Virus record (IMG/VR): IMGVR_UViG_3300029787_000071
Location: 1-53,025 of that record
Direction: 5' to 3' (one strand)
Length of the DNA: 53,025 nt
DNA from: a virus
Below the pieces are notes generated by a model, which did not search any database, was not told where the DNA came from, and was given only the letters and a program-made list of their open reading frames with translations. Positions 1 to 53,025 of the stretch are shown one piece after another (position 1 is the first letter of the stretch; each line of letters begins with the position of its first letter). Both the position numbers and the translations under genes were made by a program.

Positions 1-132
1 TCTGTGTCGGCCCCAGTGCCAAAAGTAATAGCATTACTAAGAAGCTTTTCTATCGCCCCACCCTCTCCATCAGTCCCATCGTGTTGGTGACCTGACGTTG
101 TAAACGCACCATCAATTGCGTTAAATTCTGTA
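1..132. repeat. Left copy of terminal direct repeat
   Basis: Matches 52894-53025 without gaps. Bases 55-132 are identical (78 bases). Bases 1-54 differ at 13 sites, of which 12 are third codon positions of the fibre gene and one is a first position (Ala versus Thr). This fits an assembly overlap of a circular genome with strain variation, or two related fibre genes. Confidence 0.9.
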
Positions 133-206
133 GTAAAGTCAGAAGCCTGAATAGTTTCTCCGTCTACAAAATTAGTGGGATCAGTTTTAGTATACCCTGT
201 ACCCAT
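1..206 (-). CDS. Tail fibre protein, N-terminal end (partial at window edge)
   Basis: This is the start of a tail fibre gene that runs off the left edge of the window. ATG at 206-204 overlaps the stop of the next gene as TAATG. The protein begins MGTGYTKTDPTN and contains HQHDGTDGEGG, a typical N-terminal collar of marine podovirus fibres that attaches to the tail. The frame continues exactly into the gene at the right edge: 74 bases here plus 2149 there make 741 codons including the stop. I infer this is one gene cut by the linear window. A second, related fibre gene is the alternative. Confidence 0.8.
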   Translation of the reverse strand, partial: MGTGYTKTDPTNFVDGETIQASDFTTEFNAIDGAFTTSGHQHDGTDGEGGAIEKLLSNAITFGTGADT

Positions 207-1735
207 TACATTCTACCTCCCGGTGTAAATTCTAGTGAAAACCCTTTTAGTGTGTATGTAGGGTTAGTGCTTGTATCTGAAAATTTTATAGCTATGGCAA
301 ACCCTGAACCCTCTACAGATTGTCTGTAAAGCGGTGTGTACACTGCAGCGTCATACTCTGCCGTTCCCATGATAGCACTGCCGTAGAATGCTGACCCAGA
401 GGGGTCTAGCAAGTCGTACAAAGCAGGGCTTGGCAATAGTATGTCTCCGTAGTCGTATTCAAGGTTCATGTCTACAGAAGACACTGTGCCTGTGCCGATA
501 TAGTTTATAACAACTCTTTGCATATTTTTACGTATGCCTACGTCACCCATATTGTAATCAATAGTTCTATAAATACAGGCAATGTTAGTGCTATCAAATG
601 TGCTACCAGATTCTTGTTTATACACGTAACCCCCGTCGAAGTCTCCGTGTAAAACTAATTCATCGTCCGATATATCACCATGTGTAGCAGACTTGGGCTT
701 TATACCTTTTAAATCTGCATACTCCCACCCAATCTGTCCCGTGTCAGTGCTTCTCTTCAGAACAGCCATTAGTCCCGTAGAGTTAGCCTCCGTGCCAGAG
801 GTAGTCGGATAGTATAGTCTATACTGGCTCTTACGTCTTATTACATGAGACGATACGTTAGAGAGTTGGTCTGCAGACAATTCGTTTAACCTTGACTGCA
901 CCTGTTTAGAAATTGTTCCAAGTTCTGTATCTCCAATCTTTTCAGTACCTGCAACAGTTCTTAGCCCATCAGGCGCAAGGTAGATAAGATCACCTCCTAT
1001 CTCTTGTATGCTAAATCGAGACAGACATCCTATGTTTCTGGTAACAGGTTGGAGAACAAAATCAGAAACGCTTGACCCTGCTAACCTAAAGATGCTGTCT
1101 TTACAGAAGATAACTAAAGTTTCTCTAAATCTAGCTAATCCGACAATTTCATCTCCTATAGATATCTGACCTGCACCTGATGCGGCACTAAAGTCGTTCT
1201 CGCTATATGGCGCACTAAACTGTAACAACTGTCTGTTGCTTGTCATGCCAGCAAAAAACAAATGGTTCTTATGTTCAATAACAACTTCAGGCGCTGTGGG
1301 TTTTGTGCCTGAACCTGAACCTGCACCTCCGGTCAACGCTGTGTAAGTGCTACCATCAAAAATAGCTGCGTCGTTGACTCCATCCGCCATCGCAATCTTT
1401 TCAGTGCCTGTCCAGTTATATACTGTAAAGGTGTACTGCTCTGCGCTAGTGCGATTAGTCACAAAGTTTGTCCATCCAGAGCCTGTGCTTGTTGCTACAT
1501 TTGCACCTCTCGCTGCAACAACTTTATCTTGGAATATAGCCACACCTAGTATGCCACCAGACCCTGACATCTGATTTTCATCAAACTTAGTAAACCCTAG
1601 TATTTTAGAGTATCCTCCTGTAACAGATGGCTCATAGTTTTGCAGAGTGACAGCCTCTCCCGGTTTTGCAACAAACACACTTTTGTCGAGGACAAGTCCA
1701 CCATCGCAGTTTACAGGAAAAGCTTGTATTGGCAT
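206..1735 (-). CDS. Tail stabilization/tubular protein (P22 gp10-like)
   Basis: 509 aa. Probable tail tube or stabilization protein that extends the neck and holds the fibres. It begins MPIQAFPVN and contains an early GGYSKILGF motif, followed by repeated beta-strand-rich segments with KNHLFFAG, ETLVIFCKDSIFRLAG and DLIYLAPDGLRTVAG, the pattern of P22 gp10-like beta-propeller tail proteins. Its start overlaps the stop of the upstream gene at 1735, so the two are translationally coupled. It sits between the adaptor gene and the tail fibre, the expected position. The fold assignment is by pattern, not search. Confidence 0.7.
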   Translation of the reverse strand: MPIQAFPVNCDGGLVLDKSVFVAKPGEAVTLQNYEPSVTGGYSKILGFTKFDENQMSGSGGILGVAIFQDKVVAARGANVATSTGSGWTNFVTNRTSAEQYTFTVYNWTGTEKIAMADGVNDAAIFDGSTYTALTGGAGSGSGTKPTAPEVVIEHKNHLFFAGMTSNRQLLQFSAPYSENDFSAASGAGQISIGDEIVGLARFRETLVIFCKDSIFRLAGSSVSDFVLQPVTRNIGCLSRFSIQEIGGDLIYLAPDGLRTVAGTEKIGDTELGTISKQVQSRLNELSADQLSNVSSHVIRRKSQYRLYYPTTSGTEANSTGLMAVLKRSTDTGQIGWEYADLKGIKPKSATHGDISDDELVLHGDFDGGYVYKQESGSTFDSTNIACIYRTIDYNMGDVGIRKNMQRVVINYIGTGTVSSVDMNLEYDYGDILLPSPALYDLLDPSGSAFYGSAIMGTAEYDAAVYTPLYRQSVEGSGFAIAIKFSDTSTNPTYTLKGFSLEFTPGGRM

Positions 1736-3105
1736 TAAACGGCTCTCATGTAGTCTTTTTGATTTGTTAGCTCAGTACGCATTCTTCGCACACCGTTCTC
1801 ATAATCACGGAATGCAAACTGTGCTGCCTGATCGTTACCACGAAGTATATGCACAAAATATTTTACACGCGCTACGATTACATCATGATAGCGCGTTGGT
1901 ATCTTTGGTGTGTCTGTAAACACACTTAGTTCTGGAGACGAGTCATAAAAATCAAACTCGACATCATATTGTGTATTTTCAGGTATGGGTGTAACGCCAA
2001 AAGCGTTGTCATTTTTAACACGATATACGCACTGAGGAGTGGTAAACCCATCATCGGGTGAGTTAAGGGCTAAGAACTCATTCTCTCTGTATGACGTATG
2101 GTAGCGACCTCTACCTTCATGGTATTCATCAATTGATTTATACTCTAAGGTTTTTGCAGACGCATCATCTTCAAACATCTCAACAAAGTCTATGTCTAAG
2201 TTTGTTGATGCAGTGTTACTAAGACTAATAAAAGTTTGTTGTGTAGATGCAGTAAATGTAGCTGTTTTAATCTCGCCGTTACCCACATTGTCTATAGTAA
2301 ACGTGGTTGACAGATCAGAGTCCTTGTCACTGCTAGAACCTGCAAACACATTCAGTGTTTCTGACGTTGATGACATGGTGCCAGATGCAATCCTTGCAGT
2401 AATTCTATACACTCTGTTTTCAACGGTGGGCAGAGCTTGATCTACGCAACCAGCATTCAAACGCAAAACACCCGCCGCATAAGTTCTGCCACTTACAGAG
2501 TTGCTTAGTGCGGGGGTGCCAGATGTGCTTGTTCCTGCAGGGTCGGAGCTTCTGCTATCCCAATATGATCCTAAAGTAAAAGTTTTGTCAAAGTCTCCCT
2601 GCCTGATTAGGTTTTGAGGGCGCATGAAGAACGTATCGTAGTCAACATCAGTGCAAAAGGTTATATCTCCTGATGTAGCTGTAAATGTAGAAGATACGCC
2701 TGTAAGCGTTTCTGAAGATTGAAAGGTGCCTTCAATAGGTTCAACTAACATGAACTGTTCATCTGAATGACCGCCGTGCGGTGGCACTCTACGCAGAATA
2801 CCTTTTGCAGATGACGTTCCGCCCGTGATCATTTCATTAGGAGTAAACCCACCACCGACACTAGAAACTTCTATTTTTACAGGGTATGTGTACTTACCTC
2901 TGCCACCAAACAGTGTGTAACGTGCGCTAAGAAAGTTCCAAGGCCACTGTATGTATTCTGCCTCAATGTCTCGTATAGCTCTGTTTATATCTTTCTTAAC
3001 TGTCGTCTGTACACCCCGTGTTCCAGACAGACCAGCAGCAGTCTCTGCAATGGTAGTTTCGTTAAGATCAAACAGCACAGCGTTAATTAGTTCTACATAA
3101 TTCAT
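1735..3105 (-). CDS. Head-tail adaptor / tail tubular protein A-like, with inserted beta domain
   Basis: 456 aa. The N-terminal helical part (MNYVELINAVLFDLNET; INRAIRDIEAEYIQWPW) and the C-terminal part (PTRYHDVIVARVKYFVHILRGN) resemble the gp4/gp11-type adaptor that joins portal to tail. Between about residues 170 and 320 lies a beta-rich segment starting NLIRQGDFD and containing YRITARIASGT, which looks like a family 4/9 carbohydrate-binding module. If so, the neck displays a sugar-binding domain. Position next to the stabilization protein supports the tail role. The binding-module call is inference. Confidence 0.65.
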   Translation of the reverse strand: MNYVELINAVLFDLNETTIAETAAGLSGTRGVQTTVKKDINRAIRDIEAEYIQWPWNFLSARYTLFGGRGKYTYPVKIEVSSVGGGFTPNEMITGGTSSAKGILRRVPPHGGHSDEQFMLVEPIEGTFQSSETLTGVSSTFTATSGDITFCTDVDYDTFFMRPQNLIRQGDFDKTFTLGSYWDSRSSDPAGTSTSGTPALSNSVSGRTYAAGVLRLNAGCVDQALPTVENRVYRITARIASGTMSSTSETLNVFAGSSSDKDSDLSTTFTIDNVGNGEIKTATFTASTQQTFISLSNTASTNLDIDFVEMFEDDASAKTLEYKSIDEYHEGRGRYHTSYRENEFLALNSPDDGFTTPQCVYRVKNDNAFGVTPIPENTQYDVEFDFYDSSPELSVFTDTPKIPTRYHDVIVARVKYFVHILRGNDQAAQFAFRDYENGVRRMRTELTNQKDYMRAV

Positions 3106-3111
3106 GATTAT

Positions 3112-3468
3112 CTACGCCTGATTTGCTAAGAAGAGTTCGTCAATTGTTAACACCGCCTCTAGTCGATCAGCGGTCCCTGCAGTTAACTTAATAGCATCCC
3201 CTTCGTTAAGATTTAATTCTAACAGCAAAAGCAGGTGATCATTTGCTCCAATACTTTTACTGCCTAATAATTTAAAAGTTGCACTAGCACTCGCATCAGT
3301 AAACTCTAAAGTTACAGGTGTAGCGTTGCCTGAAGTTTCACAAATCTGTATAGTTTTTAAAACAGCATCATGACCTGAAGGCACTGTGTACACAGTCGTC
3401 TGACTTGTGCTGCTAAGAGCAACAGCAGCATTTCTAAGTCTTACGGCTCTTGATAGAGTTGAAGTCAC
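3112..3468 (-). CDS. Small virion structural protein, beta-rich
   Basis: 118 aa. No named family recognised with certainty. The sequence is dominated by beta-strand patterns (TVYTVPSGHDAVLKTI, TLEFTDASASATFKLL, GDAIKLTAG), typical of small decoration or fibre-base proteins that present a beta sandwich. It lies in the tail module, overlaps the start of the neighbouring periplasmic protein gene by 4 bases (ATGA type), and has no signal peptide or membrane segment. A structural role is inferred from context. Confidence 0.6.
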   Translation of the reverse strand: MTSTLSRAVRLRNAAVALSSTSQTTVYTVPSGHDAVLKTIQICETSGNATPVTLEFTDASASATFKLLGSKSIGANDHLLLLLELNLNEGDAIKLTAGTADRLEAVLTIDELFLANQA

Positions 3469-3788
3469 AAAGGCATTCCTTTGGGTTTATTTATAACAGG
3501 TTTAAAATTTGTGCCAATAGATGCTACACATTCTATTTCAGGATTTATATCGGACACGCCCATCATTGTGTAAGACCCAGTTTTTGGGTTTATGTATAAA
3601 GTAAAAGTAATCATGAATTGAGTATCTCTTAACGTAAATGCGGGATACTCTCCATGTTTTGCGGCTTGAGTTGAAATACTGCCAAGCGGAAAGCACATAT
3701 TGTTAAAGGTTTGCGCCTTTACAAAAGTGATGCCACAATACAAAACACCAACAACATACATTGAAAATAGAACTATTCGTAATCTCAT
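3465..3788 (-). CDS. Small exported protein with signal peptide
   Basis: 107 aa from the ATG at 3788, chosen because it overlaps the upstream stop as TAATG; an in-frame start 12 bases earlier is possible. The N-terminus (MRLRIVLFSMYVVGVLYCGITFVKA, quoted in part: MRLRIVLF...GITFVKA) is a classical signal peptide with probable cleavage after VKA. The mature part has two cysteines and beta-like segments. It would act in the host envelope or periplasm. Function unknown; an entry-blocking or lysis-related role is possible but unsupported. Confidence 0.6.
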   Translation of the reverse strand: MRLRIVLFSMYVVGVLYCGITFVKAQTFNNMCFPLGSISTQAAKHGEYPAFTLRDTQFMITFTLYINPKTGSYTMMGVSDINPEIECVASIGTNFKPVINKPKGMPL

Positions 3789-4423
3789 TACATACCCCAA
3801 GTTTTCTTTAAATACGTCTGAACCAGAGTTGATTTTGTAAACATATCTTTTTGAGCTTTCATTAGATACGCATTTACTTCATACATGTTTTGCAAAATAA
3901 AAGACTGCTCATATGACACGTTAGAAGACATCCATCCGATTATGTTCTGCCTAAACCCCTTAGTAACTTTCTCCACACCGTGCGGGTAGATGATAGGAAA
4001 GATCACAGCTTCACCTGCGTTTAGTTTCTTACCTATTCTTCCTACCGGCGTGGCTAAAGTAAATTCTCCCCCTTCGTAGTCATCCGTTAAATTTATGCTC
4101 CAGCCGTAGTCAAAAAATACATTGTTTGATTTTGGCTGCGCTTTGAAAGCGTCTACGTGCAAGTCGTAGTAATCGCCTTCAAGGTATTTGTTATAAAAAT
4201 TTACTGATACTCTGGTAGGACAATACACGCTGTCTATGTAGTGCGTATCGTACAGCTTATCCGTAATTAGCTTCCTTACCTCGTCTGGGACACTCTTAGA
4301 TTCTTTGTTACTTTTTATGTCCTCTAGATCAGGAGCAGTATCTTCCCCATTCTTAAACGTGTTCTGGTCAATCTTGTCCAGACAAAAATTTACTTCATCT
4401 TCAGTTAATAGCTTGATAAACAT
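3788..4423 (-). CDS. 2-oxoglutarate/Fe(II)-dependent oxygenase (prolyl-4-hydroxylase-like)
   Basis: 211 aa. Contains the iron-binding facial triad H89-x-D91 (in YYDLHVDAF) and H148 (in YPHGVEKVTKG), with R158 in position to bind 2-oxoglutarate, followed by the usual GWMSS ending of the PKHD-type domain. These enzymes hydroxylate proteins or nucleic-acid bases using O2 and 2-oxoglutarate. A strong ribosome site (GGAGG, 8 bases before ATG) precedes it. The gene lies among tail and capsid genes, so a virion protein could be the substrate, but this is inference. A second such oxygenase is at 21249-21884. Confidence 0.85.
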   Translation of the reverse strand: MFIKLLTEDEVNFCLDKIDQNTFKNGEDTAPDLEDIKSNKESKSVPDEVRKLITDKLYDTHYIDSVYCPTRVSVNFYNKYLEGDYYDLHVDAFKAQPKSNNVFFDYGWSINLTDDYEGGEFTLATPVGRIGKKLNAGEAVIFPIIYPHGVEKVTKGFRQNIIGWMSSNVSYEQSFILQNMYEVNAYLMKAQKDMFTKSTLVQTYLKKTWGM

Positions 4424-4458
4424 ATATACCTCCGTCAGTTCACATCAAAGCAAGAAGG

Positions 4459-4483
4459 GTGGGGTTTTTAAAAGGAACCCCAC
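4459..4483 (-). terminator. Stem-loop after the capsid genes (weak terminator or processing site)
   Basis: Perfect 8-bp stem, GTGGGGTT paired with AACCCCAC, with a 9-base loop. It lies between the decoration protein gene and the oxygenase gene in the leftward transcript. The T run after the stem is poor, so it may be a leaky terminator or RNA processing site that lowers expression downstream of the capsid genes. Confidence 0.5.
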
Positions 4484-4500
4484 AGAAACCTTTAGTACGA

Positions 4501-4980
4501 TTACGTACCCGACGACACCGTGGCCGCTTCCGTCAGCGGGTTGCGCGAAATGTCAACCATGCAAACGTGAATGCGGAAACGAGCAGCACTTTCACCCGTT
4601 GAGCCACCATCAAGGATGAGGGCGTCAATCGTGTCAGCACTGGTAAAGATACGTGCGTTGGAACCAGAAGCGCCAACGGCGGCTTCTAGGAATGGCGTAA
4701 AGCCAGCAGCAAGCACAGAACCGTCAACAAAACAGTCTACGTCACCACCAGTTACACCAACGTCCAGCGTGATCTGACCATTACCACGCGCTTCAAGAAC
4801 TTCAAGCGCACCAGCAACAATCATGGTATCCGCAGGAACATCGACCAACTGGACGACATCTCCACCCGTACCGCCATCAGCGGTATCGTGGACCTGCGAA
4901 GTGATCACATAAGGGGTAGGCATCCGTGAAGGATGACCAACGGTTCCACCGCCATTGATGGTACGATCAATAGTAGCCAT
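4501..4980 (-). CDS. Probable capsid decoration / head protein
   Basis: 159 aa, beta-rich and glycine-rich, beginning MATIDRTINGGG with segments TPYVITSQVHDTADGG and ITLDVGVTGGDVD. It follows directly downstream of the major capsid gene (14-base gap), the usual place for a head decoration or minor head protein. No catalytic motif, signal or membrane segment is present. The assignment rests on position and composition; the family was not identified. Confidence 0.6.
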   Translation of the reverse strand: MATIDRTINGGGTVGHPSRMPTPYVITSQVHDTADGGTGGDVVQLVDVPADTMIVAGALEVLEARGNGQITLDVGVTGGDVDCFVDGSVLAAGFTPFLEAAVGASGSNARIFTSADTIDALILDGGSTGESAARFRIHVCMVDISRNPLTEAATVSSGT

Positions 4981-4994
4981 GATTCATCCCTCCC

Positions 4995-5969
4995 TTAGCT
5001 GTAGTCTACAATGCCGAGAACAAGTGACTCAGGGCGCAGGACTTTACGTCCATACACATGAAGACCACGAACAACGTCTGCAAACGCATCGGGGTCACGA
5101 ATCACTTCAGTCTTAGCAATTGAGTTAGCGGTTGCACAAGCGGAAATGTGACCAGCAAGAACTACGTTCTCACCAGTTCCAACGCCTGAAACCGAAACCA
5201 TGTCCGTGGTAGTCGTAGCATCAGCCGACTGCCGCAGAGCATTGGATTTGTAAAGCGTGAAGCCCATAATCTTCTGGTTTGTTACCAGACCATTACGTAG
5301 CGGTGACGTATCATCGCCAGTAATCTGAACTTCAACGATCTTTGCACCTGCTTTGTACAGGTTCTCGTAGACACGGGGGGGTGCTACAAACCAACGGTTC
5401 TCTTCAGGAACGTCTTGCTCATCGAGCTTACGAGCCATGAGAGCCATTAGGTTTACAACGTCATCACCGGCATCAGAACCTGTAACAGTAACAGGAGTAC
5501 CAGAAGTACCAAGGTTGGAGTCCGTTTCAATCGAACCGGAAGCACCTTTGATACCCGCGCCATCAAGCATAGCTTGAAGCACGTTTTTGTCGTAGTTACG
5601 CTTCAAGGAGAAAGCACCTGAAGAGGTAGCCATCGCCTCAAAGTTAACGTGGGATTGCCGCTCTTCAATGTCATCGACTTTGAACGCGAACGCTTGAGCC
5701 TGATCTACTTCCAGAGTAATCTCATCGTCAGCCAAGTCCTGCGGAGTAACCACAGCACCACGAGTGTACGCTGAGATGGAGACAGTAGGTTCTTTAATGA
5801 TACGAACCGTGTCACCATAATTCTCAATCTCCCCGGCATAGTCAGTGTTTGTAATATCTTCAACAACTGACGCACGGCGGAAAAATTTAAGAACCTTCTG
5901 GCTATAGATTTCGGCTTGGAAATTACCGGACGGTAGATTACCGTATCCGGCGGATACACCAATAGCCAT
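4995..5969 (-). CDS. Major capsid protein
   Basis: 324 aa. Probable HK97-fold shell protein. The N-terminal region (SQKVLKFFRRASVVEDITN), a central stretch with EIENYGDTVRIIKEP and the later VPEENRWFVAPPRVYENL are typical of T7 gp10/HMO-like major capsid proteins. It lies between the scaffold gene (upstream) and the decoration gene, and codon use is regular. A ribosome site (AAGG) precedes MAIGVSAGYG. The ordering portal-scaffold-capsid across 4995-13021 supports the call. Confidence 0.9.
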   Translation of the reverse strand: MAIGVSAGYGNLPSGNFQAEIYSQKVLKFFRRASVVEDITNTDYAGEIENYGDTVRIIKEPTVSISAYTRGAVVTPQDLADDEITLEVDQAQAFAFKVDDIEERQSHVNFEAMATSSGAFSLKRNYDKNVLQAMLDGAGIKGASGSIETDSNLGTSGTPVTVTGSDAGDDVVNLMALMARKLDEQDVPEENRWFVAPPRVYENLYKAGAKIVEVQITGDDTSPLRNGLVTNQKIMGFTLYKSNALRQSADATTTTDMVSVSGVGTGENVVLAGHISACATANSIAKTEVIRDPDAFADVVRGLHVYGRKVLRPESLVLGIVDYS

Positions 5970-5992
5970 TTCCTTAACCTTTCTCTATAAGT

Positions 5993-6829
5993 TTAGCCAT
6001 TTACGATACGTCCCTCCGCATTTGCTAAGTCAAGCTCTGCTTCAAGCTTGGCAAACTCCTGCGGTTTGAGTTTACGTATCTCTGAGGTCGTCCATACTTT
6101 TTTATTAGCATCGCTATTAGTAGAGACGTTAACAGGGGTAGTCCTAGTAACAGCCTCTGCAGCAGCAGCTAACTGTTTTTTAGAGGGACGCCCTCTGGGT
6201 TTCTTTGTACTAGCAGTGTCTGCTTTGTACAAATCTAGAACGCGAGAAGCGTACTGAACATCGCTGTTATTTTTGGTAATACCATCCGCGATACTAGGTG
6301 GCTGCTTGCCCAACCATTCTTTAAACTGGTCTGACTTCTTGATATCAGAGAAGTCTGGGTGCAGGGCTAGTAGTTCTTGGTAAGCACTTTTAGCCTGTAG
6401 CTGCTCTTCTTTTTTAGAAAGACGCTCAATCTCTTGTTTAAGTTCTTGAACTTCTTTTGTAGCATTTTTAGAAGCTAAAGTTTCTACTACATTGTAAACG
6501 TCAGGATAGTTCTCTTTGAAAGATGCAATGTCTGCATCATCCTCATACTCTTCCTCCTGTTGAGGTTGAGCAGTAAGCGTTTCACGTTCCATCTTCCATT
6601 CATGGAGTTTGGAGTCGTAGTGCTTCTTGAGATCATCGTAGCGTTTCTTGTAGTCATGCTCTTCCGTCTTTACCTCTGTAGAAACGGAAATAGTTTCATC
6701 ATCCATAACCTCGTCTTCAGTTTCACCTTCTTCTAGGGTAGCCTCTTCGTTTGGGATATCGTCCTTGTAAACGTCTGCACGATAGCTGCCACGATAAGGG
6801 CCTAGAGTTTCCTGTTCTTGGGTAGTCAT
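5993..6829 (-). CDS. Capsid scaffolding protein
   Basis: 278 aa, highly charged and helical. The first third is very acidic (residues about 20-60), the middle is a coiled coil (residues about 60-150, rich in K/E), and there is an AT-hook-like element KKPRGRPSKK at 209-218. It directly precedes the capsid gene with a strong GGAGG ribosome site, the standard scaffold position. It would nucleate procapsid assembly and then leave the head. The AT-hook could touch DNA, which is unusual for a scaffold; its meaning is inference. Confidence 0.8.
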   Translation of the reverse strand: MTTQEQETLGPYRGSYRADVYKDDIPNEEATLEEGETEDEVMDDETISVSTEVKTEEHDYKKRYDDLKKHYDSKLHEWKMERETLTAQPQQEEEYEDDADIASFKENYPDVYNVVETLASKNATKEVQELKQEIERLSKKEEQLQAKSAYQELLALHPDFSDIKKSDQFKEWLGKQPPSIADGITKNNSDVQYASRVLDLYKADTASTKKPRGRPSKKQLAAAAEAVTRTTPVNVSTNSDANKKVWTTSEIRKLKPQEFAKLEAELDLANAEGRIVNG

Positions 6830-6888
6830 TTTTCCTCCTTGCGGGGCCTCAGTGGGGTAGCCGCAGTTGGGTTAGTCTAGCAGGGCCG

Positions 6889-8361
6889 CTAGTTAGCGGG
6901 TGGCTGCGTCTGTGTCCGCAATCTTGGATCTTGATCGGGACTTTCTGCCATAAAGCTTCTATTAACGCTTTCTGGCGAAACTCTAATATTGTCTGTCTGT
7001 GCTTCCTGCGCTGGGGGGGCTTCCTCTAACGCAAGGGGTGTTCTTCCTTCGGGTGGGCTGTTAGGGAGCCTTGGTCGAAGTTTGTAAAATATGTGTTCAA
7101 ACTTAGTCTTTGGAACTTTATCAAATGTTGTTTGCTCATACTGGTCGCTATTAGCAATATTATCTCTAAACCATGAACTAGTTGAAGTTTGAGGATTCCA
7201 GAAATAGGTAGAGCCATCTGTTAAATCTTTTAGTTTACCTTCCCTTGCAGATTTAACTAAATCTCTAGCAATCTTTAACTGTTTTTCATCTAATTTTTTA
7301 TTTTTTTGAGATTTAAAACCATTAAATTGCACGGGATTTAGATTATCTTCTAGCTTCGTAACCTTTTTTCCTTTGTCATCTCTAAAATTAGGATCGGCCA
7401 TTCTATTAAACATTACGTTCAATACTTTTTGCAGAGCCTCTTTACTTTTAAAAACTCCTGCTTCAGCAACTAAAGTTCTAGATATTTCTTCATCTCTATT
7501 TTTTAATTTTTTTTTACCCGGCGGGTATCCAGTTGCAGCCCTTACAGGAACTTCCTGCTTTTGCTGGGGCTGTTGCTCTTGCTCCTCTAGCTTCTTCTCT
7601 GTCTCTGCTTTGCCGCTATTATTTATCTTTTCAAGCAGGTCCGTGCCTATGACTTCGGCTAGCTCTGGCGGTATGTGATACTCTTTGTTTGAAGCAAGTA
7701 TCTTCTGATCTCCGTTTACCTGTTGTGCAGGTTTAGTGATAGCGGCCTTGTCTATCTCTATACCGTCTTTCTCTTTCAGGTATTCGATAGCAGGTTCAAT
7801 GATACGTTCTTCAAAGTCTTTTCTACCAACCTTTGCAAGAGCGGCTGCATTTATGATAAACGCGCCTTCTCTTACATTCATGGGTACATCATCAGCTACA
7901 CCTGTCTGATCTTCTGCACCCGGTTGATCAATCATACCTGCCACCTGATCACCCATTGCTAGCTGTTGCATCTGTTCTCGCATCGGGCTGGCTACAGGTA
8001 ATGATGGTACTTTTACAGGTGGTTGGTCTTCAGTGGCAGTAGCCTGTCCAACATTAGTCATAGGGTCAGAGAGATCAGGATCGGGATCGGGGTCAGGATC
8101 GGTGCGGTTTTCAAACTCCTGCATCTCTTGAATATTTCTTTCTCTTGGAGATAAACGCCCCATACCACCAGCTTCTTCTAAGTCATCAGGAGAATCCATC
8201 GGTCCTTGGTTTTCACCTGTAGACAGAGTAACACCTAAGCTCATGGCAAACGCTTGCAGCGCAGAAGGTTCGTTGTTTTCAATAATCTGTACAACCTGTG
8301 CCTGCGCCTCTTGCGACATCTGTTGCATCTTAGCTGTAAACTGGTCTTGTGTTATTTCCAT
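6889..8361 (-). CDS. Virion-associated protein with SleB-like cell-wall hydrolase domain
   Basis: 490 aa. Residues about 1-280 are low-complexity and acidic with an ordered block VPMNVREGAFIINAAALAKVG. Residues about 285-425 resemble the SleB/hydrolase_2 fold: RTLVAEAG with its likely catalytic Glu, a downstream NVMFNRM helix, LNPVQFNGF and STYFWNP. This would cleave peptidoglycan during DNA entry, or at lysis. It is the only recognisable peptidoglycan hydrolase in the window. It lies 2 bases from the stop of the upstream 844-aa virion gene. The fold call is from motifs only. Confidence 0.7.
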   Translation of the reverse strand: MEITQDQFTAKMQQMSQEAQAQVVQIIENNEPSALQAFAMSLGVTLSTGENQGPMDSPDDLEEAGGMGRLSPRERNIQEMQEFENRTDPDPDPDPDLSDPMTNVGQATATEDQPPVKVPSLPVASPMREQMQQLAMGDQVAGMIDQPGAEDQTGVADDVPMNVREGAFIINAAALAKVGRKDFEERIIEPAIEYLKEKDGIEIDKAAITKPAQQVNGDQKILASNKEYHIPPELAEVIGTDLLEKINNSGKAETEKKLEEQEQQPQQKQEVPVRAATGYPPGKKKLKNRDEEISRTLVAEAGVFKSKEALQKVLNVMFNRMADPNFRDDKGKKVTKLEDNLNPVQFNGFKSQKNKKLDEKQLKIARDLVKSAREGKLKDLTDGSTYFWNPQTSTSSWFRDNIANSDQYEQTTFDKVPKTKFEHIFYKLRPRLPNSPPEGRTPLALEEAPPAQEAQTDNIRVSPESVNRSFMAESPDQDPRLRTQTQPPAN

Positions 8362-8363
8362 AA

Positions 8364-10898
8364 TTATTTAGCCTTAAATTTTTCACAAACGGTTAGCATC
8401 AATCCTGTTAAGAAAAACTGAGCCGTCCTTCTATAGTAGTTGACAGAGTATCGCCAACCGCTTTTTAGGCCACGACCATAGGACACAAAGTCTTTAAACT
8501 CTTGGTAATGGTTTTCTGCCTCGCCTCGTTTAATCGCCTTTTTACCAGCGTGTCTGTAGCCTTTTCTAAACAATTCACCGTACCATTTACCGTGATACTT
8601 ACGAGCGCACCAAACTTCTGCTTTTGCTTTGTCTCGCGCTGAGAAGCTTTTAGCTGCAACTGCATGTGTCGCTATTACACAAGTGCCGCTATCAGGACCA
8701 GCACCCGTGTCGCTTTCATCTAATTCACCCTCACCAAAATCAATGTCTGGTGCATCCATCGCTGCCGCTGCACCAGCACCCTCGTATCCCGGCGCATCCG
8801 TGCCGCCTGTGCCTATGCTGCCAGCCTTGTCACCATATCCGAAATCTTCTTCAGTTCCGCCAGAAAAAGAAGCACCGGCCATGCTCTTTGCAACTAGGTC
8901 AGCCACCCTTTTCTGTTCTGGATCATTAGGGTCCATCGTATTCTTACCCGTTATTGACATAGTTTGTTCAGCAATATCTATGCTCAAGTTAGACGGGTTT
9001 TGGCTATTGTAACCTCCTGCACCATAACTAAAGGAGTTCGTTGCCGCAGCGGATGCTGCATCTGATAATGCTTGTTGCTGCGCAGCAGTAAAGCCTTTTG
9101 CACGCTCTAAATCGGTCGTCGCAAACGCTATATCAGTTAAAGGTTCATCTTTAAGACCGGCTAATTCCAGCTCACTGGCCGCATAAGCAGCCATGCCTGC
9201 TCTAGAAAGACCCATTGCTGATAATTCATCTACTCCCATAGTTGATAAGTCTTGCAGTTGACTTGCAAAAGAAGCGGATAGAGTTGCGGGTGCTGTGCTA
9301 ACTTCTAATCCGGTCATCCCTCGATCTGCAAGACTACCAAAGTCTATATCAAGGCCCTGTACTCCAGCTTGATCAGCCACGCTATTGTAAGCATCCACAA
9401 AACCTAAGCTTGCAGTCATAGCCTCTTGATTCATAGCTTCAGCAATCTGGCCTAGATCATCAGTATCCAAACCTCTGCTACTTGCATAGTTCTTAAGTGT
9501 AGATTGTATTGCTGCATTGGCAATGTCTATATCTTCAAAGTCAAGATAGGCTTGAACAACTGCAGCTTGATTTATATCCTCAATGCTTATGTTATTTGTT
9601 GTTATTCCTTTACCCGCAACTTGATCAGCTAAGGCATTCATATCAAATTGCAGATTGCCAATAGCGCCGGGTACTTCTGAAAAATCTAAATCAATCGCAG
9701 TCACGTTGGTTTGATCACTAGGGTCTGCAAAGCCTGTCATTCCTGCTGAAGAGGCTGTAGGCCCACTGAAAGAAACTCCCGCAGTGCTAAAGGCGTTTGC
9801 CATACCAACGGCTCTATCGCTAACCGCCTCATTGTAACCGAGTTTATCTAAGGCAAATTGAGATACATTATAAAAAGCTTTTATGGGAGCGGGCATCAGT
9901 GCTTCTACAAAACCCGGAGTTACTAACTGCCCTGTGTTTTTATCGAAGTTAAAACCTACCGTGCCGCTTGGCAGGTTAAAGGTAAACACTTGAGGGTCTA
10001 AAGTGCCAAACTCCATCTGCCTCCCATAAGCTTCTAGAGTCTGATCAGGGTTCGTTATTGCAGTAACGATTCCTTCAATATACTCTCCAACATTTTTAGT
10101 TGCTTGACTAATTAAACCGCTTACAGTTACATTTCTATTAGCAAGATCGGCTACGTTTGCAGCCTGTTGTCCAAGCGAAAGGGCGGTAGAGGTTGCACTG
10201 AGTGCGCTAGGAATATCAGTTATTTCTGTATTTAGTGCGTCTTTCACACTATTGAAACCTCCAAATACACCTGCAACACCTGTACTTGATAACGCTCCTG
10301 AAGCTACATTACTAGCCAAACCGCTGAAACCAGCGCCCGGACCAAAGGCTCCAAAAGCGCCTCCAACAAGACCAGCAGCCAGCCCCGGATTAGTGAGATC
10401 AGATATATCTTGAGCTTCTGTACTTGTCGCTGTATCAAGACCGATATCTCCAGCATCATCGCCTGATGTAACACTAGGAGGCCCAAAGACCTGTTCAAAC
10501 TGTTGTTGTGGCTGTGGCCTATCCTGAAATTGTGACGTAAAGGTAGCAAGATCACTGGCAACTGTGGACGCCTCTCCTAAGATGCTACTAAAGGTATTTG
10601 AGTCAAACTCATTAATACGGCTAGCCGCAGCTTCTTTAAAAGCATCCACGCTGCTAGGATCAGAGAAGTTTACTTCGTCAAGAAGATCACCAAACAAATC
10701 CTCAACAGCTAACTGTGATGTAGAAGCTGTAGCTACAGATAGATCATCCTTTCGACGCTTGACCCCCAGCCCCTCAATATCAAGAGACTGAGAACCACCG
10801 CCTACGTCAATGGTAGCTTCAGGAATAGCTTCCATAGTCACAGGTTTAGCGGATACCGCTCCTGCTCCTTGAAGTGCTTCTGCTATGTTAGTCGCCAC
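8364..10898 (-). CDS. Large virion protein, Ala/Ser/Gly-rich
   Basis: 844 aa, unidentified. It is rich in Ala, Ser, Thr and Asp, with a glycine/alanine-rich hydrophobic stretch around residues 170-225 that could penetrate a membrane. The C-terminal 110 residues are different: basic and aromatic, with CVIATHAVAAKS and KYHGKWYGELFRKGY, a module seen at the ends of other phage structural proteins. Lying between portal and hydrolase genes, it may be an ejected internal protein. No enzyme motif found. Confidence 0.65.
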   Translation of the reverse strand: MATNIAEALQGAGAVSAKPVTMEAIPEATIDVGGGSQSLDIEGLGVKRRKDDLSVATASTSQLAVEDLFGDLLDEVNFSDPSSVDAFKEAAASRINEFDSNTFSSILGEASTVASDLATFTSQFQDRPQPQQQFEQVFGPPSVTSGDDAGDIGLDTATSTEAQDISDLTNPGLAAGLVGGAFGAFGPGAGFSGLASNVASGALSSTGVAGVFGGFNSVKDALNTEITDIPSALSATSTALSLGQQAANVADLANRNVTVSGLISQATKNVGEYIEGIVTAITNPDQTLEAYGRQMEFGTLDPQVFTFNLPSGTVGFNFDKNTGQLVTPGFVEALMPAPIKAFYNVSQFALDKLGYNEAVSDRAVGMANAFSTAGVSFSGPTASSAGMTGFADPSDQTNVTAIDLDFSEVPGAIGNLQFDMNALADQVAGKGITTNNISIEDINQAAVVQAYLDFEDIDIANAAIQSTLKNYASSRGLDTDDLGQIAEAMNQEAMTASLGFVDAYNSVADQAGVQGLDIDFGSLADRGMTGLEVSTAPATLSASFASQLQDLSTMGVDELSAMGLSRAGMAAYAASELELAGLKDEPLTDIAFATTDLERAKGFTAAQQQALSDAASAAATNSFSYGAGGYNSQNPSNLSIDIAEQTMSITGKNTMDPNDPEQKRVADLVAKSMAGASFSGGTEEDFGYGDKAGSIGTGGTDAPGYEGAGAAAAMDAPDIDFGEGELDESDTGAGPDSGTCVIATHAVAAKSFSARDKAKAEVWCARKYHGKWYGELFRKGYRHAGKKAIKRGEAENHYQEFKDFVSYGRGLKSGWRYSVNYYRRTAQFFLTGLMLTVCEKFKAK

Positions 10899-11127
10899 GT
10901 TTGCTGTACTCTTTCTGTTGAGTATTAACCTGCGTCTTCAGGGATAGGAGGTGATCCACCACCTGCACTTTGCCCTGCAGAGAGCGCATCTCTGAGTCCG
11001 ATTTCTCCACCACCAGCAGGGCCTGATGCCTGTTCTTGAGATCCTTGAGGTAGTCCTCCAGACTGCCCCATGCCGCCTGATTGTTCACCAGCGGCAGCAG
11101 GGTCTGGCATGTTTCCTTGTTGAGCAT
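10888..11127 (-). CDS. Small protein overprinted on the end of the portal gene
   Basis: 79 aa, beginning MLNKETCQTLL and continuing with a heptad-like helical pattern (WGSLEDYLKDLKNRH; LLSLKTQVNTQQ). It overlaps the last 203 bases of the portal gene in another frame, and its end overlaps the start of the 844-aa gene. In that overlap the portal protein is a low-complexity Gly/Gln/Pro-rich tail, whereas this frame is an ordinary helical protein. Short proteins of this type next to portal genes are known in other phages, from memory. Function unknown. Confidence 0.65.
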   Translation of the reverse strand: MLNKETCQTLLPLVNNQAAWGSLEDYLKDLKNRHQALLVVEKSDSEMRSLQGKVQVVDHLLSLKTQVNTQQKEYSKRGD

Positions 11128-13021
11128 TTAATCCTCTCAATACTTCTGCAAAGATTTGTGCATCGTTGATATCATTTACCAACAGATCAGGATCAATGTC
11201 CTGTGCAATGGCTAGCTCCCGCACAAGGTTTGGAATCTTGATAAAGGGTGCAAGCATGGGGTTTGCCACTGTCTGTAGCAGCGCGGTTAAACGCTGGCTG
11301 CGGACTTCCTTCTGCATGACTGCAGCGGTTCCCTGTGGCTTGATCTCCAAATCTCCCTGTATCTCAGGACGATCATCAGTAAACTGCATATTCCAAAAGA
11401 ACATGCACTCACCGAGCGGCTTGAGAAGAAAATCGTCAACATTTTTTATTACAGTTTTTACACTGAGGTTAGCACCACCCAGCAACATACTTAATCCTGC
11501 AGCGGTACGTCCTGTGCCAGACACGCCCGTTTGTCCGTGCATAATGCTGGGCAGTCCAGTTTCTTCATCGGCTAATTGTCGTGCAGCCTGATACATCTGT
11601 ATGTTTTCGCCAGCGGTGTTTGGAAACTTTACAGCGTTGATAGCTGTACCAGTAACACCAGACTGACGCCTAAACACTTTACCCGGATAGATATCATAGT
11701 TCTGTCCGGGTACAAGAGATGCCTCGTCTACATCAAATACTACATTACCAGCTAGTGCTAAGTTGTCAATAGCCATTCTTACATGACCATTCATTAGTAG
11801 CTGGGCGTCCTCCATGTTCTCAGGTATACCAACGCCAAACAACTGGTAAGGGTTAATTTCATATGGCGTTGCAAAATACGGAATACGGTAAGGTACAAAC
11901 GGATTGAGGACTAATCGTAGAACCTCATTGCCACAAACCCATACATTAACAGGCACCTCTGCAAGATCACTAACCTGCATTGGAATACCCATCTCTTCCA
12001 CAAGCTGGCTGTCCATGTTGCCCCAGAACTCAAGCACCTCGTACCTGTCAACGGCAGCAAGGTCTTCCAAGCTCTCAGCACGAATAGTGTCTTCAAAGTA
12101 TTTGTCCGTGTAATTAGGACCAGCGTTAAGACAGGTTGCAACAGCATCAGGATTAAAGAACGGCTTGTCCATCAAGTCCCGCATCTGTGACCTGTTTAGT
12201 CGGTGGCGCTGAATTACATAGGAGCAATCATCCACACTAGTAGCGGTGGGGTCTGGGTAAAAGTTCCAGCATGAAACCGACTCAAGGCGGGGTACAAGCT
12301 TTTTATACGGGTTGTAGTTTTTATCGTTATCCCATCTATGTAGAGTTTTACTCTCATTGAGCGGTCCCTTTACAATGCCTGTACCAAGAAGGGCGCACTC
12401 AAAGAGAGAGTGGCGCAGTATGTTCGTGGCGTTGTTTTCATGCAGTTGGTCATGGATGAGCTTTTCCATGTGCCGTGCTGTTTCGCGTGAAGGAGATATC
12501 TGAGGCTCACCCAAACGGCTTGGGCCTTCCTGCAGATCAATACCCTCATACTTTTCAGCTAGTCCTGCTAGCGGAGAAGCCTCAGTGGCCCCCGGTGGCA
12601 TATCACGGCCATCGCCGGGAAAACCGTAGGGGTCCATCGTAGGCTCTTCTTGCTGTTGTGGAGGTACAGGAGCTTTGCTTAAATGTGCAAACTCCGCTAC
12701 ACCTTCAGGCACTGGGCTAGGCTCAACAACGAGTGGGAACTTTTTGTTAGCAAAAAGCACATCAATTATCTGCCCATAAGCAGCGAGAACTTTTGTTTTG
12801 GTAATCTTAACGAACACTCTACTGTTCTCAGATTCACGGAACTGAGTTGTAGAGTCGTAGATACCTCTAAAGTTTTTGTAGGCTTTTAGCCAGCGTTGTT
12901 CATGCTGATAGCGGCCATGCTCTGCTTCTTCAAACTTTGACTTAACTGTGCCAACTACGTTTGTAGAAGCCTCATCAACAAAAGCTGCTGCTGTGATATC
13001 GCCTAAAGGTGAATCCTCCAT
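10925..13021 (-). CDS. Portal protein
   Basis: 698 aa. Forms the dodecameric vertex channel for DNA packaging. Features: N-terminal RWLKAYKNFRGIYDS, SENSRVFVKITKTKVLAAYGQI, the central VSCWNFYPDPTA and YVIQRHRLNRSQMRDLMDKP, and a C-terminal helical part (PLGECMFFWNMQF) typical of podovirus portals. The last 65 residues are Gly/Pro/Gln-rich and share DNA with the 10888-11127 gene. It lies two small genes downstream of the terminase large subunit. Confidence 0.85.
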   Translation of the reverse strand: MEDSPLGDITAAAFVDEASTNVVGTVKSKFEEAEHGRYQHEQRWLKAYKNFRGIYDSTTQFRESENSRVFVKITKTKVLAAYGQIIDVLFANKKFPLVVEPSPVPEGVAEFAHLSKAPVPPQQQEEPTMDPYGFPGDGRDMPPGATEASPLAGLAEKYEGIDLQEGPSRLGEPQISPSRETARHMEKLIHDQLHENNATNILRHSLFECALLGTGIVKGPLNESKTLHRWDNDKNYNPYKKLVPRLESVSCWNFYPDPTATSVDDCSYVIQRHRLNRSQMRDLMDKPFFNPDAVATCLNAGPNYTDKYFEDTIRAESLEDLAAVDRYEVLEFWGNMDSQLVEEMGIPMQVSDLAEVPVNVWVCGNEVLRLVLNPFVPYRIPYFATPYEINPYQLFGVGIPENMEDAQLLMNGHVRMAIDNLALAGNVVFDVDEASLVPGQNYDIYPGKVFRRQSGVTGTAINAVKFPNTAGENIQMYQAARQLADEETGLPSIMHGQTGVSGTGRTAAGLSMLLGGANLSVKTVIKNVDDFLLKPLGECMFFWNMQFTDDRPEIQGDLEIKPQGTAAVMQKEVRSQRLTALLQTVANPMLAPFIKIPNLVRELAIAQDIDPDLLVNDINDAQIFAEVLRGLNAQQGNMPDPAAAGEQSGGMGQSGGLPQGSQEQASGPAGGGEIGLRDALSAGQSAGGGSPPIPEDAG

Positions 13022-13038
13022 AGGACTTTCCTCTTTGC

Positions 13039-13251
13039 TTAGTAGTCTTTTTCGTCAGCCATGCGGAAGACTGCCGGATCGACCATGTTGGTCGCTTGAC
13101 GAGGCATGTCCACCTGCAGCGCGTCACGATCAATCGGGCCGATAAGCATCTGCTCAAGACCTTCACGGTAGAGAGAACCTTCAGCCGCTTCGCTGAGTTC
13201 ACCCTGCTTGCTCATCATACTCATAATGTAATCTGCTCCATACGCTTTCAT
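13039..13251 (-). CDS. Small conserved-looking protein before the portal
   Basis: 70 aa, beginning MKAYGADYIMSMMSKQGE, with EGLEQMLIGPIDRDAL in the centre. AGGAAAACC precedes the ATG as a ribosome site. It is in line with flanking structural genes, with gaps of 17 and 15 bases. No family recognised; probably a minor head or assembly protein by context. Confidence 0.6.
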   Translation of the reverse strand: MKAYGADYIMSMMSKQGELSEAAEGSLYREGLEQMLIGPIDRDALQVDMPRQATNMVDPAVFRMADEKDY

Positions 13252-13266
13252 AGGTTTTCCTTTCTG

Positions 13267-14586
13267 TTAATCTAAGTATAAAAATCCTCTGGGGCCTTTT
13301 AGACGGTCAGAGACTTGTTGTTTTTCCATAGCGGAAAAAGCTTCTTCATCAGCACTTCTTAATTCTTCGTAATCGGGTCCAGCCCTTTTTCGTGCTTCAA
13401 AACCTTCCATTGTAGCATCAGCCACCGGAGTTGCTGCGGCTAATTCATCAATAACCGTTAATCCAAGACCAACACCGGGAATCAACGCTTTAGCTGTTCC
13501 TCTACCACCCTTTTTGATAATGCCCAGTATGCTTTTAGTTCTCTCAGACATCGGCTTCGGCTCATCAGAGGGAAGTGGTCTGGGCTGTGGTTTCTCTTGT
13601 TCTTCAGGAGGTGAAATAAACTTAGCTGTTCTTTCTTGTATTGTTGGTGTTTCAGGAATAGCAGGTCTGGCTTCTCGTCGCGCAGCCGCCTTTCTCTGCC
13701 TGTCCTGCATCTCAATCTGAGGAGTGATTTTTGTTTGAACATATATAGGAAGAGATACTTTTTTAGCTTCCTCTATACCTTTATCAGAAATAACAAGGTT
13801 ATGAGGACGCACTCTACTTTTATCCTCAATAATTTTTCCATTCTTGTCCCTACCCGCTATAACAGGAACACCGCCTTTTTCTTTTATGGCAAATATTTCT
13901 TTGCCCCGTCTAGAGCGTCTATTCTGACCACCTTCAGAAAGGGTGCCAAGCTCTGCATCTAACTTTTTAAAAGTAAATAAATTCTTTTCATCTTTACCTG
14001 TAGGGGGGTCATCATCTTTAAGAAGACCGCTCTCGTACATGTACTGTTCATATGCTCTAAATTCATCAAGCTGTTTAGTAATACTTTCTATACCATCAGG
14101 AAAAGCTTCGTTAATATACCTATTTAAATCTCCTGCTCTATCCCTATTTGTTTTTCTAAAAGCATTAAAACGGTTTGTTAGTTCTGTAATTGATCCTCTT
14201 ACATTCTTTCCCGTCTCCTGCATCATCTTTAATACAAGATTAACCCCATCATCAGTTATATTAATGGGGGTTTTAATAGCTACCCTTCCTGATTTAGCTT
14301 TAGGTGAACCAGTTACGTTAGGTGTTAATTGTTTTCCCGGCTCTACACCAGCCTTTATCTCTGCAGCGGTGGCGCGCCTTTTAGGTAGCATATCCTCAAG
14401 ACTAAGGTCTTCAAAACTTTCTATTCCTGCTTTTTGTGCTGCCGCTTGAAAGTCCAAAGCAATATTAGTGGTAAATTTCCCTCTGTATTTTTTTTGTAAA
14501 CTCTCAAAATCATCTGCATTTAAAGAAGACCTATTCTGAGCTTTTATCTCTTCAATTACTGTTCTAATAGCATCTGCTTTTTTCAT
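13267..14586 (-). CDS. Hypothetical protein between terminase and portal
   Basis: 439 aa, not recognised. Strongly charged and mostly helical: residues 1-60 (KADAIRTVIEEIKAQN) and about 120-190 form helices; residues about 290-350 are Pro/Arg/Glu-rich and likely disordered; near residue 370 a short hydrophobic stretch (GTAKALIPGVGLGLTVIDEL) could insert in a membrane. It starts 3 bases after the terminase stop. Virion or DNA-ejection protein is a guess from position. Confidence 0.6.
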   Translation of the reverse strand: MKKADAIRTVIEEIKAQNRSSLNADDFESLQKKYRGKFTTNIALDFQAAAQKAGIESFEDLSLEDMLPKRRATAAEIKAGVEPGKQLTPNVTGSPKAKSGRVAIKTPINITDDGVNLVLKMMQETGKNVRGSITELTNRFNAFRKTNRDRAGDLNRYINEAFPDGIESITKQLDEFRAYEQYMYESGLLKDDDPPTGKDEKNLFTFKKLDAELGTLSEGGQNRRSRRGKEIFAIKEKGGVPVIAGRDKNGKIIEDKSRVRPHNLVISDKGIEEAKKVSLPIYVQTKITPQIEMQDRQRKAAARREARPAIPETPTIQERTAKFISPPEEQEKPQPRPLPSDEPKPMSERTKSILGIIKKGGRGTAKALIPGVGLGLTVIDELAAATPVADATMEGFEARKRAGPDYEELRSADEEAFSAMEKQQVSDRLKGPRGFLYLD

Positions 14587-14588
14587 GC

Positions 14589-16361
14589 TTAGTAACCAAA
14601 CGTAGAGTCAAACGGTTTTGGCTTTGCCTCTTGCATCTTGTTCATCATTGAGTTGATGGTTAGATGTCCTCTTGCGCGTGTCATGCACATGTATCGCAAA
14701 GCGTCGTAGGCGTGGTCATCTGCTTTTGTATCTACATCTTCAGGGTTTGTCTTTGACAGTGGTAGCCCTGAGAGAGTACGTATCAGATGTGTGCAGGTTG
14801 AAAGTATCTTTATTCTTGGTTGTTGTGTAAACTCGTCTACCTGCAAACGCCTGTGTAGTTCTAGTTTACCTGCAATCCTGTTTCTATCTGATGGAGTAAA
14901 TCTAGCTCCACAACGAATGAGAGTTTCAGCGATTGAAGGTCCGGTGCCTGTCCTGTTCCAACAGGAAGAGTCAAGCACCGAGTAGTACATGCCGGGATCA
15001 CCTCCCTCAAGATTTACAATGATATTGGCTAGAGTTTCTGCAGTCTGTCCTTTGCCGTAGAACTCCCTGTAAATCCAAAGGGTATCATCCCAATCAACTG
15101 CGCCCCACAGGACACAAGAGGGGGCGGCATACCCGTAGTCTGCTGCACGAAGGCGTAACCAACCTTGGGGTATCTGTGCCTGTGAGGCTTCCACAACATG
15201 AATGCTGCGGGAAAACTCTGGGAACGCCGCTCCCTCTGCGACATCCCAATCCCCTTCTAGAAGCCGCCTTCGTTCGACTTCTGGGAGCGACCTCAACATG
15301 GCTTCATATTCACCAGTTTCAGCGAGGTAGGGGTTATCAGTCAGACGCGCCGGAATGAATTTACGAAGAAACAGCGGCTGACCTGCTTTACCGTTAGTTG
15401 CTGTCTCAGGCCACAAAAGAGCGTTACCTGTATCAACATCGGTAGCTGCAAACGGTGTGTTAGGCGGTGCAGGGTCAATGTACATCTTCTTGACCCACCA
15501 ACCACCTACCCCTCCGGGGTTTCCTGTGCAGCGCATATATGCGTCAATCTGCGGGTCCGTTGTACGAAGTCTGGAGCGCAGATACTCCCACACGTAGGGA
15601 GTTGGGTAGTGCGTTATCTCGTCAATACCAATCCAAGTAAAAGCCTGACCTTGGTAGCGTGTTACGTCCTTGTCTTTGTCGAGGTAGGAGAACCATGCCG
15701 TAGCCCCAGACGGGAACTGCCACATAGCCTTGGACTCTCTGAATACGGCACCGGGAAAAGCTTTTGGATAGAGTTGTTTGCTTTTATCAACCAGTTCTGT
15801 AAGCTCGTCCAAAGTACGACGAATAATAAGAGCGCGATGATTGGGGTTGCTACAGTAGCGAAGCAGATCAGCAAGAAGAGCATAAGACTTGCCCCCGCCA
15901 GCAGCGCCGCCATAAAAAACATCCCTTTCAGGGCTTGCCAAAAAGTCAGTCTGCGGCCCCGAGTTTGGTTTGAAGATAACCTCTGCTTCATCCTCTACTA
16001 ACTCCCTTACGGGTTTTGGTACATTCTGTAGTGTGGTATCTTCAATGACCTTAGCACCGTTCTTGTTGAACAAAGCCTGTTCAACTTTCTTGATGCTGTC
16101 TTTCTTCTCTTTGGCCTTAGATGCTTTCTTCTGTGCTTTCTTCTTTGCCCTGTCCGCGTTGCGAACCGCAGCGGCAGAGGCCCGTCTCGCTCTTTCTTTT
16201 GCAGAGAGACGGTAGTTACCCTTTTCGCCCTCGGCTAATTTGGGACGGCCACGCTTGCGCTTGACAGGCTCTTCTCTTACGTCAGCTTTATCAACCAAAG
16301 GCAGGTGACTTTCGCTTGACGTTTTTCTTGTGCCTTCGCTCTGGTGATCTAAATCGTCCAA
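14589..16361 (-). CDS. terL: Terminase large subunit
   Basis: 590 aa, the packaging motor. Walker A is GGAAGGGKS at 151-159 and Walker B TWIGIDEIT at 242-250; the C-terminal nuclease has AADYGYAAP, SVLDSSC and the late KADDHAYDALRYM. The first 100 residues are a lysine/arginine-rich extension with an AT-hook core (KRKRGRPK at 35-42), unusual for this family. The start is TTG at 16361 with AAAGG upstream; no ATG fits. A small basic gene overlaps its first 71 bases. Confidence 0.92.
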   Translation of the reverse strand: MDDLDHQSEGTRKTSSESHLPLVDKADVREEPVKRKRGRPKLAEGEKGNYRLSAKERARRASAAAVRNADRAKKKAQKKASKAKEKKDSIKKVEQALFNKNGAKVIEDTTLQNVPKPVRELVEDEAEVIFKPNSGPQTDFLASPERDVFYGGAAGGGKSYALLADLLRYCSNPNHRALIIRRTLDELTELVDKSKQLYPKAFPGAVFRESKAMWQFPSGATAWFSYLDKDKDVTRYQGQAFTWIGIDEITHYPTPYVWEYLRSRLRTTDPQIDAYMRCTGNPGGVGGWWVKKMYIDPAPPNTPFAATDVDTGNALLWPETATNGKAGQPLFLRKFIPARLTDNPYLAETGEYEAMLRSLPEVERRRLLEGDWDVAEGAAFPEFSRSIHVVEASQAQIPQGWLRLRAADYGYAAPSCVLWGAVDWDDTLWIYREFYGKGQTAETLANIIVNLEGGDPGMYYSVLDSSCWNRTGTGPSIAETLIRCGARFTPSDRNRIAGKLELHRRLQVDEFTQQPRIKILSTCTHLIRTLSGLPLSKTNPEDVDTKADDHAYDALRYMCMTRARGHLTINSMMNKMQEAKPKPFDSTFGY

Positions 16362-16425
16362 GAGTTTTACCTTTGTGAAATACTATTTTACTATTGCCGC
16401 TTGTTTTCTTTTTCTTTGTTGCCAT
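16291..16425 (-). CDS. Tiny basic protein overlapping the terminase start
   Basis: 44 aa, 14 lysines or arginines or more, beginning MATKKKKTSGNSKIVFHKGK. Its ATG overlaps the stop of the upstream gene as TAATG, which argues for translation. The last 71 bases are shared with the terminase gene in a different frame. It belongs by composition to the basic-protein cluster of 16.3-20.7 kb. Function unknown. Confidence 0.5.
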   Translation of the reverse strand: MATKKKKTSGNSKIVFHKGKTLGRFRSPERRHKKNVKRKSPAFG

Positions 16426-17006
16426 TACTTTAACTTTGGTTTACGAACCCCACCGCCTTTTGCGTATGGTTTTACTTTGCCTCCCTTTGCAAACTTTAAT
16501 CTTACATTTCCTCCAATATAGCTTTCACCACTTTCCGGGTCGTACCTGCCTTGAATACCCGCTGTTCCTTTTACTCTTCCAAAATCAACAGGTCTTTCAT
16601 ATCTCGCCCCTACAGCGGGCGGTCTGCGCTGTGCTTCCTCAAGCCCCATACCCTTAAAATCGAGATTCAGATTTAGTCCCTCTGGTAGCTGGCGATTAAC
16701 AAACTTCTCGCCCTGACGGGCAATCTCTTTTACCGCATCTCTGGACGCCTTGTCCTTCAACGCTCTGGCAGAGTACTTCTCAGGATTAAGAAAGTAATCT
16801 GCAGCTATATAAGCAGCCCCCATAGCACCTTTTGCTAGCTGCTCTCTGCTTACATCTTTTTCTACATCAGGGTTAGTAATACCAATGTCCCGTGAACGAG
16901 CGGTAAAAGCCGTCTCTTGTGCTCTCTCAGACTGATCAATCTGATACTTTAAACCATCTCTGATAACGGTGACAGCCTGCTTTAGTTGTTGTTTTTGGCT
17001 AGCCAT
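16425..17006 (-). CDS. Basic protein with C-terminal AKGGGVRKPK tag
   Basis: 193 aa. A helical N-terminal region (KQQLKQAVTVIRDGLKYQ; EKDVSREQLAKGAMGAAYIAADYF) is followed by a region with GIQGRYDPESGESYIGGNVRLKF, then a tag with FAKGGKVKPYAKGGGVRKPK at the very end. The same tag recurs in at least three other proteins of this cluster. No known domain. It overlaps both neighbours by a few bases, so it is part of the late operon. Confidence 0.65.
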   Translation of the reverse strand: MASQKQQLKQAVTVIRDGLKYQIDQSERAQETAFTARSRDIGITNPDVEKDVSREQLAKGAMGAAYIAADYFLNPEKYSARALKDKASRDAVKEIARQGEKFVNRQLPEGLNLNLDFKGMGLEEAQRRPPAVGARYERPVDFGRVKGTAGIQGRYDPESGESYIGGNVRLKFAKGGKVKPYAKGGGVRKPKLK

Positions 17007-17187
17007 TTTGAATTATGTTATCCTCCATAACTAATCCACGGTCAATTGCAAAAGCGCGTGTCATAAAATCTTCTGTAAGTTTTATCTCAGTGCTTTTGTA
17101 AAACTTGCCCTTACCACGAATGTAGCAGGGATAGCTCAAGGGTTTTCTGGTTCGCGATAGTGTGACTTCTACATAAATTTTATTCAT
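16999..17187 (-). CDS. Small hypothetical protein
   Basis: 62 aa, beginning MNKIYVEVTLSRTRKP. Its start overlaps the end of the terminase small subunit gene and its stop lies inside the start of the next gene, the tight packing typical of real genes here. No motif recognised. Confidence 0.55.
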   Translation of the reverse strand: MNKIYVEVTLSRTRKPLSYPCYIRGKGKFYKSTEIKLTEDFMTRAFAIDRGLVMEDNIIQNG

Positions 17188-17608
17188 GGTCTATGATAAC
17201 AGGGTCCACTTGCCCTGATTTCGCCGGAAGAAGAACCACTCCGTGTATAGCAGTAACATTATGTTCAACCTTATCATGCTTACCCACGCCTACTCTGTTT
17301 AAAATAGATTCTGCTGCTTTAATACGCTGTTCAGCGCGTGGGGTTGTTCCGTCATCGTCCAGTGCATTTACCAGACCTGCCGCTGCTTTTACTGAGTTAG
17401 CGGCTAACATGTTCTTTGCTCTCTCTACAATCTCATCGGCTAGAGAGTTCATAACTGCTTTACCAGTGGTTTCACAGTAGCCTGCTGCGCGTAAAGCTGC
17501 AGCGTTGTTACCACCATTATCCATGAGTGCATCAAGATACGCAAGCTGTTTTTCTGTTAGCTGGCGTTTTTTATTTTTAGTGGGTAAAAGACCTTCCTGT
17601 GCCATCAA
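17180..17608 (-). CDS. terS: Terminase small subunit
   Basis: 142 aa. N-terminal helix-turn-helix pattern LTEKQLAYLDALMDNGGN followed by AAALRAAGYCE, as in terminase_2-type small subunits that recognise packaging DNA; then helices (EQRIKAAESILNRVGV) for ring assembly. It lies upstream of the large subunit in the late operon with two or three tiny basic genes between. The end of the gene overlaps the next start by 8 bases. Confidence 0.8.
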   Translation of the reverse strand: MMAQEGLLPTKNKKRQLTEKQLAYLDALMDNGGNNAAALRAAGYCETTGKAVMNSLADEIVERAKNMLAANSVKAAAGLVNALDDDGTTPRAEQRIKAAESILNRVGVGKHDKVEHNVTAIHGVVLLPAKSGQVDPVIIDHE

Positions 17609-18090
17609 TAACGTACTTTACGTACTCCTCCACCCATTGCGTATTCTTTTTTAAACCCTTTAATCCCTGCAACAATGCCGCCCTCTTTCATACCAGCAAC
17701 TTTATTGCGATTCATCTCCATCAGGCTCTGCTGCGGATTTTGCTGCATGGTTCCTGCACCCATAATCTTATTTTTATCCGGTGTGCCGGTCTGAGCCATG
17801 CCTCCCATGTACATTTTCTTTTTCACTGACTTCTTCCTCTTCATCGTGGCGACATTCGTTGGCTTACCGCCGACACCTTGCGGCTTGGCTCTTTTACGAG
17901 CAACGGCGCTCTTTCTTTCTCCCGCTGTCATGGACTTGGCTTTGGAGCGCGGCACACACTTAGGGTAGGCACGTTTAGACTTAGACGCAGACTTTCGACC
18001 ACAAGCCTGAAACTTGCCATCTTTCTTGGGTGCGCCAATGTCTACCCAATCCCCCTTGGGGCCTTTGCCGAACCACTCCTTGAGGCTCAT
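17605..18090 (-). CDS. DUF5872-like basic protein with GGGVRK tag
   Basis: 161 aa from ATG 18090 (overlaps the upstream stop as TAATG; a longer in-frame start at 18132 has no such support). The first 75 residues (MSLKEWFGKGPKGDWVDIGA; KFQACGRKSASKSKR; YPKCVPRSKAKSMT) match my memory of DUF5872, a small basic family of marine phages and algae-linked viruses with conserved cysteines. The C-terminus ends EYAMGGGVRKVRY. Very lysine-rich; a DNA-binding or internal head role is possible but unproven. Confidence 0.7.
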   Translation of the reverse strand: MSLKEWFGKGPKGDWVDIGAPKKDGKFQACGRKSASKSKRAYPKCVPRSKAKSMTAGERKSAVARKRAKPQGVGGKPTNVATMKRKKSVKKKMYMGGMAQTGTPDKNKIMGAGTMQQNPQQSLMEMNRNKVAGMKEGGIVAGIKGFKKEYAMGGGVRKVRY

Positions 18091-18269
18091 TAGTAAGTCC
18101 CGCCTCGTTTCTTGTACGTGCGGACTAACCAAGCGTTTGCATACGCGCTGGGGTAGACTTTGAACTTACGTTTAGCCTCTGCCTTCACTCTTGCGTACAG
18201 AGCTTTATTCTTAGGCGTAGGAGACTTGCTACTTTTTTTTGCCTTTGGCTTTGCTTTTTTTGCTGGCAT
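18090..18269 (-). CDS. Small basic protein (ARVKAEAKRKFKVYPSAYAN family)
   Basis: 59 aa, starting MPAKKAKPKAKKSS and ending in a well-ordered block: LYARVKAEAKRKF, KVYPSAYANAWLVR, TYKKRGGTY. I recall this short block from many marine phage genomes, with no known function. The gene overlaps the 3' end of the 18229-18555 gene by 41 bases and its stop overlaps the next ATG (TAATG). Lysine and arginine make up over a third of the protein. Confidence 0.75.
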   Translation of the reverse strand: MPAKKAKPKAKKSSKSPTPKNKALYARVKAEAKRKFKVYPSAYANAWLVRTYKKRGGTY

Positions 18270-18555
18270 TGCGTATCGCCTCTTTTCCTTTTTTAGCTAT
18301 TGAAACAACCTGTGTCTTACCCATGACCTTTGCACGTTGTTCCATTACAGTTAGTATCTGTATCTTTCTTGCAAAAGGTTTATTTACTCTTTTTACCTTT
18401 GCAACAGTCGCTCTTGCTTCTGCAGGAGTAGCAAACTTTATACTAACAGTATCCTTGGGGTTCTCATCAGTGTAAAGTCTTCGATCAGAACCTTTTGGCT
18501 TTTTGCCTGTTCCTTTTTTTGGATCAGGTTTTCTTTTTGCCACTTTTCTGCTCAA
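18229..18555 (-). CDS. Small basic hypothetical protein
   Basis: 108 aa, isoelectric point clearly high. The N-terminus MSRKVAKRKPDPKKGTGKKP and C-terminus (KKSKAKGKKK) are lysine tails around a folded-looking core, TVSIKFATPAEARATVAKVKR and RKIQILTVMEQRAKVM. Overlaps both neighbours, as is usual in this cluster. No family recognised. Confidence 0.6.
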   Translation of the reverse strand: MSRKVAKRKPDPKKGTGKKPKGSDRRLYTDENPKDTVSIKFATPAEARATVAKVKRVNKPFARKIQILTVMEQRAKVMGKTQVVSIAKKGKEAIRNASKKSKAKGKKK

Positions 18556-18889
18556 GGATTTTTACAAGCTTAGGAGGCAGGTTTTTCCTCTGCGCTGCGG
18601 TTACGGGTCCACCCTTTGCCATCATTCTCATGCCACGCGCCATCATATCTGTGTCACGGGCGCTCATGCCCATTCCACGCGCCATTCCGCCACGGGCCAT
18701 GCCCTTGCTTTTCTTCATGGCACCACCTTTAGCCATGCCTTTTGTGGTCTTGCCACCTTTAGCCATGTACTTGGAGGTCTTACCACCTTTAGCCATGCCT
18801 TTGCTTTTTTTCATAGCACCGCCTCTAGCCATGCCCTTAGTGGTCTTGCCACCTTTAGCCATGTATTTAGTCTTCTTCTTAGCAGCCAT
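18524..18889 (-). CDS. MAKGG-repeat basic protein
   Basis: 121 aa. The first 70 residues consist of repeats of (K)xMA(K/R)GG(K/A)xxK: a 32-residue unit occurs twice, each built of three 9-12-residue subunits such as KYMAKGGKTTK. The last 30 residues (PVTAAQRKNLPPKLVKILEQ) look folded. Composition is Lys, Gly, Met, Ala. Such a repeat could bind DNA or RNA along its length, but this is inference. It is in the operon with other GG-tagged proteins. Confidence 0.65.
   Translation of the reverse strand: MAAKKKTKYMAKGGKTTKGMARGGAMKKSKGMAKGGKTSKYMAKGGKTTKGMAKGGAMKKSKGMARGGMARGMGMSARDTDMMARGMRMMAKGGPVTAAQRKNLPPKLVKILEQKSGKKKT
18700..18880 (-). repeat. 96-bp tandem repeat inside the MAKGG gene
   Basis: Two copies of a roughly 96-base unit (32 codons), differing mainly at third codon positions, for example the paired segments around 18699-18727 and 18796-18823. 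The divergence at silent sites suggests the repeat is old and kept at the protein level. Confidence 0.6.
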
Positions 18890-18894
18890 TGGTT

Positions 18895-19554
18895 CTAATC
18901 CTTTGCGTATAAGTTATCAAATGTAATGCTGGGGTCCATGTAGCTATCATTAATCTCTGCACTGTGTGTGTGTTGGCTAGGCACAAAGTCTGGTGGACCT
19001 TCACCTGTAACCCACAAAGCAGGATTTGTAACCCGTACCCTGTTGTTGGGGAGAGCAACTATATTTCCTGTAAACTCTCCTGCGTCTATTAGCTCTAGCA
19101 CATGAGATTGTTTGTGCTGCGCTGGGTCGTCTGAAATGTGACTGTCGGTGTAGTCCACAGTGAACATATACCGACCTGTATAAAACTCTCCCCCTATCTT
19201 ACACATCCAAGGGCTAGACGATACTCTGTCCATGCTAAAGACTGCGTGGTTTCTGGAGGAGCAGTCCCAAGGTTGTGCAAAGTGAGTGGGCATCTTTTGC
19301 GGCCACTCTTCAAGAATACTATCAGCGACTAATGCTGTGATGGGCATTCTAGCCCACATAGCTCCACCGTGAATATTCTCTTCTTCTTCACAGCCAGTAA
19401 ACACTACGTTAAAACTAAGACATCTGTCCGGTATTGTATTTACTGCTATTGCTAGTGCATGAAGGTACTCTCCCTCATACTCTACGTGATTATGTGTAAA
19501 CTCTTTACGCACCCAACACTTAAAGTGTGGGATATTAGAGGCTAAGTAAGCCAT
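18895..19554 (-). CDS. Conserved-looking hypothetical phage protein
   Basis: 219 aa, acidic to neutral and unlike its basic neighbours. It begins MAYLASNIPHFKCWVRKEF and has blocks VVFTGCEEEENIHGGAMWAR, CSSRNHAVFSMDRVSS and GEFYTGRYMFTVDYTDSH, with many His, Cys and aromatic residues. Similar proteins occur in marine phage genomes by memory, without assigned function. It could be enzymatic or metal-binding; nothing decisive is visible. Confidence 0.65.
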   Translation of the reverse strand: MAYLASNIPHFKCWVRKEFTHNHVEYEGEYLHALAIAVNTIPDRCLSFNVVFTGCEEEENIHGGAMWARMPITALVADSILEEWPQKMPTHFAQPWDCSSRNHAVFSMDRVSSSPWMCKIGGEFYTGRYMFTVDYTDSHISDDPAQHKQSHVLELIDAGEFTGNIVALPNNRVRVTNPALWVTGEGPPDFVPSQHTHSAEINDSYMDPSITFDNLYAKD

Positions 19555-19576
19555 AATACTCTCTACTAAGGTTGGG

Positions 19577-19978
19577 CTAGCACTTCCATCTTTTTCTAGC
19601 CTGACGCAGACGGCTATTTGGATCTCTAGCCGCCTTGGGAAACTTCTTCATCTGTCCTGCAGAGCGAGCGCAGAAGGACTTACGTCTCTTCGCGTCTTTG
19701 CTACCGGGTTCAACCTTGCCAGTAACAGCGCCCTTTAGTTTAGAGCCGGGGTTAGCCTTGCGATATGCTTTAATGCCCTTCTCGGTCATGCCAGCGCCCT
19801 TCTTAGTGGGTCGCTTCATTCCCTTACCTTTGGGCATTACATCAGGCTTCCTGACTCCTCCTCCCTTTGCGTACTCCTTACGGCTAATCGCTGCCACCTT
19901 CTCTGACTGCCGCTTGTGCAGCTTGGAGGCTTTGTTTAGCTGTTGTGAGACTTCCCTTAGTTCTTCCTTTGCGGACAT
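19577..19978 (-). CDS. DUF6321-like basic protein with GGGVRKP motif
   Basis: 133 aa. Residues about 1-35 form a coiled coil (KEELREVSQQLNKASKLHKR); then EYAKGGGVRKPD; then a conserved block with MTEKGIKAYRKANPGSKLK, AVTGKVEPGSKDAKRRKSFC, ARSAGQMKKFPKAARDPNSR and an Arg/Lys-rich end RQARKRWKC. The last block is, from memory, the widespread phage family DUF6321. Very basic, so possibly nucleic-acid-binding. Function is not established. Confidence 0.7.
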   Translation of the reverse strand: MSAKEELREVSQQLNKASKLHKRQSEKVAAISRKEYAKGGGVRKPDVMPKGKGMKRPTKKGAGMTEKGIKAYRKANPGSKLKGAVTGKVEPGSKDAKRRKSFCARSAGQMKKFPKAARDPNSRLRQARKRWKC

Positions 19979-19979
19979 T

Positions 19980-20195
19980 TTACTTTTTCACATTTCGAGG
20001 TGGATTAGAATACTGTTTTTGTACGCTTTCTCTAAACTTTTTTATCCCTGCGCTATCCTCAGACGGAGAGGTTCCGCTCTTTACAGGTTTTGGTTTACCA
20101 TCGCTGCCCAACAGACCAAATGTAACATTATAAAGGGCCTTCATACGGGCCTTATGTTGGGCGGTTCCACTAATAGAAAGCTTTTTAGTAGCCAT
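19980..20195 (-). CDS. Small hypothetical protein
   Basis: 71 aa, MATKKLSISGTAQHKARMKA..., basic, with a short helix near the end (GIKKFRESVQKQY). One base separates its stop from the next start and one from the previous stop. No family recognised; part of the basic-protein run. Confidence 0.55.
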   Translation of the reverse strand: MATKKLSISGTAQHKARMKALYNVTFGLLGSDGKPKPVKSGTSPSEDSAGIKKFRESVQKQYSNPPRNVKK

Positions 20196-20196
20196 T

Positions 20197-20733
20197 TTAC
20201 TTCATCCTCGGTTTACGAATAGGTCCACCCATTCTACGGTTCATGGCATATACCTTGCCACCACCAGCTTTCTTTTGACTCTTATAAGCAGCGGCTCCTC
20301 TTCCAAGCTGAATGGCTTTGTCTGTAGCTTCTTTTAGCTCTTTGCTGCCCCCATAGGGTTTTCCCTCTTGAGAGGGTTCAGGATTTATCATGTTATCCAT
20401 GATAGATGCTACAGCACCACTAAAGCTTTTTTTAGCGGCTGCAATCTTTTCAGCCGTTAGCGGCGGTCTTGCTCTAGAACCAACGCGCTTTCCAACAGCA
20501 GCATCTGCTTGCGCTCTATCCATACCAGCTTTGGCCGCGCTTACTTTTGAGTTAAACCGCTTCTGCATCATACGCATCGCTTTTCTGCGCTGGGCGTTAG
20601 TAGCCCCTTCTTTTTTAGCAGACGCATCAAACTCTTTTAAAAGTGCACCCGGACTTCTACGCCCTTCAACTACTTTTTCTAACGCTTCGTCTAAATCTCT
20701 ATTTGTAATTTCAATTTTTCCAAATTTAGCCAT
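20197..20733 (-). CDS. Basic helical protein with C-terminal GGPIRKPRMK tag
   Basis: 178 aa. Mostly helical and basic (DEALEKVVEGRRSPGALLKEF; AQRRKAMRMMQKRF; ISAAKAGMDRAQADAAV-like segments), with a C-terminal end AGGGKVYAMNRRMGGPIRKP that resembles the GGGVRKP tag of neighbouring proteins. Its start shares one base with the stop of the cysteine-rich gene. Function unknown; structural or DNA-binding by composition. Confidence 0.6.
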   Translation of the reverse strand: MAKFGKIEITNRDLDEALEKVVEGRRSPGALLKEFDASAKKEGATNAQRRKAMRMMQKRFNSKVSAAKAGMDRAQADAAVGKRVGSRARPPLTAEKIAAAKKSFSGAVASIMDNMINPEPSQEGKPYGGSKELKEATDKAIQLGRGAAAYKSQKKAGGGKVYAMNRRMGGPIRKPRMK

Positions 20734-20927
20734 TACCCGTACCTCCCTTGTTTTTTGTACATCTGCTTACAATGGCAATCTCCACAGTCACAATGAAGAC
20801 ATGGCTCTGGGCAATGACACTCCTGCGGTTGACATACGCATGTGATGCACTGATCATCTTCTTTTTGTTTTTCTGGCGTGTGTTGAATCATGTAGAACGC
20901 CGCGTATGGTCCTTGATATGCAGACAT
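20733..20927 (-). CDS. Cysteine-rich metallothionein-like protein
   Basis: 64 aa with ten cysteines between residues 27 and 53 (27, 30, 32, 37, 39, 43, 46, 48, 51, 53) in CxC and CxxC pairs, with three histidines among them, such as CLHCDCGDCHC. This pattern suits binding of zinc or copper ions, as in bacterial metallothioneins. It is the first gene after a near-perfect leftward promoter, so it should be strongly transcribed; the leader lacks an obvious Shine-Dalgarno sequence. The role (metal buffering, structural metal site, or redox) is open. Confidence 0.6.
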   Translation of the reverse strand: MSAYQGPYAAFYMIQHTPEKQKEDDQCITCVCQPQECHCPEPCLHCDCGDCHCKQMYKKQGRYG

Positions 20928-21040
20928 TGTTTTTTATTGGAGAAAAGGCAGCTAACTTAATCTCGTCTCACAACTCTCCACTAGAAAAAATCTTATGTTT
21001 ATTGTTGGAGTGTAGACAGACTAATGGCTGCTAACTATCT

Positions 21041-21068
21041 ATTATAACGTCTATATAGGACTTGTCAA
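21041..21068 (-). promoter_or_regulatory. Leftward sigma70 promoter of the late block
   Basis: On the minus strand TTGACA (21068-21063), 16-base spacer, TATAAT (21046-21041): both hexamers are perfect. It would start transcription about 21034, giving a leader near 105 bases before the cysteine-rich gene and then the structural genes. It mirrors the rightward promoter at 21110-21137. Confidence 0.85.
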
Positions 21069-21083
21069 GAAAAAAAGTTAAGC

Positions 21084-21103
21084 TGAGTGCAAATGAGTGC
21101 ATT
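21084..21103. promoter_or_regulatory. Phased direct repeat between divergent promoters (operator candidate)
   Basis: Two copies of TGAGTGCA, at 21084-21091 and 21094-21101, exactly 10 bases apart, one helical turn, so both face the same side of DNA. They lie between the two divergent promoters, about 15 bases from the leftward -35 box and 7 from the rightward one. This is a likely binding site for a regulator that controls both directions. Confidence 0.55.
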
Positions 21104-21109
21104 TTTTGC

Positions 21110-21137
21110 TTGACAGATTGGAAATGGGCTGTATAAT
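21110..21137 (+). promoter_or_regulatory. Rightward sigma70 promoter for the 2OG oxygenase gene
   Basis: TTGACA (21110-21115), 16-base spacer, TATAAT (21132-21137), perfect hexamers and the same spacing as the leftward partner. Transcription would begin near 21144, upstream of a GC hairpin and tandem repeats in the leader. Confidence 0.85.
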
Positions 21138-21154
21138 AGTATTAACTCTACTCC

Positions 21155-21180
21155 GGGGGGTTAATATATACATACCCCCC
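21155..21180 (+). promoter_or_regulatory. G/C hairpin in the oxygenase leader
   Basis: A run of six G plus T pairs with A plus a run of C (GGGGGGT / ACCCCCC, 7 bp, 12-base AT loop). It lies about 10 bases after the predicted transcript start and could stabilise the RNA 5' end or hinder transcription. It stands out in AT-rich surroundings. Confidence 0.5.
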
Positions 21181-21197
21181 CTTAATATTAGCCCATA

Positions 21198-21237
21198 TTG
21201 TAATATAATTACCCAATTTTGTAATAAAATTACCCAA
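21198..21237 (+). repeat. Tandem 19-base repeats just before the oxygenase gene
   Basis: TTGTAATATAATTACCCAA (21198-21216) and TTGTAATAAAATTACCCAA (21219-21237) differ at one base and have a 21-base period, two helical turns. Each holds a palindrome-like core GTAAT..ATTAC. They lie within the transcribed leader and end 5 bases before the first ATG, so a protein bound there, or to the RNA, could block expression. Confidence 0.6.
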
Positions 21238-21248
21238 AAGGAATGAAT

Positions 21249-21884
21249 ATGGATAGTGCGCCTGAAGAAGTTGCAGAAGTTACAAGGCCGTGGTCCCTAT
21301 CCTCGTATACGTTTAACAGTTTCGCTCAGTATATTCAATATTTTAATCCTGATGAGTGTGAACAGTACATCCGTGATGCTCAAAAGGGTTTAAGAACTAC
21401 GTCATTTAAAAAAGGTGAGGTTGGTAGCCCAGAGGCTAACGCTAGTTTTGAATTAAGAAACTCCGATGTGTGTTTTTTCAAAACACATAAATCTGAAAAT
21501 AACCCCCTATTCTCAAAATTAACAGAAGTTCTGATAAATGCTAACCAATCCTTCTTTGGATATGACATTTTTGAGATAGAGGCTGCACAATTTTCTACAT
21601 ATTCTTCTGAATATAAAGGGTTTTATAATAAACATGTTGATATTATGCCTAATTCTTCTGGAATAGGCGTTAGAAAATTAAGTTTTAGTGTACAATTAAG
21701 CGACCCAGACTCGTACAAGGGCGGTGACCTTCTTTTACATACTACTAATAAACCCACTCAAGCTCCAAAAGAGATTGGAAGTGTAACTATATTTCCCAGC
21801 TTTACACTTCACGAGGTTACACCTGTAACAGAAGGTGTACGGTACTCATTAGTCGGCTGGGTAACAGGTCCAGCGTGGAAATAG
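21249..21884 (+). CDS. 2-oxoglutarate/Fe(II)-dependent oxygenase (PKHD type)
   Basis: 211 aa from ATG 21249, preferred to ATG 21243 because AAAAGGA is about 7 bases before it. Iron ligands H129-x-D131 (YNKHVDIMPN) and H188 (TLHEVTP), 2-oxoglutarate-binding R198 (GVRYSLVGW), and the strand GGDLLLHTTN before them define the prolyl-hydroxylase-like fold. It is a monocistronic gene driven by a consensus promoter with an elaborate leader, which suggests tightly controlled early expression. Substrate unknown; base or protein hydroxylation are both possible. Only distantly similar to the oxygenase at 3788-4423. Confidence 0.82.
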   Translation: MDSAPEEVAEVTRPWSLSSYTFNSFAQYIQYFNPDECEQYIRDAQKGLRTTSFKKGEVGSPEANASFELRNSDVCFFKTHKSENNPLFSKLTEVLINANQSFFGYDIFEIEAAQFSTYSSEYKGFYNKHVDIMPNSSGIGVRKLSFSVQLSDPDSYKGGDLLLHTTNKPTQAPKEIGSVTIFPSFTLHEVTPVTEGVRYSLVGWVTGPAWK

Positions 21885-22275
21885 CCCTAAATCATTGAAA
21901 AATAATAAAAAATTATTAAAAAAGGGTAAAAAATAGTAAAATTGTAGCGGGATTGCATACAGATATATACACCCCCCCGGTGGCCCATGCGCGCCCCTGT
22001 GATGCTAAGTATTTGTTTTTATTGTGTTAATCAATTATTCATAATATACACTGTGCGACTAAGCCCCCGCAGCGTTTCGACCCCCGGCTAATAGTCCGCG
22101 CCCCTCTCTTATACCTGCAGCCCCCCGCGCGTTGGGTCAACTAAACCGACAATTTCCCCCGGTGGCCATTTTGGTGGTGCTTTGATGGGGGTGGGGCGTG
22201 CAATACAAACCGCCTGATCCCGGTGGCCAGATTCAAAACGCTAGCAATATCCAAACGCTAGGCATTATTGCAGGC
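21885..22275. other. Non-coding region with C/G-rich repeats (origin candidate)
   Basis: About 390 bases without a credible gene. It begins with an AT-rich tract holding the inverted repeat AATAAT-AAAAA-ATTATT (about 21901-21920) and then has C/G runs. CCCGGTGGCC occurs three times (21976-21985, 22158-22167, 22219-22228) and AAACGCTAG twice (about 22237 and 22254). AT-rich tract plus repeats resembles a replication origin, but a control region or relic of recombination fits as well. No tRNA fold was found. Confidence 0.4.
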
Positions 22276-22302
22276 AAAAAAAAGGCCCCAATGAAGGGGC
22301 CT
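22276..22302 (-). terminator. Rho-independent terminator of the leftward accessory operon
   Basis: On the minus strand AGGCCCC-TTCATT-GGGGCCT (7-bp stem, 6-base loop) followed by eight T. It lies about 25 bases beyond the stop of the 22325 gene and ends the leftward operon before it meets the oxygenase transcript. Confidence 0.9.
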
Positions 22303-22324
22303 AAGTTTATTCTGGTTGGGGTTG

Positions 22325-22531
22325 TTATGCTGCGATGTAACGGGTTGCAATGTCGATGTCGCCCGGATCGATGGTGTATTCCGAACCCACAAAGCAAGCG
22401 ATCTGAGTCTTGGTCCCGCTCATATCGGTTGCGGTGATGTTTATCACGGTGAACTCGGTTTTGCTCCCGCGCTCGAACACCTCCCGGCTAAGGGCGATGT
22501 CGGTGATGTTGTGAAGTGAAAGCTTGTTCAT
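22325..22531 (-). CDS. Small hypothetical protein
   Basis: 68 aa, MNKLSLHNITDIALS..., acidic with alternating strands (KTEFTVINITATDMSGTKTQIACF). Starts 4 bases before the HNH gene stop (ATGA overlap) and is the last gene before a strong terminator. Unknown function. Codon use is more G+C-rich than in the structural genes. Confidence 0.6.
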   Translation of the reverse strand: MNKLSLHNITDIALSREVFERGSKTEFTVINITATDMSGTKTQIACFVGSEYTIDPGDIDIATRYIAA

Positions 22532-23181
22532 TGTGTTACCTCGATTAGCTGGCGTCTAGTGAATTTAGCAGGGCGATAAAGCTCCCCGCCGTTTCGATGT
22601 TTGGCGCGATTACAATTTGAGCAAAGTAGCTGCAACCCGCCGGGATTTTCGGTGAGGTATCGAATGTAATATCGAGGGTGCATTGAGGTTGCTTTCATAT
22701 GCTTTGCGCCCCAGTTTGCGTTTATCTTTTCACGATGTTCTGTACCATCATTATGCACATGATCGATTTCAAGATACATCGAATCTCGTTCCCCGCAGCA
22801 TGCGCAACGATTGCCGAGACGATCATATAATTCCTTTTTATCTCGTTTCCTGTATTTAACGGCGCGTTCTTTGCCATTAATCCTAATGCTATGCTTTTGA
22901 CATAACCTGTCCCCTAATCCGCGCACCATGCTTTGATGCGTGTATTTTTCATCACAGCCCGGATGCTCACAAACACCAGCGAAGTGCGTCGCCAGACAAT
23001 GGGAGTTACAATATTGGTTAGAACGTCCCCTTTTTGCGTCCTGCTTAACTTGTTTATCTTGTCGATAGAAAATTTTCCCGCAGTCCGGGTTATCGCATTG
23101 CACACGATATCTAAACCCACGTCTTGTAATGTTATGGTTTTTACCACAAGTCCAACTGATTTCTTCTCTCTCTAAGATCAT
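22528..23181 (-). CDS. HNH endonuclease
   Basis: 217 aa. The C-terminal half holds an HNH nuclease: CACCGERDSMYLEIDHVHND with the catalytic DH pair, and the second zinc pair CSNCNRAKHRNGG. The N-terminal half has two more zinc-type motifs (CDNPDCGK; CEHPGCDEKY). Such enzymes nick or cut DNA and may act as homing enzymes or in packaging. Here it is not next to the terminase and there is no intron sign, so a free-standing homing-type nuclease is likely. GAGGT precedes the ATG. Confidence 0.85.
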   Translation of the reverse strand: MILEREEISWTCGKNHNITRRGFRYRVQCDNPDCGKIFYRQDKQVKQDAKRGRSNQYCNSHCLATHFAGVCEHPGCDEKYTHQSMVRGLGDRLCQKHSIRINGKERAVKYRKRDKKELYDRLGNRCACCGERDSMYLEIDHVHNDGTEHREKINANWGAKHMKATSMHPRYYIRYLTENPGGLQLLCSNCNRAKHRNGGELYRPAKFTRRQLIEVTQ

Positions 23182-23190
23182 GATATTACC

Positions 23191-23280
23191 TCAAATGTCT
23201 TTGTTGAATGACCAAGCTTGCCACATGATGAAGATCAAAACGGCAAACGCTATTCCAAGTATGATCCAGTCGCTAAGCAT
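23191..23280 (-). CDS. 29-residue single-pass membrane peptide
   Basis: 29 aa: MLSDW, then a hydrophobic helix IILGIAFAVLIFIMW, then a short polar tail. Its ATG overlaps the upstream stop as TGATG, so translation by coupling is likely. Small membrane peptides of this kind are frequent in early phage regions; function unknown. Confidence 0.5.
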   Translation of the reverse strand: MLSDWIILGIAFAVLIFIMWQAWSFNKDI

Positions 23281-23642
23281 CACTCAACCCTCCCGTTGTC
23301 ATGGTCTGGGAAATGCTTGGTCCCGTAATATGTGCCATCGTCATGCTTGGCTTTGTACGGCTGCAAGTCCCATTCCTCGACCTGCGTCATATCCCGCCAG
23401 TCATCAATGCCGCAGGCTTCCATGAACTTGTCCGCATCGTAGCGGGGATTGTCCAAGCGGAATACGTTGTGGAAATCCACAGCGACGCTGTACATGGCAT
23501 TCCGCGCGGTGGCGGTGGCATATATCTCGTCTAGTTCGCTGTCTTCATTCCCGCCATATTCGAGGTCGTATTTGAGCTGGTTCAAATTGGTTCGCAGTAC
23601 GTAAGCGACGGTTTCAAAGTGCGATTTGCTAAAACGTGCCAT
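23280..23642 (-). CDS. Hypothetical phage protein
   Basis: 120 aa, acidic, beginning MARFSKSHFETVAYVLRTN and with DFHNVFRLDNPRYDADKFME. This combination of an N-terminal helix and NPR(Y/F)D motif recalls a common uncharacterised phage family. It lies downstream of a terminator and upstream of the tiny membrane peptide. Function unknown. Confidence 0.65.
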   Translation of the reverse strand: MARFSKSHFETVAYVLRTNLNQLKYDLEYGGNEDSELDEIYATATARNAMYSVAVDFHNVFRLDNPRYDADKFMEACGIDDWRDMTQVEEWDLQPYKAKHDDGTYYGTKHFPDHDNGRVE

Positions 23643-23664
23643 AGGTCTGTTTCCCTAATTGGTT

Positions 23665-23694
23665 AAAAAAAACCGCCCCCGGTGATGGGGACGG
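23665..23694 (-). terminator. Rho-independent terminator inside the accessory cluster
   Basis: Minus strand CCGTCCCC-ATCACC-GGGGGCGG followed by eight T: 8-bp stem (one G-U pair) with 6-base loop. It separates the 23725-25131 genes from 22325-23642, so the latter need read-through or their own promoter. Confidence 0.85.
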
Positions 23695-23724
23695 CTTATC
23701 ATTAGTCGATACAGGGTAAACCTG

Positions 23725-23961
23725 TCAACTGGTTTTATCTGCGATGCTTTCAAGCTTGTCAGATGTCTCCAGCACACCTTTAGCAAGCTCTTCGATCACG
23801 AGAGATTTCCCGCCGCGACCGCCGTACTTCTGCATTGCCGCTGGCGATTGGCTGGCCATCCGAAACTGGATCTCGGCAATCGCCTCCTGAGCATCGTTCG
23901 ACAAGAAGATTTGAGATCCGCCGTTGGTGGCGCTGGTGGTGGGGGTTTTCTTACTAGGCAT
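23725..23961 (-). CDS. Small hypothetical protein
   Basis: 78 aa, MPSKKTPTTSATNGG then a helical part (NDAQEAIAEIQFRMASQSP; SLVIEELAKGVLETSDKLE). AAGGAAAACC gives the ribosome site. It is followed by a terminator. No family recognised; possibly a small DNA- or protein-binding helper. Confidence 0.6.
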   Translation of the reverse strand: MPSKKTPTTSATNGGSQIFLSNDAQEAIAEIQFRMASQSPAAMQKYGGRGGKSLVIEELAKGVLETSDKLESIADKTS

Positions 23962-24063
23962 TGGTTTTCCTTTTCAAAGAATGAAGTGATAGACAATTAG
24001 ACAAACGACAGTGATAAGACACAATCGGTACGCGGCTTCAATAAATTCTATAGCTCCTCCTCC

Positions 24064-25131
24064 CTAGTTGATTGATTGCCAAGCGGGACCGGACATTACT
24101 AGCCAAAGGCCCCGCGCTCGTTCCATCTGCTCATTCAGCGTATACCCGCCGTGATCGGTGTTGATCATGTTGACCGATTTCCTACCAAGTGTGTGGGTTT
24201 TCTCTTCGCCGTCGATCTCAAACGTGCGGCTGTCGTGGGTGTGTGTCGCGTAATGGGTCAGCACATTGTACAAAGCCCATTTGTTTTTACCCAGACCACC
24301 GCCCTGCGAGTAGTCGCGGGAGTACTCATCCCACAGATCATAGAGCGCGTGAAACTTCTTTAGATTAATCGCTTCCTCGCGTTCGATCCCGTGCGCCTTT
24401 TCCCGCTCTAGTTTCTTTTGCCCTGCGATCTCTTTCGGGCAGATGCTTTTGAGAAAAGCGCCAGCGGTATCGTCCATAACGGGCGTCGCCTTCCACTCTT
24501 TGAACTGCTCTACATTCTGGCGGAATGTGCTGAATACGCTGTTGGCTGTACGCAACAGGGTGTTGGCGTCAAAGTGCTTAGAGTGTTTCACCTTGTTGTA
24601 TACTGCCTTGTCGCCACCGAACACCATGGAGTTCTCACAATAAGCCCGGTAAGCCCCGGCGAACTGCTGGAAAGCCCATTTAGAATTAACTGAATTGATC
24701 TGATCGGATCGGCAGTACACCATATCGCCGCCGCCTGTCATGTCCACGGCTTCGTCTAGATACTGAATAGAGCGTTTCGCCTTCATGCCAAAGTCGGTGT
24801 ATTCGTCACGGACCAGCACGTTGTCAGTGGGAAGATTACTTTCCCGCAGAATGTCGGCATGCTTACCAAACAATTCTATATGGTTTTCGAGGGTGTAGGT
24901 GCTGGATACCGCGCCGGGATCGGCGAGGCTTCCATCATGTGAGTACCGCAACGCCTTGCTGCCAGTGATCTCGGTGCCGTCCGCCGTATAGATATTGTCT
25001 TTGTACACTCCAAGCGGTTCAAAAAAGCTTAGATCAAATACATCGGAATGTTCGCGAACGGCGGAGGCTTTCACACCGTCATCGATGGTGGCGGGTATCG
25101 TCCGTGTCAAGTTCATTTGCATAACGTTCAT
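24064..25131 (-). CDS. DUF932-type phage/plasmid protein
   Basis: 355 aa, length typical of the family. Recognisable blocks are VFDLSFFEPLGVYKDN, AYCENSMVFGGDKAVYNKVKHSK with the C-x-NS motif, and FHALYDLWDEYSRDYSQGGG. DUF932 proteins are common in plasmids and phages and of unknown function, sometimes linked with DNA maintenance or host takeover. A putative promoter (25164-25192) is directly upstream, with AGGAAA before the ATG. It is more G+C-rich than the flanking replication genes, suggesting acquisition. Confidence 0.8.
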   Translation of the reverse strand: MNVMQMNLTRTIPATIDDGVKASAVREHSDVFDLSFFEPLGVYKDNIYTADGTEITGSKALRYSHDGSLADPGAVSSTYTLENHIELFGKHADILRESNLPTDNVLVRDEYTDFGMKAKRSIQYLDEAVDMTGGGDMVYCRSDQINSVNSKWAFQQFAGAYRAYCENSMVFGGDKAVYNKVKHSKHFDANTLLRTANSVFSTFRQNVEQFKEWKATPVMDDTAGAFLKSICPKEIAGQKKLEREKAHGIEREEAINLKKFHALYDLWDEYSRDYSQGGGLGKNKWALYNVLTHYATHTHDSRTFEIDGEEKTHTLGRKSVNMINTDHGGYTLNEQMERARGLWLVMSGPAWQSIN

Positions 25132-25163
25132 TTCTGGTTTCCTATGTTGGTTGAACGAGGAAA

Positions 25164-25192
25164 GCCCTACAGCATATTCAAGGCAGTGTCAA
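25164..25192 (-). promoter_or_regulatory. Promoter candidate for the DUF932 gene (TTGACA-N17-TAGGGC)
   Basis: Perfect -35 TTGACA (25192-25187), 17-base spacer, -10-like TAGGGC (25169-25164), preceded by an A-rich tract. The -10 is far from consensus, but similar TAGG hexamers occur at the same distance at two other gene starts in the window. Confidence 0.5.
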
Positions 25193-25219
25193 ATACTTTT
25201 TTAATCTGTACAGGATGGA

Positions 25220-25335
25220 CCCGGCGGGAGCGTCGGTCAGGGAGGAAACTTGGCCCCCGCCGGGGAGGTGCAGGGGGAGAACCAGAAAACCCTGCACTAA
25301 CTAATGTAAAGGCCGACAAATTTATAGGCCGACAA
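25220..25335. other. Structured intergenic DNA upstream of the DUF932 promoter
   Basis: Inside the 300-base gap 25132-25431. It has an inverted repeat CCCGGCGGG (25220-25228) / CCCGCCGGG (25256-25264), a second perfect 8-bp stem GTGCAGGG / CCCTGCAC (25268-25275, 25290-25297) and the direct repeat AGGCCGACAA (25310-25319, 25326-25335). It may end the upstream transcript or bind a regulator; a small RNA is possible. Confidence 0.4.
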
Positions 25336-25431
25336 TTTTCTATCTCAGATAATGATCCCTCACCCACTCATACCAAGTGGGAGTATTTGGTTTCATGTTT
25401 TCATACCGTATTACATCCTCCATAGCGTGCA

Positions 25432-25959
25432 TTACGCAACTTCTCCATACATATCAAACCAAGCTGGTTCAGAACGATTAGTCCATTTAGCAAAGTATGC
25501 TTTCTCACCACGGTAGTACGCCCTGTAAGCTGATATAGTATCATCAAATGATGCGGTATTAGGATTACACTTATATTCATCAGGCATACATTGTGGTGGT
25601 GGCGTGTGCATAGCCATAGATCTTTTATATGGTATGTTATTAGGTGAATAGTGTAGCCACTCCTTAGTAGCAGCTTTGTGTACCTTGCCATAGCGATGCG
25701 TATACTCATTCCCAAGATAGCCCCATAGGTCCGACAAATAATTGTAGTTACCACGCCCTAATCTTGCCCATGCTGTAGAAGGATGGTTCTTGTGGGCTAT
25801 CTGATATAAGCCTTCGCGGTCAGCAGCCCCATCACCATCAATTACCCTATGTGCAGTAGATAGGATTTGTGCATACTCCAGAACCATTTTAACTACATGC
25901 TTGTCACAGTGCATCTGCGCTGCAATCTTGGGGTTTCTGTCTAGATAGAATATATTCAC
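25432..25959 (-). CDS. Pyrimidine-dimer DNA glycosylase-like protein
   Basis: 175 aa from GTG 25959, chosen because GGAGG lies just upstream and the GTG overlaps the upstream stop as GTGA; a longer start at 25974 would bury the ribosome site. The N-terminus NIFYLDRNPKIAAQMHCDK followed by HVVKMVLEYAQILSTAHR is the signature of phage proteins grouped with T4 endonuclease V (Pyr_excise) in my memory. It may repair UV damage, useful in surface sea water. Catalysis could not be confirmed from residues alone. Confidence 0.6.
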   Translation of the reverse strand: MNIFYLDRNPKIAAQMHCDKHVVKMVLEYAQILSTAHRVIDGDGAADREGLYQIAHKNHPSTAWARLGRGNYNYLSDLWGYLGNEYTHRYGKVHKAATKEWLHYSPNNIPYKRSMAMHTPPPQCMPDEYKCNPNTASFDDTISAYRAYYRGEKAYFAKWTNRSEPAWFDMYGEVA

Positions 25960-26111
25960 TGTTGTTCCTCCCACCGTATATCTACAAGTTTAATGGCTAA
26001 TATTTCTTTCTCACCTTGAGATACATTAGCCAAGTCTAAATCTATCATAGCCTCATTATACAACTCAGCTATTTTATCTTCGTTACTTCCCTCAGTCTCA
26101 GGCACACTCAT
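25956..26111 (-). CDS. Small acidic protein
   Basis: 51 aa (MSVPETEGSNEDKIAEL...), helical and acidic. Preceded by GGAG, and its stop overlaps the GTG of the glycosylase-like gene (GTGA), which supports coupled translation. Unknown function. Confidence 0.6.
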   Translation of the reverse strand: MSVPETEGSNEDKIAELYNEAMIDLDLANVSQGEKEILAIKLVDIRWEEQQ

Positions 26112-26136
26112 TTTGGTTCTCCATTGTGGAGGCTTG

Positions 26137-26166
26137 GTCCTAGCACATTCGGATAGGGGCGGTCAA
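26137..26166 (-). promoter_or_regulatory. Promoter candidate for 25956-26111 (TTGACC-N18-TAGGAC)
   Basis: -35 TTGACC (26166-26161), 18-base spacer, -10-like TAGGAC (26142-26137), with an A-tract upstream, as at 25164-25192. Found in the 77-base gap 26112-26188. Confidence 0.4.
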
Positions 26167-26188
26167 GCTTTTTTTTAATCTGCGTAGA

Positions 26189-26368
26189 CTAATCTTCTGC
26201 GTTACTAACCAGCGGTCCTAGATAAGCCACCATGCGGTGATGGTCCACAAGTAAACTGGACAATAATCTTTTTGATACTGTTACACTTTTTTTACGACCA
26301 TCGCCGTCTACAATCTCGTGTATGTTTTGTAGTTCTTCTTTTGAAGTTTCTAGGCTTATCTGTCTCAT
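26189..26368 (-). CDS. Small hypothetical protein
   Basis: 59 aa, MRQISLETSKEELQNIHEIV, with a basic helical centre (RKKSVTVSKRLLSSLLVDHH). Its ATG is directly adjacent to the stop of the 26369 gene. No family recognised. Confidence 0.5.
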   Translation of the reverse strand: MRQISLETSKEELQNIHEIVDGDGRKKSVTVSKRLLSSLLVDHHRMVAYLGPLVSNAED

Positions 26369-26593
26369 TTACTTTATCTCAGTTATTACCCAACGTCCAC
26401 GTTCTGCTAGGTGAGGAAAACGTCTAGCCCAATCTTTAGGATAGATACCTAACTCACCTTCATACTTCCACTCCCAGCGCAGCGTCTTACCATCGTAAGC
26501 GCGGGTACTGTATTCGGGGTCCGGTCTTTTTTTACGATGAGAAGTTTTGTACTTGCTTTTTTTATGTGGAGAAGTTTTACTCATTTCCGACAT
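26369..26593 (-). CDS. Small hypothetical protein
   Basis: 74 aa. A lysine-rich N-terminus (SPHKKSKYKTSHRKKRPD) precedes an aromatic C-terminal half (TLRWEWKYEGELGIYPKDW). The start overlaps the end of the nuclease-like gene by 13 bases. Could bind nucleic acid; unproven. Confidence 0.55.
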   Translation of the reverse strand: MSEMSKTSPHKKSKYKTSHRKKRPDPEYSTRAYDGKTLRWEWKYEGELGIYPKDWARRFPHLAERGRWVITEIK

Positions 26594-26883
26594 TTTATCT
26601 GTCCTGTATCAATGTTGTAATAGACCAGTTCTACACCTAGTTTCTTCTGAATGGAAGATAGCTGACGATTAATCATCGTACCCGGCTTCCAATTAGCAGT
26701 CTCGGAACGGAACGACATTGTTTTTACCTCGACAAGTTTTACGTCTTTTGTTTCAGGATTTATGGCGACAAAATCTACAGGCCCAGTATTGTTCGTTTCA
26801 TTGTACACATGGTATCCAATGTCTGCGTAATATCGCATCACGCCTAGCTTTGACTGTAGACCCTTCTTCTCTTTGACATTCAT
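26581..26883 (-). CDS. PD-(D/E)xK nuclease-like protein
   Basis: 100 aa. GPVDFVAINPETKDVKLVEVKT has the D-(x)n-ExK arrangement of the PD-(D/E)xK nuclease core, with a helix before it (GVMRYYADIGYHVY) and NRQLSSIQKKLGVELVYYN after, as in Hjc-like or VRR-type nucleases. It may resolve or cut branched DNA. It is next to the GcrA-like gene. Confidence 0.6.
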   Translation of the reverse strand: MNVKEKKGLQSKLGVMRYYADIGYHVYNETNNTGPVDFVAINPETKDVKLVEVKTMSFRSETANWKPGTMINRQLSSIQKKLGVELVYYNIDTGQIKCRK

Positions 26884-26884
26884 A

Positions 26885-27292
26885 TCAGTACGACACTCTA
26901 TAGTCTTCTACAGGGGACTTGTAATTAGCACCAGACTTACATCTATCACACACAAACATGACTTTGTGCAGTAGTTTTTCTTTCCGACAAGATAAGCACT
27001 TTCTAACTCTGTACTGATCTTTGTTTCTCATGTTTTGTCTTGCACTCTCTAGTTGTTCGACAACTGTAGAAAAATCTACACGTTTTGGTTTCTTTTTACC
27101 CATGTAAGTAAACTGATTAGCATATCTATTCAAAATACCTATTACAGCATTTCTTGACATATCCACGCCATTGTAGTCTTTGTACTTAGGTGACATTACC
27201 TCTGCAATTTGACGGGCTGACAGACTACGCTCTCTGCTTAGTCGAAATATCTCTGTTATAAACTCGTCTTTGTGTTTTCTTGTGGCTACCAC
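26885..27292 (-). CDS. GcrA-like transcriptional regulator with zinc ribbon
   Basis: 135 aa, GTG start with AAGGA 8 bases upstream. Residues about 23-56 (SLSARQIAEVM, then SRNAVIGILNRY) match the helix-turn-helix of GcrA, the alphaproteobacterial cell-cycle regulator that binds sigma70 polymerase and methylated GANTC sites. A C-terminal zinc ribbon follows: C99, C102, C115 and C118. GcrA itself has a different C-terminal part, so target choice may differ. It could redirect host polymerase to phage promoters. Inferred from motifs. Confidence 0.65.
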   Translation of the reverse strand: MVATRKHKDEFITEIFRLSRERSLSARQIAEVMSPKYKDYNGVDMSRNAVIGILNRYANQFTYMGKKKPKRVDFSTVVEQLESARQNMRNKDQYRVRKCLSCRKEKLLHKVMFVCDRCKSGANYKSPVEDYRVSY

Positions 27293-27386
27293 TTATCTTT
27301 TCCTTATCAAACCAACAACTTGCACATAGTTTTTGACCATTCCTTGTTACAACTGCCATATCGTTGCACTCTTCACAGTTAACCAT
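27225..27386 (-). CDS. Small zinc-ribbon protein
   Basis: 53 aa with CxxC pairs NCEEC (residues 4-7) and LCASC (21-24), spaced as in a zinc ribbon; basic C-terminal tail. It overlaps the start of the GcrA-like gene by 68 bases and the stop of the upstream gene by 8. The cysteine pattern is why I accept it despite the overlap. Confidence 0.5.
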   Translation of the reverse strand: MVNCEECNDMAVVTRNGQKLCASCWFDKEKISGSHKKTQRRVYNRDISTKQRA

Positions 27387-27618
27387 CAACGCACTCCTCT
27401 GGGTTTTTTAAGGATAGGTTACATATTTGATTTAGACAGTGTGTGATAAGCAGAATACCATGCTTGTCACTCGGCGCATGACTCATCACTGAAAGCATAG
27501 ACTGTATCAACGCAGATTCTGTTACACTTAAAGTATCCTCAAACTCCTCTAGACATAGATTGATTTCTGCCTCTACACGAGAGGCTACAATTTGTCTTTC
27601 TTCTTCAGATAAATTCAT
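27379..27618 (-). CDS. Small acidic helical protein
   Basis: 79 aa from ATG 27618 (MNLSEEERQIVASRVEAEI); ATG 27630 is the alternative. Helical, with CLEEFEDTLSVTESALIQSM. Overlaps the previous gene's stop. No domain recognised. Confidence 0.55.
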   Translation of the reverse strand: MNLSEEERQIVASRVEAEINLCLEEFEDTLSVTESALIQSMLSVMSHAPSDKHGILLITHCLNQICNLSLKNPEECVDG

Positions 27619-27895
27619 GTTTGATCCCATCGACTATCAGTGAGTTAATTTTAGTAAGATTGACATTTCTATACCCTTTGGCATAATTGTCATAGACAGT
27701 CATCATTTGTTTGTTGGTATTACAATCTCTGCCGCCCTTCTTGTGCTTCTCGACACCAAGACGGCCATTAATTTTACGGATGCTGCCATCCGACTTGACA
27801 AACTCGATTGTAAAGAATTTATCCTGAACCGTGGCCTCGATTATTCGGCGCATCATGTCCGGGTTTTCTACTTTGCTTCCATATAGGGTGATCAT
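27605..27895 (-). CDS. SH3-like beta-barrel phage protein
   Basis: 96 aa. The block KHKKGGRDCNTNKQMMTVYD followed by GYRNVNLTKINSLIVDG matches a frequent small phage family described as SH3 beta-barrel fold proteins. It may bind protein or nucleic acid. It is the first gene of the leftward early operon, just after the promoter at 27925-27953. Confidence 0.65.
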   Translation of the reverse strand: MITLYGSKVENPDMMRRIIEATVQDKFFTIEFVKSDGSIRKINGRLGVEKHKKGGRDCNTNKQMMTVYDNYAKGYRNVNLTKINSLIVDGIKHEFI

Positions 27896-27924
27896 GGCTC
27901 ACCTCTGCTGTTGAAGGAAGCTGC

Positions 27925-27953
27925 ACCATACATGAGATTTTTTTGAGTGTCAA
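27925..27953 (-). promoter_or_regulatory. Leftward early promoter
   Basis: TTGACA (27953-27948), 17-base spacer, TATGGT (27930-27925). It lies 30 bases before the SH3-like gene, in the short region between divergent operons. Confidence 0.65.
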
Positions 27954-27965
27954 GCGAAAATATAT

Positions 27966-27994
27966 TTGACATGCTGAAAAATCCATGCTAGGAG
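27966..27994 (+). promoter_or_regulatory. Rightward replication-operon promoter candidate
   Basis: TTGACA (27966-27971), 17-base spacer, TAGGAG (27989-27994), within the sequence CATGCTAGGAGGC. The -10 is poor by sigma70 rules but has the TAGG form seen at 25164 and 26137. The primase ATG at 28033 lies about 33 bases further. Confidence 0.45.
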
Positions 27995-28032
27995 GCATGT
28001 TGCCGTGTCCCGAAATTGAGGATATTATATTT

Positions 28033-28821
28033 ATGAATAATATAATTAAAGATTATATCTATAATCTAGATATACCTCTTGGTACTTCTAAAAGATTAGA
28101 CTGTCCTGTATGTGATGGAACTAATACTCTATCTGTTACTCAGTTTAGTGATTGTATAAAATACTATTGCTTTCATGCAAACTGTAGTAAGGGTGGTGTA
28201 ATTAAGGAGGGACTAAGTGCATCCTCTTTCTCTGCACACGATGAAATCCTAAAACCACATGAACCTGTAGGGCTTGAGATAGAAAAACAGAACTGGCGCA
28301 AGAATAATTATCCTATACATTTCTTTGAGTACATTAGAAGAAACAATTGTACTTCTGCTTGGTCAAAGGGATTAGCTGACATACGGTATGACTACAAGCG
28401 AGACAGGGCTGTATTTCTTGTAAAAGATAGAGCAAAGATAGTTGATGCTGCTGGTAGGTACATCGGGTCCGGTCTGCATTCAGGACCAAAATGGTACAGA
28501 TACGGCGGAAGCAAGCTGCCGTTTATTTGCGGTAAACATGATCAAGCGGTGATTGTAGAGGATTGTGCATCAGCGGCATCTATATCAGGTTTTGCAACAG
28601 GTGTGGCGCTACTAGGCACATTTCTACAAGATGAGGCTTTATCTGAACTGGATGGGTTTGAAAAGATTACTGTAGCGTTAGACAAAGATGCCTCAGATAA
28701 ATCTGTGGACATTGCACTAAGACTGAACGCTGCATACGGAGACATTGTTGATGTGTGTCTTTTGGATAGAGACTTGAAAAGATTAACTGAGGATGAAGCA
28801 AAGGAGGTACTAAAGATATGA
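28033..28821 (+). CDS. DNA primase with zinc finger and TOPRIM-like domain
   Basis: 262 aa from ATG 28033, with GAGGA 10 bases upstream; an in-frame ATG at 27985 gives 16 more residues but lacks a well-spaced ribosome site. Zinc finger C24, C27, C46, C51 (CPVC...CFHANC), then a TOPRIM-like core with VIVEDCASA and VALDKDAS providing acidic metal ligands. It makes RNA primers at the replication fork with the helicase, whose gene overlaps by 4 bases. It is the first gene of the rightward operon. Confidence 0.85.
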   Translation: MNNIIKDYIYNLDIPLGTSKRLDCPVCDGTNTLSVTQFSDCIKYYCFHANCSKGGVIKEGLSASSFSAHDEILKPHEPVGLEIEKQNWRKNNYPIHFFEYIRRNNCTSAWSKGLADIRYDYKRDRAVFLVKDRAKIVDAAGRYIGSGLHSGPKWYRYGGSKLPFICGKHDQAVIVEDCASAASISGFATGVALLGTFLQDEALSELDGFEKITVALDKDASDKSVDIALRLNAAYGDIVDVCLLDRDLKRLTEDEAKEVLKI

Positions 28822-30008
28822 TTGATAAGGCTGTGCTTGTAGCATGTCTACAGAAGGACAACTTCAATCGTGTATCTGGTTTAATTAAGAAGGAGTATTT
28901 CTCAAAGGAGGTGGCTACCATTGTAGAAACTATTAGCCATCTACACAAAACATACGAGGGTGATCTCTCACTAGCTGATGTAGCATTGGCACATGATGAG
29001 CGTTATCCGGCCATGCCTGAAGCGACTAAGCAAAAGGCTACACAACAATTAGACGAACTAAAAGGCATAACAGTAAACCCTGAACTGGCAGGAAATGTTC
29101 TGCATAGTTTTTGGAAACGAGCAAAGGCAAAAGAGATAGGAGAAGAAGCCCTTGACATATTTCTTGGTAAATCTAGCGATACTTACTCTCTGCTTACTAG
29201 TGTAGAAGAACTAAAGAACAATGAGGTTAAAGGCTCCAAGAGCTACACAGTGCTTGAGGACAACATTGAAGATAGCTTGGAAGAGTTCGAGCGTGATCCT
29301 GAGTTCATCTTTCCTACACAGATACGCGACTACGTACCCGGCATAGACCGACAAAATCTTGGTGTGATCTTTGCACGGCCAGAGATAGGTAAGACAAGTT
29401 TTTCTGCGTGGCTATCCGGCTGGTATGTGCGGAACAAGTTTCATGTAGCATACTGGGGTAACGAAGAACCTGTGAAGAAGACTCGTATGCGTGTTGCTAA
29501 ATCTATTACAGAACGCTCTCGTCTCGAAGTTCTGCAGGACAAGCAGGGTTTTGTACAGGAGTATCAAGAGAACATACTACCATACATATCCTTCATGGAT
29601 TGTGTTGGTACGTCCATACAAGAGGTTGAGGACTACTGCTCACGCAATGAAGTTGACGTAGTATTCATTGACCAGCTAGATAAGATCAGGATCGATGGTG
29701 AGTTCTCACGCGGCGATGAGCGGCTGAAGGAGTTGTACTGCAGGTCCAGAGAGCTTGCCAAGCGGCATAACGTGGCAGTGTGGGCAATCTCCCAAGCGTC
29801 GTATGATGCTCACGGAAGAGAGAGTATAGACTATTCCATGCTTGATGGTAGTAAGACAGGCAAGGCTGGTGAAGCAGATATCATTGTGGGTATTGGTGTA
29901 GCGGAACATGAAGAGTTTAGAACCATTAAGTTCTCGAAGAACAAGATAAATGGTTGGCATGGGTCGTTGGTTTTACGGCGAGATGGTGATAGAGATATAT
30001 TCTCATGA
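28818..30008 (+). CDS. DnaB-like replicative helicase
   Basis: 396 aa. Walker A ARPEIGKTS at 186-194, Walker B VDVVFIDQLD at 279-288 and the downstream VAVWAISQAS mark a RecA-fold, DnaB/T7 gp4-type hexameric helicase. The N-terminal 150 residues form helical bundles as in DnaB. Primase and helicase are separate, unlike T7 gp4. Overlaps both neighbours by 4 bases (ATGA type). Confidence 0.88.
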   Translation: MIDKAVLVACLQKDNFNRVSGLIKKEYFSKEVATIVETISHLHKTYEGDLSLADVALAHDERYPAMPEATKQKATQQLDELKGITVNPELAGNVLHSFWKRAKAKEIGEEALDIFLGKSSDTYSLLTSVEELKNNEVKGSKSYTVLEDNIEDSLEEFERDPEFIFPTQIRDYVPGIDRQNLGVIFARPEIGKTSFSAWLSGWYVRNKFHVAYWGNEEPVKKTRMRVAKSITERSRLEVLQDKQGFVQEYQENILPYISFMDCVGTSIQEVEDYCSRNEVDVVFIDQLDKIRIDGEFSRGDERLKELYCRSRELAKRHNVAVWAISQASYDAHGRESIDYSMLDGSKTGKAGEADIIVGIGVAEHEEFRTIKFSKNKINGWHGSLVLRRDGDRDIFS

Positions 30009-30559
30009 TCACCATTCTCGACATAGAAACTACAATGAACTTTGAAAGTTCTACATCATCTCCGTATGATGGTCAGCAGATTGTATTTGTTGGCTACAGA
30101 AGTTTTACGCCAGACCTGTCAGTGTTCGAAAGCAATGAGTTGTTTTTCTTTCACAACCAGTGTGAGCCTACACCTCAAGCAAAAGACAGGCTGCAGAAAA
30201 AGTTAGATGAAACAACCTGCTTAGTTGGTCACAACTTGAAGTTTGATTTGCAGTGGCTAAGAGAGTGTGGCTTTCAGTACGATATGTTTTTGTGGGATAC
30301 TATGATAGCTGAGTACCTACTTTGTCGTGGTATCAAAAAATCAATTAGCCTTGCAGAATGTGCCAAGCGCAGGGGCCTGTCTGAAAAAAGAGTGGACCTT
30401 ACTGACAATTATATCAAGGACAAAGTATCCTACGAAGATATGCCGTGTGATATAGTTAGAGAGTATTGTATGGCTGACGTAAATACAACGACTCAATTAG
30501 CCAAAGAACAACTAGCAGAACTAGACATGTCTTGGCCTAGCAAGGAGAGCCTAGTTTGA
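30005..30559 (+). CDS. 3'-5' exonuclease (DEDD family), separate proofreading subunit
   Basis: 184 aa. Exo I LDIETT, Exo II GHNLKFDLQWL and Exo III YCMADVNTT give the four acidic metal ligands of the DEDDy class. In most family A polymerases this domain is fused; here it is a separate gene ending inside the polymerase start (30556-30559). It would proofread replication, probably bound to the polymerase. Confidence 0.88.
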   Translation: MITILDIETTMNFESSTSSPYDGQQIVFVGYRSFTPDLSVFESNELFFFHNQCEPTPQAKDRLQKKLDETTCLVGHNLKFDLQWLRECGFQYDMFLWDTMIAEYLLCRGIKKSISLAECAKRRGLSEKRVDLTDNYIKDKVSYEDMPCDIVREYCMADVNTTTQLAKEQLAELDMSWPSKESLV

Positions 30560-32094
30560 AACAAGTTGTAAAACTTAGTATGGAGATGCTAGACGTTCTC
30601 ATCGACATTGAGAGAGCAGGAATAAAGATATCAAATGAAAAACTTGCAAAGATTAAAGCGGACTATCAAGCAGAATATGATCAGCTATACAGTGACCTTA
30701 TGGATATCGCTGAGATTGCTATGGGAGATACTCCGATCAACCTTGATAGCCCTGATGACCGCAGTAAGCTGCTATATTCCCGCGAGGTGGTGGACAAGAC
30801 TGCGTGGAAAGAAGCGTTTAATATAGGAACAGAGCAGCGCGGACATACCAAGAAACAAAAGCGTAAAACAAAAATGTCTCCTACAATGTTTAAGGAGACA
30901 GTGAAAGATTTAGCCCCTGTGTTCCGCAAGACCAGAGGCGAGAGGTGTGAGGACTGTGGTGGCACAGGCCGTAAAAGAAACAGACTAAAGTCTGGCGAGT
31001 TAAGCAAAAACACCGTGAAGTGTAAAACTTGTGGTGGCACAGGCGTTGTCTATGTAAAGTTAAACGAGCCAGCAGGATTAAGGGTCATACCTCGTGGACC
31101 ACAGGATACCGCCGCTGCAGGTTTTAGAACAGATAAAGAAACTTTGTCCGAGATACGTCTTGAGTTAGAGGGCAAGGCAAGAGAGTTCGTGGACAAGTAC
31201 ACACGTTACTCAATGATAAGAACGTACCTCAATACGTTTGTAGATAGCTTGGAGAAGTATCAAGATGATAGAGGTTTTATTCATCCTAACTTTAATCAGT
31301 GCGTCACTGCTACTGGAAGACTGTCGTCAAGTAGACCAAACTTTCAGAATATGCCGAGAGGAGCAACATTCCCTGCAAGAGAAGCGATTGTTTCTAGGTA
31401 TGAAGGTGGTTATATTTTAGAAGGCGACTACTCACAGCTAGAGTTTCGTGTGGCTGGCTATTTATCACAAGACCCTGTAATCTATAAAGAGGTAAAGAGT
31501 GGCTTCGATGTACACTCTTACACCGCTGAGATCATGGGGGTTAATCGTCAGGACGCAAAGGCTCACACCTTCAAGCCGCTGTATGGTGGTGTGCTTGGGA
31601 CTAATCGGGAGATGGCTTATTACTCTGCTTTCCGTAACAAGTATCAGGGTGTGACTGAGTGGCACGACAAGCTGCAAGAAGAAGCAGTAACAGACAAACA
31701 GGTTGTTCTACCATCTGGTAGGGAGTACGCTTTTCCCTATGCAAAGTATACTAGGTATGGTACAACTGTTGGATCAACATCGATCAAGAACTATCCGGTG
31801 CAGGGTTTTGCTACGGCAGACCTCTTACCATTAGCCCTGATAAGGCTTCACAAGTCTTTGAAAGAGATGGTAAATCCTGTTCCAAAAAGTAAAATAATTA
31901 ACACGGTCCACGATTCCATAATCATGGACGTTCACCCTGACGAAAAAGATTGGATGGTTGAATTATTAAAAAGGAGTATGTTGTGTATACCTGAAGAATG
32001 TAGTAGAGAGTTTGGTATTGACTTTGATATGCCCATTGAGATAGAACTCAAAATGGGTACTGATTGGCTTAATCTAGAGGAGCTAGAAATATGA
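30556..32094 (+). CDS. Family A DNA polymerase with DnaJ-type zinc finger
   Basis: 512 aa, start TTG 30556 (the next in-frame ATG gives 9 fewer residues). Residues 131-164 hold two CxxCGGTG motifs (C131, C134, C156, C159), as in the central domain of DnaJ, before the polymerase domain. Motif T is TATGRLSSSRPNFQN (251-265), motif A has D291 (EGDYSQLEFR), the O helix has R331, K335, F339 and YG at 343-344, and motif C is VHDS (451-454, D453). F339 matches Pol I Phe762. The exonuclease is a separate gene. This layout recalls the HMO-2011 phage polymerase. Confidence 0.93.
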   Translation: MKQVVKLSMEMLDVLIDIERAGIKISNEKLAKIKADYQAEYDQLYSDLMDIAEIAMGDTPINLDSPDDRSKLLYSREVVDKTAWKEAFNIGTEQRGHTKKQKRKTKMSPTMFKETVKDLAPVFRKTRGERCEDCGGTGRKRNRLKSGELSKNTVKCKTCGGTGVVYVKLNEPAGLRVIPRGPQDTAAAGFRTDKETLSEIRLELEGKAREFVDKYTRYSMIRTYLNTFVDSLEKYQDDRGFIHPNFNQCVTATGRLSSSRPNFQNMPRGATFPAREAIVSRYEGGYILEGDYSQLEFRVAGYLSQDPVIYKEVKSGFDVHSYTAEIMGVNRQDAKAHTFKPLYGGVLGTNREMAYYSAFRNKYQGVTEWHDKLQEEAVTDKQVVLPSGREYAFPYAKYTRYGTTVGSTSIKNYPVQGFATADLLPLALIRLHKSLKEMVNPVPKSKIINTVHDSIIMDVHPDEKDWMVELLKRSMLCIPEECSREFGIDFDMPIEIELKMGTDWLNLEELEI

Positions 32095-32927
32095 GCGATA
32101 TGATTACGATGGACGATCTGAACGAAGAGAACATGGCTAAACTTGCAGCTATGGTCGGTCAGACTGAAACACGTTCAAACGTGCAACAGGGACTACCCCG
32201 GCTAGCAATTGAACAACAGGCAGACAACGATGACGGTGAGCCGTTGCCAAAGGGCAGCTTCCGTATTCGTCTGGACAACAATACTGTGTATGCTAAGGAG
32301 ATCTCTGTGCGGATGTTTGTCCGCTACTACTCCTATGATTTGTGGAACCAACAGTCTCCTGAAGATTCTATCAGGACTGTTCTCGCTCCGTCTCTGAGTG
32401 ATGACTTCCCTGATACAAGTGGTGGTATGAAGTGTGGTAAACTGAACAAGCAAGAAGTTGAAGCTCTGTCAACTAACTCGCTTGAACATGCTAAACAGAA
32501 AAGCATCAAGTGTACGCAGGTTATATATGGTGTTATAACAGGTGCTAAAGATGCTACAGACACTACTGGTGAGTCTGTTGATCTCAAAGGCACTCCCTTT
32601 ATCTGGTCTGCCCGTGGTTCTGCATTCATGCCAGTGGCTAACTACATTCGTGAAGTGCCTTCCAACAAAATTATCTTTGGTCAGAAGGTTAACATTGCCA
32701 CCAAGCGTAATAAGAATGGAGGCATCACGTACTACACTCCAGTGTTTGATAAGCCGCAGCCTGTAAAGATTGTGGATGAGGATGTAGAAACTCTCAATAC
32801 TTTTATGAAGGACATTGAGAGGTGGAACGAGCGTGTACTCAAACAGTACAGCGAACGTAAGGAAAACGTGCTTGCTATGGATGACTTAGATGTAGCAAAA
32901 GCGTTGGAAAATGCAGAGGCCATCTAA
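32091..32927 (+). CDS. Unidentified replication protein, possible ssDNA-binding protein
   Basis: 278 aa. Acidic N-terminus (MSDMITMDDLNEENMAKL) then a beta-rich middle (GSFRIRLDNNTVYAKEISVRMFVR; QVIYGVITGAKDA) and an acidic end (MDDLDVAKALENAEAI). Position between polymerase and exonuclease, beta-rich core and acidic tail recall T7 gp2.5, but no residue pattern proves it. It overlaps both neighbours by 1-4 bases. Confidence 0.55.
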   Translation: MSDMITMDDLNEENMAKLAAMVGQTETRSNVQQGLPRLAIEQQADNDDGEPLPKGSFRIRLDNNTVYAKEISVRMFVRYYSYDLWNQQSPEDSIRTVLAPSLSDDFPDTSGGMKCGKLNKQEVEALSTNSLEHAKQKSIKCTQVIYGVITGAKDATDTTGESVDLKGTPFIWSARGSAFMPVANYIREVPSNKIIFGQKVNIATKRNKNGGITYYTPVFDKPQPVKIVDEDVETLNTFMKDIERWNERVLKQYSERKENVLAMDDLDVAKALENAEAI

Positions 32928-33817
32928 TGACCTCAATGCTGCTACATAAAGTACAGCATTTCCTAGAAAAAGCGTCGAGGGGTGAAGGCGAAGGTCTTCC
33001 CCCTCATCTCATCAACGAATTTAAGGAGATGTGTGGCTCCGCTATCGAACGTCAGTTCAGTGAAAAGCGTGGTTCAAAAGTACGTATGTCTGGCGTAGGC
33101 AAGCCTCTATGCCAGCAAAAGTTATCCGCAAGAGATGACATAGAAGAAGATGTAGACTACACAATGGTTATGAAGTTTCTGTTTGGAGACATCATAGAGG
33201 CTATAGCAGTAACAGTTATGAAAGCTGCAGGTGTAAATATACAGAGTGAACAGGAAGGCGTTAGCCTAGACATTGGTGGCACCACATTGCGTGGCACATA
33301 CGATGTCAAAATAGATGATAAGATATATGATATAAAGAGTGCTGCTCCCGGTGCATTCTCTATGAAGTTTGCGGCTAATCGTGGGTACAACAACATCAAG
33401 AAGGACGATGTGTTTGGCTATGTGCCGCAGGGCTACCTGTACGCAGAGGCGGCTGGCTCTACCTTTGGTGGCTGGATAGCTATCAACAAGGCTACAGGCG
33501 AGTGGGCGGTATGTGAGACGCCGCTGGTGCAGGATGAAGATAGAGAAGCAGCCCTAAAATTAGCCGATAAAAATATACGCAGTGTTCTTGGTAGTGAGAA
33601 GTTTGAGCGTTCTTTTTCCGATGAACCTGAAACCTACAAAGATAAAGAGACAGGAACCCTTAAAAGAACAGGCAACCGGCTTATGAATAGAACCTGTTCT
33701 TACTGTGGTTTTAAGATGCACTGCTGGCCTAATGCTGCATACAAACAGAAGACAACTTCTACAGCAAATACTCGACCGAGAGTATGGTACACAAAGCATG
33801 TAAAGGATGAAATCTGA
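32927..33817 (+). CDS. Cas4/AddB-like exonuclease with Fe-S cysteines
   Basis: 296 aa. The PD-(D/E)xK core is GTYDVKIDDKIYDIKSA with D126, D135 and K137. One early cysteine (C62, GKPLCQQK) and three late cysteines in a C-x2-C-x5-C pattern (C257, C260, C266) match the iron-sulfur site of Cas4 and AddB nucleases. Likely a single-strand exonuclease for recombination or host DNA breakdown, the role of T7 gp6. Next to the resolvase gene. Confidence 0.75.
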   Translation: MTSMLLHKVQHFLEKASRGEGEGLPPHLINEFKEMCGSAIERQFSEKRGSKVRMSGVGKPLCQQKLSARDDIEEDVDYTMVMKFLFGDIIEAIAVTVMKAAGVNIQSEQEGVSLDIGGTTLRGTYDVKIDDKIYDIKSAAPGAFSMKFAANRGYNNIKKDDVFGYVPQGYLYAEAAGSTFGGWIAINKATGEWAVCETPLVQDEDREAALKLADKNIRSVLGSEKFERSFSDEPETYKDKETGTLKRTGNRLMNRTCSYCGFKMHCWPNAAYKQKTTSTANTRPRVWYTKHVKDEI

Positions 33818-34233
33818 TGCCACTATATATTACAGAGACTATCACTGAGTTTGAAACAATGTTCAACCCAAAAGCTGCCTTCGTATACTTTGATACAGAT
33901 AAAGGAGATAGCACACACATAGATGCTCTACTAGTAAAATCTCTACACGAGAACATGCAGCTTCCAATTATATATAGAAAGAACATGTCTTCGGAGGGTA
34001 TGTGGACTGCAGAAGAGTTTAACTATGAAGGTTCTAGGAAAATGTCCCGCTGCTTTGATGCCATACGTTCTATGCTAAGACAAAGCAGGTTAGTAGTATT
34101 TCCATCTAGAAGTTTTTCTATTGTAAGAGATACGTCTCCTGAGTATGTACAGAAAGATTTAGGAGAGGGTTACATACAGATAGTAAACACTAACCCTGAA
34201 AATAAAAATAAGTTTGATTACTATGCGTTTTAG
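33817..34233 (+). CDS. Hypothetical protein in the replication operon
   Basis: 138 aa, MPLYITETITEFETMF, with a Rossmann-like alternation (AAFVYFDTDKGDSTHIDALL; RQSRLVVFPSRSFSIVR) but no recognised motif. Start overlaps the exonuclease stop (TGATG); the end overlaps the resolvase start. Probably replication-linked by position. Confidence 0.6.
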   Translation: MPLYITETITEFETMFNPKAAFVYFDTDKGDSTHIDALLVKSLHENMQLPIIYRKNMSSEGMWTAEEFNYEGSRKMSRCFDAIRSMLRQSRLVVFPSRSFSIVRDTSPEYVQKDLGEGYIQIVNTNPENKNKFDYYAF

Positions 34234-34582
34234 ATCAAAGTTTGAGTCAGAAGTTGCTGTAGCTATAAGCCGTATGGGTATTAGTTGGGAGTTTGAACCC
34301 GATAAGATACCATACCAGCCTGATCCCAAAGTCTACATACCTGACTTCTACATACCTCGTAATGATATATACATAGAAGTAAAAGGACGACTGACACAGC
34401 AGGACAGAGTAAAGCACCTGCTTGTTAAGAAACAGAACCCGGACACTGAAGTGAAGTTCTTCTTCGCTAATGCTAATAAAAAAATATACAAGGGTTCAAA
34501 GACTACCCATGCAGATTGGGCAGAGCGCCACGGATTTGATTGGGCGCATAAAAAGATACCTGTGGAGTGGTTTGATGAATGA
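34223..34582 (+). CDS. Endonuclease I-like Holliday junction resolvase
   Basis: 119 aa from ATG 34223. Matches T7 gp3: an N-terminal glutamate (SKFESEVA), D41 (YIPDFYI), E52 and K54 (IEVKGR), then QQDRVKHLLVKKQNPD and FFFANANKKIYKGSKTTHADWA. It resolves branched DNA, needed to debranch DNA before packaging and to break host DNA. Length is close to T7's 149 aa but shorter. Confidence 0.88.
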   Translation: MRFRSKFESEVAVAISRMGISWEFEPDKIPYQPDPKVYIPDFYIPRNDIYIEVKGRLTQQDRVKHLLVKKQNPDTEVKFFFANANKKIYKGSKTTHADWAERHGFDWAHKKIPVEWFDE

Positions 34583-34949
34583 TGATGGTTTTACTTTTGA
34601 GCCGGAAGATGATCTTATAGACGATGAGATGCGAGATAGAATAGAGGAAGAGACATTCTTTTTAGCCCGAGATAGGCTGTACATTGTTTTTGATCCTGAA
34701 GGATTTGACAAGGTGAGTGTTCGTGCATATGATACGTCAGATTCCAAGGACGTATCTGCCGCGCACATCCTGCAACAAGGGATGCTCAGTCTCCTCGAAA
34801 CAGATTATGACTATCTCATGCAGTTAGGGCATGAAGCTACGCTGGAACAGATAGTAGAAAAATCACAAGAGAAGGAAGAGAGCAAAAAACTGATAGTAGA
34901 AGATGTGTACGACAATGTTATTAAGGTAAAGTTCAGCGAGGACAACTGA
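34575..34949 (+). CDS. Acidic hypothetical protein
   Basis: 124 aa from ATG 34575, which overlaps the resolvase end by 8 bases; an in-frame ATG at 34470 would lie deep in that gene. Very acidic (FEPEDDLIDDEMRDRIEEE), with RDRLYIVFDPEGFDKVSV. The composition recalls DNA mimics or small phage inhibitors, but no family is recognised. Confidence 0.6.
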   Translation: MNDDGFTFEPEDDLIDDEMRDRIEEETFFLARDRLYIVFDPEGFDKVSVRAYDTSDSKDVSAAHILQQGMLSLLETDYDYLMQLGHEATLEQIVEKSQEKEESKKLIVEDVYDNVIKVKFSEDN

Positions 34950-35206
34950 TGCCAGACGAAAAGAAGTATAAAACAGATCTAGTAGCCGCTGTAAACAGCC
35001 CACAGCACTACACACAGGGCAGCATGGAGACTATTGATATGATCAAAGAGTTTCTTACAGAGGAAGAGTTTAGCGGATATCTTAAAGGTAACATACTAAA
35101 GTATGTATGCCGCTACAAACACAAGGGAATGCCACTAAAAGATTTGATGAAGTCTGAGTGGTATCTAGAGAAATTAATTAAGGAACAAAAAACCAATGAA
35201 GAATAA
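34949..35206 (+). CDS. DUF3310 protein
   Basis: 85 aa. VNSPQHYTQGSMETIDMIKE and GNILKYVCRYKHKG are the hallmark blocks of DUF3310, a phage family found in T7 gp1.7-like nucleotide-kinase proteins and alone. The role is likely in nucleotide metabolism, fitting the ribonucleotide reductase gene just after it (11-base overlap). Confidence 0.8.
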   Translation: MPDEKKYKTDLVAAVNSPQHYTQGSMETIDMIKEFLTEEEFSGYLKGNILKYVCRYKHKGMPLKDLMKSEWYLEKLIKEQKTNEE

Positions 35207-37112
35207 TTACTTTCCAACAGATTACCAAGAGTTTATTCATCTGTCACGTTATGCACGTTGGCTTGGGAGTAGGCGTGAAACTTGGGCAGAGACTGTGGAG
35301 CGATACTTTGAGTTCATGCAACACACCATGAAGGACAAGTATGGACACACAATCCCTAACAGAAAAGAACTTGAAGAGGCTGTTCTTAGCCTTCAGGTAA
35401 TGCCCTCTATGAGAGCTTTAATGACTTCAGGGTTAGCCCTAGAACGTGACAACACTGCTGGCTACAACTGCTCATACATTCCTGTAGACTCGGCCCGTGC
35501 ATTTGATGAAATACTGTATGTTCTCATGTGTGGCACTGGTGTAGGCTTTTCTGCAGAGAGGCAGTACACCGCAAACTTGCCAACGGTGAACGAACACTTT
35601 GAAGAGACTGAAACAACCATCGTTGTACAGGATAGTAAGGCAGGATGGGCTAGGGGCCTCCGTGAGTTGATTGCGTGTCTCTACGCTGGTCAGGTGCCAA
35701 AATGGGACTTATCGCGTCTACGCCCCGCTGGAGCGCGTTTAAAGACGTTTGGCGGTAGATCGTCTGGTCCAGCGCCTCTTGATGACCTTCTTAAATTTAC
35801 AGTAAATCTGTTTAAGAATGCTGCGGGTAGGCAGCTATCACCGCTAGAATGTCACGATCTTGTGTGCAAAATAGCTAGTGTAATTGTTGTAGGTGGTGTG
35901 CGTAGGTCAGCACTAATCTCTCTATCTGATCTTAACTCAAACAGAATGCGAGTTGCTAAATCAGGTGATTGGTTTAGAGACTACCCGCACCGTGGGCTAG
36001 CAAATAACTCTGCAGTTTACTCAGAGCGCCCTGACATGAACACGTTCTTAAAAGAGTGGTACTCGTTGTATGAGTCAAAGTCTGGAGAGAGAGGTATTTT
36101 TAATCGTGAATCAGCACAAAACAAAGTGGCTAGTATTGGTCGTCGTGATCCTGATCATGAGTTTGGAACTAACCCTTGCTCTGAAATTATTCTACGCCCC
36201 TACCAGTTCTGCAACCTCACAGAAGTAGTTGTCAGGGCTGAAGATACAGTAACAAGCCTTACCAAGAAGATTGAGTGGGCCACACAGCTTGGCACCTATC
36301 AGTCCTGCCTCACTGACTTCAAATATCTGAGAAAGATATGGAAGCAGAACACGGAAGAAGAAAGGCTGTTAGGAGTTAGTCTTACAGGCATACTAGACAA
36401 TGAAATGCTATCGACTAACAACTGTATGCTTACAGACATGTTGGTTGGTTTCAGACAGATAGCCGTCAAGACAAATGAGAAGCTGTCTAAGAACATAGGA
36501 ATAAATGCCTCTACAGCTATCACTTGTGTAAAACCATCAGGTACAGTGTCACAGTTAGTCGATAGTGCGTCTGGCATCCACCCCCGGCACAGCGAGTACT
36601 ACATTCGCACTGTCCGTGGTGATAACAAAGACCCGCTAACACAGTTTATGATACAGTCTGGTATTCCTGCAGAACCTGCAATCGGCAATGAAGACAACAT
36701 GACTGTATTCTCATTCCCTGTAAGATCACCAAAGGGCGCATTGACCCGTGATAGCTTAACAGCGGTAGAACATCTGGAGTTGTGGAAGACATATGCAGAA
36801 AGCTGGTGTGAGCATAAACCTTCTATCACCATCTCTGTAAAGGAGGACGAGTGGCTTGAGGTCGGTGATTGGGTGTACAAGAACTTTGACCACATCTCTG
36901 GTGTATCGTTCCTGCCTCACTCGGATCACACGTACCAACAGGCACCGTACACTGACTGTAGTAAAGAAGAGTATGAGAGTTTAGTAAAGAAGATGCCCGA
37001 TACGATTAACTGGGAAGGGCTAAAAGAAATTGAAATAGAGGACACCACAACGGGTTCTCAAGAACTTAGCTGCACAGGCGAAGTCTGTGAACTTGTAGAC
37101 ATAGGAGTTTAG
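35196..37112 (+). CDS. Class II (B12-dependent) ribonucleoside-triphosphate reductase
   Basis: 638 aa. Key residues match the Lactobacillus leichmannii monomeric enzyme: C92 (YNCSY) for C119, thiyl-radical C328 and E330 (TNPCSE) for C408 and E410, C339 (FCN) for C419, and the C-terminal redox pair C626 and C631. It makes dNTPs from NTPs without oxygen but needs adenosylcobalamin and reductant from the host. No phage thioredoxin gene is seen. All catalytic residues are present, so it should be active. Confidence 0.93.
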   Translation: MKNNYFPTDYQEFIHLSRYARWLGSRRETWAETVERYFEFMQHTMKDKYGHTIPNRKELEEAVLSLQVMPSMRALMTSGLALERDNTAGYNCSYIPVDSARAFDEILYVLMCGTGVGFSAERQYTANLPTVNEHFEETETTIVVQDSKAGWARGLRELIACLYAGQVPKWDLSRLRPAGARLKTFGGRSSGPAPLDDLLKFTVNLFKNAAGRQLSPLECHDLVCKIASVIVVGGVRRSALISLSDLNSNRMRVAKSGDWFRDYPHRGLANNSAVYSERPDMNTFLKEWYSLYESKSGERGIFNRESAQNKVASIGRRDPDHEFGTNPCSEIILRPYQFCNLTEVVVRAEDTVTSLTKKIEWATQLGTYQSCLTDFKYLRKIWKQNTEEERLLGVSLTGILDNEMLSTNNCMLTDMLVGFRQIAVKTNEKLSKNIGINASTAITCVKPSGTVSQLVDSASGIHPRHSEYYIRTVRGDNKDPLTQFMIQSGIPAEPAIGNEDNMTVFSFPVRSPKGALTRDSLTAVEHLELWKTYAESWCEHKPSITISVKEDEWLEVGDWVYKNFDHISGVSFLPHSDHTYQQAPYTDCSKEEYESLVKKMPDTINWEGLKEIEIEDTTTGSQELSCTGEVCELVDIGV

Positions 37113-37119
37113 TGTAAAC

Positions 37120-37437
37120 ATGTTACCTATGTACAATCCTTTTTACTATAAACCTCTACCTGAAGAGATAACAATAAAAGAAAGTGACATAGAAGGTCTT
37201 GGTATTTTTGCAGTGGTGGATATAGAAAAAGATGTAGACTTAGGTATGACACACATAAAAGTTCCTATGTTTAGTGGTCTTATCAGAACTCCCATCGGTG
37301 GCTTTTTAAATCACTCAGATGATTATAACTGTGAGTTAAATATGTTACATGATTGGGATGACTGCCAGATATACAATCTCTTTACCACATGTGAAATAGA
37401 AGAAGGTGAAGAATTAACTTTAGATTACAGTATATGA
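37120..37437 (+). CDS. SET-domain protein (putative lysine methyltransferase)
   Basis: 105 aa, a minimal SET domain: ESDIEGLGIFAVVDIEK at the start, GGFLNHSDDYNCELN holding the NHS SAM-binding motif, and EIEEGEELTLDYS as the end motif. SET proteins methylate lysine of other proteins. It lacks pre- and post-SET parts. Target may be a host or phage protein; unknown. The next gene overlaps by 4 bases. Confidence 0.75.
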   Translation: MLPMYNPFYYKPLPEEITIKESDIEGLGIFAVVDIEKDVDLGMTHIKVPMFSGLIRTPIGGFLNHSDDYNCELNMLHDWDDCQIYNLFTTCEIEEGEELTLDYSI

Positions 37438-37919
37438 TAAAAGAAATCCAGATAACTGAGGAGATGCGTCAAAAGGCGGATCACAAAGCTTTCATGCTAG
37501 GTGAGTTAAACAACTCTATACTGCGTGGAAACGGTTCTCATTCTGGATATCTTGGGGAGATGATAGCCGTAAGCGTTCTGGGTGGTGAGGCATCAAACAC
37601 CTTTGATTACGATATTATTCTTGATGACGGCACAAGAGTTGATGTGAAGACTAAGAGAACTTCATCTCCCCCACTACCCTATTACTCCTGTTCAGTTGCT
37701 AAGTTCAATACTAAGCAGGACTGTGATGGTTACGCCTTTGTAAGAATAAAGTATGATTTGTCTGTTGGCTGGTACTTAGGATACATAGGTAAAAAAGACT
37801 TTTTCCGAAGAGCCACAGAACATAAGAAGGGAGAACATGACCCTAGTAACGGGTTCGTGTTTAGAGCAGACTGTTACAATCTGCCAATACAAGACTTAGA
37901 GAGTTATAATGTCAACTAA
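37434..37919 (+). CDS. PD-(D/E)xK nuclease-like protein
   Basis: 161 aa. GYLGEMIAVSVLGG followed by DYDIILDDGTRVDVKTKR gives a helix glutamate and D...DxK core like restriction-enzyme folds. The rest is beta-rich (CDGYAFVRIKYDLSVGWYLG). It could be a DNA-cutting enzyme for host degradation. Distant from the other two nuclease-like genes. Confidence 0.6.
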   Translation: MIKEIQITEEMRQKADHKAFMLGELNNSILRGNGSHSGYLGEMIAVSVLGGEASNTFDYDIILDDGTRVDVKTKRTSSPPLPYYSCSVAKFNTKQDCDGYAFVRIKYDLSVGWYLGYIGKKDFFRRATEHKKGEHDPSNGFVFRADCYNLPIQDLESYNVN

Positions 37920-38136
37920 ACGTGACGCTCTGCTGTACAAGATGTCAGTATCTCTGACACAGGACGGCAACGTAGCGATTGATTTTGAGGGGCCTCCGTC
38001 AAAAAAAGATATAGAAGAAGCGTTTGATGGTTGGAACCCCGACTTTGAAAACACAAAAAAAATAGTCTCGCTGGTGGAATACCTACGAGACTATAGTGAT
38101 AGACAGTACGAAGATTTAAAAAGCTTTATTTTTTAG
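37909..38136 (+). CDS. Small hypothetical protein ending the replication operon
   Basis: 75 aa, MSTKRDALLYKMSVSL, acidic, helical near the end (KKIVSLVEYLRDYSDRQYED). Overlaps the previous gene and by 11 bases the convergent o-spanin gene. No strong terminator hairpin between the two operons; only a T-rich end. Confidence 0.55.
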   Translation: MSTKRDALLYKMSVSLTQDGNVAIDFEGPPSKKDIEEAFDGWNPDFENTKKIVSLVEYLRDYSDRQYEDLKSFIF

Positions 38137-38527
38137 GCGGCTCTTTTTTCTCTTTTGGTTTAATTGCTTTCTCATAGTAGACTATGAGTTCTTGCTGTTG
38201 TTGTATATATCTTTTTAGTTCCGCCATGTTGAGTGCTAGAGTTTCGTAGTCTCGCACACTCACAGCGTAAAATACTAAGTCGCCATTCTCTTTCTCAAAT
38301 TTCTTTTTGAAAGCATCGAAGTTCCTGTCTGTAACCACATAGAAATATATGTCGTTCAGGCTAACACTCTTTGGTCTAGCCTGTGCAGGAATCTTTCTTT
38401 CTACCTCAATCGTTTTTACTTCTAGGGGCAGAACTTTCTTGAAGCTGCTGCACCCCGTCGCTAGCAGTAGCAGGAGGGGTAGCACCAGAAAGAACTTCCA
38501 GTGACTCAAAAAGTTTCTTTGTTCCAT
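38126..38527 (-). CDS. Outer-membrane spanin subunit (Rz1-like lipoprotein)
   Basis: 133 aa, with hydrophobic signal (LVLPLLLLLATGC) and lipobox LATGC, so cysteine 26 would be lipidated after cleavage. The C-terminal half is a helix (YETLALNMAELKRYIQQQQE). It overlaps the inner-membrane spanin gene by 122 bases, the classical Rz/Rz1 arrangement. Together they fuse inner and outer membranes at the end of lysis. Confidence 0.8.
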   Translation of the reverse strand: MEQRNFLSHWKFFLVLPLLLLLATGCSSFKKVLPLEVKTIEVERKIPAQARPKSVSLNDIYFYVVTDRNFDAFKKKFEKENGDLVFYAVSVRDYETLALNMAELKRYIQQQQELIVYYEKAIKPKEKKEPPKK

Positions 38528-38855
38528 TGTTTATCTTCTTCTCTACAAGTTGTGGCTTTTTCAAACTAAGGACTAATAGGTTGTGCTTACGTAGCTTGCC
38601 TATCAGCGTGTCTCTGTAATCATTAGCCGCCTGTAGTTTTTTCTGCAGATCGTTGTTCAGTTCTTCAAACTTCTGACGATCCTCAATCATAGCGTTGATA
38701 GTATCATCCTGCAGTTGCTTTGCAGTCTCTAGCTTGGCATTGTTCTCAGTGAGCGTCTGTATGCGCTCCTGAGTATCTTTGTAAAAGTAGTATCCGCCGT
38801 AGCCAACACCGCCGACTAATCCAAGCACGACTATTAGTATGTAGATTTTAATCAC
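38406..38855 (-). CDS. Inner-membrane spanin subunit (Rz-like)
   Basis: 149 aa. An N-terminal membrane anchor (IYILIVVLGLVGGVGYGGYYF) is followed by a long periplasmic coiled coil (ERIQTLTENNAKLETAKQLQ and onward) and a polar end, the i-spanin layout. Overlaps the lipoprotein gene and shares 4 bases with the upstream membrane-protein gene. Confidence 0.8.
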   Translation of the reverse strand: MIKIYILIVVLGLVGGVGYGGYYFYKDTQERIQTLTENNAKLETAKQLQDDTINAMIEDRQKFEELNNDLQKKLQAANDYRDTLIGKLRKHNLLVLSLKKPQLVEKKINNGTKKLFESLEVLSGATPPATASDGVQQLQESSAPRSKND

Positions 38856-39166
38856 TTCTTAGCACTCATGTATGCGGTCATTCCCATGTACGCTCCAACC
38901 ACACCTGCCTGTCCAATGTAGAAAAGCCCAAACAGGTCGGAAAGTGCTTTGATCCTTGCATCGGGAAAGATAGGTAGAAACACAAGCGCAGTGAAGACTA
39001 TCATGGATACCATAGCTACCCAAGCCATCTTTTTCTGCGCTTCCATCTTTTCTTTTTGTTCTAGAGCTTCCATCACGGCTAGCTCATTATCACTCACTAC
39101 GCCATCATTGTCTAGGTCCAGAGCGTTGTACTCGCTGTCTGGCTCCAACTTCTTTTGTTCTCCCAT
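38852..39166 (-). CDS. EF-hand membrane protein, holin candidate
   Basis: 104 aa. Residues 17-28 (DLDNDGVVSDNE) fit the calcium-binding EF-hand loop at positions 1, 3, 5 and 12. Two hydrophobic segments follow: MAWVAMVSMIVFTALVFLPI and LFGLFYIGQAGVVGAYMGM. Two membrane segments next to spanins suggest a holin, and an EF-hand would make it calcium-sensitive. The lysis role is inferred. Confidence 0.65.
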   Translation of the reverse strand: MGEQKKLEPDSEYNALDLDNDGVVSDNELAVMEALEQKEKMEAQKKMAWVAMVSMIVFTALVFLPIFPDARIKALSDLFGLFYIGQAGVVGAYMGMTAYMSAKK

Positions 39167-39350
39167 GTGACACCTCTACCGTTTCAATTACGGCTTCTAT
39201 GTTGTCGTGCCAGTGGTTAAGAAACTTATGCACTCTTGGATACTCAGGTACGACATCGTTTAGCTGCCACATAAATTCTTGCAGTATATTGTTGTAGTCT
39301 GGCATCCAATAGTACACTCTTAAAACCACTGGCTGTATTTTTATGATCAT
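39105..39350 (-). CDS. Small hypothetical protein in the lysis region
   Basis: 81 aa, MIIKIQPVVLRVYYWMPDYN, with FMWQLNDVVPEYPRVHKFLN and a basic tail. Starts by ATGA overlap with the stop of 39347-39520 and its end overlaps the EF-hand gene start by 62 bases. No family known. Confidence 0.6.
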   Translation of the reverse strand: MIIKIQPVVLRVYYWMPDYNNILQEFMWQLNDVVPEYPRVHKFLNHWHDNIEAVIETVEVSHGRTKEVGARQRVQRSGPRQ

Positions 39351-39520
39351 TTAAGAATTTGATTTTTAGCCTTTAGAATGTTCATTCCCAGACCGTTGAT
39401 TGTGCTTAGAATGGCCTGTACCTTTTTATTGTCAGATTCGTTGGGCGTGATAGCTGCGAGAATGGAGAAGCCTCCAAACACCGCAAGGGCTAGCACGATG
39501 ATAGTAATAATTAGTTCCAT
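39347..39520 (-). CDS. 57-residue membrane protein
   Basis: 57 aa: MELIITIIVLALAVFGGFSI is a single membrane helix, the rest polar. It has an AGGAG ribosome site and its stop overlaps the next ATG as ATGA. It could be a second lysis membrane protein (holin or antiholin); not recognised. Confidence 0.6.
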   Translation of the reverse strand: MELIITIIVLALAVFGGFSILAAITPNESDNKKVQAILSTINGLGMNILKAKNQILK

Positions 39521-39522
39521 GT

Positions 39523-42500
39523 TTATCTCCTAAATCTATCAAGTTCTAGTTGTCTAATTTGTTCACTTGTCTTTTCTTTTTTCTGCATATTTTCGTGGTA
39601 GCCAATCGCGTTCAGCACCACCGTAAATACATCTTTGCTATATTTTCTAGCCTCTTCCCCTTCAGTTTCAATAATGTCAATCACAGCATCTACCATCTTT
39701 GGGTCGCTAAGAATGCGAGACATTGCTTGTGCCTTCTTCTTCCGCAGACTAAGCAGAGCAACTTCTGTGGCCACGTACTTAGGACTAATCACTCCGCGAG
39801 ATATGCTGTACGCACGAGACAACAAAGATTCTACAGACAGGCCCCGTGGAGTCTGTATCTGTATGCCAGATTCTCTAAGCTTTGCTGTAAGATCACGATT
39901 AAAGATAGACATGGCATCAGCCATACGATCAATACTTTTGAAAGTATCAGCACCAACAATATTTTTTATGTTGTTTGACACGCTGGGGTCTTTTACAAAG
40001 TTTAGGAAAGCTTGATGATCAAAGTCACGGGCGTACTGTCCCGGTCTAATCTCTCTCATGTCTCCATACGTAGCCTTTGCCAGCGATTCAACCGTAAGAT
40101 CAGAGAATAGTTTTCTAGCCTCTGCTTCACTCTTGTTCATACTCTTAGCTATCTGAGGCAGTAGGGTATCGAACCTCTGCTGGCCCTGCGGGTCAGTGAT
40201 AAAGAACTGCAAGAACCTGTCGTAGTTTCGTACATCCCGCGCACCCTCTTGCGTGGGAGTGTTTCTCAAAACCTCTTTCAAGAAGTTCTCACGCAGATTA
40301 AAGTCATTCCTGACCGAAGTGGCTGCACGTTTAGCTGAAGCCTCCACATCCTTTTGTGCTTTTTTGAGTAGATCAGTCCCGCCAAAGAAGTTATCAACAG
40401 CAAGGTTGTACTGTACAACACGGTCCTTATCTATCAGTCCTTCTCTCTCAAGTGCATCTAGGGCAGCACTAGATAGCTTTGAACCAGTTATGCCTTGAGC
40501 TTTTTGTAATGCTCGGCCTTGTGATATCTTAGAAAGATCGCCAAGAGGAGCTTCACCTGCTACATCTGCAACAGCCTCTCTAGCACCGCGAACAGTTTTG
40601 AGATCGTTTATGTGTCGAGCAAGAAGATCATTCATTATATTTTTTACAATCTTCTTACCTTTGCTGCTGAGAACATACTCGCCCGTGTCTGAGTAATATC
40701 CACCAAAAGTTTTCTTTACCTGATCAACTATGTCTGCACCAAACTGGCTGTCTCCGTTCATGATCCTCTTCATGTCAAGCCACTTAACAGGAGCCTCTGA
40801 AGTTGCAGGGTTATCGACCTTAAATCCAAGAGCGTTGCCAGATCGGTCCCTGTAGCGTCTAACTACATTGTTTAGCCAGTACTCTTTCGCCTGTCTTAGC
40901 CTACCCGATAGCTCTGGGAAGCCACTCTCATCCACTGTCTCTACGACGCTTTCAGCTAACTCAGCCATACGAGAGGCGTTTGCTCTTTCTTTACCGTACA
41001 GATTTCTAGAAGCTTTTGAGAAACCAGAGGATAGTTTTTGAATGTCAGTCATACCTACTTTGATGGAGAGTTCTGGTAGATCTTCTACGTCAGCAATCTC
41101 TCTCATAATTATAAACACATCAAAGTCGGACAGCCTCTCTCCCTTATCAGCGTATTCTTTTTGAAAGAAAGCTCTCACATCATAATAGCTTATTCCTCTC
41201 TCTGCATCATACTCAAACTCTGTCTCATCCATAGCATCTTGTATAACATCTTTTAACCTTGTATTTTCTTCAAGAGCTTTCTGTGCAGTAACTTTACCCT
41301 CTACATTTGAGAAGCCTTCAAGAGTGCCAGCGTTTGATAGCCGTCTGTTACCAAGCCTCTGCAGAAGCTTTGATGAACCAGTGTAAGGAATTACGTTAGT
41401 GTAGGCGTCATCGCCGTACAGACCACGCAGCCAATCTGTGATATCAACCTCTACACCTGCATTATCTAAATCTGAAAAGCGTTTGCTAGACTTTGCCAGT
41501 ATGTCCGCTCTTCTATGCCTAGCGTAAGCAGCTAAAGTATCACCTGCAGCTTCAGCGTTGGTCTGATATTGTTCTGGCTCAAGAAAACTATTTAAGAACT
41601 TTACAAGATCAGTCTCTACTTCTTCTACAGTTCTTTCAGTTTGTCTTAAAACTTCTGTCCCTGCCTCTTGAAGCGTTGCAACACCGCCCGTCTCAGGCTG
41701 TCTCAAACCAGCAAGACCGGGATCAGTGCCGTATACATCTTTATCTAGATAGCGCGAATCTAAGATTGCTTCTATAACATTGTCTAAAGCTTCTTTGTCT
41801 TCAACATTCTGCACAACAGCCGGATTAGATACTCTGTCCAGTAACTCTTGAACAAAGCCGTCTACTTCATTCTTGCTACGGCCAATTGCGTCAGTCTGTT
41901 CTGCAGCCGCATTACGCATCACAGCTACAAACGCATTGAACTTATCATTCTGCACACCAGCTTGATTTGCTGCCCCTGCTAGGTTATCTAACAAACCACG
42001 GAACTCACTTAGCTGCTGATTAATTTGATCTTCATTTTTGAGAAGAACCTCTAGCTCTTTATCAATCTTGCCTATGCCTTTTGACAGGTCAAGCTTATAC
42101 GTAGAGATGGTGTTCTTCATCATCATCAGAGGTATTAGCCCTGTAGCCTTACCCATCGTAGTCTCAAGAACTTCAGGGTCTACACCCGCATCTACCAGAT
42201 CATTCCTGACTTCTCCAAAGAACTTTAGCTGCCTGTAAACATTCTCTCTAGCCTCTACTGGCAGGGAGCGAATGAAAAAACCAAAGTCTTTAAGGGCTTG
42301 CTGATCTTTCTTGGGCAGGTCGCTCAGTCCTGTGATAAACCCTTTCTGAGCAAGCTCACGAACTTGATCATCACTCAAGGCACCGATACTGCTACCAAGC
42401 CCAGCTATGAGTGACCCTGCACCTCTAGCTGTGCCAGAGGCTACATCATACAGCTTGCTAAAGCCGACCACAGAGAAGATGCCGCCACCAAGTGCGCCAA

Positions 42501-43683
42501 ACAATGCTCCATACTCTTCACCAAAAACATTACCTGCAATGATAGAGCCAGTTATCGCTCCTGCCTCTGTAATCGGTATTTCAATAAGCTCTTTTGGTAT
42601 AGTATTTACACGCTCAGATCGGGCTAGTCGTAGTGCAGCCTCTTCTCTAGCTAACAGGTCTTTGTCGCCTTTGGTTCTAGCAGTGCGAACTTTGTTTCTT
42701 GCAGCTTCAATTTTTCTATTAGCCTCAACAAAACGAGTAGGCATTTGTTTGAGACGCACGTTAGCTGCTACACGCCTGCCGTACAGTGTTTTGCGTATGC
42801 CACCTAGCTTCAGCGCATTGGCTATAGGAAATACAGCATCATCCATCATTTTGAGAGTAACGTCTCTGATCTCGTCTTCAGATGCTTTTAGTACAGACTT
42901 TCCTAGATTATCCTCAAACTCCTTAATTAGCTTTTTACTGCCCCTTGAGAAGAACTTTACACCCGCTGCAGTGACGCCTACAAACTCAGGAATGGCACGA
43001 ACCACCTGTTCTGTAACGGTAGCCTCTGGACGCCAATACCCTGTAATCTCATCTGCCTCTCGCTCACTAATAGTGCCGACCTGACCAGCAAGACGATCAA
43101 CAACGCCTTTTACAAACTCCCCTTCGTTTTTTAACTCAGGAGAATCTTCAAACACTTTGTAAGTTGTAGCGAGCGCAGCACCGGCCATGCTTCTGCCTTC
43201 TTTTTCACGAAGCCTGTCGTAATAGTCCTCATACTTTTTTGAGTCGTACAGGGTCTGCTTTTTAGTTAGCAGAGACTCGCCAAGGAAGTCTGTCTGTTGA
43301 TTGGCATCCGTTACTCTATCTATACCCACTCTTAAAGTATTAGCAACACCAACAATATTATCTACAAAAAACTTACCAATTGAGAAACCAGTGCGAGCTA
43401 ATCCTAGAGTATCTTCCTCACCCGGAAGTCTTTCAATAGCACGTTCAATGTCTGTAGCCCTTTGAGTTAGCTGATCAACATCCGTTATTTGCGGAGGACC
43501 ACCAGTTTCTGCAGCCTGTCCCTGATAAGCGCGTAGAAGCCCTGCAGCTATGTCACCCACATCCTCCGTGTCTTCACTGATGGTTCTAGCTTCAACAGTG
43601 GATCGAAGGTCTTGAGACAGATTAATTGGCTTAGGAGCTAGCGTTTGCTCTTCTGTATCGTCACTTAATGAAATTTCTACCAT
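39523..43683 (-). CDS. Large internal virion protein
   Basis: 1386 aa, the longest gene. Mostly helical, with coiled-coil stretches; around residues 385-425 a Gly/Ala-rich segment (AGSIIAGNVFGEEYGALFGA) could cross a membrane. Size, position after the 721-aa gene and lack of enzyme motif suit a podovirus ejection protein such as T7 gp16, which enters the cell ahead of DNA. No transglycosylase motif seen. Confidence 0.7.
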   Translation of the reverse strand: MVEISLSDDTEEQTLAPKPINLSQDLRSTVEARTISEDTEDVGDIAAGLLRAYQGQAAETGGPPQITDVDQLTQRATDIERAIERLPGEEDTLGLARTGFSIGKFFVDNIVGVANTLRVGIDRVTDANQQTDFLGESLLTKKQTLYDSKKYEDYYDRLREKEGRSMAGAALATTYKVFEDSPELKNEGEFVKGVVDRLAGQVGTISEREADEITGYWRPEATVTEQVVRAIPEFVGVTAAGVKFFSRGSKKLIKEFEDNLGKSVLKASEDEIRDVTLKMMDDAVFPIANALKLGGIRKTLYGRRVAANVRLKQMPTRFVEANRKIEAARNKVRTARTKGDKDLLAREEAALRLARSERVNTIPKELIEIPITEAGAITGSIIAGNVFGEEYGALFGALGGGIFSVVGFSKLYDVASGTARGAGSLIAGLGSSIGALSDDQVRELAQKGFITGLSDLPKKDQQALKDFGFFIRSLPVEARENVYRQLKFFGEVRNDLVDAGVDPEVLETTMGKATGLIPLMMMKNTISTYKLDLSKGIGKIDKELEVLLKNEDQINQQLSEFRGLLDNLAGAANQAGVQNDKFNAFVAVMRNAAAEQTDAIGRSKNEVDGFVQELLDRVSNPAVVQNVEDKEALDNVIEAILDSRYLDKDVYGTDPGLAGLRQPETGGVATLQEAGTEVLRQTERTVEEVETDLVKFLNSFLEPEQYQTNAEAAGDTLAAYARHRRADILAKSSKRFSDLDNAGVEVDITDWLRGLYGDDAYTNVIPYTGSSKLLQRLGNRRLSNAGTLEGFSNVEGKVTAQKALEENTRLKDVIQDAMDETEFEYDAERGISYYDVRAFFQKEYADKGERLSDFDVFIIMREIADVEDLPELSIKVGMTDIQKLSSGFSKASRNLYGKERANASRMAELAESVVETVDESGFPELSGRLRQAKEYWLNNVVRRYRDRSGNALGFKVDNPATSEAPVKWLDMKRIMNGDSQFGADIVDQVKKTFGGYYSDTGEYVLSSKGKKIVKNIMNDLLARHINDLKTVRGAREAVADVAGEAPLGDLSKISQGRALQKAQGITGSKLSSAALDALEREGLIDKDRVVQYNLAVDNFFGGTDLLKKAQKDVEASAKRAATSVRNDFNLRENFLKEVLRNTPTQEGARDVRNYDRFLQFFITDPQGQQRFDTLLPQIAKSMNKSEAEARKLFSDLTVESLAKATYGDMREIRPGQYARDFDHQAFLNFVKDPSVSNNIKNIVGADTFKSIDRMADAMSIFNRDLTAKLRESGIQIQTPRGLSVESLLSRAYSISRGVISPKYVATEVALLSLRKKKAQAMSRILSDPKMVDAVIDIIETEGEEARKYSKDVFTVVLNAIGYHENMQKKEKTSEQIRQLELDRFRR

Positions 43684-43685
43684 GC

Positions 43686-45851
43686 TTACCTTCCGGGTGG
43701 CCGATTACGTTTAGGCTGTTGCTGTACTTCAAACAGTTTAAGTATAGCGTCTTCTGTAGTTGCATCTGTTCTGCCTCTTCCACTAGGTTTTCGTCCAACA
43801 GTGGCTAGTGTAGCGTCTGCTGCAGGAGCCTGTTCAATGGTTTTAAAAGAAGGCTTTCCTTGTGAATCTACAGACCAACGAATAGGAACGATTGTTCCAG
43901 ACTGACCATCAAAGATACGATTTCTTCCGCTCTCTTCTAGCTCTCTAGATACTCTTTGGATAACTTCTGGATTACCAGTTTCAACCGCATTTTTCCATTT
44001 TTGTGAGTCATCTTTATTTAACACGTAACGGCCTGCCCTTAATTCAGGTTCAGAGTTTCCAACGAGGTTTGTTATTTGATCCCTATACACCTCTGCTTTA
44101 TAGTTTGGAGAGTTAAGTTTGCTTAAATCACTAATAATACTAGTTATAGACCCACCTTCTCTTTTATTTGGAAACTGAGTATTGAGGTCGTTTACTGTTT
44201 GTTCTAGATTATTAAGATTATAATTGGTAAATGTTGCACTGTTATCCAGCTTTTTTATAGTACGGTAGTATTCTGCATTATCGGTTTCTTTTGCAAGAGA
44301 AAATAGTTTTCCTCTTTCAATTGTTTTATCTACCATACCCATTATAAATTTTAGCTTGCCCTGCTTCTGCTGAACGCTCAAAAGATCACCACCAAACAAA
44401 TCAAGAGCGCGAGTAACGTCCGTATCTGAAATTGTACGGCCACCCGTTCCGCCTTGTAGAATTGATGTTAGCTGATACGCTAGCGCAGTTTCAAGCATCT
44501 TAATTTCGGCAGCGGCTAGAGCCTCTTTGTTATTACCTCGTTTAGCTGCGTCTAGCTCTTTTGTAACTTCTTCAAATTTAGCCCTAACACCTTCTTTATA
44601 GCTGCCTATACGCCCCTCTGCGGGGGGTCTGGCAAGAGCGTTGGCAACGATGTTTATAGAATCTCTGATAAGTGCCTCTCCACCTGTAATTCCAGAAAGG
44701 AGGGATGTTGTAAATCTTGACCCTGTGCCTGTTTCTCCAACCTTTTCTTGCAATCTCATCAAGTTTCTTTTTGCAGCTTGAGCAAGAGGTAGAGCTTCCA
44801 CCACACTTTCTCGCTCTTTTTTTGCAGTGCTATCTGTTGCTAAAATTTCAACTAATCTGCTTGGCGTAGTTCCAAAACCGCTGTTTGTACTTCCTGCTGA
44901 TTTATTTGCATAGGTGTCTACAAGAAGAAAATAGTCCTCAGTCTTTCTTCCCTGCTCATCTACAAAACCGTGCATAGGATTGTTAATCCAATCCATAGCC
45001 GCCTTCGTCTCTTCCTCAGAAGCCTGACCTGTAGTCGATATAAACTTTACAAAGGGGCTAGAGGCAGCACTCCAAAGTTTGTTATTGCCTTGGTATGCAC
45101 CCTGACCCTTATCATAGTTTCTATTGCCAAGCCTTCTAGTAGCACTGGCAACTTTTTCAGGCATGTTTGCGCCTTTCAAGCCGCCCAAAGTTGTTCTGTT
45201 TAAAGTCTCAACTACAGGTGAAATCCACTCTCCGTCAGGAACATATTTTACTTCACCCCCAGATTTTATCTGGGCAGCAGCACCTGATGGTGCTTGTGGT
45301 ATATCTACTCCCATGTCTTCTAGAGCTTGAATATCACGGAGAAGTAAAGGATTATTTCTAAGAGCAGGCCTAAAAAGAACACTTAACTGAGCCATTCGTG
45401 GCGCTCTTTTTGACACAGGACTAACTCTTTCATAAAAATCAGTCATGGTTTTAGCCGCCATAACTGCCCTAGCTAGCTGCGCCTCAAGAAGAGGAGCCAG
45501 AGTCGCGTCTTTTTTAGCCGCTGCGTATGCTTCAGGGTTTTGGGCTAAGTAAGTTATTGTAGACGTAACACCTTCAGCGCCTTTCATCTTTGGTATTTTC
45601 AAATCGCCGATAGTAATAAAGCTCTTAGTATCTGACGCACCCGCACGAATCCTAGCCGCTTCTGTAGTTGCGTCTGCAGATATCTGTCCAGCCTCAAGTC
45701 TAGTCTCTCTTTCAAACTGAAGCTCTTTCATGCGTTGTGCAGCAGCGTCTTCACGCTCTTCTTCTGCAGCTTTTTGTGCGCGATACCTATCAATGTTCTT
45801 ATCAACTGCTTGCAACGCACCTGTCGCAAAACTCATAAAAGGTGATACCAT
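43686..45851 (-). CDS. Internal virion protein
   Basis: 721 aa, MVSPFMSFATGALQAVDKN then a charged helix (RAQKAAEEEREDAAAQRMKE). Largely helical with a Lys/Arg/Gly-rich end (RKPSGRGRTDATTED; PKRNRPPGR). Like T7 gp15-type core proteins by order and composition. Its start overlaps the stop of the upstream gene by one base. Confidence 0.65.
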   Translation of the reverse strand: MVSPFMSFATGALQAVDKNIDRYRAQKAAEEEREDAAAQRMKELQFERETRLEAGQISADATTEAARIRAGASDTKSFITIGDLKIPKMKGAEGVTSTITYLAQNPEAYAAAKKDATLAPLLEAQLARAVMAAKTMTDFYERVSPVSKRAPRMAQLSVLFRPALRNNPLLLRDIQALEDMGVDIPQAPSGAAAQIKSGGEVKYVPDGEWISPVVETLNRTTLGGLKGANMPEKVASATRRLGNRNYDKGQGAYQGNNKLWSAASSPFVKFISTTGQASEEETKAAMDWINNPMHGFVDEQGRKTEDYFLLVDTYANKSAGSTNSGFGTTPSRLVEILATDSTAKKERESVVEALPLAQAAKRNLMRLQEKVGETGTGSRFTTSLLSGITGGEALIRDSINIVANALARPPAEGRIGSYKEGVRAKFEEVTKELDAAKRGNNKEALAAAEIKMLETALAYQLTSILQGGTGGRTISDTDVTRALDLFGGDLLSVQQKQGKLKFIMGMVDKTIERGKLFSLAKETDNAEYYRTIKKLDNSATFTNYNLNNLEQTVNDLNTQFPNKREGGSITSIISDLSKLNSPNYKAEVYRDQITNLVGNSEPELRAGRYVLNKDDSQKWKNAVETGNPEVIQRVSRELEESGRNRIFDGQSGTIVPIRWSVDSQGKPSFKTIEQAPAADATLATVGRKPSGRGRTDATTEDAILKLFEVQQQPKRNRPPGR

Positions 45852-46477
45852 TAGACCATCTCCTCTTCTTCCATTTCCATAAAGCTAGCATCCTTCTCCA
45901 TAGGAGGAGCCTCTGCACCCTGTTCTTCAGGCATGTCTTCATCCTCTTCCAACAGGAGATCAGTTGCGTACATAATTTTCTCGTACATGTCTGGCCTGTT
46001 TTCTTCCATGATAGACATGACTTTCTCTTCAGGTATCATGCCCTCTTCTTTTGCAAGTTCAGGGTCTTTGTTGAAGATAGTTGCAGGTATGCCGTTCTCT
46101 AGGGCTAGTCCTATAAAGTGCATGGCAATCGGCATCTTCAGTAGCTCTGACATGTCAGGACTCCAATAGCCCTCTGTGAAACCTGTAAAGGTAATTGTAT
46201 TTGTAATAGCCTCAATAGGCACACCACTAAGCATGAGCCGCAGGAAGTTCTCTTCTACCTCTGGCTGCTCAACACGGCTAACCACCCACTCCATAGCCTC
46301 TTCAGGTTGAGTATACTCTGCAGGTTTTTCCCACGCCCACTTTTGTGGCTCTGAGGTTAGCGAGTGGCCGGGAGGAGGCGCGTTGAATCTGTCAATGGCA
46401 TCAATGCTGCCTTCCTGTGGGCGCAGTGCTTCCTCTATCTTGGGGTCGCGGTAGTATGGATCGGGATTTAATGCCAT
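45851..46477 (-). CDS. Acidic structural-module protein
   Basis: 208 aa. PPPGHSLTSEPQKWAWEKP near the start and LSGVPIEAITNTITFTGFTEG in the middle belong to a phage family I recall from marine viruses; the end is very acidic with EEEDMPEEQ. Probable virion or assembly factor. Function not established. Confidence 0.65.
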   Translation of the reverse strand: MALNPDPYYRDPKIEEALRPQEGSIDAIDRFNAPPPGHSLTSEPQKWAWEKPAEYTQPEEAMEWVVSRVEQPEVEENFLRLMLSGVPIEAITNTITFTGFTEGYWSPDMSELLKMPIAMHFIGLALENGIPATIFNKDPELAKEEGMIPEEKVMSIMEENRPDMYEKIMYATDLLLEEDEDMPEEQGAEAPPMEKDASFMEMEEEEMV

Positions 46478-46487
46478 TATATTTCCT

Positions 46488-47168
46488 CTATGCTGTTCTC
46501 GGAATGGCTAACTGTCTTAGCCGTGTGCCGGGAAGGGCCTGTTTAGTTCCTTTAGGACTAGTAGCGCCGGATATCATATCGGCTAAATCGTTTGTGCTGG
46601 TTACAGTGCCAGCCCTAGCCATCTGGTTGGCAATGGCTCTGGCTGCAGACTGCGCTCTATTAGATTGAGAGATAGCTGATTGTACTGCACGTTCACCGCT
46701 AGTGGCCTGTCTAGCCCTAGATGTTCTACCCGCTGCTGTCGTTGGCGCACGGGCTGACGAGGGAAGTCCGGGGCCTACTCTGCCCCTGCCCTGTGCCTGC
46801 GCTTGTTTACCGCCGCCCCTGTTAGCCGCCTTTGCAAACGCGCTAATTGCTTTGGCTGTTTCTTCACCTACGCCAAGATTTCTAAAAAGAAAATCTTGCG
46901 CCTGTTTGGCTAAAGAACGGTCATCAAAAAAATCTGTTACTTCATCATCAGGGACAAATTTAATTGCTGTGTCAGTCATTACATTTCCAAAGTCATCGGT
47001 ATCAAGAAACCCTGCAAAGTCCTGACCAAGACTTGTTTGTACAATTTGAGTATCTGGCAAGCTAAAAGGTTCTGTAAAAGAACCACCAAAATCATCATCA
47101 AACCCAAAGTCATAATCATAAGAATCTGTAGAAGGATAGTAAGTATCAAATATTCCAGCTAAACTCAT
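46488..47168 (-). CDS. Hypothetical virion protein
   Basis: 226 aa from ATG 47168 (MSLAGIFDTYYPS), with GGAG 6 bases before; an ORF start 21 bases further lies inside the upstream gene. Acidic first half, Arg/Ala/Gly-rich second half (AQGRGRVGPGLPSSARAPT). Internal virion protein by position. Confidence 0.6.
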   Translation of the reverse strand: MSLAGIFDTYYPSTDSYDYDFGFDDDFGGSFTEPFSLPDTQIVQTSLGQDFAGFLDTDDFGNVMTDTAIKFVPDDEVTDFFDDRSLAKQAQDFLFRNLGVGEETAKAISAFAKAANRGGGKQAQAQGRGRVGPGLPSSARAPTTAAGRTSRARQATSGERAVQSAISQSNRAQSAARAIANQMARAGTVTSTNDLADMISGATSPKGTKQALPGTRLRQLAIPRTA

Positions 47169-47169
47169 T

Positions 47170-48579
47170 TTAAGCTCCCAATATACCAAACACGCCGTTG
47201 ATCACGGTGCTACCAAGCGCACTAAAGAACTGGCTCTCACGTTCTACTTCATACTGTTCTGAGTTGAAGTCCTGTGTCTGAGATAGAATAGCTGCATTGT
47301 GCGCTCTCTGTGCAGCGTTCTCAGATATCTCAACCATCCACTGAGCTTCATCCCTGTACCTTTGCCACAGCTTATCCAACGATGCTTGATTAACTCCTAG
47401 CAGGTTTAATGCGTTAACACGGTTAGTTTCATTCTGACCAGCCGTGTTAGCCGTGTTTACATTTCTACGCCACACTGCGTTAGATTGCTGTATCAGGTTC
47501 TCATTGGAGATGTTGAACCGCTCCCGTGCATCGTTAATCTTTGTAAAGTAACGTGCGGCTGCGTTAGTCTGGTCAGCGTTAAACTGCTCCATAGCTGCCA
47601 TACGGCTAGCATTAGCGTTGGCTACCTGCGTCTCTAGCTCAGTAAAGAACTGATCCACCTGTAGTTGAGACTTTGCGTTAAACTGTCTGGCTGCATTCTC
47701 CTGCGCCTGATCAGTAAACAGCTTCTGAAACTTAGACTGCAGATCAATCGTTTTTAGCTGTTGTTCATTGTTTAGGTTCTGCGTGTCCATCTGCAAAAAA
47801 GCACGGGCATTGTTTACAGCGCCTTGCATGGCTGCACTAAGATTAGCCCTATCCATTGCAGCGTATGTAGCTGCGTTCTGCAGAGTGGCTTGCTGTTGGT
47901 TGTTGAGGTTCTGTAACTGAATGGTGGCATACTTGTTTGCATCTTGCTGTGCAATCGGTATACCCGACTCCATGATTGCTTGGCTAATGGCTGCAGCGGC
48001 CATAGAGGACCGCCCTAGTCCTCTTTGTGCCATCATGCCACCTACTTGCCTGACTGCAGGTGCTGCCCATGCAGGGGGTGGTTTACCCTCTTCAAACGAC
48101 TTGAAGAGTTCGCCCATCTGGAACTTGAGCGTAGCCTTCTCGTCTAGCTCTGCAGTTGCCCCCTGTGCAATTGACTCTTCAGATACTGCACCTTCGATGT
48201 CACCTATAAGAGACTGTGCAGATACTTGGCCTTGGGCTGCAGCAAACTCTGGAGTATCCTCAGATACAAACGACTGATAAGTAGCTGCCGCTGTGCGTGG
48301 AGGTGTGGGTAACTCCAGACCAGTTACAGAGGCTTCTTTAACAGGTTCTGTTACAGGTGCAGCTACCTGTGTAGGAGTAAATAGTTCACTCTCCTGAACT
48401 TGCTGTTCCTGAAAAGGCACAACCGTTCCTGTAGGCAACGCAGGAGTCGCGGCTGTATCAAGGTCCGCTTGCTCTGTAACCTCAGTTAAAAGGTTAGCCG
48501 TTGCCTCTGGTGGAGTGAACTGACCTGCCTGTAACTCGTCAGCAGTTTGAGTCTCCTCAGTTTGATTTTCCTCTGCCAT
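47170..48579 (-). CDS. Gln/Ala-rich coiled-coil virion protein
   Basis: 469 aa. Residues 1-150 are acidic and disordered; residues about 165-420 form a long Ala/Gln/Asn-rich helical region (NQQQATLQNAATYAAMDRAN; QENAARQFNAKSQLQVDQFF), typical of T7 gp14-like inner core or ejection proteins; GVFGILGA at the end is hydrophobic. Ends 1 base before the next gene. Confidence 0.65.
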   Translation of the reverse strand: MAEENQTEETQTADELQAGQFTPPEATANLLTEVTEQADLDTAATPALPTGTVVPFQEQQVQESELFTPTQVAAPVTEPVKEASVTGLELPTPPRTAAATYQSFVSEDTPEFAAAQGQVSAQSLIGDIEGAVSEESIAQGATAELDEKATLKFQMGELFKSFEEGKPPPAWAAPAVRQVGGMMAQRGLGRSSMAAAAISQAIMESGIPIAQQDANKYATIQLQNLNNQQQATLQNAATYAAMDRANLSAAMQGAVNNARAFLQMDTQNLNNEQQLKTIDLQSKFQKLFTDQAQENAARQFNAKSQLQVDQFFTELETQVANANASRMAAMEQFNADQTNAAARYFTKINDARERFNISNENLIQQSNAVWRRNVNTANTAGQNETNRVNALNLLGVNQASLDKLWQRYRDEAQWMVEISENAAQRAHNAAILSQTQDFNSEQYEVERESQFFSALGSTVINGVFGILGA

Positions 48580-48582
48580 GTT

Positions 48583-48750
48583 TTATTCCTTGTTTGTGAA
48601 CAAATCCTCGGCCTGTTCTTTATTTTCGTACTCAGCTAGCTTCTCACTAACAGTGACTAACTTTGCCTCTAGCTCTGCACATTTAGTCATTGCAACGTCA
48701 CGCTGACGTACCAGCACCTTCATTAGATTTTCTGTAATATTAAGTTCCAT
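48583..48750 (-). CDS. Small helical protein
   Basis: 55 aa (MELNITENLMKVLVRQRDVA), a single charged coiled coil up to YENKEQAEDLFTNKE. Overlaps the end of the holin-like gene by 11 bases. Function unknown; may act with it as an adjacent lysis or assembly factor. Confidence 0.6.
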   Translation of the reverse strand: MELNITENLMKVLVRQRDVAMTKCAELEAKLVTVSEKLAEYENKEQAEDLFTNKE

Positions 48751-48937
48751 CTCGCTTGCTTTTCCTTTCTTTAATCATAGCCCAGAGCCTAAAGGCTAAA
48801 AGCACAGAGCCACCAACTAACATAAATAGTTGAAGGCCCTGCTCCACCCATTGCAACCAAAGCGGCGTAGATACTAAACTGGTAGCTATTACCGTATCAG
48901 TAGCATTTTTTAGTCCATCAGGCGTCTTTAGATCCAT
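48740..48937 (-). CDS. Holin-like membrane protein
   Basis: 65 aa. Polar N-terminus, one hydrophobic segment (LQLFMLVGGSVLLAFRLWAM) and a basic tail (KERKSKRD), the layout of class III or pelagiphage-like holins. A consensus promoter overlaps its start codon, so its transcript must come from further upstream or be leaderless. Confidence 0.6.
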   Translation of the reverse strand: MDLKTPDGLKNATDTVIATSLVSTPLWLQWVEQGLQLFMLVGGSVLLAFRLWAMIKERKSKRDGT

Positions 48938-48940
48938 AGT

Positions 48941-48969
48941 ATTATACCTTATTTCAAAGAAAAAGTCAA
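48941..48969 (-). promoter_or_regulatory. Leftward late promoter overlapping the holin-like start
   Basis: TTGACT (48969-48964), 17-base spacer, TATAAT (48946-48941). ATG of the holin-like gene starts only 3 bases after the -10 box, so transcription should begin within or just at the start codon. Confidence 0.75.
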
Positions 48970-48974
48970 GATAT

Positions 48975-49268
48975 TTATTTGTTTAGTTGTTGTTTTATAA
49001 AGTCTATTTCTGCTCTTATACGTTCTATTTCTCTAGTCCTGCGTTCTACAATATCAGGACTCATCATGCTGACTAACACGTTTACTCTGTTTGATAAGGT
49101 ATCAACTGTAGAATCTAATTTATTTACTCTAACATCTAAATTACGAATGCGCTCTTCTGCATCCTCTAGATGCTCCAGCATATTCTTTATCTGGTTTTTA
49201 GCTATCGCTGCAGCAGATACAACGGATACAAGCATACCTCCTATGGTGACTAATAGAGATATGTCCAT
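48975..49268 (-). CDS. Small membrane-anchored coiled-coil protein
   Basis: 97 aa. N-terminal membrane segment (MDISLLVTIGGMLVSVVSAAA), then a heptad coiled coil (LEDAEERIRNLDVRVNKLDS). It may anchor a complex in the membrane; resembles small phage membrane proteins near lysis genes. Function unknown. Confidence 0.6.
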   Translation of the reverse strand: MDISLLVTIGGMLVSVVSAAAIAKNQIKNMLEHLEDAEERIRNLDVRVNKLDSTVDTLSNRVNVLVSMMSPDIVERRTREIERIRAEIDFIKQQLNK

Positions 49269-49278
49269 CTATTAGTCC

Positions 49279-50100
49279 TCATTCCCACGTAAAATTGTCG
49301 GGGTGGCCGAGGATGTCGCTAAATTTACGATAAGGAAATCCCCTGTATTCGTAGGTTGCAGGATCAGCCTCGCTGCGCCACGCTCCATATGAACCGTATT
49401 CGGCGAACATCGCGTCGAACTCCCGACCTGTCATGTCGGACAGTGCTTCACGAGTTTTTTCATAGCCGCAGGGCAGACAAAGAAACTTTTCATCTTCCGG
49501 CCTGTCGCAATCGCATTTGATCGCCATCAACGCTTTAAGGTCGTCGGGGATCGACTCCAACTGTTCAAACCTACCAGACAGCGTTGCGGCAATGGCGTCG
49601 TGATCAAATGCCTCGCCCTTTGCAACGGGGTCTAACGTCGGAGAACCTGCGAAATAAACATCGACACCGTCCGTCTCAAAAACGCCGCGCAACCTTTCGT
49701 AGCTGTCTGTCGCTGTATTTTCCAACGATATGCCAATGACGATCCCGTCCGGCGTATGCCTGTCGATCAGAGATTTGTACCCAGCATAGCGCGGTTCGAG
49801 AATGCCGATGTTTACCGTTGCGGTGAAACCCTCACGGATGGGAACGCGCTTCTCGACGTAGCTGACAGGCCATTGCACGATCTCAAACGTAAAATCTCGA
49901 ACATTTGACTTGAGCCAATTGACCATATTTTGCGCTGCGGTTTTTTCTCGCGATCCTCGCCACGGATCATCCGTTACATCACCAAGCCACTCCTCTTCAG
50001 AGTAGGCCGCAATGATTTCATGGTCCGTTTCAGTCAGCCAACGATTCAAAGTGTATGTAGAGTTTACTCCTCCAGAAAAAGGTATAATAATTTTAGCCAT
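49279..50100 (-). CDS. PP-loop ATP pyrophosphatase, QueC-like
   Basis: 273 aa. The N-terminal PP-loop is PFSGGVNST (residues 7-15), like SGGxDS but with Asn for the usual Asp. Cysteines KCDCDRP and CLPCGYEKTREAL resemble the zinc site of QueC (7-cyano-7-deazaguanine synthase). So it may adenylate a carboxylate and aminate it, perhaps for a modified base or sugar, but no other deazaguanine gene is seen. It is coupled to the adhesin gene (TAATG). Its G+C-rich codons differ from the neighbours. Confidence 0.65.
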   Translation of the reverse strand: MAKIIIPFSGGVNSTYTLNRWLTETDHEIIAAYSEEEWLGDVTDDPWRGSREKTAAQNMVNWLKSNVRDFTFEIVQWPVSYVEKRVPIREGFTATVNIGILEPRYAGYKSLIDRHTPDGIVIGISLENTATDSYERLRGVFETDGVDVYFAGSPTLDPVAKGEAFDHDAIAATLSGRFEQLESIPDDLKALMAIKCDCDRPEDEKFLCLPCGYEKTREALSDMTGREFDAMFAEYGSYGAWRSEADPATYEYRGFPYRKFSDILGHPDNFTWE

Positions 50101-50864
50101 TAACTTGTTGCTCCATGATATGTACCACCGCCACTAGTTGTAACAGTCAAACCTCCCTTTTCTACTGCTTTACCTGCCGTGCCGCCAGAGCCGCCTGCGC
50201 CGCCCGATCCGGCCCCCGAAGCGACACCACATCCGTTGGGGCCGGGGACAGATCCGGGGCTACCTGCGGTGCCATCCGTCCCGTTTTCCGCTTGTCCAGA
50301 TGTACCGCTTGATCCGGCTGACCCGGCTGAACCGGCTGACCCTCCAGAGGTGCCGGGGCCGCAGGAGTAGCCGCCCTTCCCGTCACCAACTGGACTATAT
50401 CTTGAGCCAGCAGATCCGCCCCCTCCGGCCCCGCCTCCGCCGCCTGAGCCGCCACCGATGGTCCCAGAATTTACTACAGAATAAGTGCCAGTGCCGCTAC
50501 TAATATTAAACTCAATAGCATCAGTACCATTACCACCTGAACCGCCAGCAGAATTAGTTCCTCCATTGCTACCTTGCGCTCCGTCAAACCCAGTGACGCT
50601 TGCGCCAGATGCAACATTGATAGTTAAAGGAGATGCAGCATTCAATGCTCCGGTAATAATTCCCGGATCACCTGACGAACCAACCACGTCCACTCCGGAA
50701 GCAATATTTAATACTATAGGCGTAGTATCCGCAGAAGCGTTGTACCCGGCTGCTGTTGCTAAAGTAAGAACATTAACATCTGTAGTATTTGATGTAACAT
50801 TTAAAACTAACGCTCTCGAAGCAGCACTAGAGCCAAATCCTAAAACTTGATACCCAAAACTCAT
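50100..50864 (-). CDS. Glycine-rich tail adhesin
   Basis: 254 aa. Begins MSFGYQVLGFGSS, then a beta-rich half (TIVLNIASGVDVV-like repeats) and, from about residue 130, long Gly/Ser runs such as GGGSGGGGGAGGGGSAG. This resembles the polyglycine receptor-binding tip of T-even gp38-like adhesins. It lies just after the tail fibre gene and would recognise the host surface. Two cysteines occur in the Gly region. Assignment by composition and place. Confidence 0.7.
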   Translation of the reverse strand: MSFGYQVLGFGSSAASRALVLNVTSNTTDVNVLTLATAAGYNASADTTPIVLNIASGVDVVGSSGDPGIITGALNAASPLTINVASGASVTGFDGAQGSNGGTNSAGGSGGNGTDAIEFNISSGTGTYSVVNSGTIGGGSGGGGGAGGGGSAGSRYSPVGDGKGGYSCGPGTSGGSAGSAGSAGSSGTSGQAENGTDGTAGSPGSVPGPNGCGVASGAGSGGAGGSGGTAGKAVEKGGLTVTTSGGGTYHGATS

Positions 50865-50876
50865 CTGCTACTCCAA

Positions 50877-53025
50877 TCAAGCGTCGTTAGCTGCATCAGT
50901 TGTAAAGAATAGTTTTATACCAATTAGCCGTGCATCCTCTGCCATGTCGTCGTTAGCATCAGAAACATCTCTAAATATTCTAAAGAAGCACATGTCTCCA
51001 GCGGCAGGGCTTCCTGCAATCGTTATCGCACCGCTCTCTGAAGTTACACAAAGGTCTTCTGCAGCACCTAGAGCGTCATCTGTCACGACCACTGCAGTGC
51101 CGTATGCAACGTCAATAGTGTCATTATCAGAGACTGCTACGCCTTGCAGACCCCAAGCAACACCATCTGTATCTGTTGCAGCAGTAGTCCAAAACGCTTG
51201 AAAAGTAACCGTTCCTTCATTCCAGCTTTTTGGAAATGCAACTTGAAACTGAGCGTGTTCATCCGATGAGGCATCAAAGTCCAAAACATTCATGTCAGGA
51301 CGACCAGAAGTTGTTTCCGCTGTAGCCAACGCTGCACACCCATTTGATGCAGTTGGACTCATAGCCGCTGCAGGGACAAAGATAGTTTCTTTACCTGCCG
51401 TCTTAATGGCTGCGCTTGAAACAGTAGGAGCTTGCGTAAAGTTAACTACGCCGCCAGAAGAGATTGACATAGCATCTGTGTCTGATGCAGAACCAATAGT
51501 GCCAGCATCAGGAACAGTTAAACTAGTTCCTGTAAGTGCCAGTGTTCCGGCGCTAGAGGGCAGAGTTACTGTAACATCTGAAGTAGACGCGGGTCCAATA
51601 AGAGTGACAGCGTTTGTGCCGTTGTCACTATCTTCAAAAAACTTTACAAAGCCAGCACTGGTTGCGCCATTTTTAATATCAGCACCCGCACTGATTACGG
51701 GAGTTGTCAGTGTTTTATTTGTTAGTGTGTCTGTTGACACTAGGGATACTAAAGTTGAGCTAGAACCTGCAGGTAGAGTTAAGGTGTTCGTCACTCCTGC
51801 AGAGTGAGGTTGGGCTATGACAATCTGACCGTGGGTGTTGTTTTCACAGTTAAACTGTATAGCACCAGAATTAGTGTTGCCCCGTACTGTGAGATGCCCT
51901 GTGCCTTTTGCTTCTAACTCAAGGTCAATGTTTGAGTCGTCACCAGTTGCAGACAGCTTCGGTGCATTGCCTGTAGCTGCGTTAGTAACGTCAAACTGAT
52001 TGACCGCAGAAGAAGTGGTCTGAAAAATAATTTGCTCATTGCCATTTTCATCTGCGATAAAGTGTGCATCGTCAATGAGAATGTTATGAGAATTAGTGTC
52101 TAGGTTAGCGCCCAGTTGTGGCGAAGTATCTTCAACAATATTACTTATGCCTGATGATGTAGCAAGACCAGCAACAAGAGTAGATTTTGTAATTTTCTTT
52201 AGGCCACCTCCAGACGTATCAACAGCAAGCATAACATCATCGTCTGCTGCGGTTGATATTTCAGACAGAGAGCCTACGGCAACGGAATTAAAGTTTGTGC
52301 CGTCTGCAATAAGTAGATTACCTGAAGTGTTTGTTCCCATAGTGATATCATCACCAGTGACGGTTAGATCACCAGAAATGACAAGGTTGCCTGAAGAGTC
52401 TAGTGTAAGAGCGGTGCTAGTTCCTATGGCACTGGTGCCAATCTTAAACTTGTCACTGTCTCCATCATCTATACCCATTGTAAATGTCTGTGTGCCAGAC
52501 AGTGCAAACGATAAGAAGGGATCGCCATCAGTTGCTGTGTTATTTATGATTAGCCCTGTGGTGCCTCCTGCACCGCCAAGAGTTAGGCTAGTGTCCGCTG
52601 CGTGAGTAAGAGTGATATCATTATCGGAACCAAAGCCAAGAACTGCACTATCGCTATCTAGCTTGAGATCGTTGCTGACTGTGACTGCAGTAGAGGCGTT
52701 CATATCAATTGTTGCTTCGCCGTCAATACGCAGAACACCGTCAGAGCTTTGCTGAATAAAGCTTGCAGTATCTCCAAACTGTATCTTTTCTGTAGTGGTT
52801 AACAGAATGTCATCAGAAAACTGGAAGTAATCTTCATCTTCCATCCATGTGAGAACGCCATCGGACGTGTTAGCATTAAATGTTACAGCTATATCTGTAT
52901 CAGCACCTGTTCCAAAAGTGATGGTATTACTGAGAAGTTTCTCAATAGCCCCACCCTCTCCATCAGTCCCATCGTGTTGGTGACCTGACGTTGTAAACGC
53001 ACCATCAATTGCGTTAAATTCTGTA
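50877..53025 (-). CDS. Tail fibre protein, main part (partial at window edge)
   Basis: 715 codons in the window without a start; the reading frame is open to the right edge, and the ATG at 52844 is internal because 52845-53025 reads EFNAIDGAFTT, HQHDGTDGEGG and FGTGADTDIAVTF in the same frame. The body is repetitive beta structure (LKKITKSTLVAG; LTNKTLTTPVIS; LPSSAGTLALTGT), as in trimeric fibres of marine podoviruses. It continues into 1-206 if the genome is circular. It is followed by the adhesin. Confidence 0.85.
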   Translation of the reverse strand, partial: TEFNAIDGAFTTSGHQHDGTDGEGGAIEKLLSNTITFGTGADTDIAVTFNANTSDGVLTWMEDEDYFQFSDDILLTTTEKIQFGDTASFIQQSSDGVLRIDGEATIDMNASTAVTVSNDLKLDSDSAVLGFGSDNDITLTHAADTSLTLGGAGGTTGLIINNTATDGDPFLSFALSGTQTFTMGIDDGDSDKFKIGTSAIGTSTALTLDSSGNLVISGDLTVTGDDITMGTNTSGNLLIADGTNFNSVAVGSLSEISTAADDDVMLAVDTSGGGLKKITKSTLVAGLATSSGISNIVEDTSPQLGANLDTNSHNILIDDAHFIADENGNEQIIFQTTSSAVNQFDVTNAATGNAPKLSATGDDSNIDLELEAKGTGHLTVRGNTNSGAIQFNCENNTHGQIVIAQPHSAGVTNTLTLPAGSSSTLVSLVSTDTLTNKTLTTPVISAGADIKNGATSAGFVKFFEDSDNGTNAVTLIGPASTSDVTVTLPSSAGTLALTGTSLTVPDAGTIGSASDTDAMSISSGGVVNFTQAPTVSSAAIKTAGKETIFVPAAAMSPTASNGCAALATAETTSGRPDMNVLDFDASSDEHAQFQVAFPKSWNEGTVTFQAFWTTAATDTDGVAWGLQGVAVSDNDTIDVAYGTAVVVTDDALGAAEDLCVTSESGAITIAGSPAAGDMCFFRIFRDVSDANDDMAEDARLIGIKLFFTTDAANDA
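52894..53025. repeat. Right copy of terminal direct repeat
   Basis: Aligns without gaps to 1-132; the last 78 bases (52948-53025) are identical to 55-132, ending exactly at the window end. The preceding 54 bases differ at 13 sites, nearly all silent. Confidence 0.9.

Follow-up and report, generated by a model that had tools for sequence, protein, structure and literature searches.

The 53,025-base contig analysed here, which is the whole of record G000 and is called the window below, very probably represents the circular map of one phage nearly in full, opened inside its single tail fibre gene at a place where two versions of that gene meet. From comparison with related sequences, we consider it highly likely that the genome is circular and HMO-2011-like, that the contig was opened at two fibre alleles, and that the right-hand allele was imported by homologous recombination.

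An ungapped alignment of window positions 1-132 with 52894-53025 has 13 mismatches. A stretch of 78 bases (55-132 and 52948-53025) is identical, and all mismatches (window 6, 9, 12, 15, 18, 27, 30, 32, 39, 45, 48, 51 and 54) fall within the other 54 bases, an abrupt step from 0/78 to 13/54 differences (Fisher p = 3e-6) in which the 78 bases mark the point where the contig stops, so that identity between strains may extend further. In the phase set by the minus-strand fibre ATG (206-204), 12 mismatches occupy third codon positions and one (window 32) a first position. These figures reproduce exactly the overlap described in the first-pass annotation, which also called the differences silent; this holds for all changed codons except one, in which GCT (Ala) on the left faces ACC (Thr) on the right. 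The overlap is not due to chance, since no longer direct repeat pair is listed anywhere in the window and a blastn comparison of one end with the other gives E = 7e-48. When the ends are joined, the 740-residue frame claimed earlier is recovered with one terminal stop, starting at 206 right after the tail gene at 206-1735. The features on which the argument turns, all on the minus strand, are the following.

1-54, minus strand: left-end fibre allele "A", apparently the native type, coding for ...IEKLLSNAITFGTGADT; it differs from L086 at 3/54 positions, from L087 at 5/54 and from the right end at 13/54.
55-132, minus strand: 78 bases identical to the right end by the end alignment; N-terminal part of the fibre gene.
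55-71 (right-end copy 52948-52964), minus strand: 17-base tract that the left end, the right end, L188 and L086 share without a difference and within which the right end passes from one lineage to the other.
133-206, minus strand: start of the fibre gene, its ATG (206-204) having one base in common with the stop codon of the gene at 206-1735.
206-1735, minus strand: gene for a tail structural protein, immediately preceding the fibre gene here as in HMO-2011, HTVC033P and HTVC115P.
50877-53025, minus strand: body of the fibre gene with the right-end allele; together with 206-133 it gives 740 aa.
52894-52947, minus strand: right-end fibre allele "B"; 0/54 differences from L188, 1/54 from L003.
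52848-52947, minus strand: putative imported patch of at least about 100 bp, in which 26/26 informative sites follow L188 and not L086/L087.
52948-53025, minus strand: right-end copy of the 78 shared bases, by the end alignment.

Predicted genes in the window include those for a terminase, a portal, a coat protein, a DnaB-like helicase and a ribonucleotide reductase, along with a family A DNA polymerase with a DnaJ-like insert. Because megablast of window positions 1-20000 against phages gave zero matches, relatives were sought with protein searches. The best relatives of the gene at 206-1735 were HMO-2011 and Pelagibacter and Roseobacter phages, and the terminase large subunit is 49.5% identical to that of HTVC033P over residues 59-590 of 590, which places it within the HMO-2011 type as defined for this protein (at least 25% identity over at least 80% of its length). 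The direct succession of tail gene and fibre gene that is typical of this type is also present. Exonuclease, DnaJ-like and polymerase domains combined in one protein, another trait of the type, are absent from the window, and we call it HMO-2011-like because the domain order is kept but the polymerase domains sit in two overlapping ORFs. HTVC033P matches only 20 of the 47 window proteins (46 ORFs plus the joined fibre), so the case for completeness rests on layout and length: the closed window would measure 52,893 bases against 53,075 for the HTVC033P record. The contig very probably represents a marine phage genome of HMO-2011-like type in nearly its full extent, about 52.9 kb once closed.

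The circular closure proposed in the first-pass annotation is supported by this length, by gene order in three cultured relatives and by two contigs that span the junction. In HTVC033P, HTVC115P and HMO-2011, a fibre or structural gene comes immediately after the relative of the gene at 206-1735, in the same orientation, and the N-terminus of the joined fibre matches HTVC033P just past the match of the upstream gene. Contigs L086 and L087, which come from other records, continue without a break from the gene upstream, past the junction and on into the fibre gene; L086 could be aligned from window position 2591 across the junction to 51439 with 93.8% identity over 4046 bases.

Contigs related to the window also separate the two ends by lineage. 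Positions in the fibre gene are indexed here from the A of its ATG (index 0, window 206), and the relatives are taken from a table in which identical sequences are shown once and rows below 70% identity are dropped. Over indices 0-151, the window differs from L086 at 3 and from L087 at 1 of 152 positions, and from L188 and L003 at 28 and 27. Over the next 54 bases, the left end has 3, 5, 13 and 14 differences from L086, L087, L188 and L003, respectively, and the right end 14, 14, 0 and 1. The suggestion of a mixed population thus gains support from independent contigs that carry the end alleles, the left type in L086 and L087 and the right type in L188 and L003; that both alleles coexisted in one sample is what we infer from the presence of both in one contig.

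The change of affinity is sharpest at informative sites, defined as those where L086 and L087 agree against L188. In the joined right end, every such site before index 152 (27/27) follows L086/L087 and every one from index 152 to 251 (26/26) follows L188; so few lineage switches arose in 0 of 100,000 shuffles. At the 13 informative sites of the left end from index 152 on, L086/L087 are followed at 10, L188 at 1 and neither at 2. Around the switch, L188 has 17 bases in common with the left end and L086, and 8 with L087. Because of these per-end affinities, we read the left end as carrying the allele native to the backbone, like that of L086/L087, and the right end as probably a real recombinant form. 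Farther along, at indices 272-391, all these lineages hardly differ (L087, L086 and L188 show 5, 6 and 3 differences, respectively, in 120 positions), a likeness that suggests a second exchange near index 251-272. An exact 35-base piece of the shared region had no match in viral contigs; L086 and L087 are each one base off this piece. A search of genome contigs with the fibre N-terminus gave four weak partial matches, at 45-55% identity. A diversity-generating retroelement was set aside as a source of the variation, nearly all differences being at third codon positions.

Other explanations would account for two similar ends. The first-pass annotation had named a pair of paralogous fibre genes as its alternative, and in this or the related form of a tandem repeat the ends would be two copies of one N-terminal segment in a single phage. 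There is a partial precedent in relative L097, where a 46-residue fibre module (residues 55-100) occurs twice in frame within one gene (L097:4442-4579), but that duplication excludes the 78 identical bases. Elsewhere the N-terminal segment behaves as single-copy: within the window it is found only at the two ends, an N-terminal query gave one match each in all eight related records searched whole, four of them 47-58 kb, and among 198 loci (a set that includes the window's own two and some contigs more than once) 165 matched at 1e-8 and 173 at 1e-3, with a second match only in L097. The relatives that span the junction have one fibre gene, and the two copies in the window match alleles of different lineages, all of which makes paralogues or a tandem repeat very improbable. 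We give even less credence to a true terminal redundancy of a linear virion genome, with a direct terminal repeat of 132 bp, despite the terminal redundancy reported for the distant relative PhiM6 (PMC6256558). Two such copies in one genome should be identical, but 13/132 positions differ here, with 24% divergence over 54 bases; the end copies again match different lineages, and they lie inside a fibre gene that is continuous in relatives.

A more serious competitor accepts the circular genome and the mixed population and disputes only the natural recombinant. In that account, "lineage 1 + A" and "lineage 2 + B" strains were stitched together across the 17-base tract by a short-k assembler or by PCR, and the right-end junction is an artefact. 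Both parental combinations do occur as separate contigs, and the identical tract lies exactly at the switch. Since a search of viral contigs for the exact right-end junction (lineage-1 upstream sequence followed by allele B) returned no second record, the recombinant junction is known from a single contig end of 78 bases. However, a tract of 17 bases falls short of even the lowest k (20 or 21) among the assembler settings given in PMC10914622, and the affinity of L086 and L087 changes again about 100 bases downstream, at index 251-272, where the lineages become similar, which points to real and repeated exchange. We therefore regard stitching as unlikely, although clearly less so than paralogy or terminal redundancy.

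If the natural recombinant is accepted, the events leading to the contig can be reconstructed as follows. Phage strains with a common host would recombine homologously where the fibre gene codes for the conserved N-terminal region, the crossover falling inside the 17-base identical tract that codes for the conserved DGEGGA motif of this region. Upstream of window position 55, both versions are identical over the 78 bases present in each; downstream, the left end, of which 54 bases were kept, would continue with the native allele and the right end with the allele imported from a related lineage. With native and recombinant forms both in the sample, the assembly graph would branch after the shared bases and the contig would be cut there, and the junction of lineage-1 upstream sequence and allele B would presumably exist in the phage population and not be a chimera made by assembly or PCR. 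A broader version, in which the 17-base DGEGGA tract is a preferred crossover site where coexisting ocean strains swap the remainder of the fibre gene again and again, and in which the assembly caught one such exchange with its native and recombinant forms side by side in one sample, strikes us as speculative and rather doubtful.

The behaviour of assemblers at graph branches has been described (PMC10914622), as has strain mixture as a barrier to viral assembly (PMC8018248). The overlaps left at such points are reported to be maxK long for metaSPAdes and MEGAHIT and maxK-1 for IDBA_UD (PMC10914622); the 78 exact bases found here, followed by 54 divergent ones, do not equal exactly any usual k value. 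Related contigs displayed no clear tendency to break at this place, with 2 of 11 ending within about 2.2 kb of the fibre gene start in a hand-picked set of loci with an N-terminal match on contigs of at least 44 kb; this set does not include L121 and L139, which are second loci on contigs that it already contains, or contigs detected through the polymerase search alone.

The first-pass annotation was right that the fibre gene varies among strains, and it understated the case: the difference at the ends appears to be a recombination boundary with very little effect on the protein, and strong protein divergence is found downstream. In L087, the upstream gene and fibre N-terminus are as in the window and the distal fibre is different, the first five 60-residue blocks being 93-100% identical to the window fibre and the last three 20-39%. 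This is a probable swap of the receptor-binding part, judging from the block identities. The L183 fibre has a different central part, with blocks of 60-72%. Separately, the 740-aa window fibre is without 31 residues, one internal repeat copy, at about 51439-51509, where L188, L086, L186 and L003 have fibres of 771 aa each; the missing copy may reflect either natural loss or the assembler's collapse of a repeat.

Two side observations concern other parts of the window. Two ORFs that overlap by 4 nt make up the family A DNA polymerase, one for the exonuclease (30005-30559, 184 aa) and one for the DnaJ-like and polymerase parts (30556-32094, 512 aa, TTG start), where HTVC033P has a single gene. 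The second ORF contains the motifs CEDCGGTG and CKTCGGTG, and the Pfam DnaJ_CXXCXGXG match to it (E 5e-5) is below the curated cut-off. An upstream ORF in another frame that ends 4-17 nt past the polymerase start was seen in 40 of the 44 relatives read (two of 46 were left out), three of the other four having too little upstream sequence. Because polymerases >540 aa were used for the tree in PMC9038755, split forms could have been left out of it. At 18696-18877, the window contains direct repeats with 86-nt units rich in GCCATG/CCTTTAGCC, which probably encode a lysine- and glycine-rich repetitive protein.

Imperfect overlaps between contig ends, which are missed by a strict test for end repeats, can thus still reveal a nearly complete phage genome, and the position of a contig break can show where a host-recognition gene has a recombination boundary. 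The contig offers a glimpse of gene swapping between strains within what is otherwise an ordinary, well-understood effect in viral metagenomics. The recombination boundary is an addition to the earlier observation, and all elements are of known kinds. The portions available of the literature on HMO-2011-type phages, mosaic fibres, metagenomic islands, contig end overlap and microdiversity, including PMC6918029 and PMC11094077, hold no description of this contig.

Compared with the HMO-2011-type phages described in PMC9038755 (HMO-2011, HTVC033P and HTVC115P), the window has in common the order of head, tail and fibre genes, a family A DNA polymerase, a DnaJ-like domain with two CXXCXGXG motifs and a genome of about 53 kb; it differs in having the polymerase split into two overlapping genes and in a fibre protein that is mostly unlike the fibres of cultured members. 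The pattern seen between L087 and the window, with a conserved N-terminal part and an exchanged distal part, resembles that of modular mosaic phage receptor-binding proteins (PMC10684548), whereas the exchange at the contig ends is almost silent in the protein. As in the cases of contig breakage at within-population variants treated with COBRA (PMC10914622) and VirION2 (PMC8018248), the ends share sequence at a graph branch and strain mixtures fragment viral genomes. Unlike in those cases, the overlap here extends 54 bases past the branch, so that each allele survives in part, and comparison with relatives locates the branch at a recombination boundary.

Follow-up and report, generated by a model that had tools for sequence, protein, structure and literature searches.

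A C-terminal peptide tag on about 30 different proteins of one HMO-2011-like phage clade: a possible signal for loading into the head

In one HMO-2011-like clade of marine podoviruses, a single short peptide is joined to about 30 different protein bodies, mostly small and basic and encoded around the terminase genes. The tag is ~12 residues long, with the consensus K-x-Y-A-K-G-G-G-V-R-K-P-K when one representative per body cluster is taken. Judged from sequence, it may be a C-terminal sorting tag that loads small basic proteins into the head, a reading we place just short of an even chance; head loading is its likeliest use because the tag sits among packaging genes and untagged homologues are linked to the virion.

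The window (the whole stretch of DNA analysed, a virus contig of 53,025 bases) derives from an HMO-2011-like marine podovirus, as judged by its TerL (phrog_979), SU10-type portal and adaptor, phrog_267 capsid protein, DnaB-like helicase and family A DNA polymerase. The nearest isolates by TerL are HMO-2011 and the CRP and HTVC phages (~51–56% identical), which have a similar module order. Homologous TerL and portal both assign the window to the HMO-2011 type, and in the TerL tree it lies outside the HMO-2011 branch. The GGGVRKP tag was not found among the HMO-2011-type isolates examined; HMO-2011 has weak look-alikes in protein ends reading RGGMVKKRK and RGGMAKKKK. Elsewhere in the window, a 2OG-Fe(II) oxygenase-like protein (phrog_61, 3788–4423) is encoded between the capsid and adaptor genes, and small ORFs before the portal (13039–13251 and, in relative contig L086, 4341–4859) end MADEKDY or MAEERDY, common to HTVC033P.

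The original prediction placed about ten small lysine-rich proteins between the terminase and a promoter that it called late. The cluster holds 13 ORFs up to position 20927 (Table 1), ten of which are basic as described (pI 9.5–12), the other three being TerS (pI 6.4), the phrog_3704 protein (pI 5.1) and the Cys-rich ORF (pI 6.0). It lies upstream of TerL, with TerS itself inside the cluster, and the promoter faces it. All four tag-bearing ORFs were found where they had been placed, on the minus strand, and more than half of the basic proteins are without the tag. The DUF5872 match of ORF 18090–18269 is above the curated cut-off and covers only profile positions 1–38 of 116; DUF6321 in ORF 19577–19978 scores 48.0 bits against a curated cut-off of 28.5. 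TerL carries an AT-hook-like KRKRGRPK and a lysine-rich stretch ahead of its ATPase domain, and a 21-base tandem repeat (21183–21237) lies near the divergent promoter pair (21041–21137).

Table 1 Features of the cluster between TerL and the divergent promoters
Feature	Coordinates	Strand	Remarks
TerL, terminase large subunit	14589–16361	−	Directly downstream of cluster
44-aa Lys/Arg-rich ORF, pI 12, untagged	16291–16425	−	Overlaps TerL start
193-aa basic protein adjoining TerL	16425–17006	−	No family match; ends FAKGGKVKPYAKGGGVRKPKLK
C-terminal tag YAKGGGVRKPKLK of ORF 16425–17006	16428–16466	−	
Half-tag AKGGKVKP, upstream of full tag in ORF 16425–17006	16467–16490	−	
62-aa ORF, untagged	16999–17187	−	
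TerS, terminase small subunit	17180–17608	−	phrog_51, E 6e-6; Terminase_2 below cut-off
175-aa basic protein, phrog_23735 (CGR/WxDI...KC) domain	17605–18132	−	Ends YAMGGGVRKVRY
C-terminal tag YAMGGGVRKVRY of ORF 17605–18132	17608–17643	−	
59-aa protein, partial DUF5872 (PF19197) match	18090–18269	−	37.1 bits, cut-off 27.5
108-aa basic protein, untagged	18229–18555	−	Conserved in HTVC033P and cyanomyophages
121-aa protein of MA(K/R)GG repeats	18524–18889	−	
219-aa acidic phrog_3704 protein, untagged	18895–19554	−	
133-aa protein: N-terminal helix, internal tag, DUF6321 (PF19846)	19577–19978	−	
Internal tag YAKGGGVRKP of ORF 19577–19978	19844–19873	−	Low-confidence linker in model
71-aa basic protein, untagged	19980–20195	−	
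178-aa basic protein, no family match	20197–20733	−	Ends NRRMGGPIRKPRMK
C-terminal tag NRRMGGPIRKPRMK of ORF 20197–20733	20200–20241	−	
64-aa Cys-rich ORF, untagged	20733–20927	−	First gene of unit
Sigma-70-type promoter, TTGACA-16-TATAAT, 12/12 consensus	21041–21068	−	Toward cluster
Divergent twin promoter, also perfect TTGACA-16-TATAAT	21110–21137	+	Between cluster and gene at 21243

Within the window, the pattern GG.[VI]RK is confined to four ORFs (six frames, 323 ORFs of at least 40 aa), three times C-terminal and once internal. The internal copy (YAKGGGVRKPD) sits between the N-terminal helix and the DUF6321 domain of ORF 19577–19978. Composition shuffles of each ORF gave a mean of 0.04 tagged ORFs and a maximum of 1 in 2000, against four observed, and when the final 22 residues of 69 window genes were compared without bias, the two top-scoring pairs were tag pairs (47 and 39; null maximum 38). 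The copies spell the same residues with different codons, ~half of the shared residues being encoded differently. Chance or composition is ruled out by these shuffles together with the permuted pattern described below, and a DNA-level repeat by the codon differences. A fifth protein (18524–18889) had been described as built of MA(K/R)GG repeats; the repeats are confirmed but the tag is absent there. The MAKGG-repeat proteins of relatives L027 and L029 do end in the tag (AYAMGGG(V/I)RK).

Relatives were fetched from IMG/VR viral contigs in three ways: by TerL, by the DUF6321 protein and by the tag DNA pattern alone. Many of these contigs are fragments, and E-values of the related-locus search are valid only for its candidates. 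Among 139 distinct tagged ORFs, 115 end 2–6 residues past the tag; in the remaining 24 the tag lies at least 30 residues from the end, mostly in the DUF6321 family with its internal copy. A half-tag, (A/N/S)(K/R)GG(K/S/T)(V/I)K, often precedes the full tag by about ten residues. Two positions outside the selection pattern, Y at −3 and K at −5, are nevertheless present in 31 of 34 clusters. When ORFs were selected only by K.Y[ASTN].GG near the C terminus, R then K followed in 55 of 66 non-redundant cases, and K for R, or R for K, occurred at the core positions in none of the 66. Since this selection omits R and K and still recovers both, the two residues are fixed and non-interchangeable. The same protein families also carry variants that lack the glycines (YSNAPRKPRLK and YSNARSRKTKKA, for example); the core is therefore Y ... 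R-K-(P/V/T)-(K/R). In the family of ORF 16425–17006 (21 members), Y, RKP and LK are invariant while the bodies drop to 26% identity.

Longer or related protein ends occur elsewhere. The gene after TerL in L070, L078, L207 and L208 encodes proteins of 322–357 aa ending RKPYAMGGKVY(S/G)NS(V/T)RKPKFK, a longer tag variant that is lacking from the window ORF at the same position (13267–14586). Three structural-module proteins (L163, 99–776; L174, 5702–6379; L199, 3223–3540) end KMYSYGGRVAKYKD, and in L174 this protein includes a transglycosylase/endolysin-like domain.

The tag is highly enriched in related genomes, a check that the original prediction had set: its DNA pattern matched 79 stretches in viral contigs and none when permuted against the same collection, and in 12 long relatives the reversed pattern gave one match against 15 forward. 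All 50 tagged rows of the TerL tree fall within one supported clade of 54. Two of the four untagged rows (L032 and L038) end in variants without GG, and absence from the other two may reflect short upstream sequence. In an untagged sister clade (L052, L055 and L063), a possible further tag, (Q/H)GGM(I/V)HRGR(Q/K)AG, lies close to the end of the ORF just before or overlapping the TerL start. A tblastn search of the tag against isolated phages, insensitive for so short a query, gave no match. The pattern had two matches in 257 Gb of cellular genomes, one within a 308-aa reading frame of a MAG contig and distant from the end of that frame, and the other in no ORF of at least 40 aa; we rejected the tag as a cellular feature.

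Tagged genes recur in a characteristic order: a Cys-rich gene, basic and tagged genes, TerS, at least one tagged gene and TerL. Among the 79 loci fetched by tag DNA alone, 62 contain TerS and 59 TerL, and TerS homologues adjoin tags in relatives. A further set of contigs carries a tagged gene between a phrog_13678/MCP block and the tail genes. Other neighbours of tagged genes are a transglycosylase-like gene ending SYGGRVAKYKD and a 1405-aa gene.

With the tag trimmed off, the bodies form 34 clusters, or 32 after profile comparison at probability 50. We give their number as about 30, since one cluster (L134) probably lacks a genuine tag and homology is difficult to rule out for clusters of a single sequence. 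With ~32 separate bodies, the tagged genes do not form one paralogous family, although single-member clusters make this a weak test. DUF6321 and the CGR domain are untagged in other phages and tagged in this clade; ten other tagged bodies have no Pfam or PHROGs match. One relative (L044, 1185–2618) encodes a 477-aa tagged protein with a HELTH motif (HExxH, zinc-peptidase-like) that likewise lacks a Pfam or PHROG match and for which viral contigs yielded no further relative; near its N terminus it carries YTNPSRKPK, resembling the glycine-less variant. Structure models added little: that of the ORF 16425–17006 family (N-terminal helices, then strands) is unusable at pLDDT 46, and that of DUF6321 has a pTM of 0.37. 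The viral fold search with the DUF6321 model gave confident matches to DUF6321 proteins and a few unnamed ones, a cyanophage S-SCSM1 virion protein among them; no relative of solved structure was found.

This S-SCSM1 protein links the cluster's domains to the virion. DUF6321 occurs in 526 phage records, mostly of cyanophages, and S-SCSM1 gp029, encoded shortly upstream of TerL and bearing the product name ‘virion protein’, joins three cluster domains in one chain: a CGR domain (E 7e-8 with ORF 17605–18132), DUF6321 (E 2e-13 with ORF 19577–19978) and a DUF5872-like stretch matching weakly (E 2e-4 with ORF 18090–18269). PHROGs 3477 and 727 also hold two of the three. Mass spectrometry (MS) detected 45 phage proteins in S-SCSM1 virions (PMC9602691); the virion status of gp029 is taken here from its GenBank product name, not from the peptide table. 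In S-CREM2, ORF137 carries DUF6321, lies between TerS and TerL and was detected by MS of CsCl-purified virions with four unique peptides, its authors cautioning about co-purifying proteins (PMC10665884). This MS support concerns tag-free domain homologues at low coverage (4.1%). The window resembles these T4-like cyanophages in having homologous domains beside the terminase genes and differs from S-SCSM1, with its one long untagged polypeptide, in having separate small genes, two of the three tagged. In cyanomyophages the gp16–gp17 gap has been described as a hot spot of variable genes (PMC3037559). The literature yielded no paper on DUF6321 or the tag, the sole text match to GGGVRKP being an unrelated synthetic peptide.

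Two known systems offer parallels. Like the capsid targeting sequence (CTS) of T4, found on internal proteins and Alt, the tag places one short peptide on different proteins of one phage. The CTS is an N-terminal propeptide of 10–20 residues that directs proteins into the prohead and is removed by the prohead protease (PMC5694885). The tag, by contrast, is basic and mostly C-terminal, and no cleavage motif was found in it. It also resembles, in design though not in membership, the cargo-loading peptides of encapsulins, being a C-terminal peptide on non-homologous proteins. Those peptides are short, usually C-terminal, present on unrelated cargo and bound by an HK97-fold shell; the encapsulin shell is a nanocompartment, unlike the phage with terminase considered here, and we know of no sequence match between the two kinds of peptide.

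A common partner, as originally proposed, is well supported by some 30 bodies with no detectable homology, one sequence-specific C-terminal peptide, the non-exchangeable R and K and the strong enrichment in related genomes. A role in the head gains indirect support from the packaging- or structural-module place and from the virion-linked homologues, evidence that concerns the domains and not the tag. Nothing points to a protease: the tag shows no acidic prohead-protease motif of the AxE kind reported for SPN3US, and no protease was found among the subset of window ORFs scanned with Pfam. DNA is the main rival, though an unlikely one. The tag would then be a tether, lying for example in a DNA groove, and the small proteins would condense phage DNA in the manner of histones, either during replication or once packaged, making a protein receptor unnecessary. 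Most cluster proteins have a pI of 10–12, the tag itself bears ~five positive charges and the MA(K/R)GG protein repeats similar basic units, yet charge alone leaves unexplained the unswapped core K and R and the conservation of uncharged Y, A, V and P, and one tagged body is the 477-aa HELTH protein.

The flanking of TerS and TerL by tagged genes in most loci would also suit a tag that docks on a component of the packaging motor, be it TerS, TerL or the portal, or on a different assembly factor, with the proteins acting unpackaged in the infected cell. We regard this as improbable, given that tagged genes lie elsewhere between capsid and tail genes or beside the 1405-aa gene, and that homologues of three cluster domains are parts of a protein whose annotation reads ‘virion protein’. 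Short C-terminal peptides often address host factors, and an address to a host membrane, the ribosome, RNA polymerase or a protease (with the tag serving as degron or stabiliser) would be compatible with the many bodies sharing the tag; its packaging-module place and its restriction to a single phage clade suit a partner from the phage no less well, leaving a host target only a slim chance. It is very doubtful indeed that the tag is a relic with no shared function, stemming from duplication of gene ends or from basic tails of low complexity. Some tag ends may be recent copies, since the same-codon fraction of tag pairs (0.49) exceeds the expected 0.37, but the tag stays nearly invariant on the divergent ORF 16425–17006 bodies, its permuted form has no matches and codon usage differs at about half of the shared residues.

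For head loading, the reading we prefer, we infer the tag's partner, the entry of tagged proteins into the head and their delivery to the host. Late in assembly, the tag would bind a single partner located at the nascent head or within it, candidates being the scaffold, the portal, the inner capsid surface or the DNA–terminase complex. A changeable set of small proteins of nucleic-acid-binding type, with occasional enzymes, would thereby be loaded into the prohead and would enter the next host together with the DNA. More tentatively, the tag could be a C-terminal loading code of general use, probably left uncleaved, by which one clade of marine podoviruses brings diverse cargo (basic proteins of DNA-binding type, a putative HExxH enzyme) into the head for delivery with the genome, cargo genes being exchanged freely and the tag retained.

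The finding connects two domains with the virion: DUF6321, present in hundreds of cyanophage records, and DUF5872. Because the tag picks out, by sequence alone, unannotated proteins that probably act together, it offers functional predictions for many genes labelled ‘hypothetical’ in an abundant group of marine phages. Should it prove to be a loading signal, it would offer a possible tool for putting proteins into podovirus heads and would reveal what these phages carry into their hosts in the way of proteins.

Follow-up and report, generated by a model that had tools for sequence, protein, structure and literature searches.

Among known clusters of four metal ions an eleven-ligand set recurs, as Zn4Cys9His2 in the bacterial metallothionein SmtA and as Zn4Cys11 in the mammalian alpha domain. 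Closely spaced cysteines of the CxxCxC and CxCxxCxC types are also able to ligate iron-sulfur centers or Cu(I). Marine bacteria are limited by trace metals, and phages are usually discussed for the carbon, phosphorus and nucleotide genes that they carry and not for metal handling. Here we describe a cysteine-rich phage miniprotein that resembles metallothioneins in composition and that appears to belong to a large group of viral proteins.

At 53,025 bases, the DNA analyzed here (the window) is a contig of viral origin. The large terminase shares 51-56% identity with the terminases of Roseobacter phage CRP-2, Pelagibacter phage HTVC115P and Puniceispirillum phage HMO-2011, and a partial DnaJ-like stretch lies in the DNA polymerase A. 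A DNA polymerase A with a DnaJ-like domain structure is described for HMO-2011-type phages in PMC9038755, and by these sequence features the window phage is of the HMO-2011 type. An earlier sequence-only reading had singled out one small gene, noting ten cysteines and three histidines within 27 residues, and had called it metallothionein-like and the first gene of the late block. The composition is confirmed for residues 27-53 of a 64-amino-acid open reading frame (Table 1), and the position fits as well, since the genes for the small and large terminase subunits and the portal follow downstream on the same strand. The window also holds a second 2OG-Fe(II) oxygenase gene (phrog_61; 3788-4423, minus strand), besides the one that faces the miniprotein gene.

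Table 1. Features around the miniprotein gene, in window coordinates.
Feature	Coordinates	Strand	Remarks
Cys/His-rich miniprotein gene, 64 aa	20733..20927	-	Intact and conserved in relatives; purifying selection
N-terminal motif [QKR]GP[YF]xA[FY] region, residues 1-13	20889..20927	-	In most members of the local family
Cys core, residues 27-53, C-x2-C-x-C-x4-C-H-C-x3-C-x2-C-x-C-x2-C-x-C, 11 ligand positions	20769..20849	-	Pattern kept in 27/27 distinct proteins
Miniprotein stop codon	20735-20733	-	
Structured 5' leader RNA, hairpin GCAGC...GCUGC with inner UUAGUCUGUCU/AGACGAGAUUAA stem	20928..21035	-	Conserved; folding more stable than that of shuffles (z -2.66)
Perfect sigma70-type promoter, TTGACA-16-TATAAT	21041..21068	-	Conserved upstream in relatives
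2OG-Fe(II) oxygenase gene, divergent	21243..21884	+	Shares intergenic region with miniprotein gene
Next late-operon gene, 178 aa, unknown product	20197..20733	-	Start overlaps miniprotein stop (TAATG); several relatives lack it or have another gene there
Operon marker gene, phrog_10346-like, ends SFCARSAGQMKKFPKA...	19577..19978	-	Near miniprotein across lineages
phrog_3704-family gene	18895..19554	-	Deposited elsewhere as 'PurM' or 'ferredoxin'; homologues neighbor wider viral miniproteins
Terminase large subunit	14589..16361	-	Anchor for survey of relatives

The miniprotein is the product of a real, conserved gene and not of a chance frame. The reading frame runs from an ATG through 64 codons to a TAA. 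The core, which has no aromatic residues, is 37% cysteine, against 0.76% in the main window proteins; at that background the binomial probability of at least ten cysteines in 27 residues is 5e-15. Across the six frames of the window no stop-free stretch of 27 residues holds more than ten, and the corresponding maxima in 30 dinucleotide shuffles were 5-9. In the Cys core of relatives dN is 0.01-0.08 with dS ranging from 0.15 to saturation, such that the miniprotein is under purifying selection. Frameshifts in relatives, named at the outset as grounds for doubting translation, were looked for, and neither a frameshift nor an internal stop occurs in any homologue read, although a few end at contig edges. 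That the frame is an untranslated accident in the operon leader is thus scarcely credible: the ATG has no Shine-Dalgarno sequence before it and the small frame has no family model, but the chance test is negative, silent sites change while the ligands stay fixed, the stop overlaps the start of the next gene, and the frame is kept in 27 distinct homologues. On the shuffle and binomial tests and the silent-site changes we rejected a chance open frame.

The gene was described initially as lying directly after the strongest promoter. Its promoter is indeed one of only two sites in the window that match TTGACA-16-TATAAT at 12 of 12 positions, the other being its divergent neighbor at 21110 (plus strand), and the two face away from each other in the region that separates the miniprotein gene from the oxygenase gene. 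However, a conserved leader of about 113 nucleotides intervenes before the ATG. A scan with the 5' part of this leader matched 17 contigs, of which five were new, and all five then turned out to carry a divergent version of the miniprotein gene. A covariance model built from 12 leaders found, outside its training set and upstream of the miniprotein, L120, L121, L122 and L124 at 96-98 bits, with weaker matches in L125 (31 bits), L135 (26) and L118 (25) and marginal ones in L126 (18 bits, E 0.047) and L140 (15 bits, E 0.43); it reported no match in L128, L130, L132 or L133. A hairpin is predicted in all 12 further leaders of the gene that were folded (z -1.8 to -5.5), three of which (L095, L014 and L019) come from the training set, and their stem sequences differ widely. 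In the window and its relatives the interior UCUAC/GAGA is fairly constant while the stems change. Covariation by RNAalifold among the close leaders is weak, with one of 21 pairs changed on both sides; the sequence alignment of distant leaders is not structural and was left out of the pair counts. An Rfam search with the leader returned nothing credible.

The reverse complement of the hairpin scores with the covariance model as well, and the leader is therefore not specific evidence for the miniprotein. Moreover, L145, the one marker-bearing relative without the gene, also lacks a significant hairpin (z 0.01), so that leader and gene are inseparable in these data. The RNA looks like a conserved late leader, for which protection of the mRNA 5' end, antitermination and regulation are candidate jobs.

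Twelve miniprotein loci came from an initial scan of viral contigs, and an alignment-based scan brought the total to 19, all of which keep the ten cysteines except L020, where the contig end cuts the gene and nine are visible. Two architectures occur among close relatives, with synteny in most of them. In the commoner one, a protein with an N-terminal MSAYQGPYAAFYMI stretch is encoded by the first late-operon gene, divergent from the 2OG-Fe(II) oxygenase gene where that is present. The other, in L009-L012, lacks the N-terminal motif, which is also absent from L126, L128, L130 and L140; a C-terminal tail, WGEPTVEME, is absent from the window type; L014, L017 and L019 have both tails and so link the two architectures. 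L010 represents another phage type, with a terminase match of only 25% identity over part of the protein, and there an endolysin gene and two small genes immediately precede the miniprotein gene, while the opposite strand carries a 2OG-Fe(II) oxygenase gene. In that contig (4393-9246) the gene ends a lysis-type run and faces genes for Hsp20, the oxygenase and a ribonucleotide reductase similar to that of the window. A DNA pattern for the C-terminal half of the window protein matched 70 stretches, comprising the family and noise from other frames. We also noted an unrelated Cys/His-rich protein tail, YICPHCGCGTCYCCPECGEQCPNHHHTCC, in L077 (3451-3711, plus strand).

Anchoring the survey on the terminase, we read the best 80 loci of at least 600 matching stretches. 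In 18 of the 80 the operon marker has a homologue with 1 kb or more of contig upstream of it, and the miniprotein frame is present in 17 of them, the exception being L145, whose terminase is 75% identical. The 17 include near-duplicates (L115/L116/L015 and L120/L121/L122). L118 has the miniprotein and no marker match. Most other loci in this survey end short of the miniprotein position and are uninformative, and five with at least 5 kb upstream and terminases about 64-66% identical (L150, L158, L159, L161 and L164) have neither marker nor miniprotein. No comparable Cys-rich late gene was found around the terminases of HMO-2011, CRP-2, HTVC115P or ctYwJ313. Divergence of the miniprotein can run far ahead of that of the phage: in L093/L090 it is only 46% identical to the window protein, with the ligand set retained, even though the L093 terminase is 96% identical. 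L101 (G003) gives the same pair of values against the window, 96% for terminase and 46% for miniprotein, and its adjoining genes are replaced. This latter comparison makes the beginning of the late operon look like an exchange hot spot.

All 27 distinct proteins fit the rule C-x2-C-x-[C/H]-x(1-4)-C-H-C-x(3-13)-C-x(2-22)-C-x-C-x2-C-x-C, with eleven ligand positions. Because we collected these proteins by Cys patterns, a profile and the terminase anchor, members that had lost ligands could have been missed. The third ligand is Cys in 19 proteins and His in 8, giving ten Cys plus the CHC His in the window type and nine Cys plus two His in the sister lineages. Profiles of the Cys and His types match each other with a probability of 98% (E 1.5e-14, 61 columns), and by this comparison the two are one family. 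Because eleven Cys/His positions are invariant, Cys and His exchange for one another and spacer lengths are free, a metal-thiolate protein is strongly suggested. The same pattern, in which the number of ligands is fixed and their chemistry interchangeable, is as expected under selection on metal ligation, and it is probable that the miniprotein binds metal. From the match of eleven ligands to Zn4Cys9His2 and Zn4Cys11 we infer four metal ions. Metal binding, stoichiometry and metal identity are thus inferences, whereas the conserved gene and its invariant ligand set are shown.

The His-type motif C-x2-C-x-H-x-C-H-C-[DE], searched as DNA, matches at least 120 stretches in viral contigs. The 119 viral loci read, among the matches listed, gave 119 motif matches, at least 113 of them distinct, and all lie in stop-to-stop frames of fewer than 110 residues; none occurred in 4.5 million bases of a Markov control built on these loci. 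At least eight cysteines are present in 108 of the 113 distinct matches listed, and CxCxxCxC follows the motif in 63 of the 119 loci listed. Counted from first to last ligand, 110 of the 113 listed have at least 11 Cys plus His, with modes at 11 (48) and 12 (38) and none at 9 or 10; since the motif itself fixes six, the informative part is the five or more further ligands in those 110. Among those listed, 78 matches have the strict topology, with Cys as the seventh ligand in 41 of them and His in 37. In the genomes of 84,980 prokaryote species the motif occurs in 95 stretches, and none of the 80 read has CxCxxCxC within 70 residues. By eye only one of these 80, L377 in a Bacteroidetes draft contig, resembles a real member, and it is doubtful.

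The window type has Cys at the third ligand where the wider motif has His, and is linked to that motif via the syntenic nine-Cys sisters. A direct profile comparison of the window type with the wider group gave a weaker match, with a probability of 74% (E 2.7e-5), against 3% for metallothionein. Ten representatives of the group had no Pfam match above cut-off and no significant PHROG match. The miniprotein appears to be part of a large, unnamed group of viral miniproteins. We tentatively entertain, at somewhat short of even confidence, a broader proposal: that phages, many of them marine, carry a large virus-specific superfamily of proteins of 35-80 residues with a conserved 11-ligand Cys/His cluster, separate from cellular metallothioneins and almost entirely overlooked by gene callers and family libraries, which very different phage types would use to control zinc (or copper) in infection, from genes in the replication cluster, beside baseplate or spike genes, or in first position in the late operon.

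A recurrent neighbor in this wider group is the phrog_3704 family, with same-strand homologues at 38 of the 119 viral loci listed, 35 of them with gene centers within 1 kb. In deposited phages these homologues are named PurM, phosphoribosylaminoimidazole synthetase, ferredoxin or hypothetical, the names PurM and ferredoxin coming from cyanophages and pelagiphages; the gene has no significant PDB relative, and its product names look unreliable. By eye, other neighbors among the loci listed are PAAR-like (12), gp25-like (14) and lysozyme-like (10) genes. No single context covers all loci, and so function is unreadable from context alone. In the cultured Pelagibacter phage HTVC023P, a putative frame ending FCFECHHDCHCDKICPKCSCYTC... 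occupies an unannotated gap behind the phrog_3704 homologue, after gp44 (L394, about 3644-3748), with CxxCxHxCHCD and a second Cys cluster. Candidate frames such as this one exemplify a class of tiny genes missed by current annotation. HTVC027P gp12, which adjoins a phrog_3704 homologue, is a looser Cys/His protein, and HTVC008M, HTVC033P, P-RSM4 and 023Pt_psg01 have no such frame beside theirs. In tblastn searches of phage records the low-complexity filter can drop short Cys-rich queries, so that a missing or non-significant match there is weak evidence.

How the miniprotein acts can be phrased as a conditional series of steps. It would be made in quantity late in infection, as the first late-operon product, from a strong promoter of the host sigma70 type; its eleven ligands (ten Cys plus the CHC His, or nine Cys plus two His in the sisters) would hold most likely four Zn(II); and, having taken up zinc or another soft metal, it could buffer that metal or hand it to phage proteins during virion building. 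We give about an even chance to this reading, in which a small virus-specific protein is folded around a polynuclear metal-thiolate cluster, likely of four Zn(II), and buffers or donates metal, the role as buffer or donor being a guess. Counted against a cluster is that AlphaFold, run without metal, gives no fold for the window type (pLDDT 48.9); the nine-Cys type reaches 60.6, with a weak beta hairpin. The ends of the protein bear on the choice as well. Conserved tails (QGPYxAFxM and WGEPTVEME) suggest that the protein binds a partner, and a pure buffer would need none; the miniprotein could instead be an adaptor stabilized by two small structural zinc sites (CxxCx[H/C]..CHC..C and CxCxxCxC), with tails that bind a phage or host target such as RNA polymerase, a part of the virion or the phrog_3704 protein. 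Such an adaptor is a substantial possibility, if one that we hold at clearly less than even. It agrees with the conservation of tails in most of the local family, with the recurrence of phrog_3704 beside the wider loci, and with the linkers of the sisters, which are 14-22 residues long, beta-like, and contain hydrophobic and aromatic residues (one to four aromatics in the core in six of the eight nine-Cys sisters). These long, partly hydrophobic linkers favor the adaptor, although they are equally compatible with a folded zinc protein that has two sites and with a loose metallothionein. Conversely, tails are lost singly, the N-terminal one in L009-L012 and the C-terminal one in the window type, and ligands never; this combination of tail loss with perfect ligand retention favors a buffer or donor. 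In the window type, moreover, the two halves are fused into one run with two-residue spacers, probably too tight for two ordinary fingers.

It is improbable that the cysteines serve thiol or redox chemistry, scavenging oxidants or forming disulfides during infection or lysis with metal incidental, even though lysis-type genes adjoin the miniprotein gene in L009-L012 (the order was read in L010) and PMC9337993 discusses redox buffering as something that a bacterial metallothionein may additionally do. Redox function alone leaves unexplained the fixed spacing of CxCxxCxC, the invariant CHC His and the exchange of Cys for His. Slightly more doubtful is an iron-sulfur or copper protein, which would accord with the ligating capacity of the CxxCxC and CxCxxCxC motifs and with the 2OG-Fe(II) oxygenase genes nearby; eleven ligands with free spacers, however, appear to match no common Fe-S ligand set, and no Fe-S family matches. 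If a widespread phage-specific metal-cluster protein does exist, the management of metal by phages in the infected cell becomes directly testable.

The label metallothionein-like holds in size, composition and the CxCxxCxC block, but not in family: in the HMM search that the sequence-only reading had proposed no metallothionein model matches the window protein, and profile comparison with bacterial metallothioneins aligns only 11 columns. Pfam, PHROGs, NCBIfam and the PDB returned nothing for the window miniprotein. PF02069 had no match at E<=10 in any of 14 members, and its genome search was negative for the one genome here and matched 4 of 14 control genomes, in one of them over the cut-off. 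In hhalign comparisons with bacterial metallothioneins only the CxCxxCxC stretch aligned, with a probability of 21.5% or 4.9%. The eukaryotic models PF12749 and PF02067 did not match the window protein and gave only sub-threshold hits to sister or wider members (PF12749, E 0.13 and 0.99; PF02067, E 0.011). Known zinc-finger and iron-sulfur families gave no significant profile or fold match, the fold search with Foldseek having used a low-confidence predicted model that returned nothing credible. We rejected membership in the bacterial or eukaryotic metallothioneins, there being no profile match above cut-off, and likewise known PDB relatives, with no significant match. Our literature searches, which covered subscription journals and preprints thinly, recovered no publication that describes such a phage metallothionein.

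Several likenesses nonetheless stand beside these differences. The window protein has the broad features of metallothioneins (below about 10 kDa, CxC and CxxC arrays, no aromatics between cysteines), and it may work like a metallothionein, but it is a member of no metallothionein family. With PF12749 and PF02067 it shares dense CxC/CxxC and little else that is conserved. All 14 A2 members match phrog_27696, a family of 44 positions and unknown function, weakly over a short Cys stretch (best E 0.05, not significant). The bacterial metallothioneins SmtA/BmtA (PF02069; PDB 1jjd, 6gv6, 6gv7 and 6grv) resemble the miniprotein in small size, in CxCxxCxC and in a mixed set of His and Cys ligands; the nine Cys plus two His of SmtA are also the count in the sister types. 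However, CxCxxCxC lies on the C-terminal side of the core in the miniprotein (27/27) and is N-terminal in SmtA, and the PF02069 segment Y-C-S-x2-C-A, within the middle G..YCS..CA...H, is missing, with nothing aligning outside CxCxxCxC. Microcystis phage MaAM05 carries another small Cys-rich phage protein, deposited as a 'hypothetical protein' (111775-111996); that gene (L400, 1498-1719) encodes a bacterial-type metallothionein. Being 43.6% identical to SmtA, the MaAM05 protein belongs to the host-type family, to which the window family has no profile relation beyond CxCxxCxC.

Follow-up and report, generated by a model that had tools for sequence, protein, structure and literature searches.

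The analysis of a viral DNA stretch of 53,025 nucleotides, referred to as the window, revealed a gene for a small protein in which a DNA-binding helix-turn-helix (HTH) of the GcrA type is followed by a C-terminal zinc ribbon. The likeness to GcrA, a core cell-cycle regulator in Alphaproteobacteria, is genuine but confined to the N-terminal HTH. We consider it somewhat better than an even bet (about 0.55) that this HTH-ribbon protein is an early phage DNA-binding transcription regulator acting via its ribbon. The relevant features of the gene are as follows.

26885..27292, minus strand: HTH-ribbon gene, GTG start, 135 aa, GcrA-type HTH and zinc ribbon
27125..27268, minus strand: predicted HTH, residues 9-56, inside the part matching GcrA residues 3-44
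27167..27193, minus strand: 9-residue insertion relative to GcrA, SPKYKDYNG, about residues 34-42, between helix 2 and the recognition helix
26936..27013, minus strand: zinc ribbon, residues 94-119 (C99, C102, C115, C118), in the place of the GcrA sigma-interacting domain

The open reading frame occupies positions 26885-27292 exactly, as given in the first-pass annotation, and by reading an AAGGA stretch is found 8 bases 5′ of the GTG start. Viral contigs (IMG/VR) were scanned with the window protein, its alignments or parts of these. Of the 47 loci confirmed in the widest scan, six (L176-L181) match by the ribbon alone; the other 41 carry the gene for the HTH protein, in a few cases cut short by a contig end. 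The family alignment contains 26 sequences, the window protein and those from public viral contigs, with identities to the window protein of 28-94%. The dN/dS ratio of the gene was 0.11-0.14 in the four of five pairwise comparisons with unsaturated dS; the fifth (L157), in which dS was saturated, was left out. These values therefore indicate purifying selection and, together with the 26 aligned relatives, show that the reading frame is a genuine gene and not a chance one. The same computation gave 0.025-0.037 for the helicase, which is under stronger constraint, and 0.07-0.17 for the primase, which is roughly equal. In divergent loci the identity of the HTH-ribbon protein drops to 33-38%, while that of the helicase is still 75-79%.

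Scans of the window protein against Pfam, NCBIfam and PHROG named no family. The best weak match was PHROG 16311, a family of unknown function (E 0.0051), which was matched by 23 of the 26 family members at E≤1 with a best E of 0.0007. No convincing homologue was found by tblastn in 50,697 phage records with the window protein, the HTH alone or two divergent relatives as queries, and a genome-contig profile search with the family alignment gave no match. When the family profiles were searched against PDB sequences, nothing came out under E 0.02, and GcrA chains were not among the matches.

The relation to GcrA was revealed by profile comparisons with a reference set of 86 GcrA proteins, 80 bacterial and 6 from phages. 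The bacterial proteins were partly collected via the peptide NAVIGKVH, whose perfect conservation in that set is therefore biased; the Pfam model PF07750 offers a check independent of this bias, and its matches are weak. An HMM of the GcrA DNA-binding domain ranked the HTH-ribbon reading frame first among 835 window ORFs (E 4.8e-5; runner-up 0.048). With hhalign, an 11-sequence family alignment matched GcrA with a probability of 94.7 and a score of 51.2 (best of 200 column shuffles 21.9), and the 26-sequence alignment with a probability of 96.6 and a score of 64.6 (best of 200 shuffles 20.9). The profile-profile alignment places family residues 7-58 on GcrA residues 3-44, with the 9-residue insertion. 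GcrA of Caulobacter and other Alphaproteobacteria (PF07750) and the phage family thus share a DNA-binding domain at the N-terminus and, within it, the recognition-helix pattern TRNxVIG..xR, the helix itself reading TRNAVIG in GcrA and [ST][RK]NxVI[GS] in the phage family. Unlike GcrA, the phage family has the insertion, a four-cysteine C-terminal ribbon, no sigma-interacting domain and a Pfam score below the cut-off. A PF07750 scan gave no hit for the window protein (E≤5) and none for the window as a whole (E≤10); the Caulobacter control in the latter scored positive. When the 26 members were scanned at E≤10, GcrA was matched by 11 (best E 0.0025) and the next families by five each; judging from these E-values, the members probably fall below the curated cut-off of 26.9 bits. 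The match to the GcrA profile, on which the first-pass annotation had made its assignment depend, is thus poor for the curated Pfam model but not for the DNA-binding half when profiles are compared with each other.

The AlphaFold2 model built from 26 sequences had a mean pLDDT of 76.8 (86-88 in the HTH blocks and 82-85 in the blocks covering the ribbon), with helices at residues 9-21, 26-41, 47-56 and 74-86 and strands at 94-98 and 105-109. An earlier model from 11 sequences (pLDDT 50.3) was set aside for it. Structural comparison with VIA-align covered mainly residues 1-68 and barely touched the ribbon fold. The GcrA DNA-binding domain (5yiu) was aligned over 46 residues with Z 6.0, an rmsd of 4.3 and 35% identity, the top identity in the list; small terminases and DeoR/SorC HTHs reached Z 6.7-7.6 at lower identity. 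Foldseek gave no match at E≤0.001 in BFVD and PDB. HTH folds are common. Taken together, the structure list and the identities show that the fold identifies the N-terminus as an HTH and the sequence identifies it as one of the GcrA type. We count it against the regulator reading that small terminases and DeoR/SorC HTHs score equally well or better than GcrA in structure. The small terminases of phages G20c and P74-26 are in fact the top structural neighbours (Z 7.3-7.6), which could mean that the protein is itself a small terminase subunit. This is very improbable: the structural match is limited to the HTH (residues 6-63), the HTH-ribbon reading frame has no TerS match at E≤5, and another ORF, at 17180-17608 and close to the large subunit, is a separate candidate (phrog_51 E 6e-6; Terminase_2 E 0.00096, below the cut-off).

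The C-terminal half is where the phage family and GcrA part. In Caulobacter, according to the partial text of PMC7403470, GcrA consists of a DNA-binding domain (residues 1-45), a linker (46-107) and a sigma-interacting domain (108-173), the last of which binds sigma region 2. Both motif and profile comparisons indicated that this domain (CKWPIG ... FCG ... YC ... H) is missing from the phage family. The C[KR]WP motif was found in 82 of the 86 GcrA proteins and in none of the 26 family members, the cysteines are arranged differently, and the two C-terminal parts have no profile similarity (hhalign probability 0.1). In its place the window protein carries C99-x2-C102-x12-C115-x2-C118, and a C-x2-C-x(10-14)-C-x2-C pattern is present in 26 of 26 family members as against 0 of 86 GcrA proteins. 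The four cysteines suggest that the ribbon binds a zinc ion. The first-pass annotation had described a GcrA-like regulator with a different C-terminal zinc ribbon: the GcrA-type DNA-binding HTH and the ribbon were borne out, while the sigma-binding half has no place in the protein. Its proposal of sigma70 cofactor action is not sustained, since the domain that binds sigma region 2 has no counterpart by profile or motif (0/26). The protein could still be a true GcrA-type sigma70 cofactor if its sigma-binding surface had diverged past recognition. The GcrA-type DNA-binding domain is in keeping with this, as is the existence in other phages of homologues spanning most of GcrA (see below; PMC3556154, partial text), but the C-terminal profile, motif and cysteine data speak against it. 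Among the readings built on GcrA we favour this one least, because the sigma-binding half is missing, and we give it little chance.

Phage-encoded GcrA homologues as such are known. They have been described in phiCbK-like phages (PMC3556154; PMC9437464), where they are Pfam members (PMC3556154), in an Agrobacterium phage (PMC6630229) and in a brucellaphage (PMC11836647), as far as the partial texts of these papers go. Like the window gene, those of phiCbK-like phages and of Synechococcus phage Ssp-JY42, as annotated, are phage genes with a GcrA-type DNA-binding domain. A tblastn search with a GcrA query matched 33 phage records, in 30 of which the match covered 80% of the query or more; judged by this coverage, the other phage homologues retain the GcrA C-terminus, unlike the HTH-ribbon family. 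The 26-member profile found its best match among the 86 GcrA proteins in the Ssp-JY42 protein (L023; E 0.0005), which also has extra residues preceding the recognition helix. Protein QJA43130.1 of Phaeobacter phage MD18 likewise has a GcrA DNA-binding domain without the sigma-interacting domain, its first 45 residues being 71% identical to the GcrA query; it differs in having no insertion, no zinc ribbon and another C-terminus. In the open literature searched we found no paper linking GcrA with HMO-2011 and none on GcrA, bacteriophage and zinc ribbon together. What is new is how the domains are combined and that the gene for them keeps a fixed position in this marine lineage.

The surroundings of the gene in the window are listed below.

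27605..27895, minus strand: WYL_2-like gene (PF10902), 96 aa, first of the leftward operon
27225..27389, minus strand: Cys-rich ORF, 54 aa, overlapping the start of the HTH-ribbon gene
26581..26883, minus strand: 100-aa gene, next downstream, PHROG 5018, nuclease-like by very weak matches and reading
27925..27953, minus strand: promoter-like site of the leftward operon, TTGACA-17-TATGGT, no GANTC
27966..27994, plus strand: putative back-to-back promoter-like site toward the replication genes, TTGACA-17-TAGGAG
27985..32094, plus strand: divergent replication genes, namely primase, DnaB-like helicase, exonuclease-like ORF and DNA polymerase A with a DnaJ-type central motif

The HTH-ribbon gene lies in a leftward operon, divergent from the replication genes, which judging from its position is probably expressed early. 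Synteny was examined in 16 loci against 27 genes of the window; the HTH gene is present in 14 of the loci. In 13 of these 14 the WYL_2-like gene lies upstream, in 13 the 100-aa gene lies downstream, and in 13 the primase is divergent; the exceptions fall at contig ends (L185 upstream, L182 downstream). The 54-aa Cys-rich ORF is found in some relatives (for example L007 and L161) and in none of L008-L011, where the HTH-ribbon gene begins directly after the WYL_2 gene. A frameshift joining this ORF to the HTH-ribbon gene was rejected on the ground that the ORF is missing in L008-L011.

The constant neighbour and the ribbon itself lead to the strongest rival explanation, that the protein serves a phage nuclease or replication complex as its DNA-binding accessory; HTH and ribbon would target or clamp DNA for the 100-aa protein and have no role in transcription. 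In the six ribbon-only contigs from other uncultured phages (L176-L181) a nearly identical ribbon, RKCLSCRKEILLERNIFICDQCKK, with 53% identity to that of the HTH family over 30 aa, stands behind a nuclease-like domain and without the HTH. That domain resembles Hjc (E 0.0067, below the cut-off, one member scanned), and by tblastn it matched annotated phage VRR-NUC and Holliday-junction proteins, the best VRR-NUC among the matches listed having E 2e-9. The ribbon is thus joined to an Hjc/VRR-NUC-like domain there and to an HTH in the window family, and we count this fusion against the regulator reading since it suggests a role other than transcription. The neighbourhood of the 100-aa gene in every locus not cut by a contig end points the same way. 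However, this gene is nuclease-like on very weak matches only (VRR_NUC E 0.13; NERD E 0.12 in L007), small zinc ribbons serve many purposes, and the GcrA likeness suggests promoter DNA. We therefore regard an accessory role in a nuclease complex as unlikely, if less so than the other alternatives.

The divergent region between the operon and the replication genes contains TTGACx-N17-TAxxxT in 12 of 13 loci, with close relatives among them. A single match of this kind was rejected as meaningful in itself, for 31 promoter-like sites were counted in 21500-38600 as against 32.8 expected by chance. Because such sites occur at chance number, the promoter argument rests on this pattern being conserved across those 12 loci. 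No GANTC is present in this region in any of the 13 loci. Of the two options in the first-pass annotation, reliance on host methylation or on none, the former is thus not supported for GANTC at the promoter of the gene. As the operon appears to have its own sigma70-type promoter, its transcription can probably begin without the HTH-ribbon protein. Elsewhere, at 21041-21137, where the structural genes are followed by a 2OG-Fe(II) oxygenase gene (21243-21884), two consensus TTGACA-16-TATAAT promoter-like sites facing apart were noticed; a second 2OG-Fe(II) oxygenase gene is located at 3788-4423. By reading, the structural-region ORFs 16425-17006, 17605-18132, 18524-18889, 19577-19978 and 20197-20733 have short motifs in common that are basic and rich in glycine, for example YAKGGGVRKP and MAKGGK. 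Also by reading, the product of ORF 49279-50100, starting with KIIIPFSGGVNSTYTL, resembles a PP-loop ATPase; it gave no Pfam or PHROG match at E≤0.001.

Alphaproteobacteria are the hosts of the isolated HMO-2011-type podoviruses, the marine group to which the phage belongs. Its polymerase A (PF00476, E 1.1e-51) has two visible CXXCXGXG motifs and matches DnaJ_CXXCXGXG with E 5.3e-5 and 23.8 bits, below the cut-off of 32.7; a partial DnaJ central domain in a family A polymerase marks HMO-2011-type phages, a group described as dominant in the sea (PMC9038755, partial text). The polymerase matches with at least 80% coverage were 12 records of 11 HMO-2011-type phages (HMO-2011 twice), including Pelagibacter phage HTVC033P (47%), CRP roseophages and HMO-2011 of SAR116. 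Over the replication genes, the gene order is like that of HTVC033P and HMO-2011. The exonuclease-like part (30005-30559) and the polymerase (30556-32094) are two overlapping genes in the window, and likewise in relatives such as L007 and L008, whereas HTVC033P and HMO-2011 have a single longer polymerase gene; the name exonuclease is suggested by the position of the first part relative to the fused polymerase of HMO-2011. Homologues of the HTH-ribbon protein were found neither in the whole records of HTVC033P, HMO-2011, CRP-1 and CRP-235 nor in 50-kb stretches of these four and of CRP-3 and CRP-738.

GANTC is depleted across the whole window, most strongly in the early (24064-27895) and replication genes. 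Compared with synonymous-codon shuffles, the early genes contain 2 sites against 7.9 expected (O/E 0.25), the replication genes 10 against 26.5 (0.38) and the late genes 58 against 86.4 (0.67), and in each case none of 500 shuffles was as low. By the same test, from which one gene of L008 and one of L168 with out-of-frame coordinates were dropped, O/E was 0.00-0.39 in six relatives, and 1.13 (early) and 0.83 (late) in HTVC033P. In a z-score comparison with 15 control patterns, GANTC scored -5.2 in the window and the lowest control -5.3; because some controls reach equally low values in several genomes, the codon-shuffle test is the better evidence. The GANTC-free stretch 22781-27480 was not accepted as significant alone (rough hand estimate about 0.06). 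HMO-2011-type phages without a detected homologue are depleted too (O/E 0.47 in CRP-3, 0.21 in CRP-235 and 0.27 in CRP-738), and the partial text of PMC9516812 reports depletion in about half of 33 pelagiphages. For this reason the depletion points to a GANTC-methylating alphaproteobacterial host and not to this protein, and it was rejected as proof of a link to GcrA. The alphaproteobacterial host named in the first-pass annotation is upheld, on the better evidence of phage group and GANTC depletion and not of the HTH-ribbon gene itself. Its statement that no DNA adenine methylase gene is seen also agrees with our scans, in which the N6/N4 methylase, D12 methylase and Dam families (PF01555, PF02086, PF05869) were not found in the window.

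These data bear on two further explanations. According to the first, the protein would compete with host GcrA, holding methylated-GANTC host promoters without being able to recruit sigma70 and so disturbing the host cell cycle. The recognition helix is kept, the sigma-interacting domain is missing, and a GANTC-poor genome, poorest in the early genes, would spare the phage's own DNA. The same depletion in phages without a detected homologue and in pelagiphages tells against it, and the DNA specificity may be altered by the insertion and by the substitutions K39I/L and H41N; we consider such competition improbable. Marginally more doubtful still is a wider version, in which HMO-2011-type phages carry a GcrA mimic without the sigma-binding domain that seizes methylated GANTC promoters and shuts off or redirects GcrA-driven cell-cycle transcription, GANTC-poor early phage DNA being spared and the ribbon serving as a swappable effector module fused to a nuclease elsewhere.

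For the early regulator that we prefer, the domain composition, operon position and conservation of the gene were shown by computation, and the time of expression, the DNA target and the partner can be proposed from them. The protein would be made early from a sigma70-type promoter needing no GcrA-type help. Its recognition helix would bind particular DNA sites and its ribbon may contact RNA polymerase, another protein or DNA, with the outcome that transcription of phage, and perhaps host, genes would be shifted. Tethering to sigma70 region 2 in the manner of GcrA would not be expected.

A GcrA-type binder without the sigma half, fixed opposite the replication genes, offers a small testable handle on the takeover of hosts that are hard to culture. 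The family would also be evidence that the DNA-binding domain of GcrA can move as a module.
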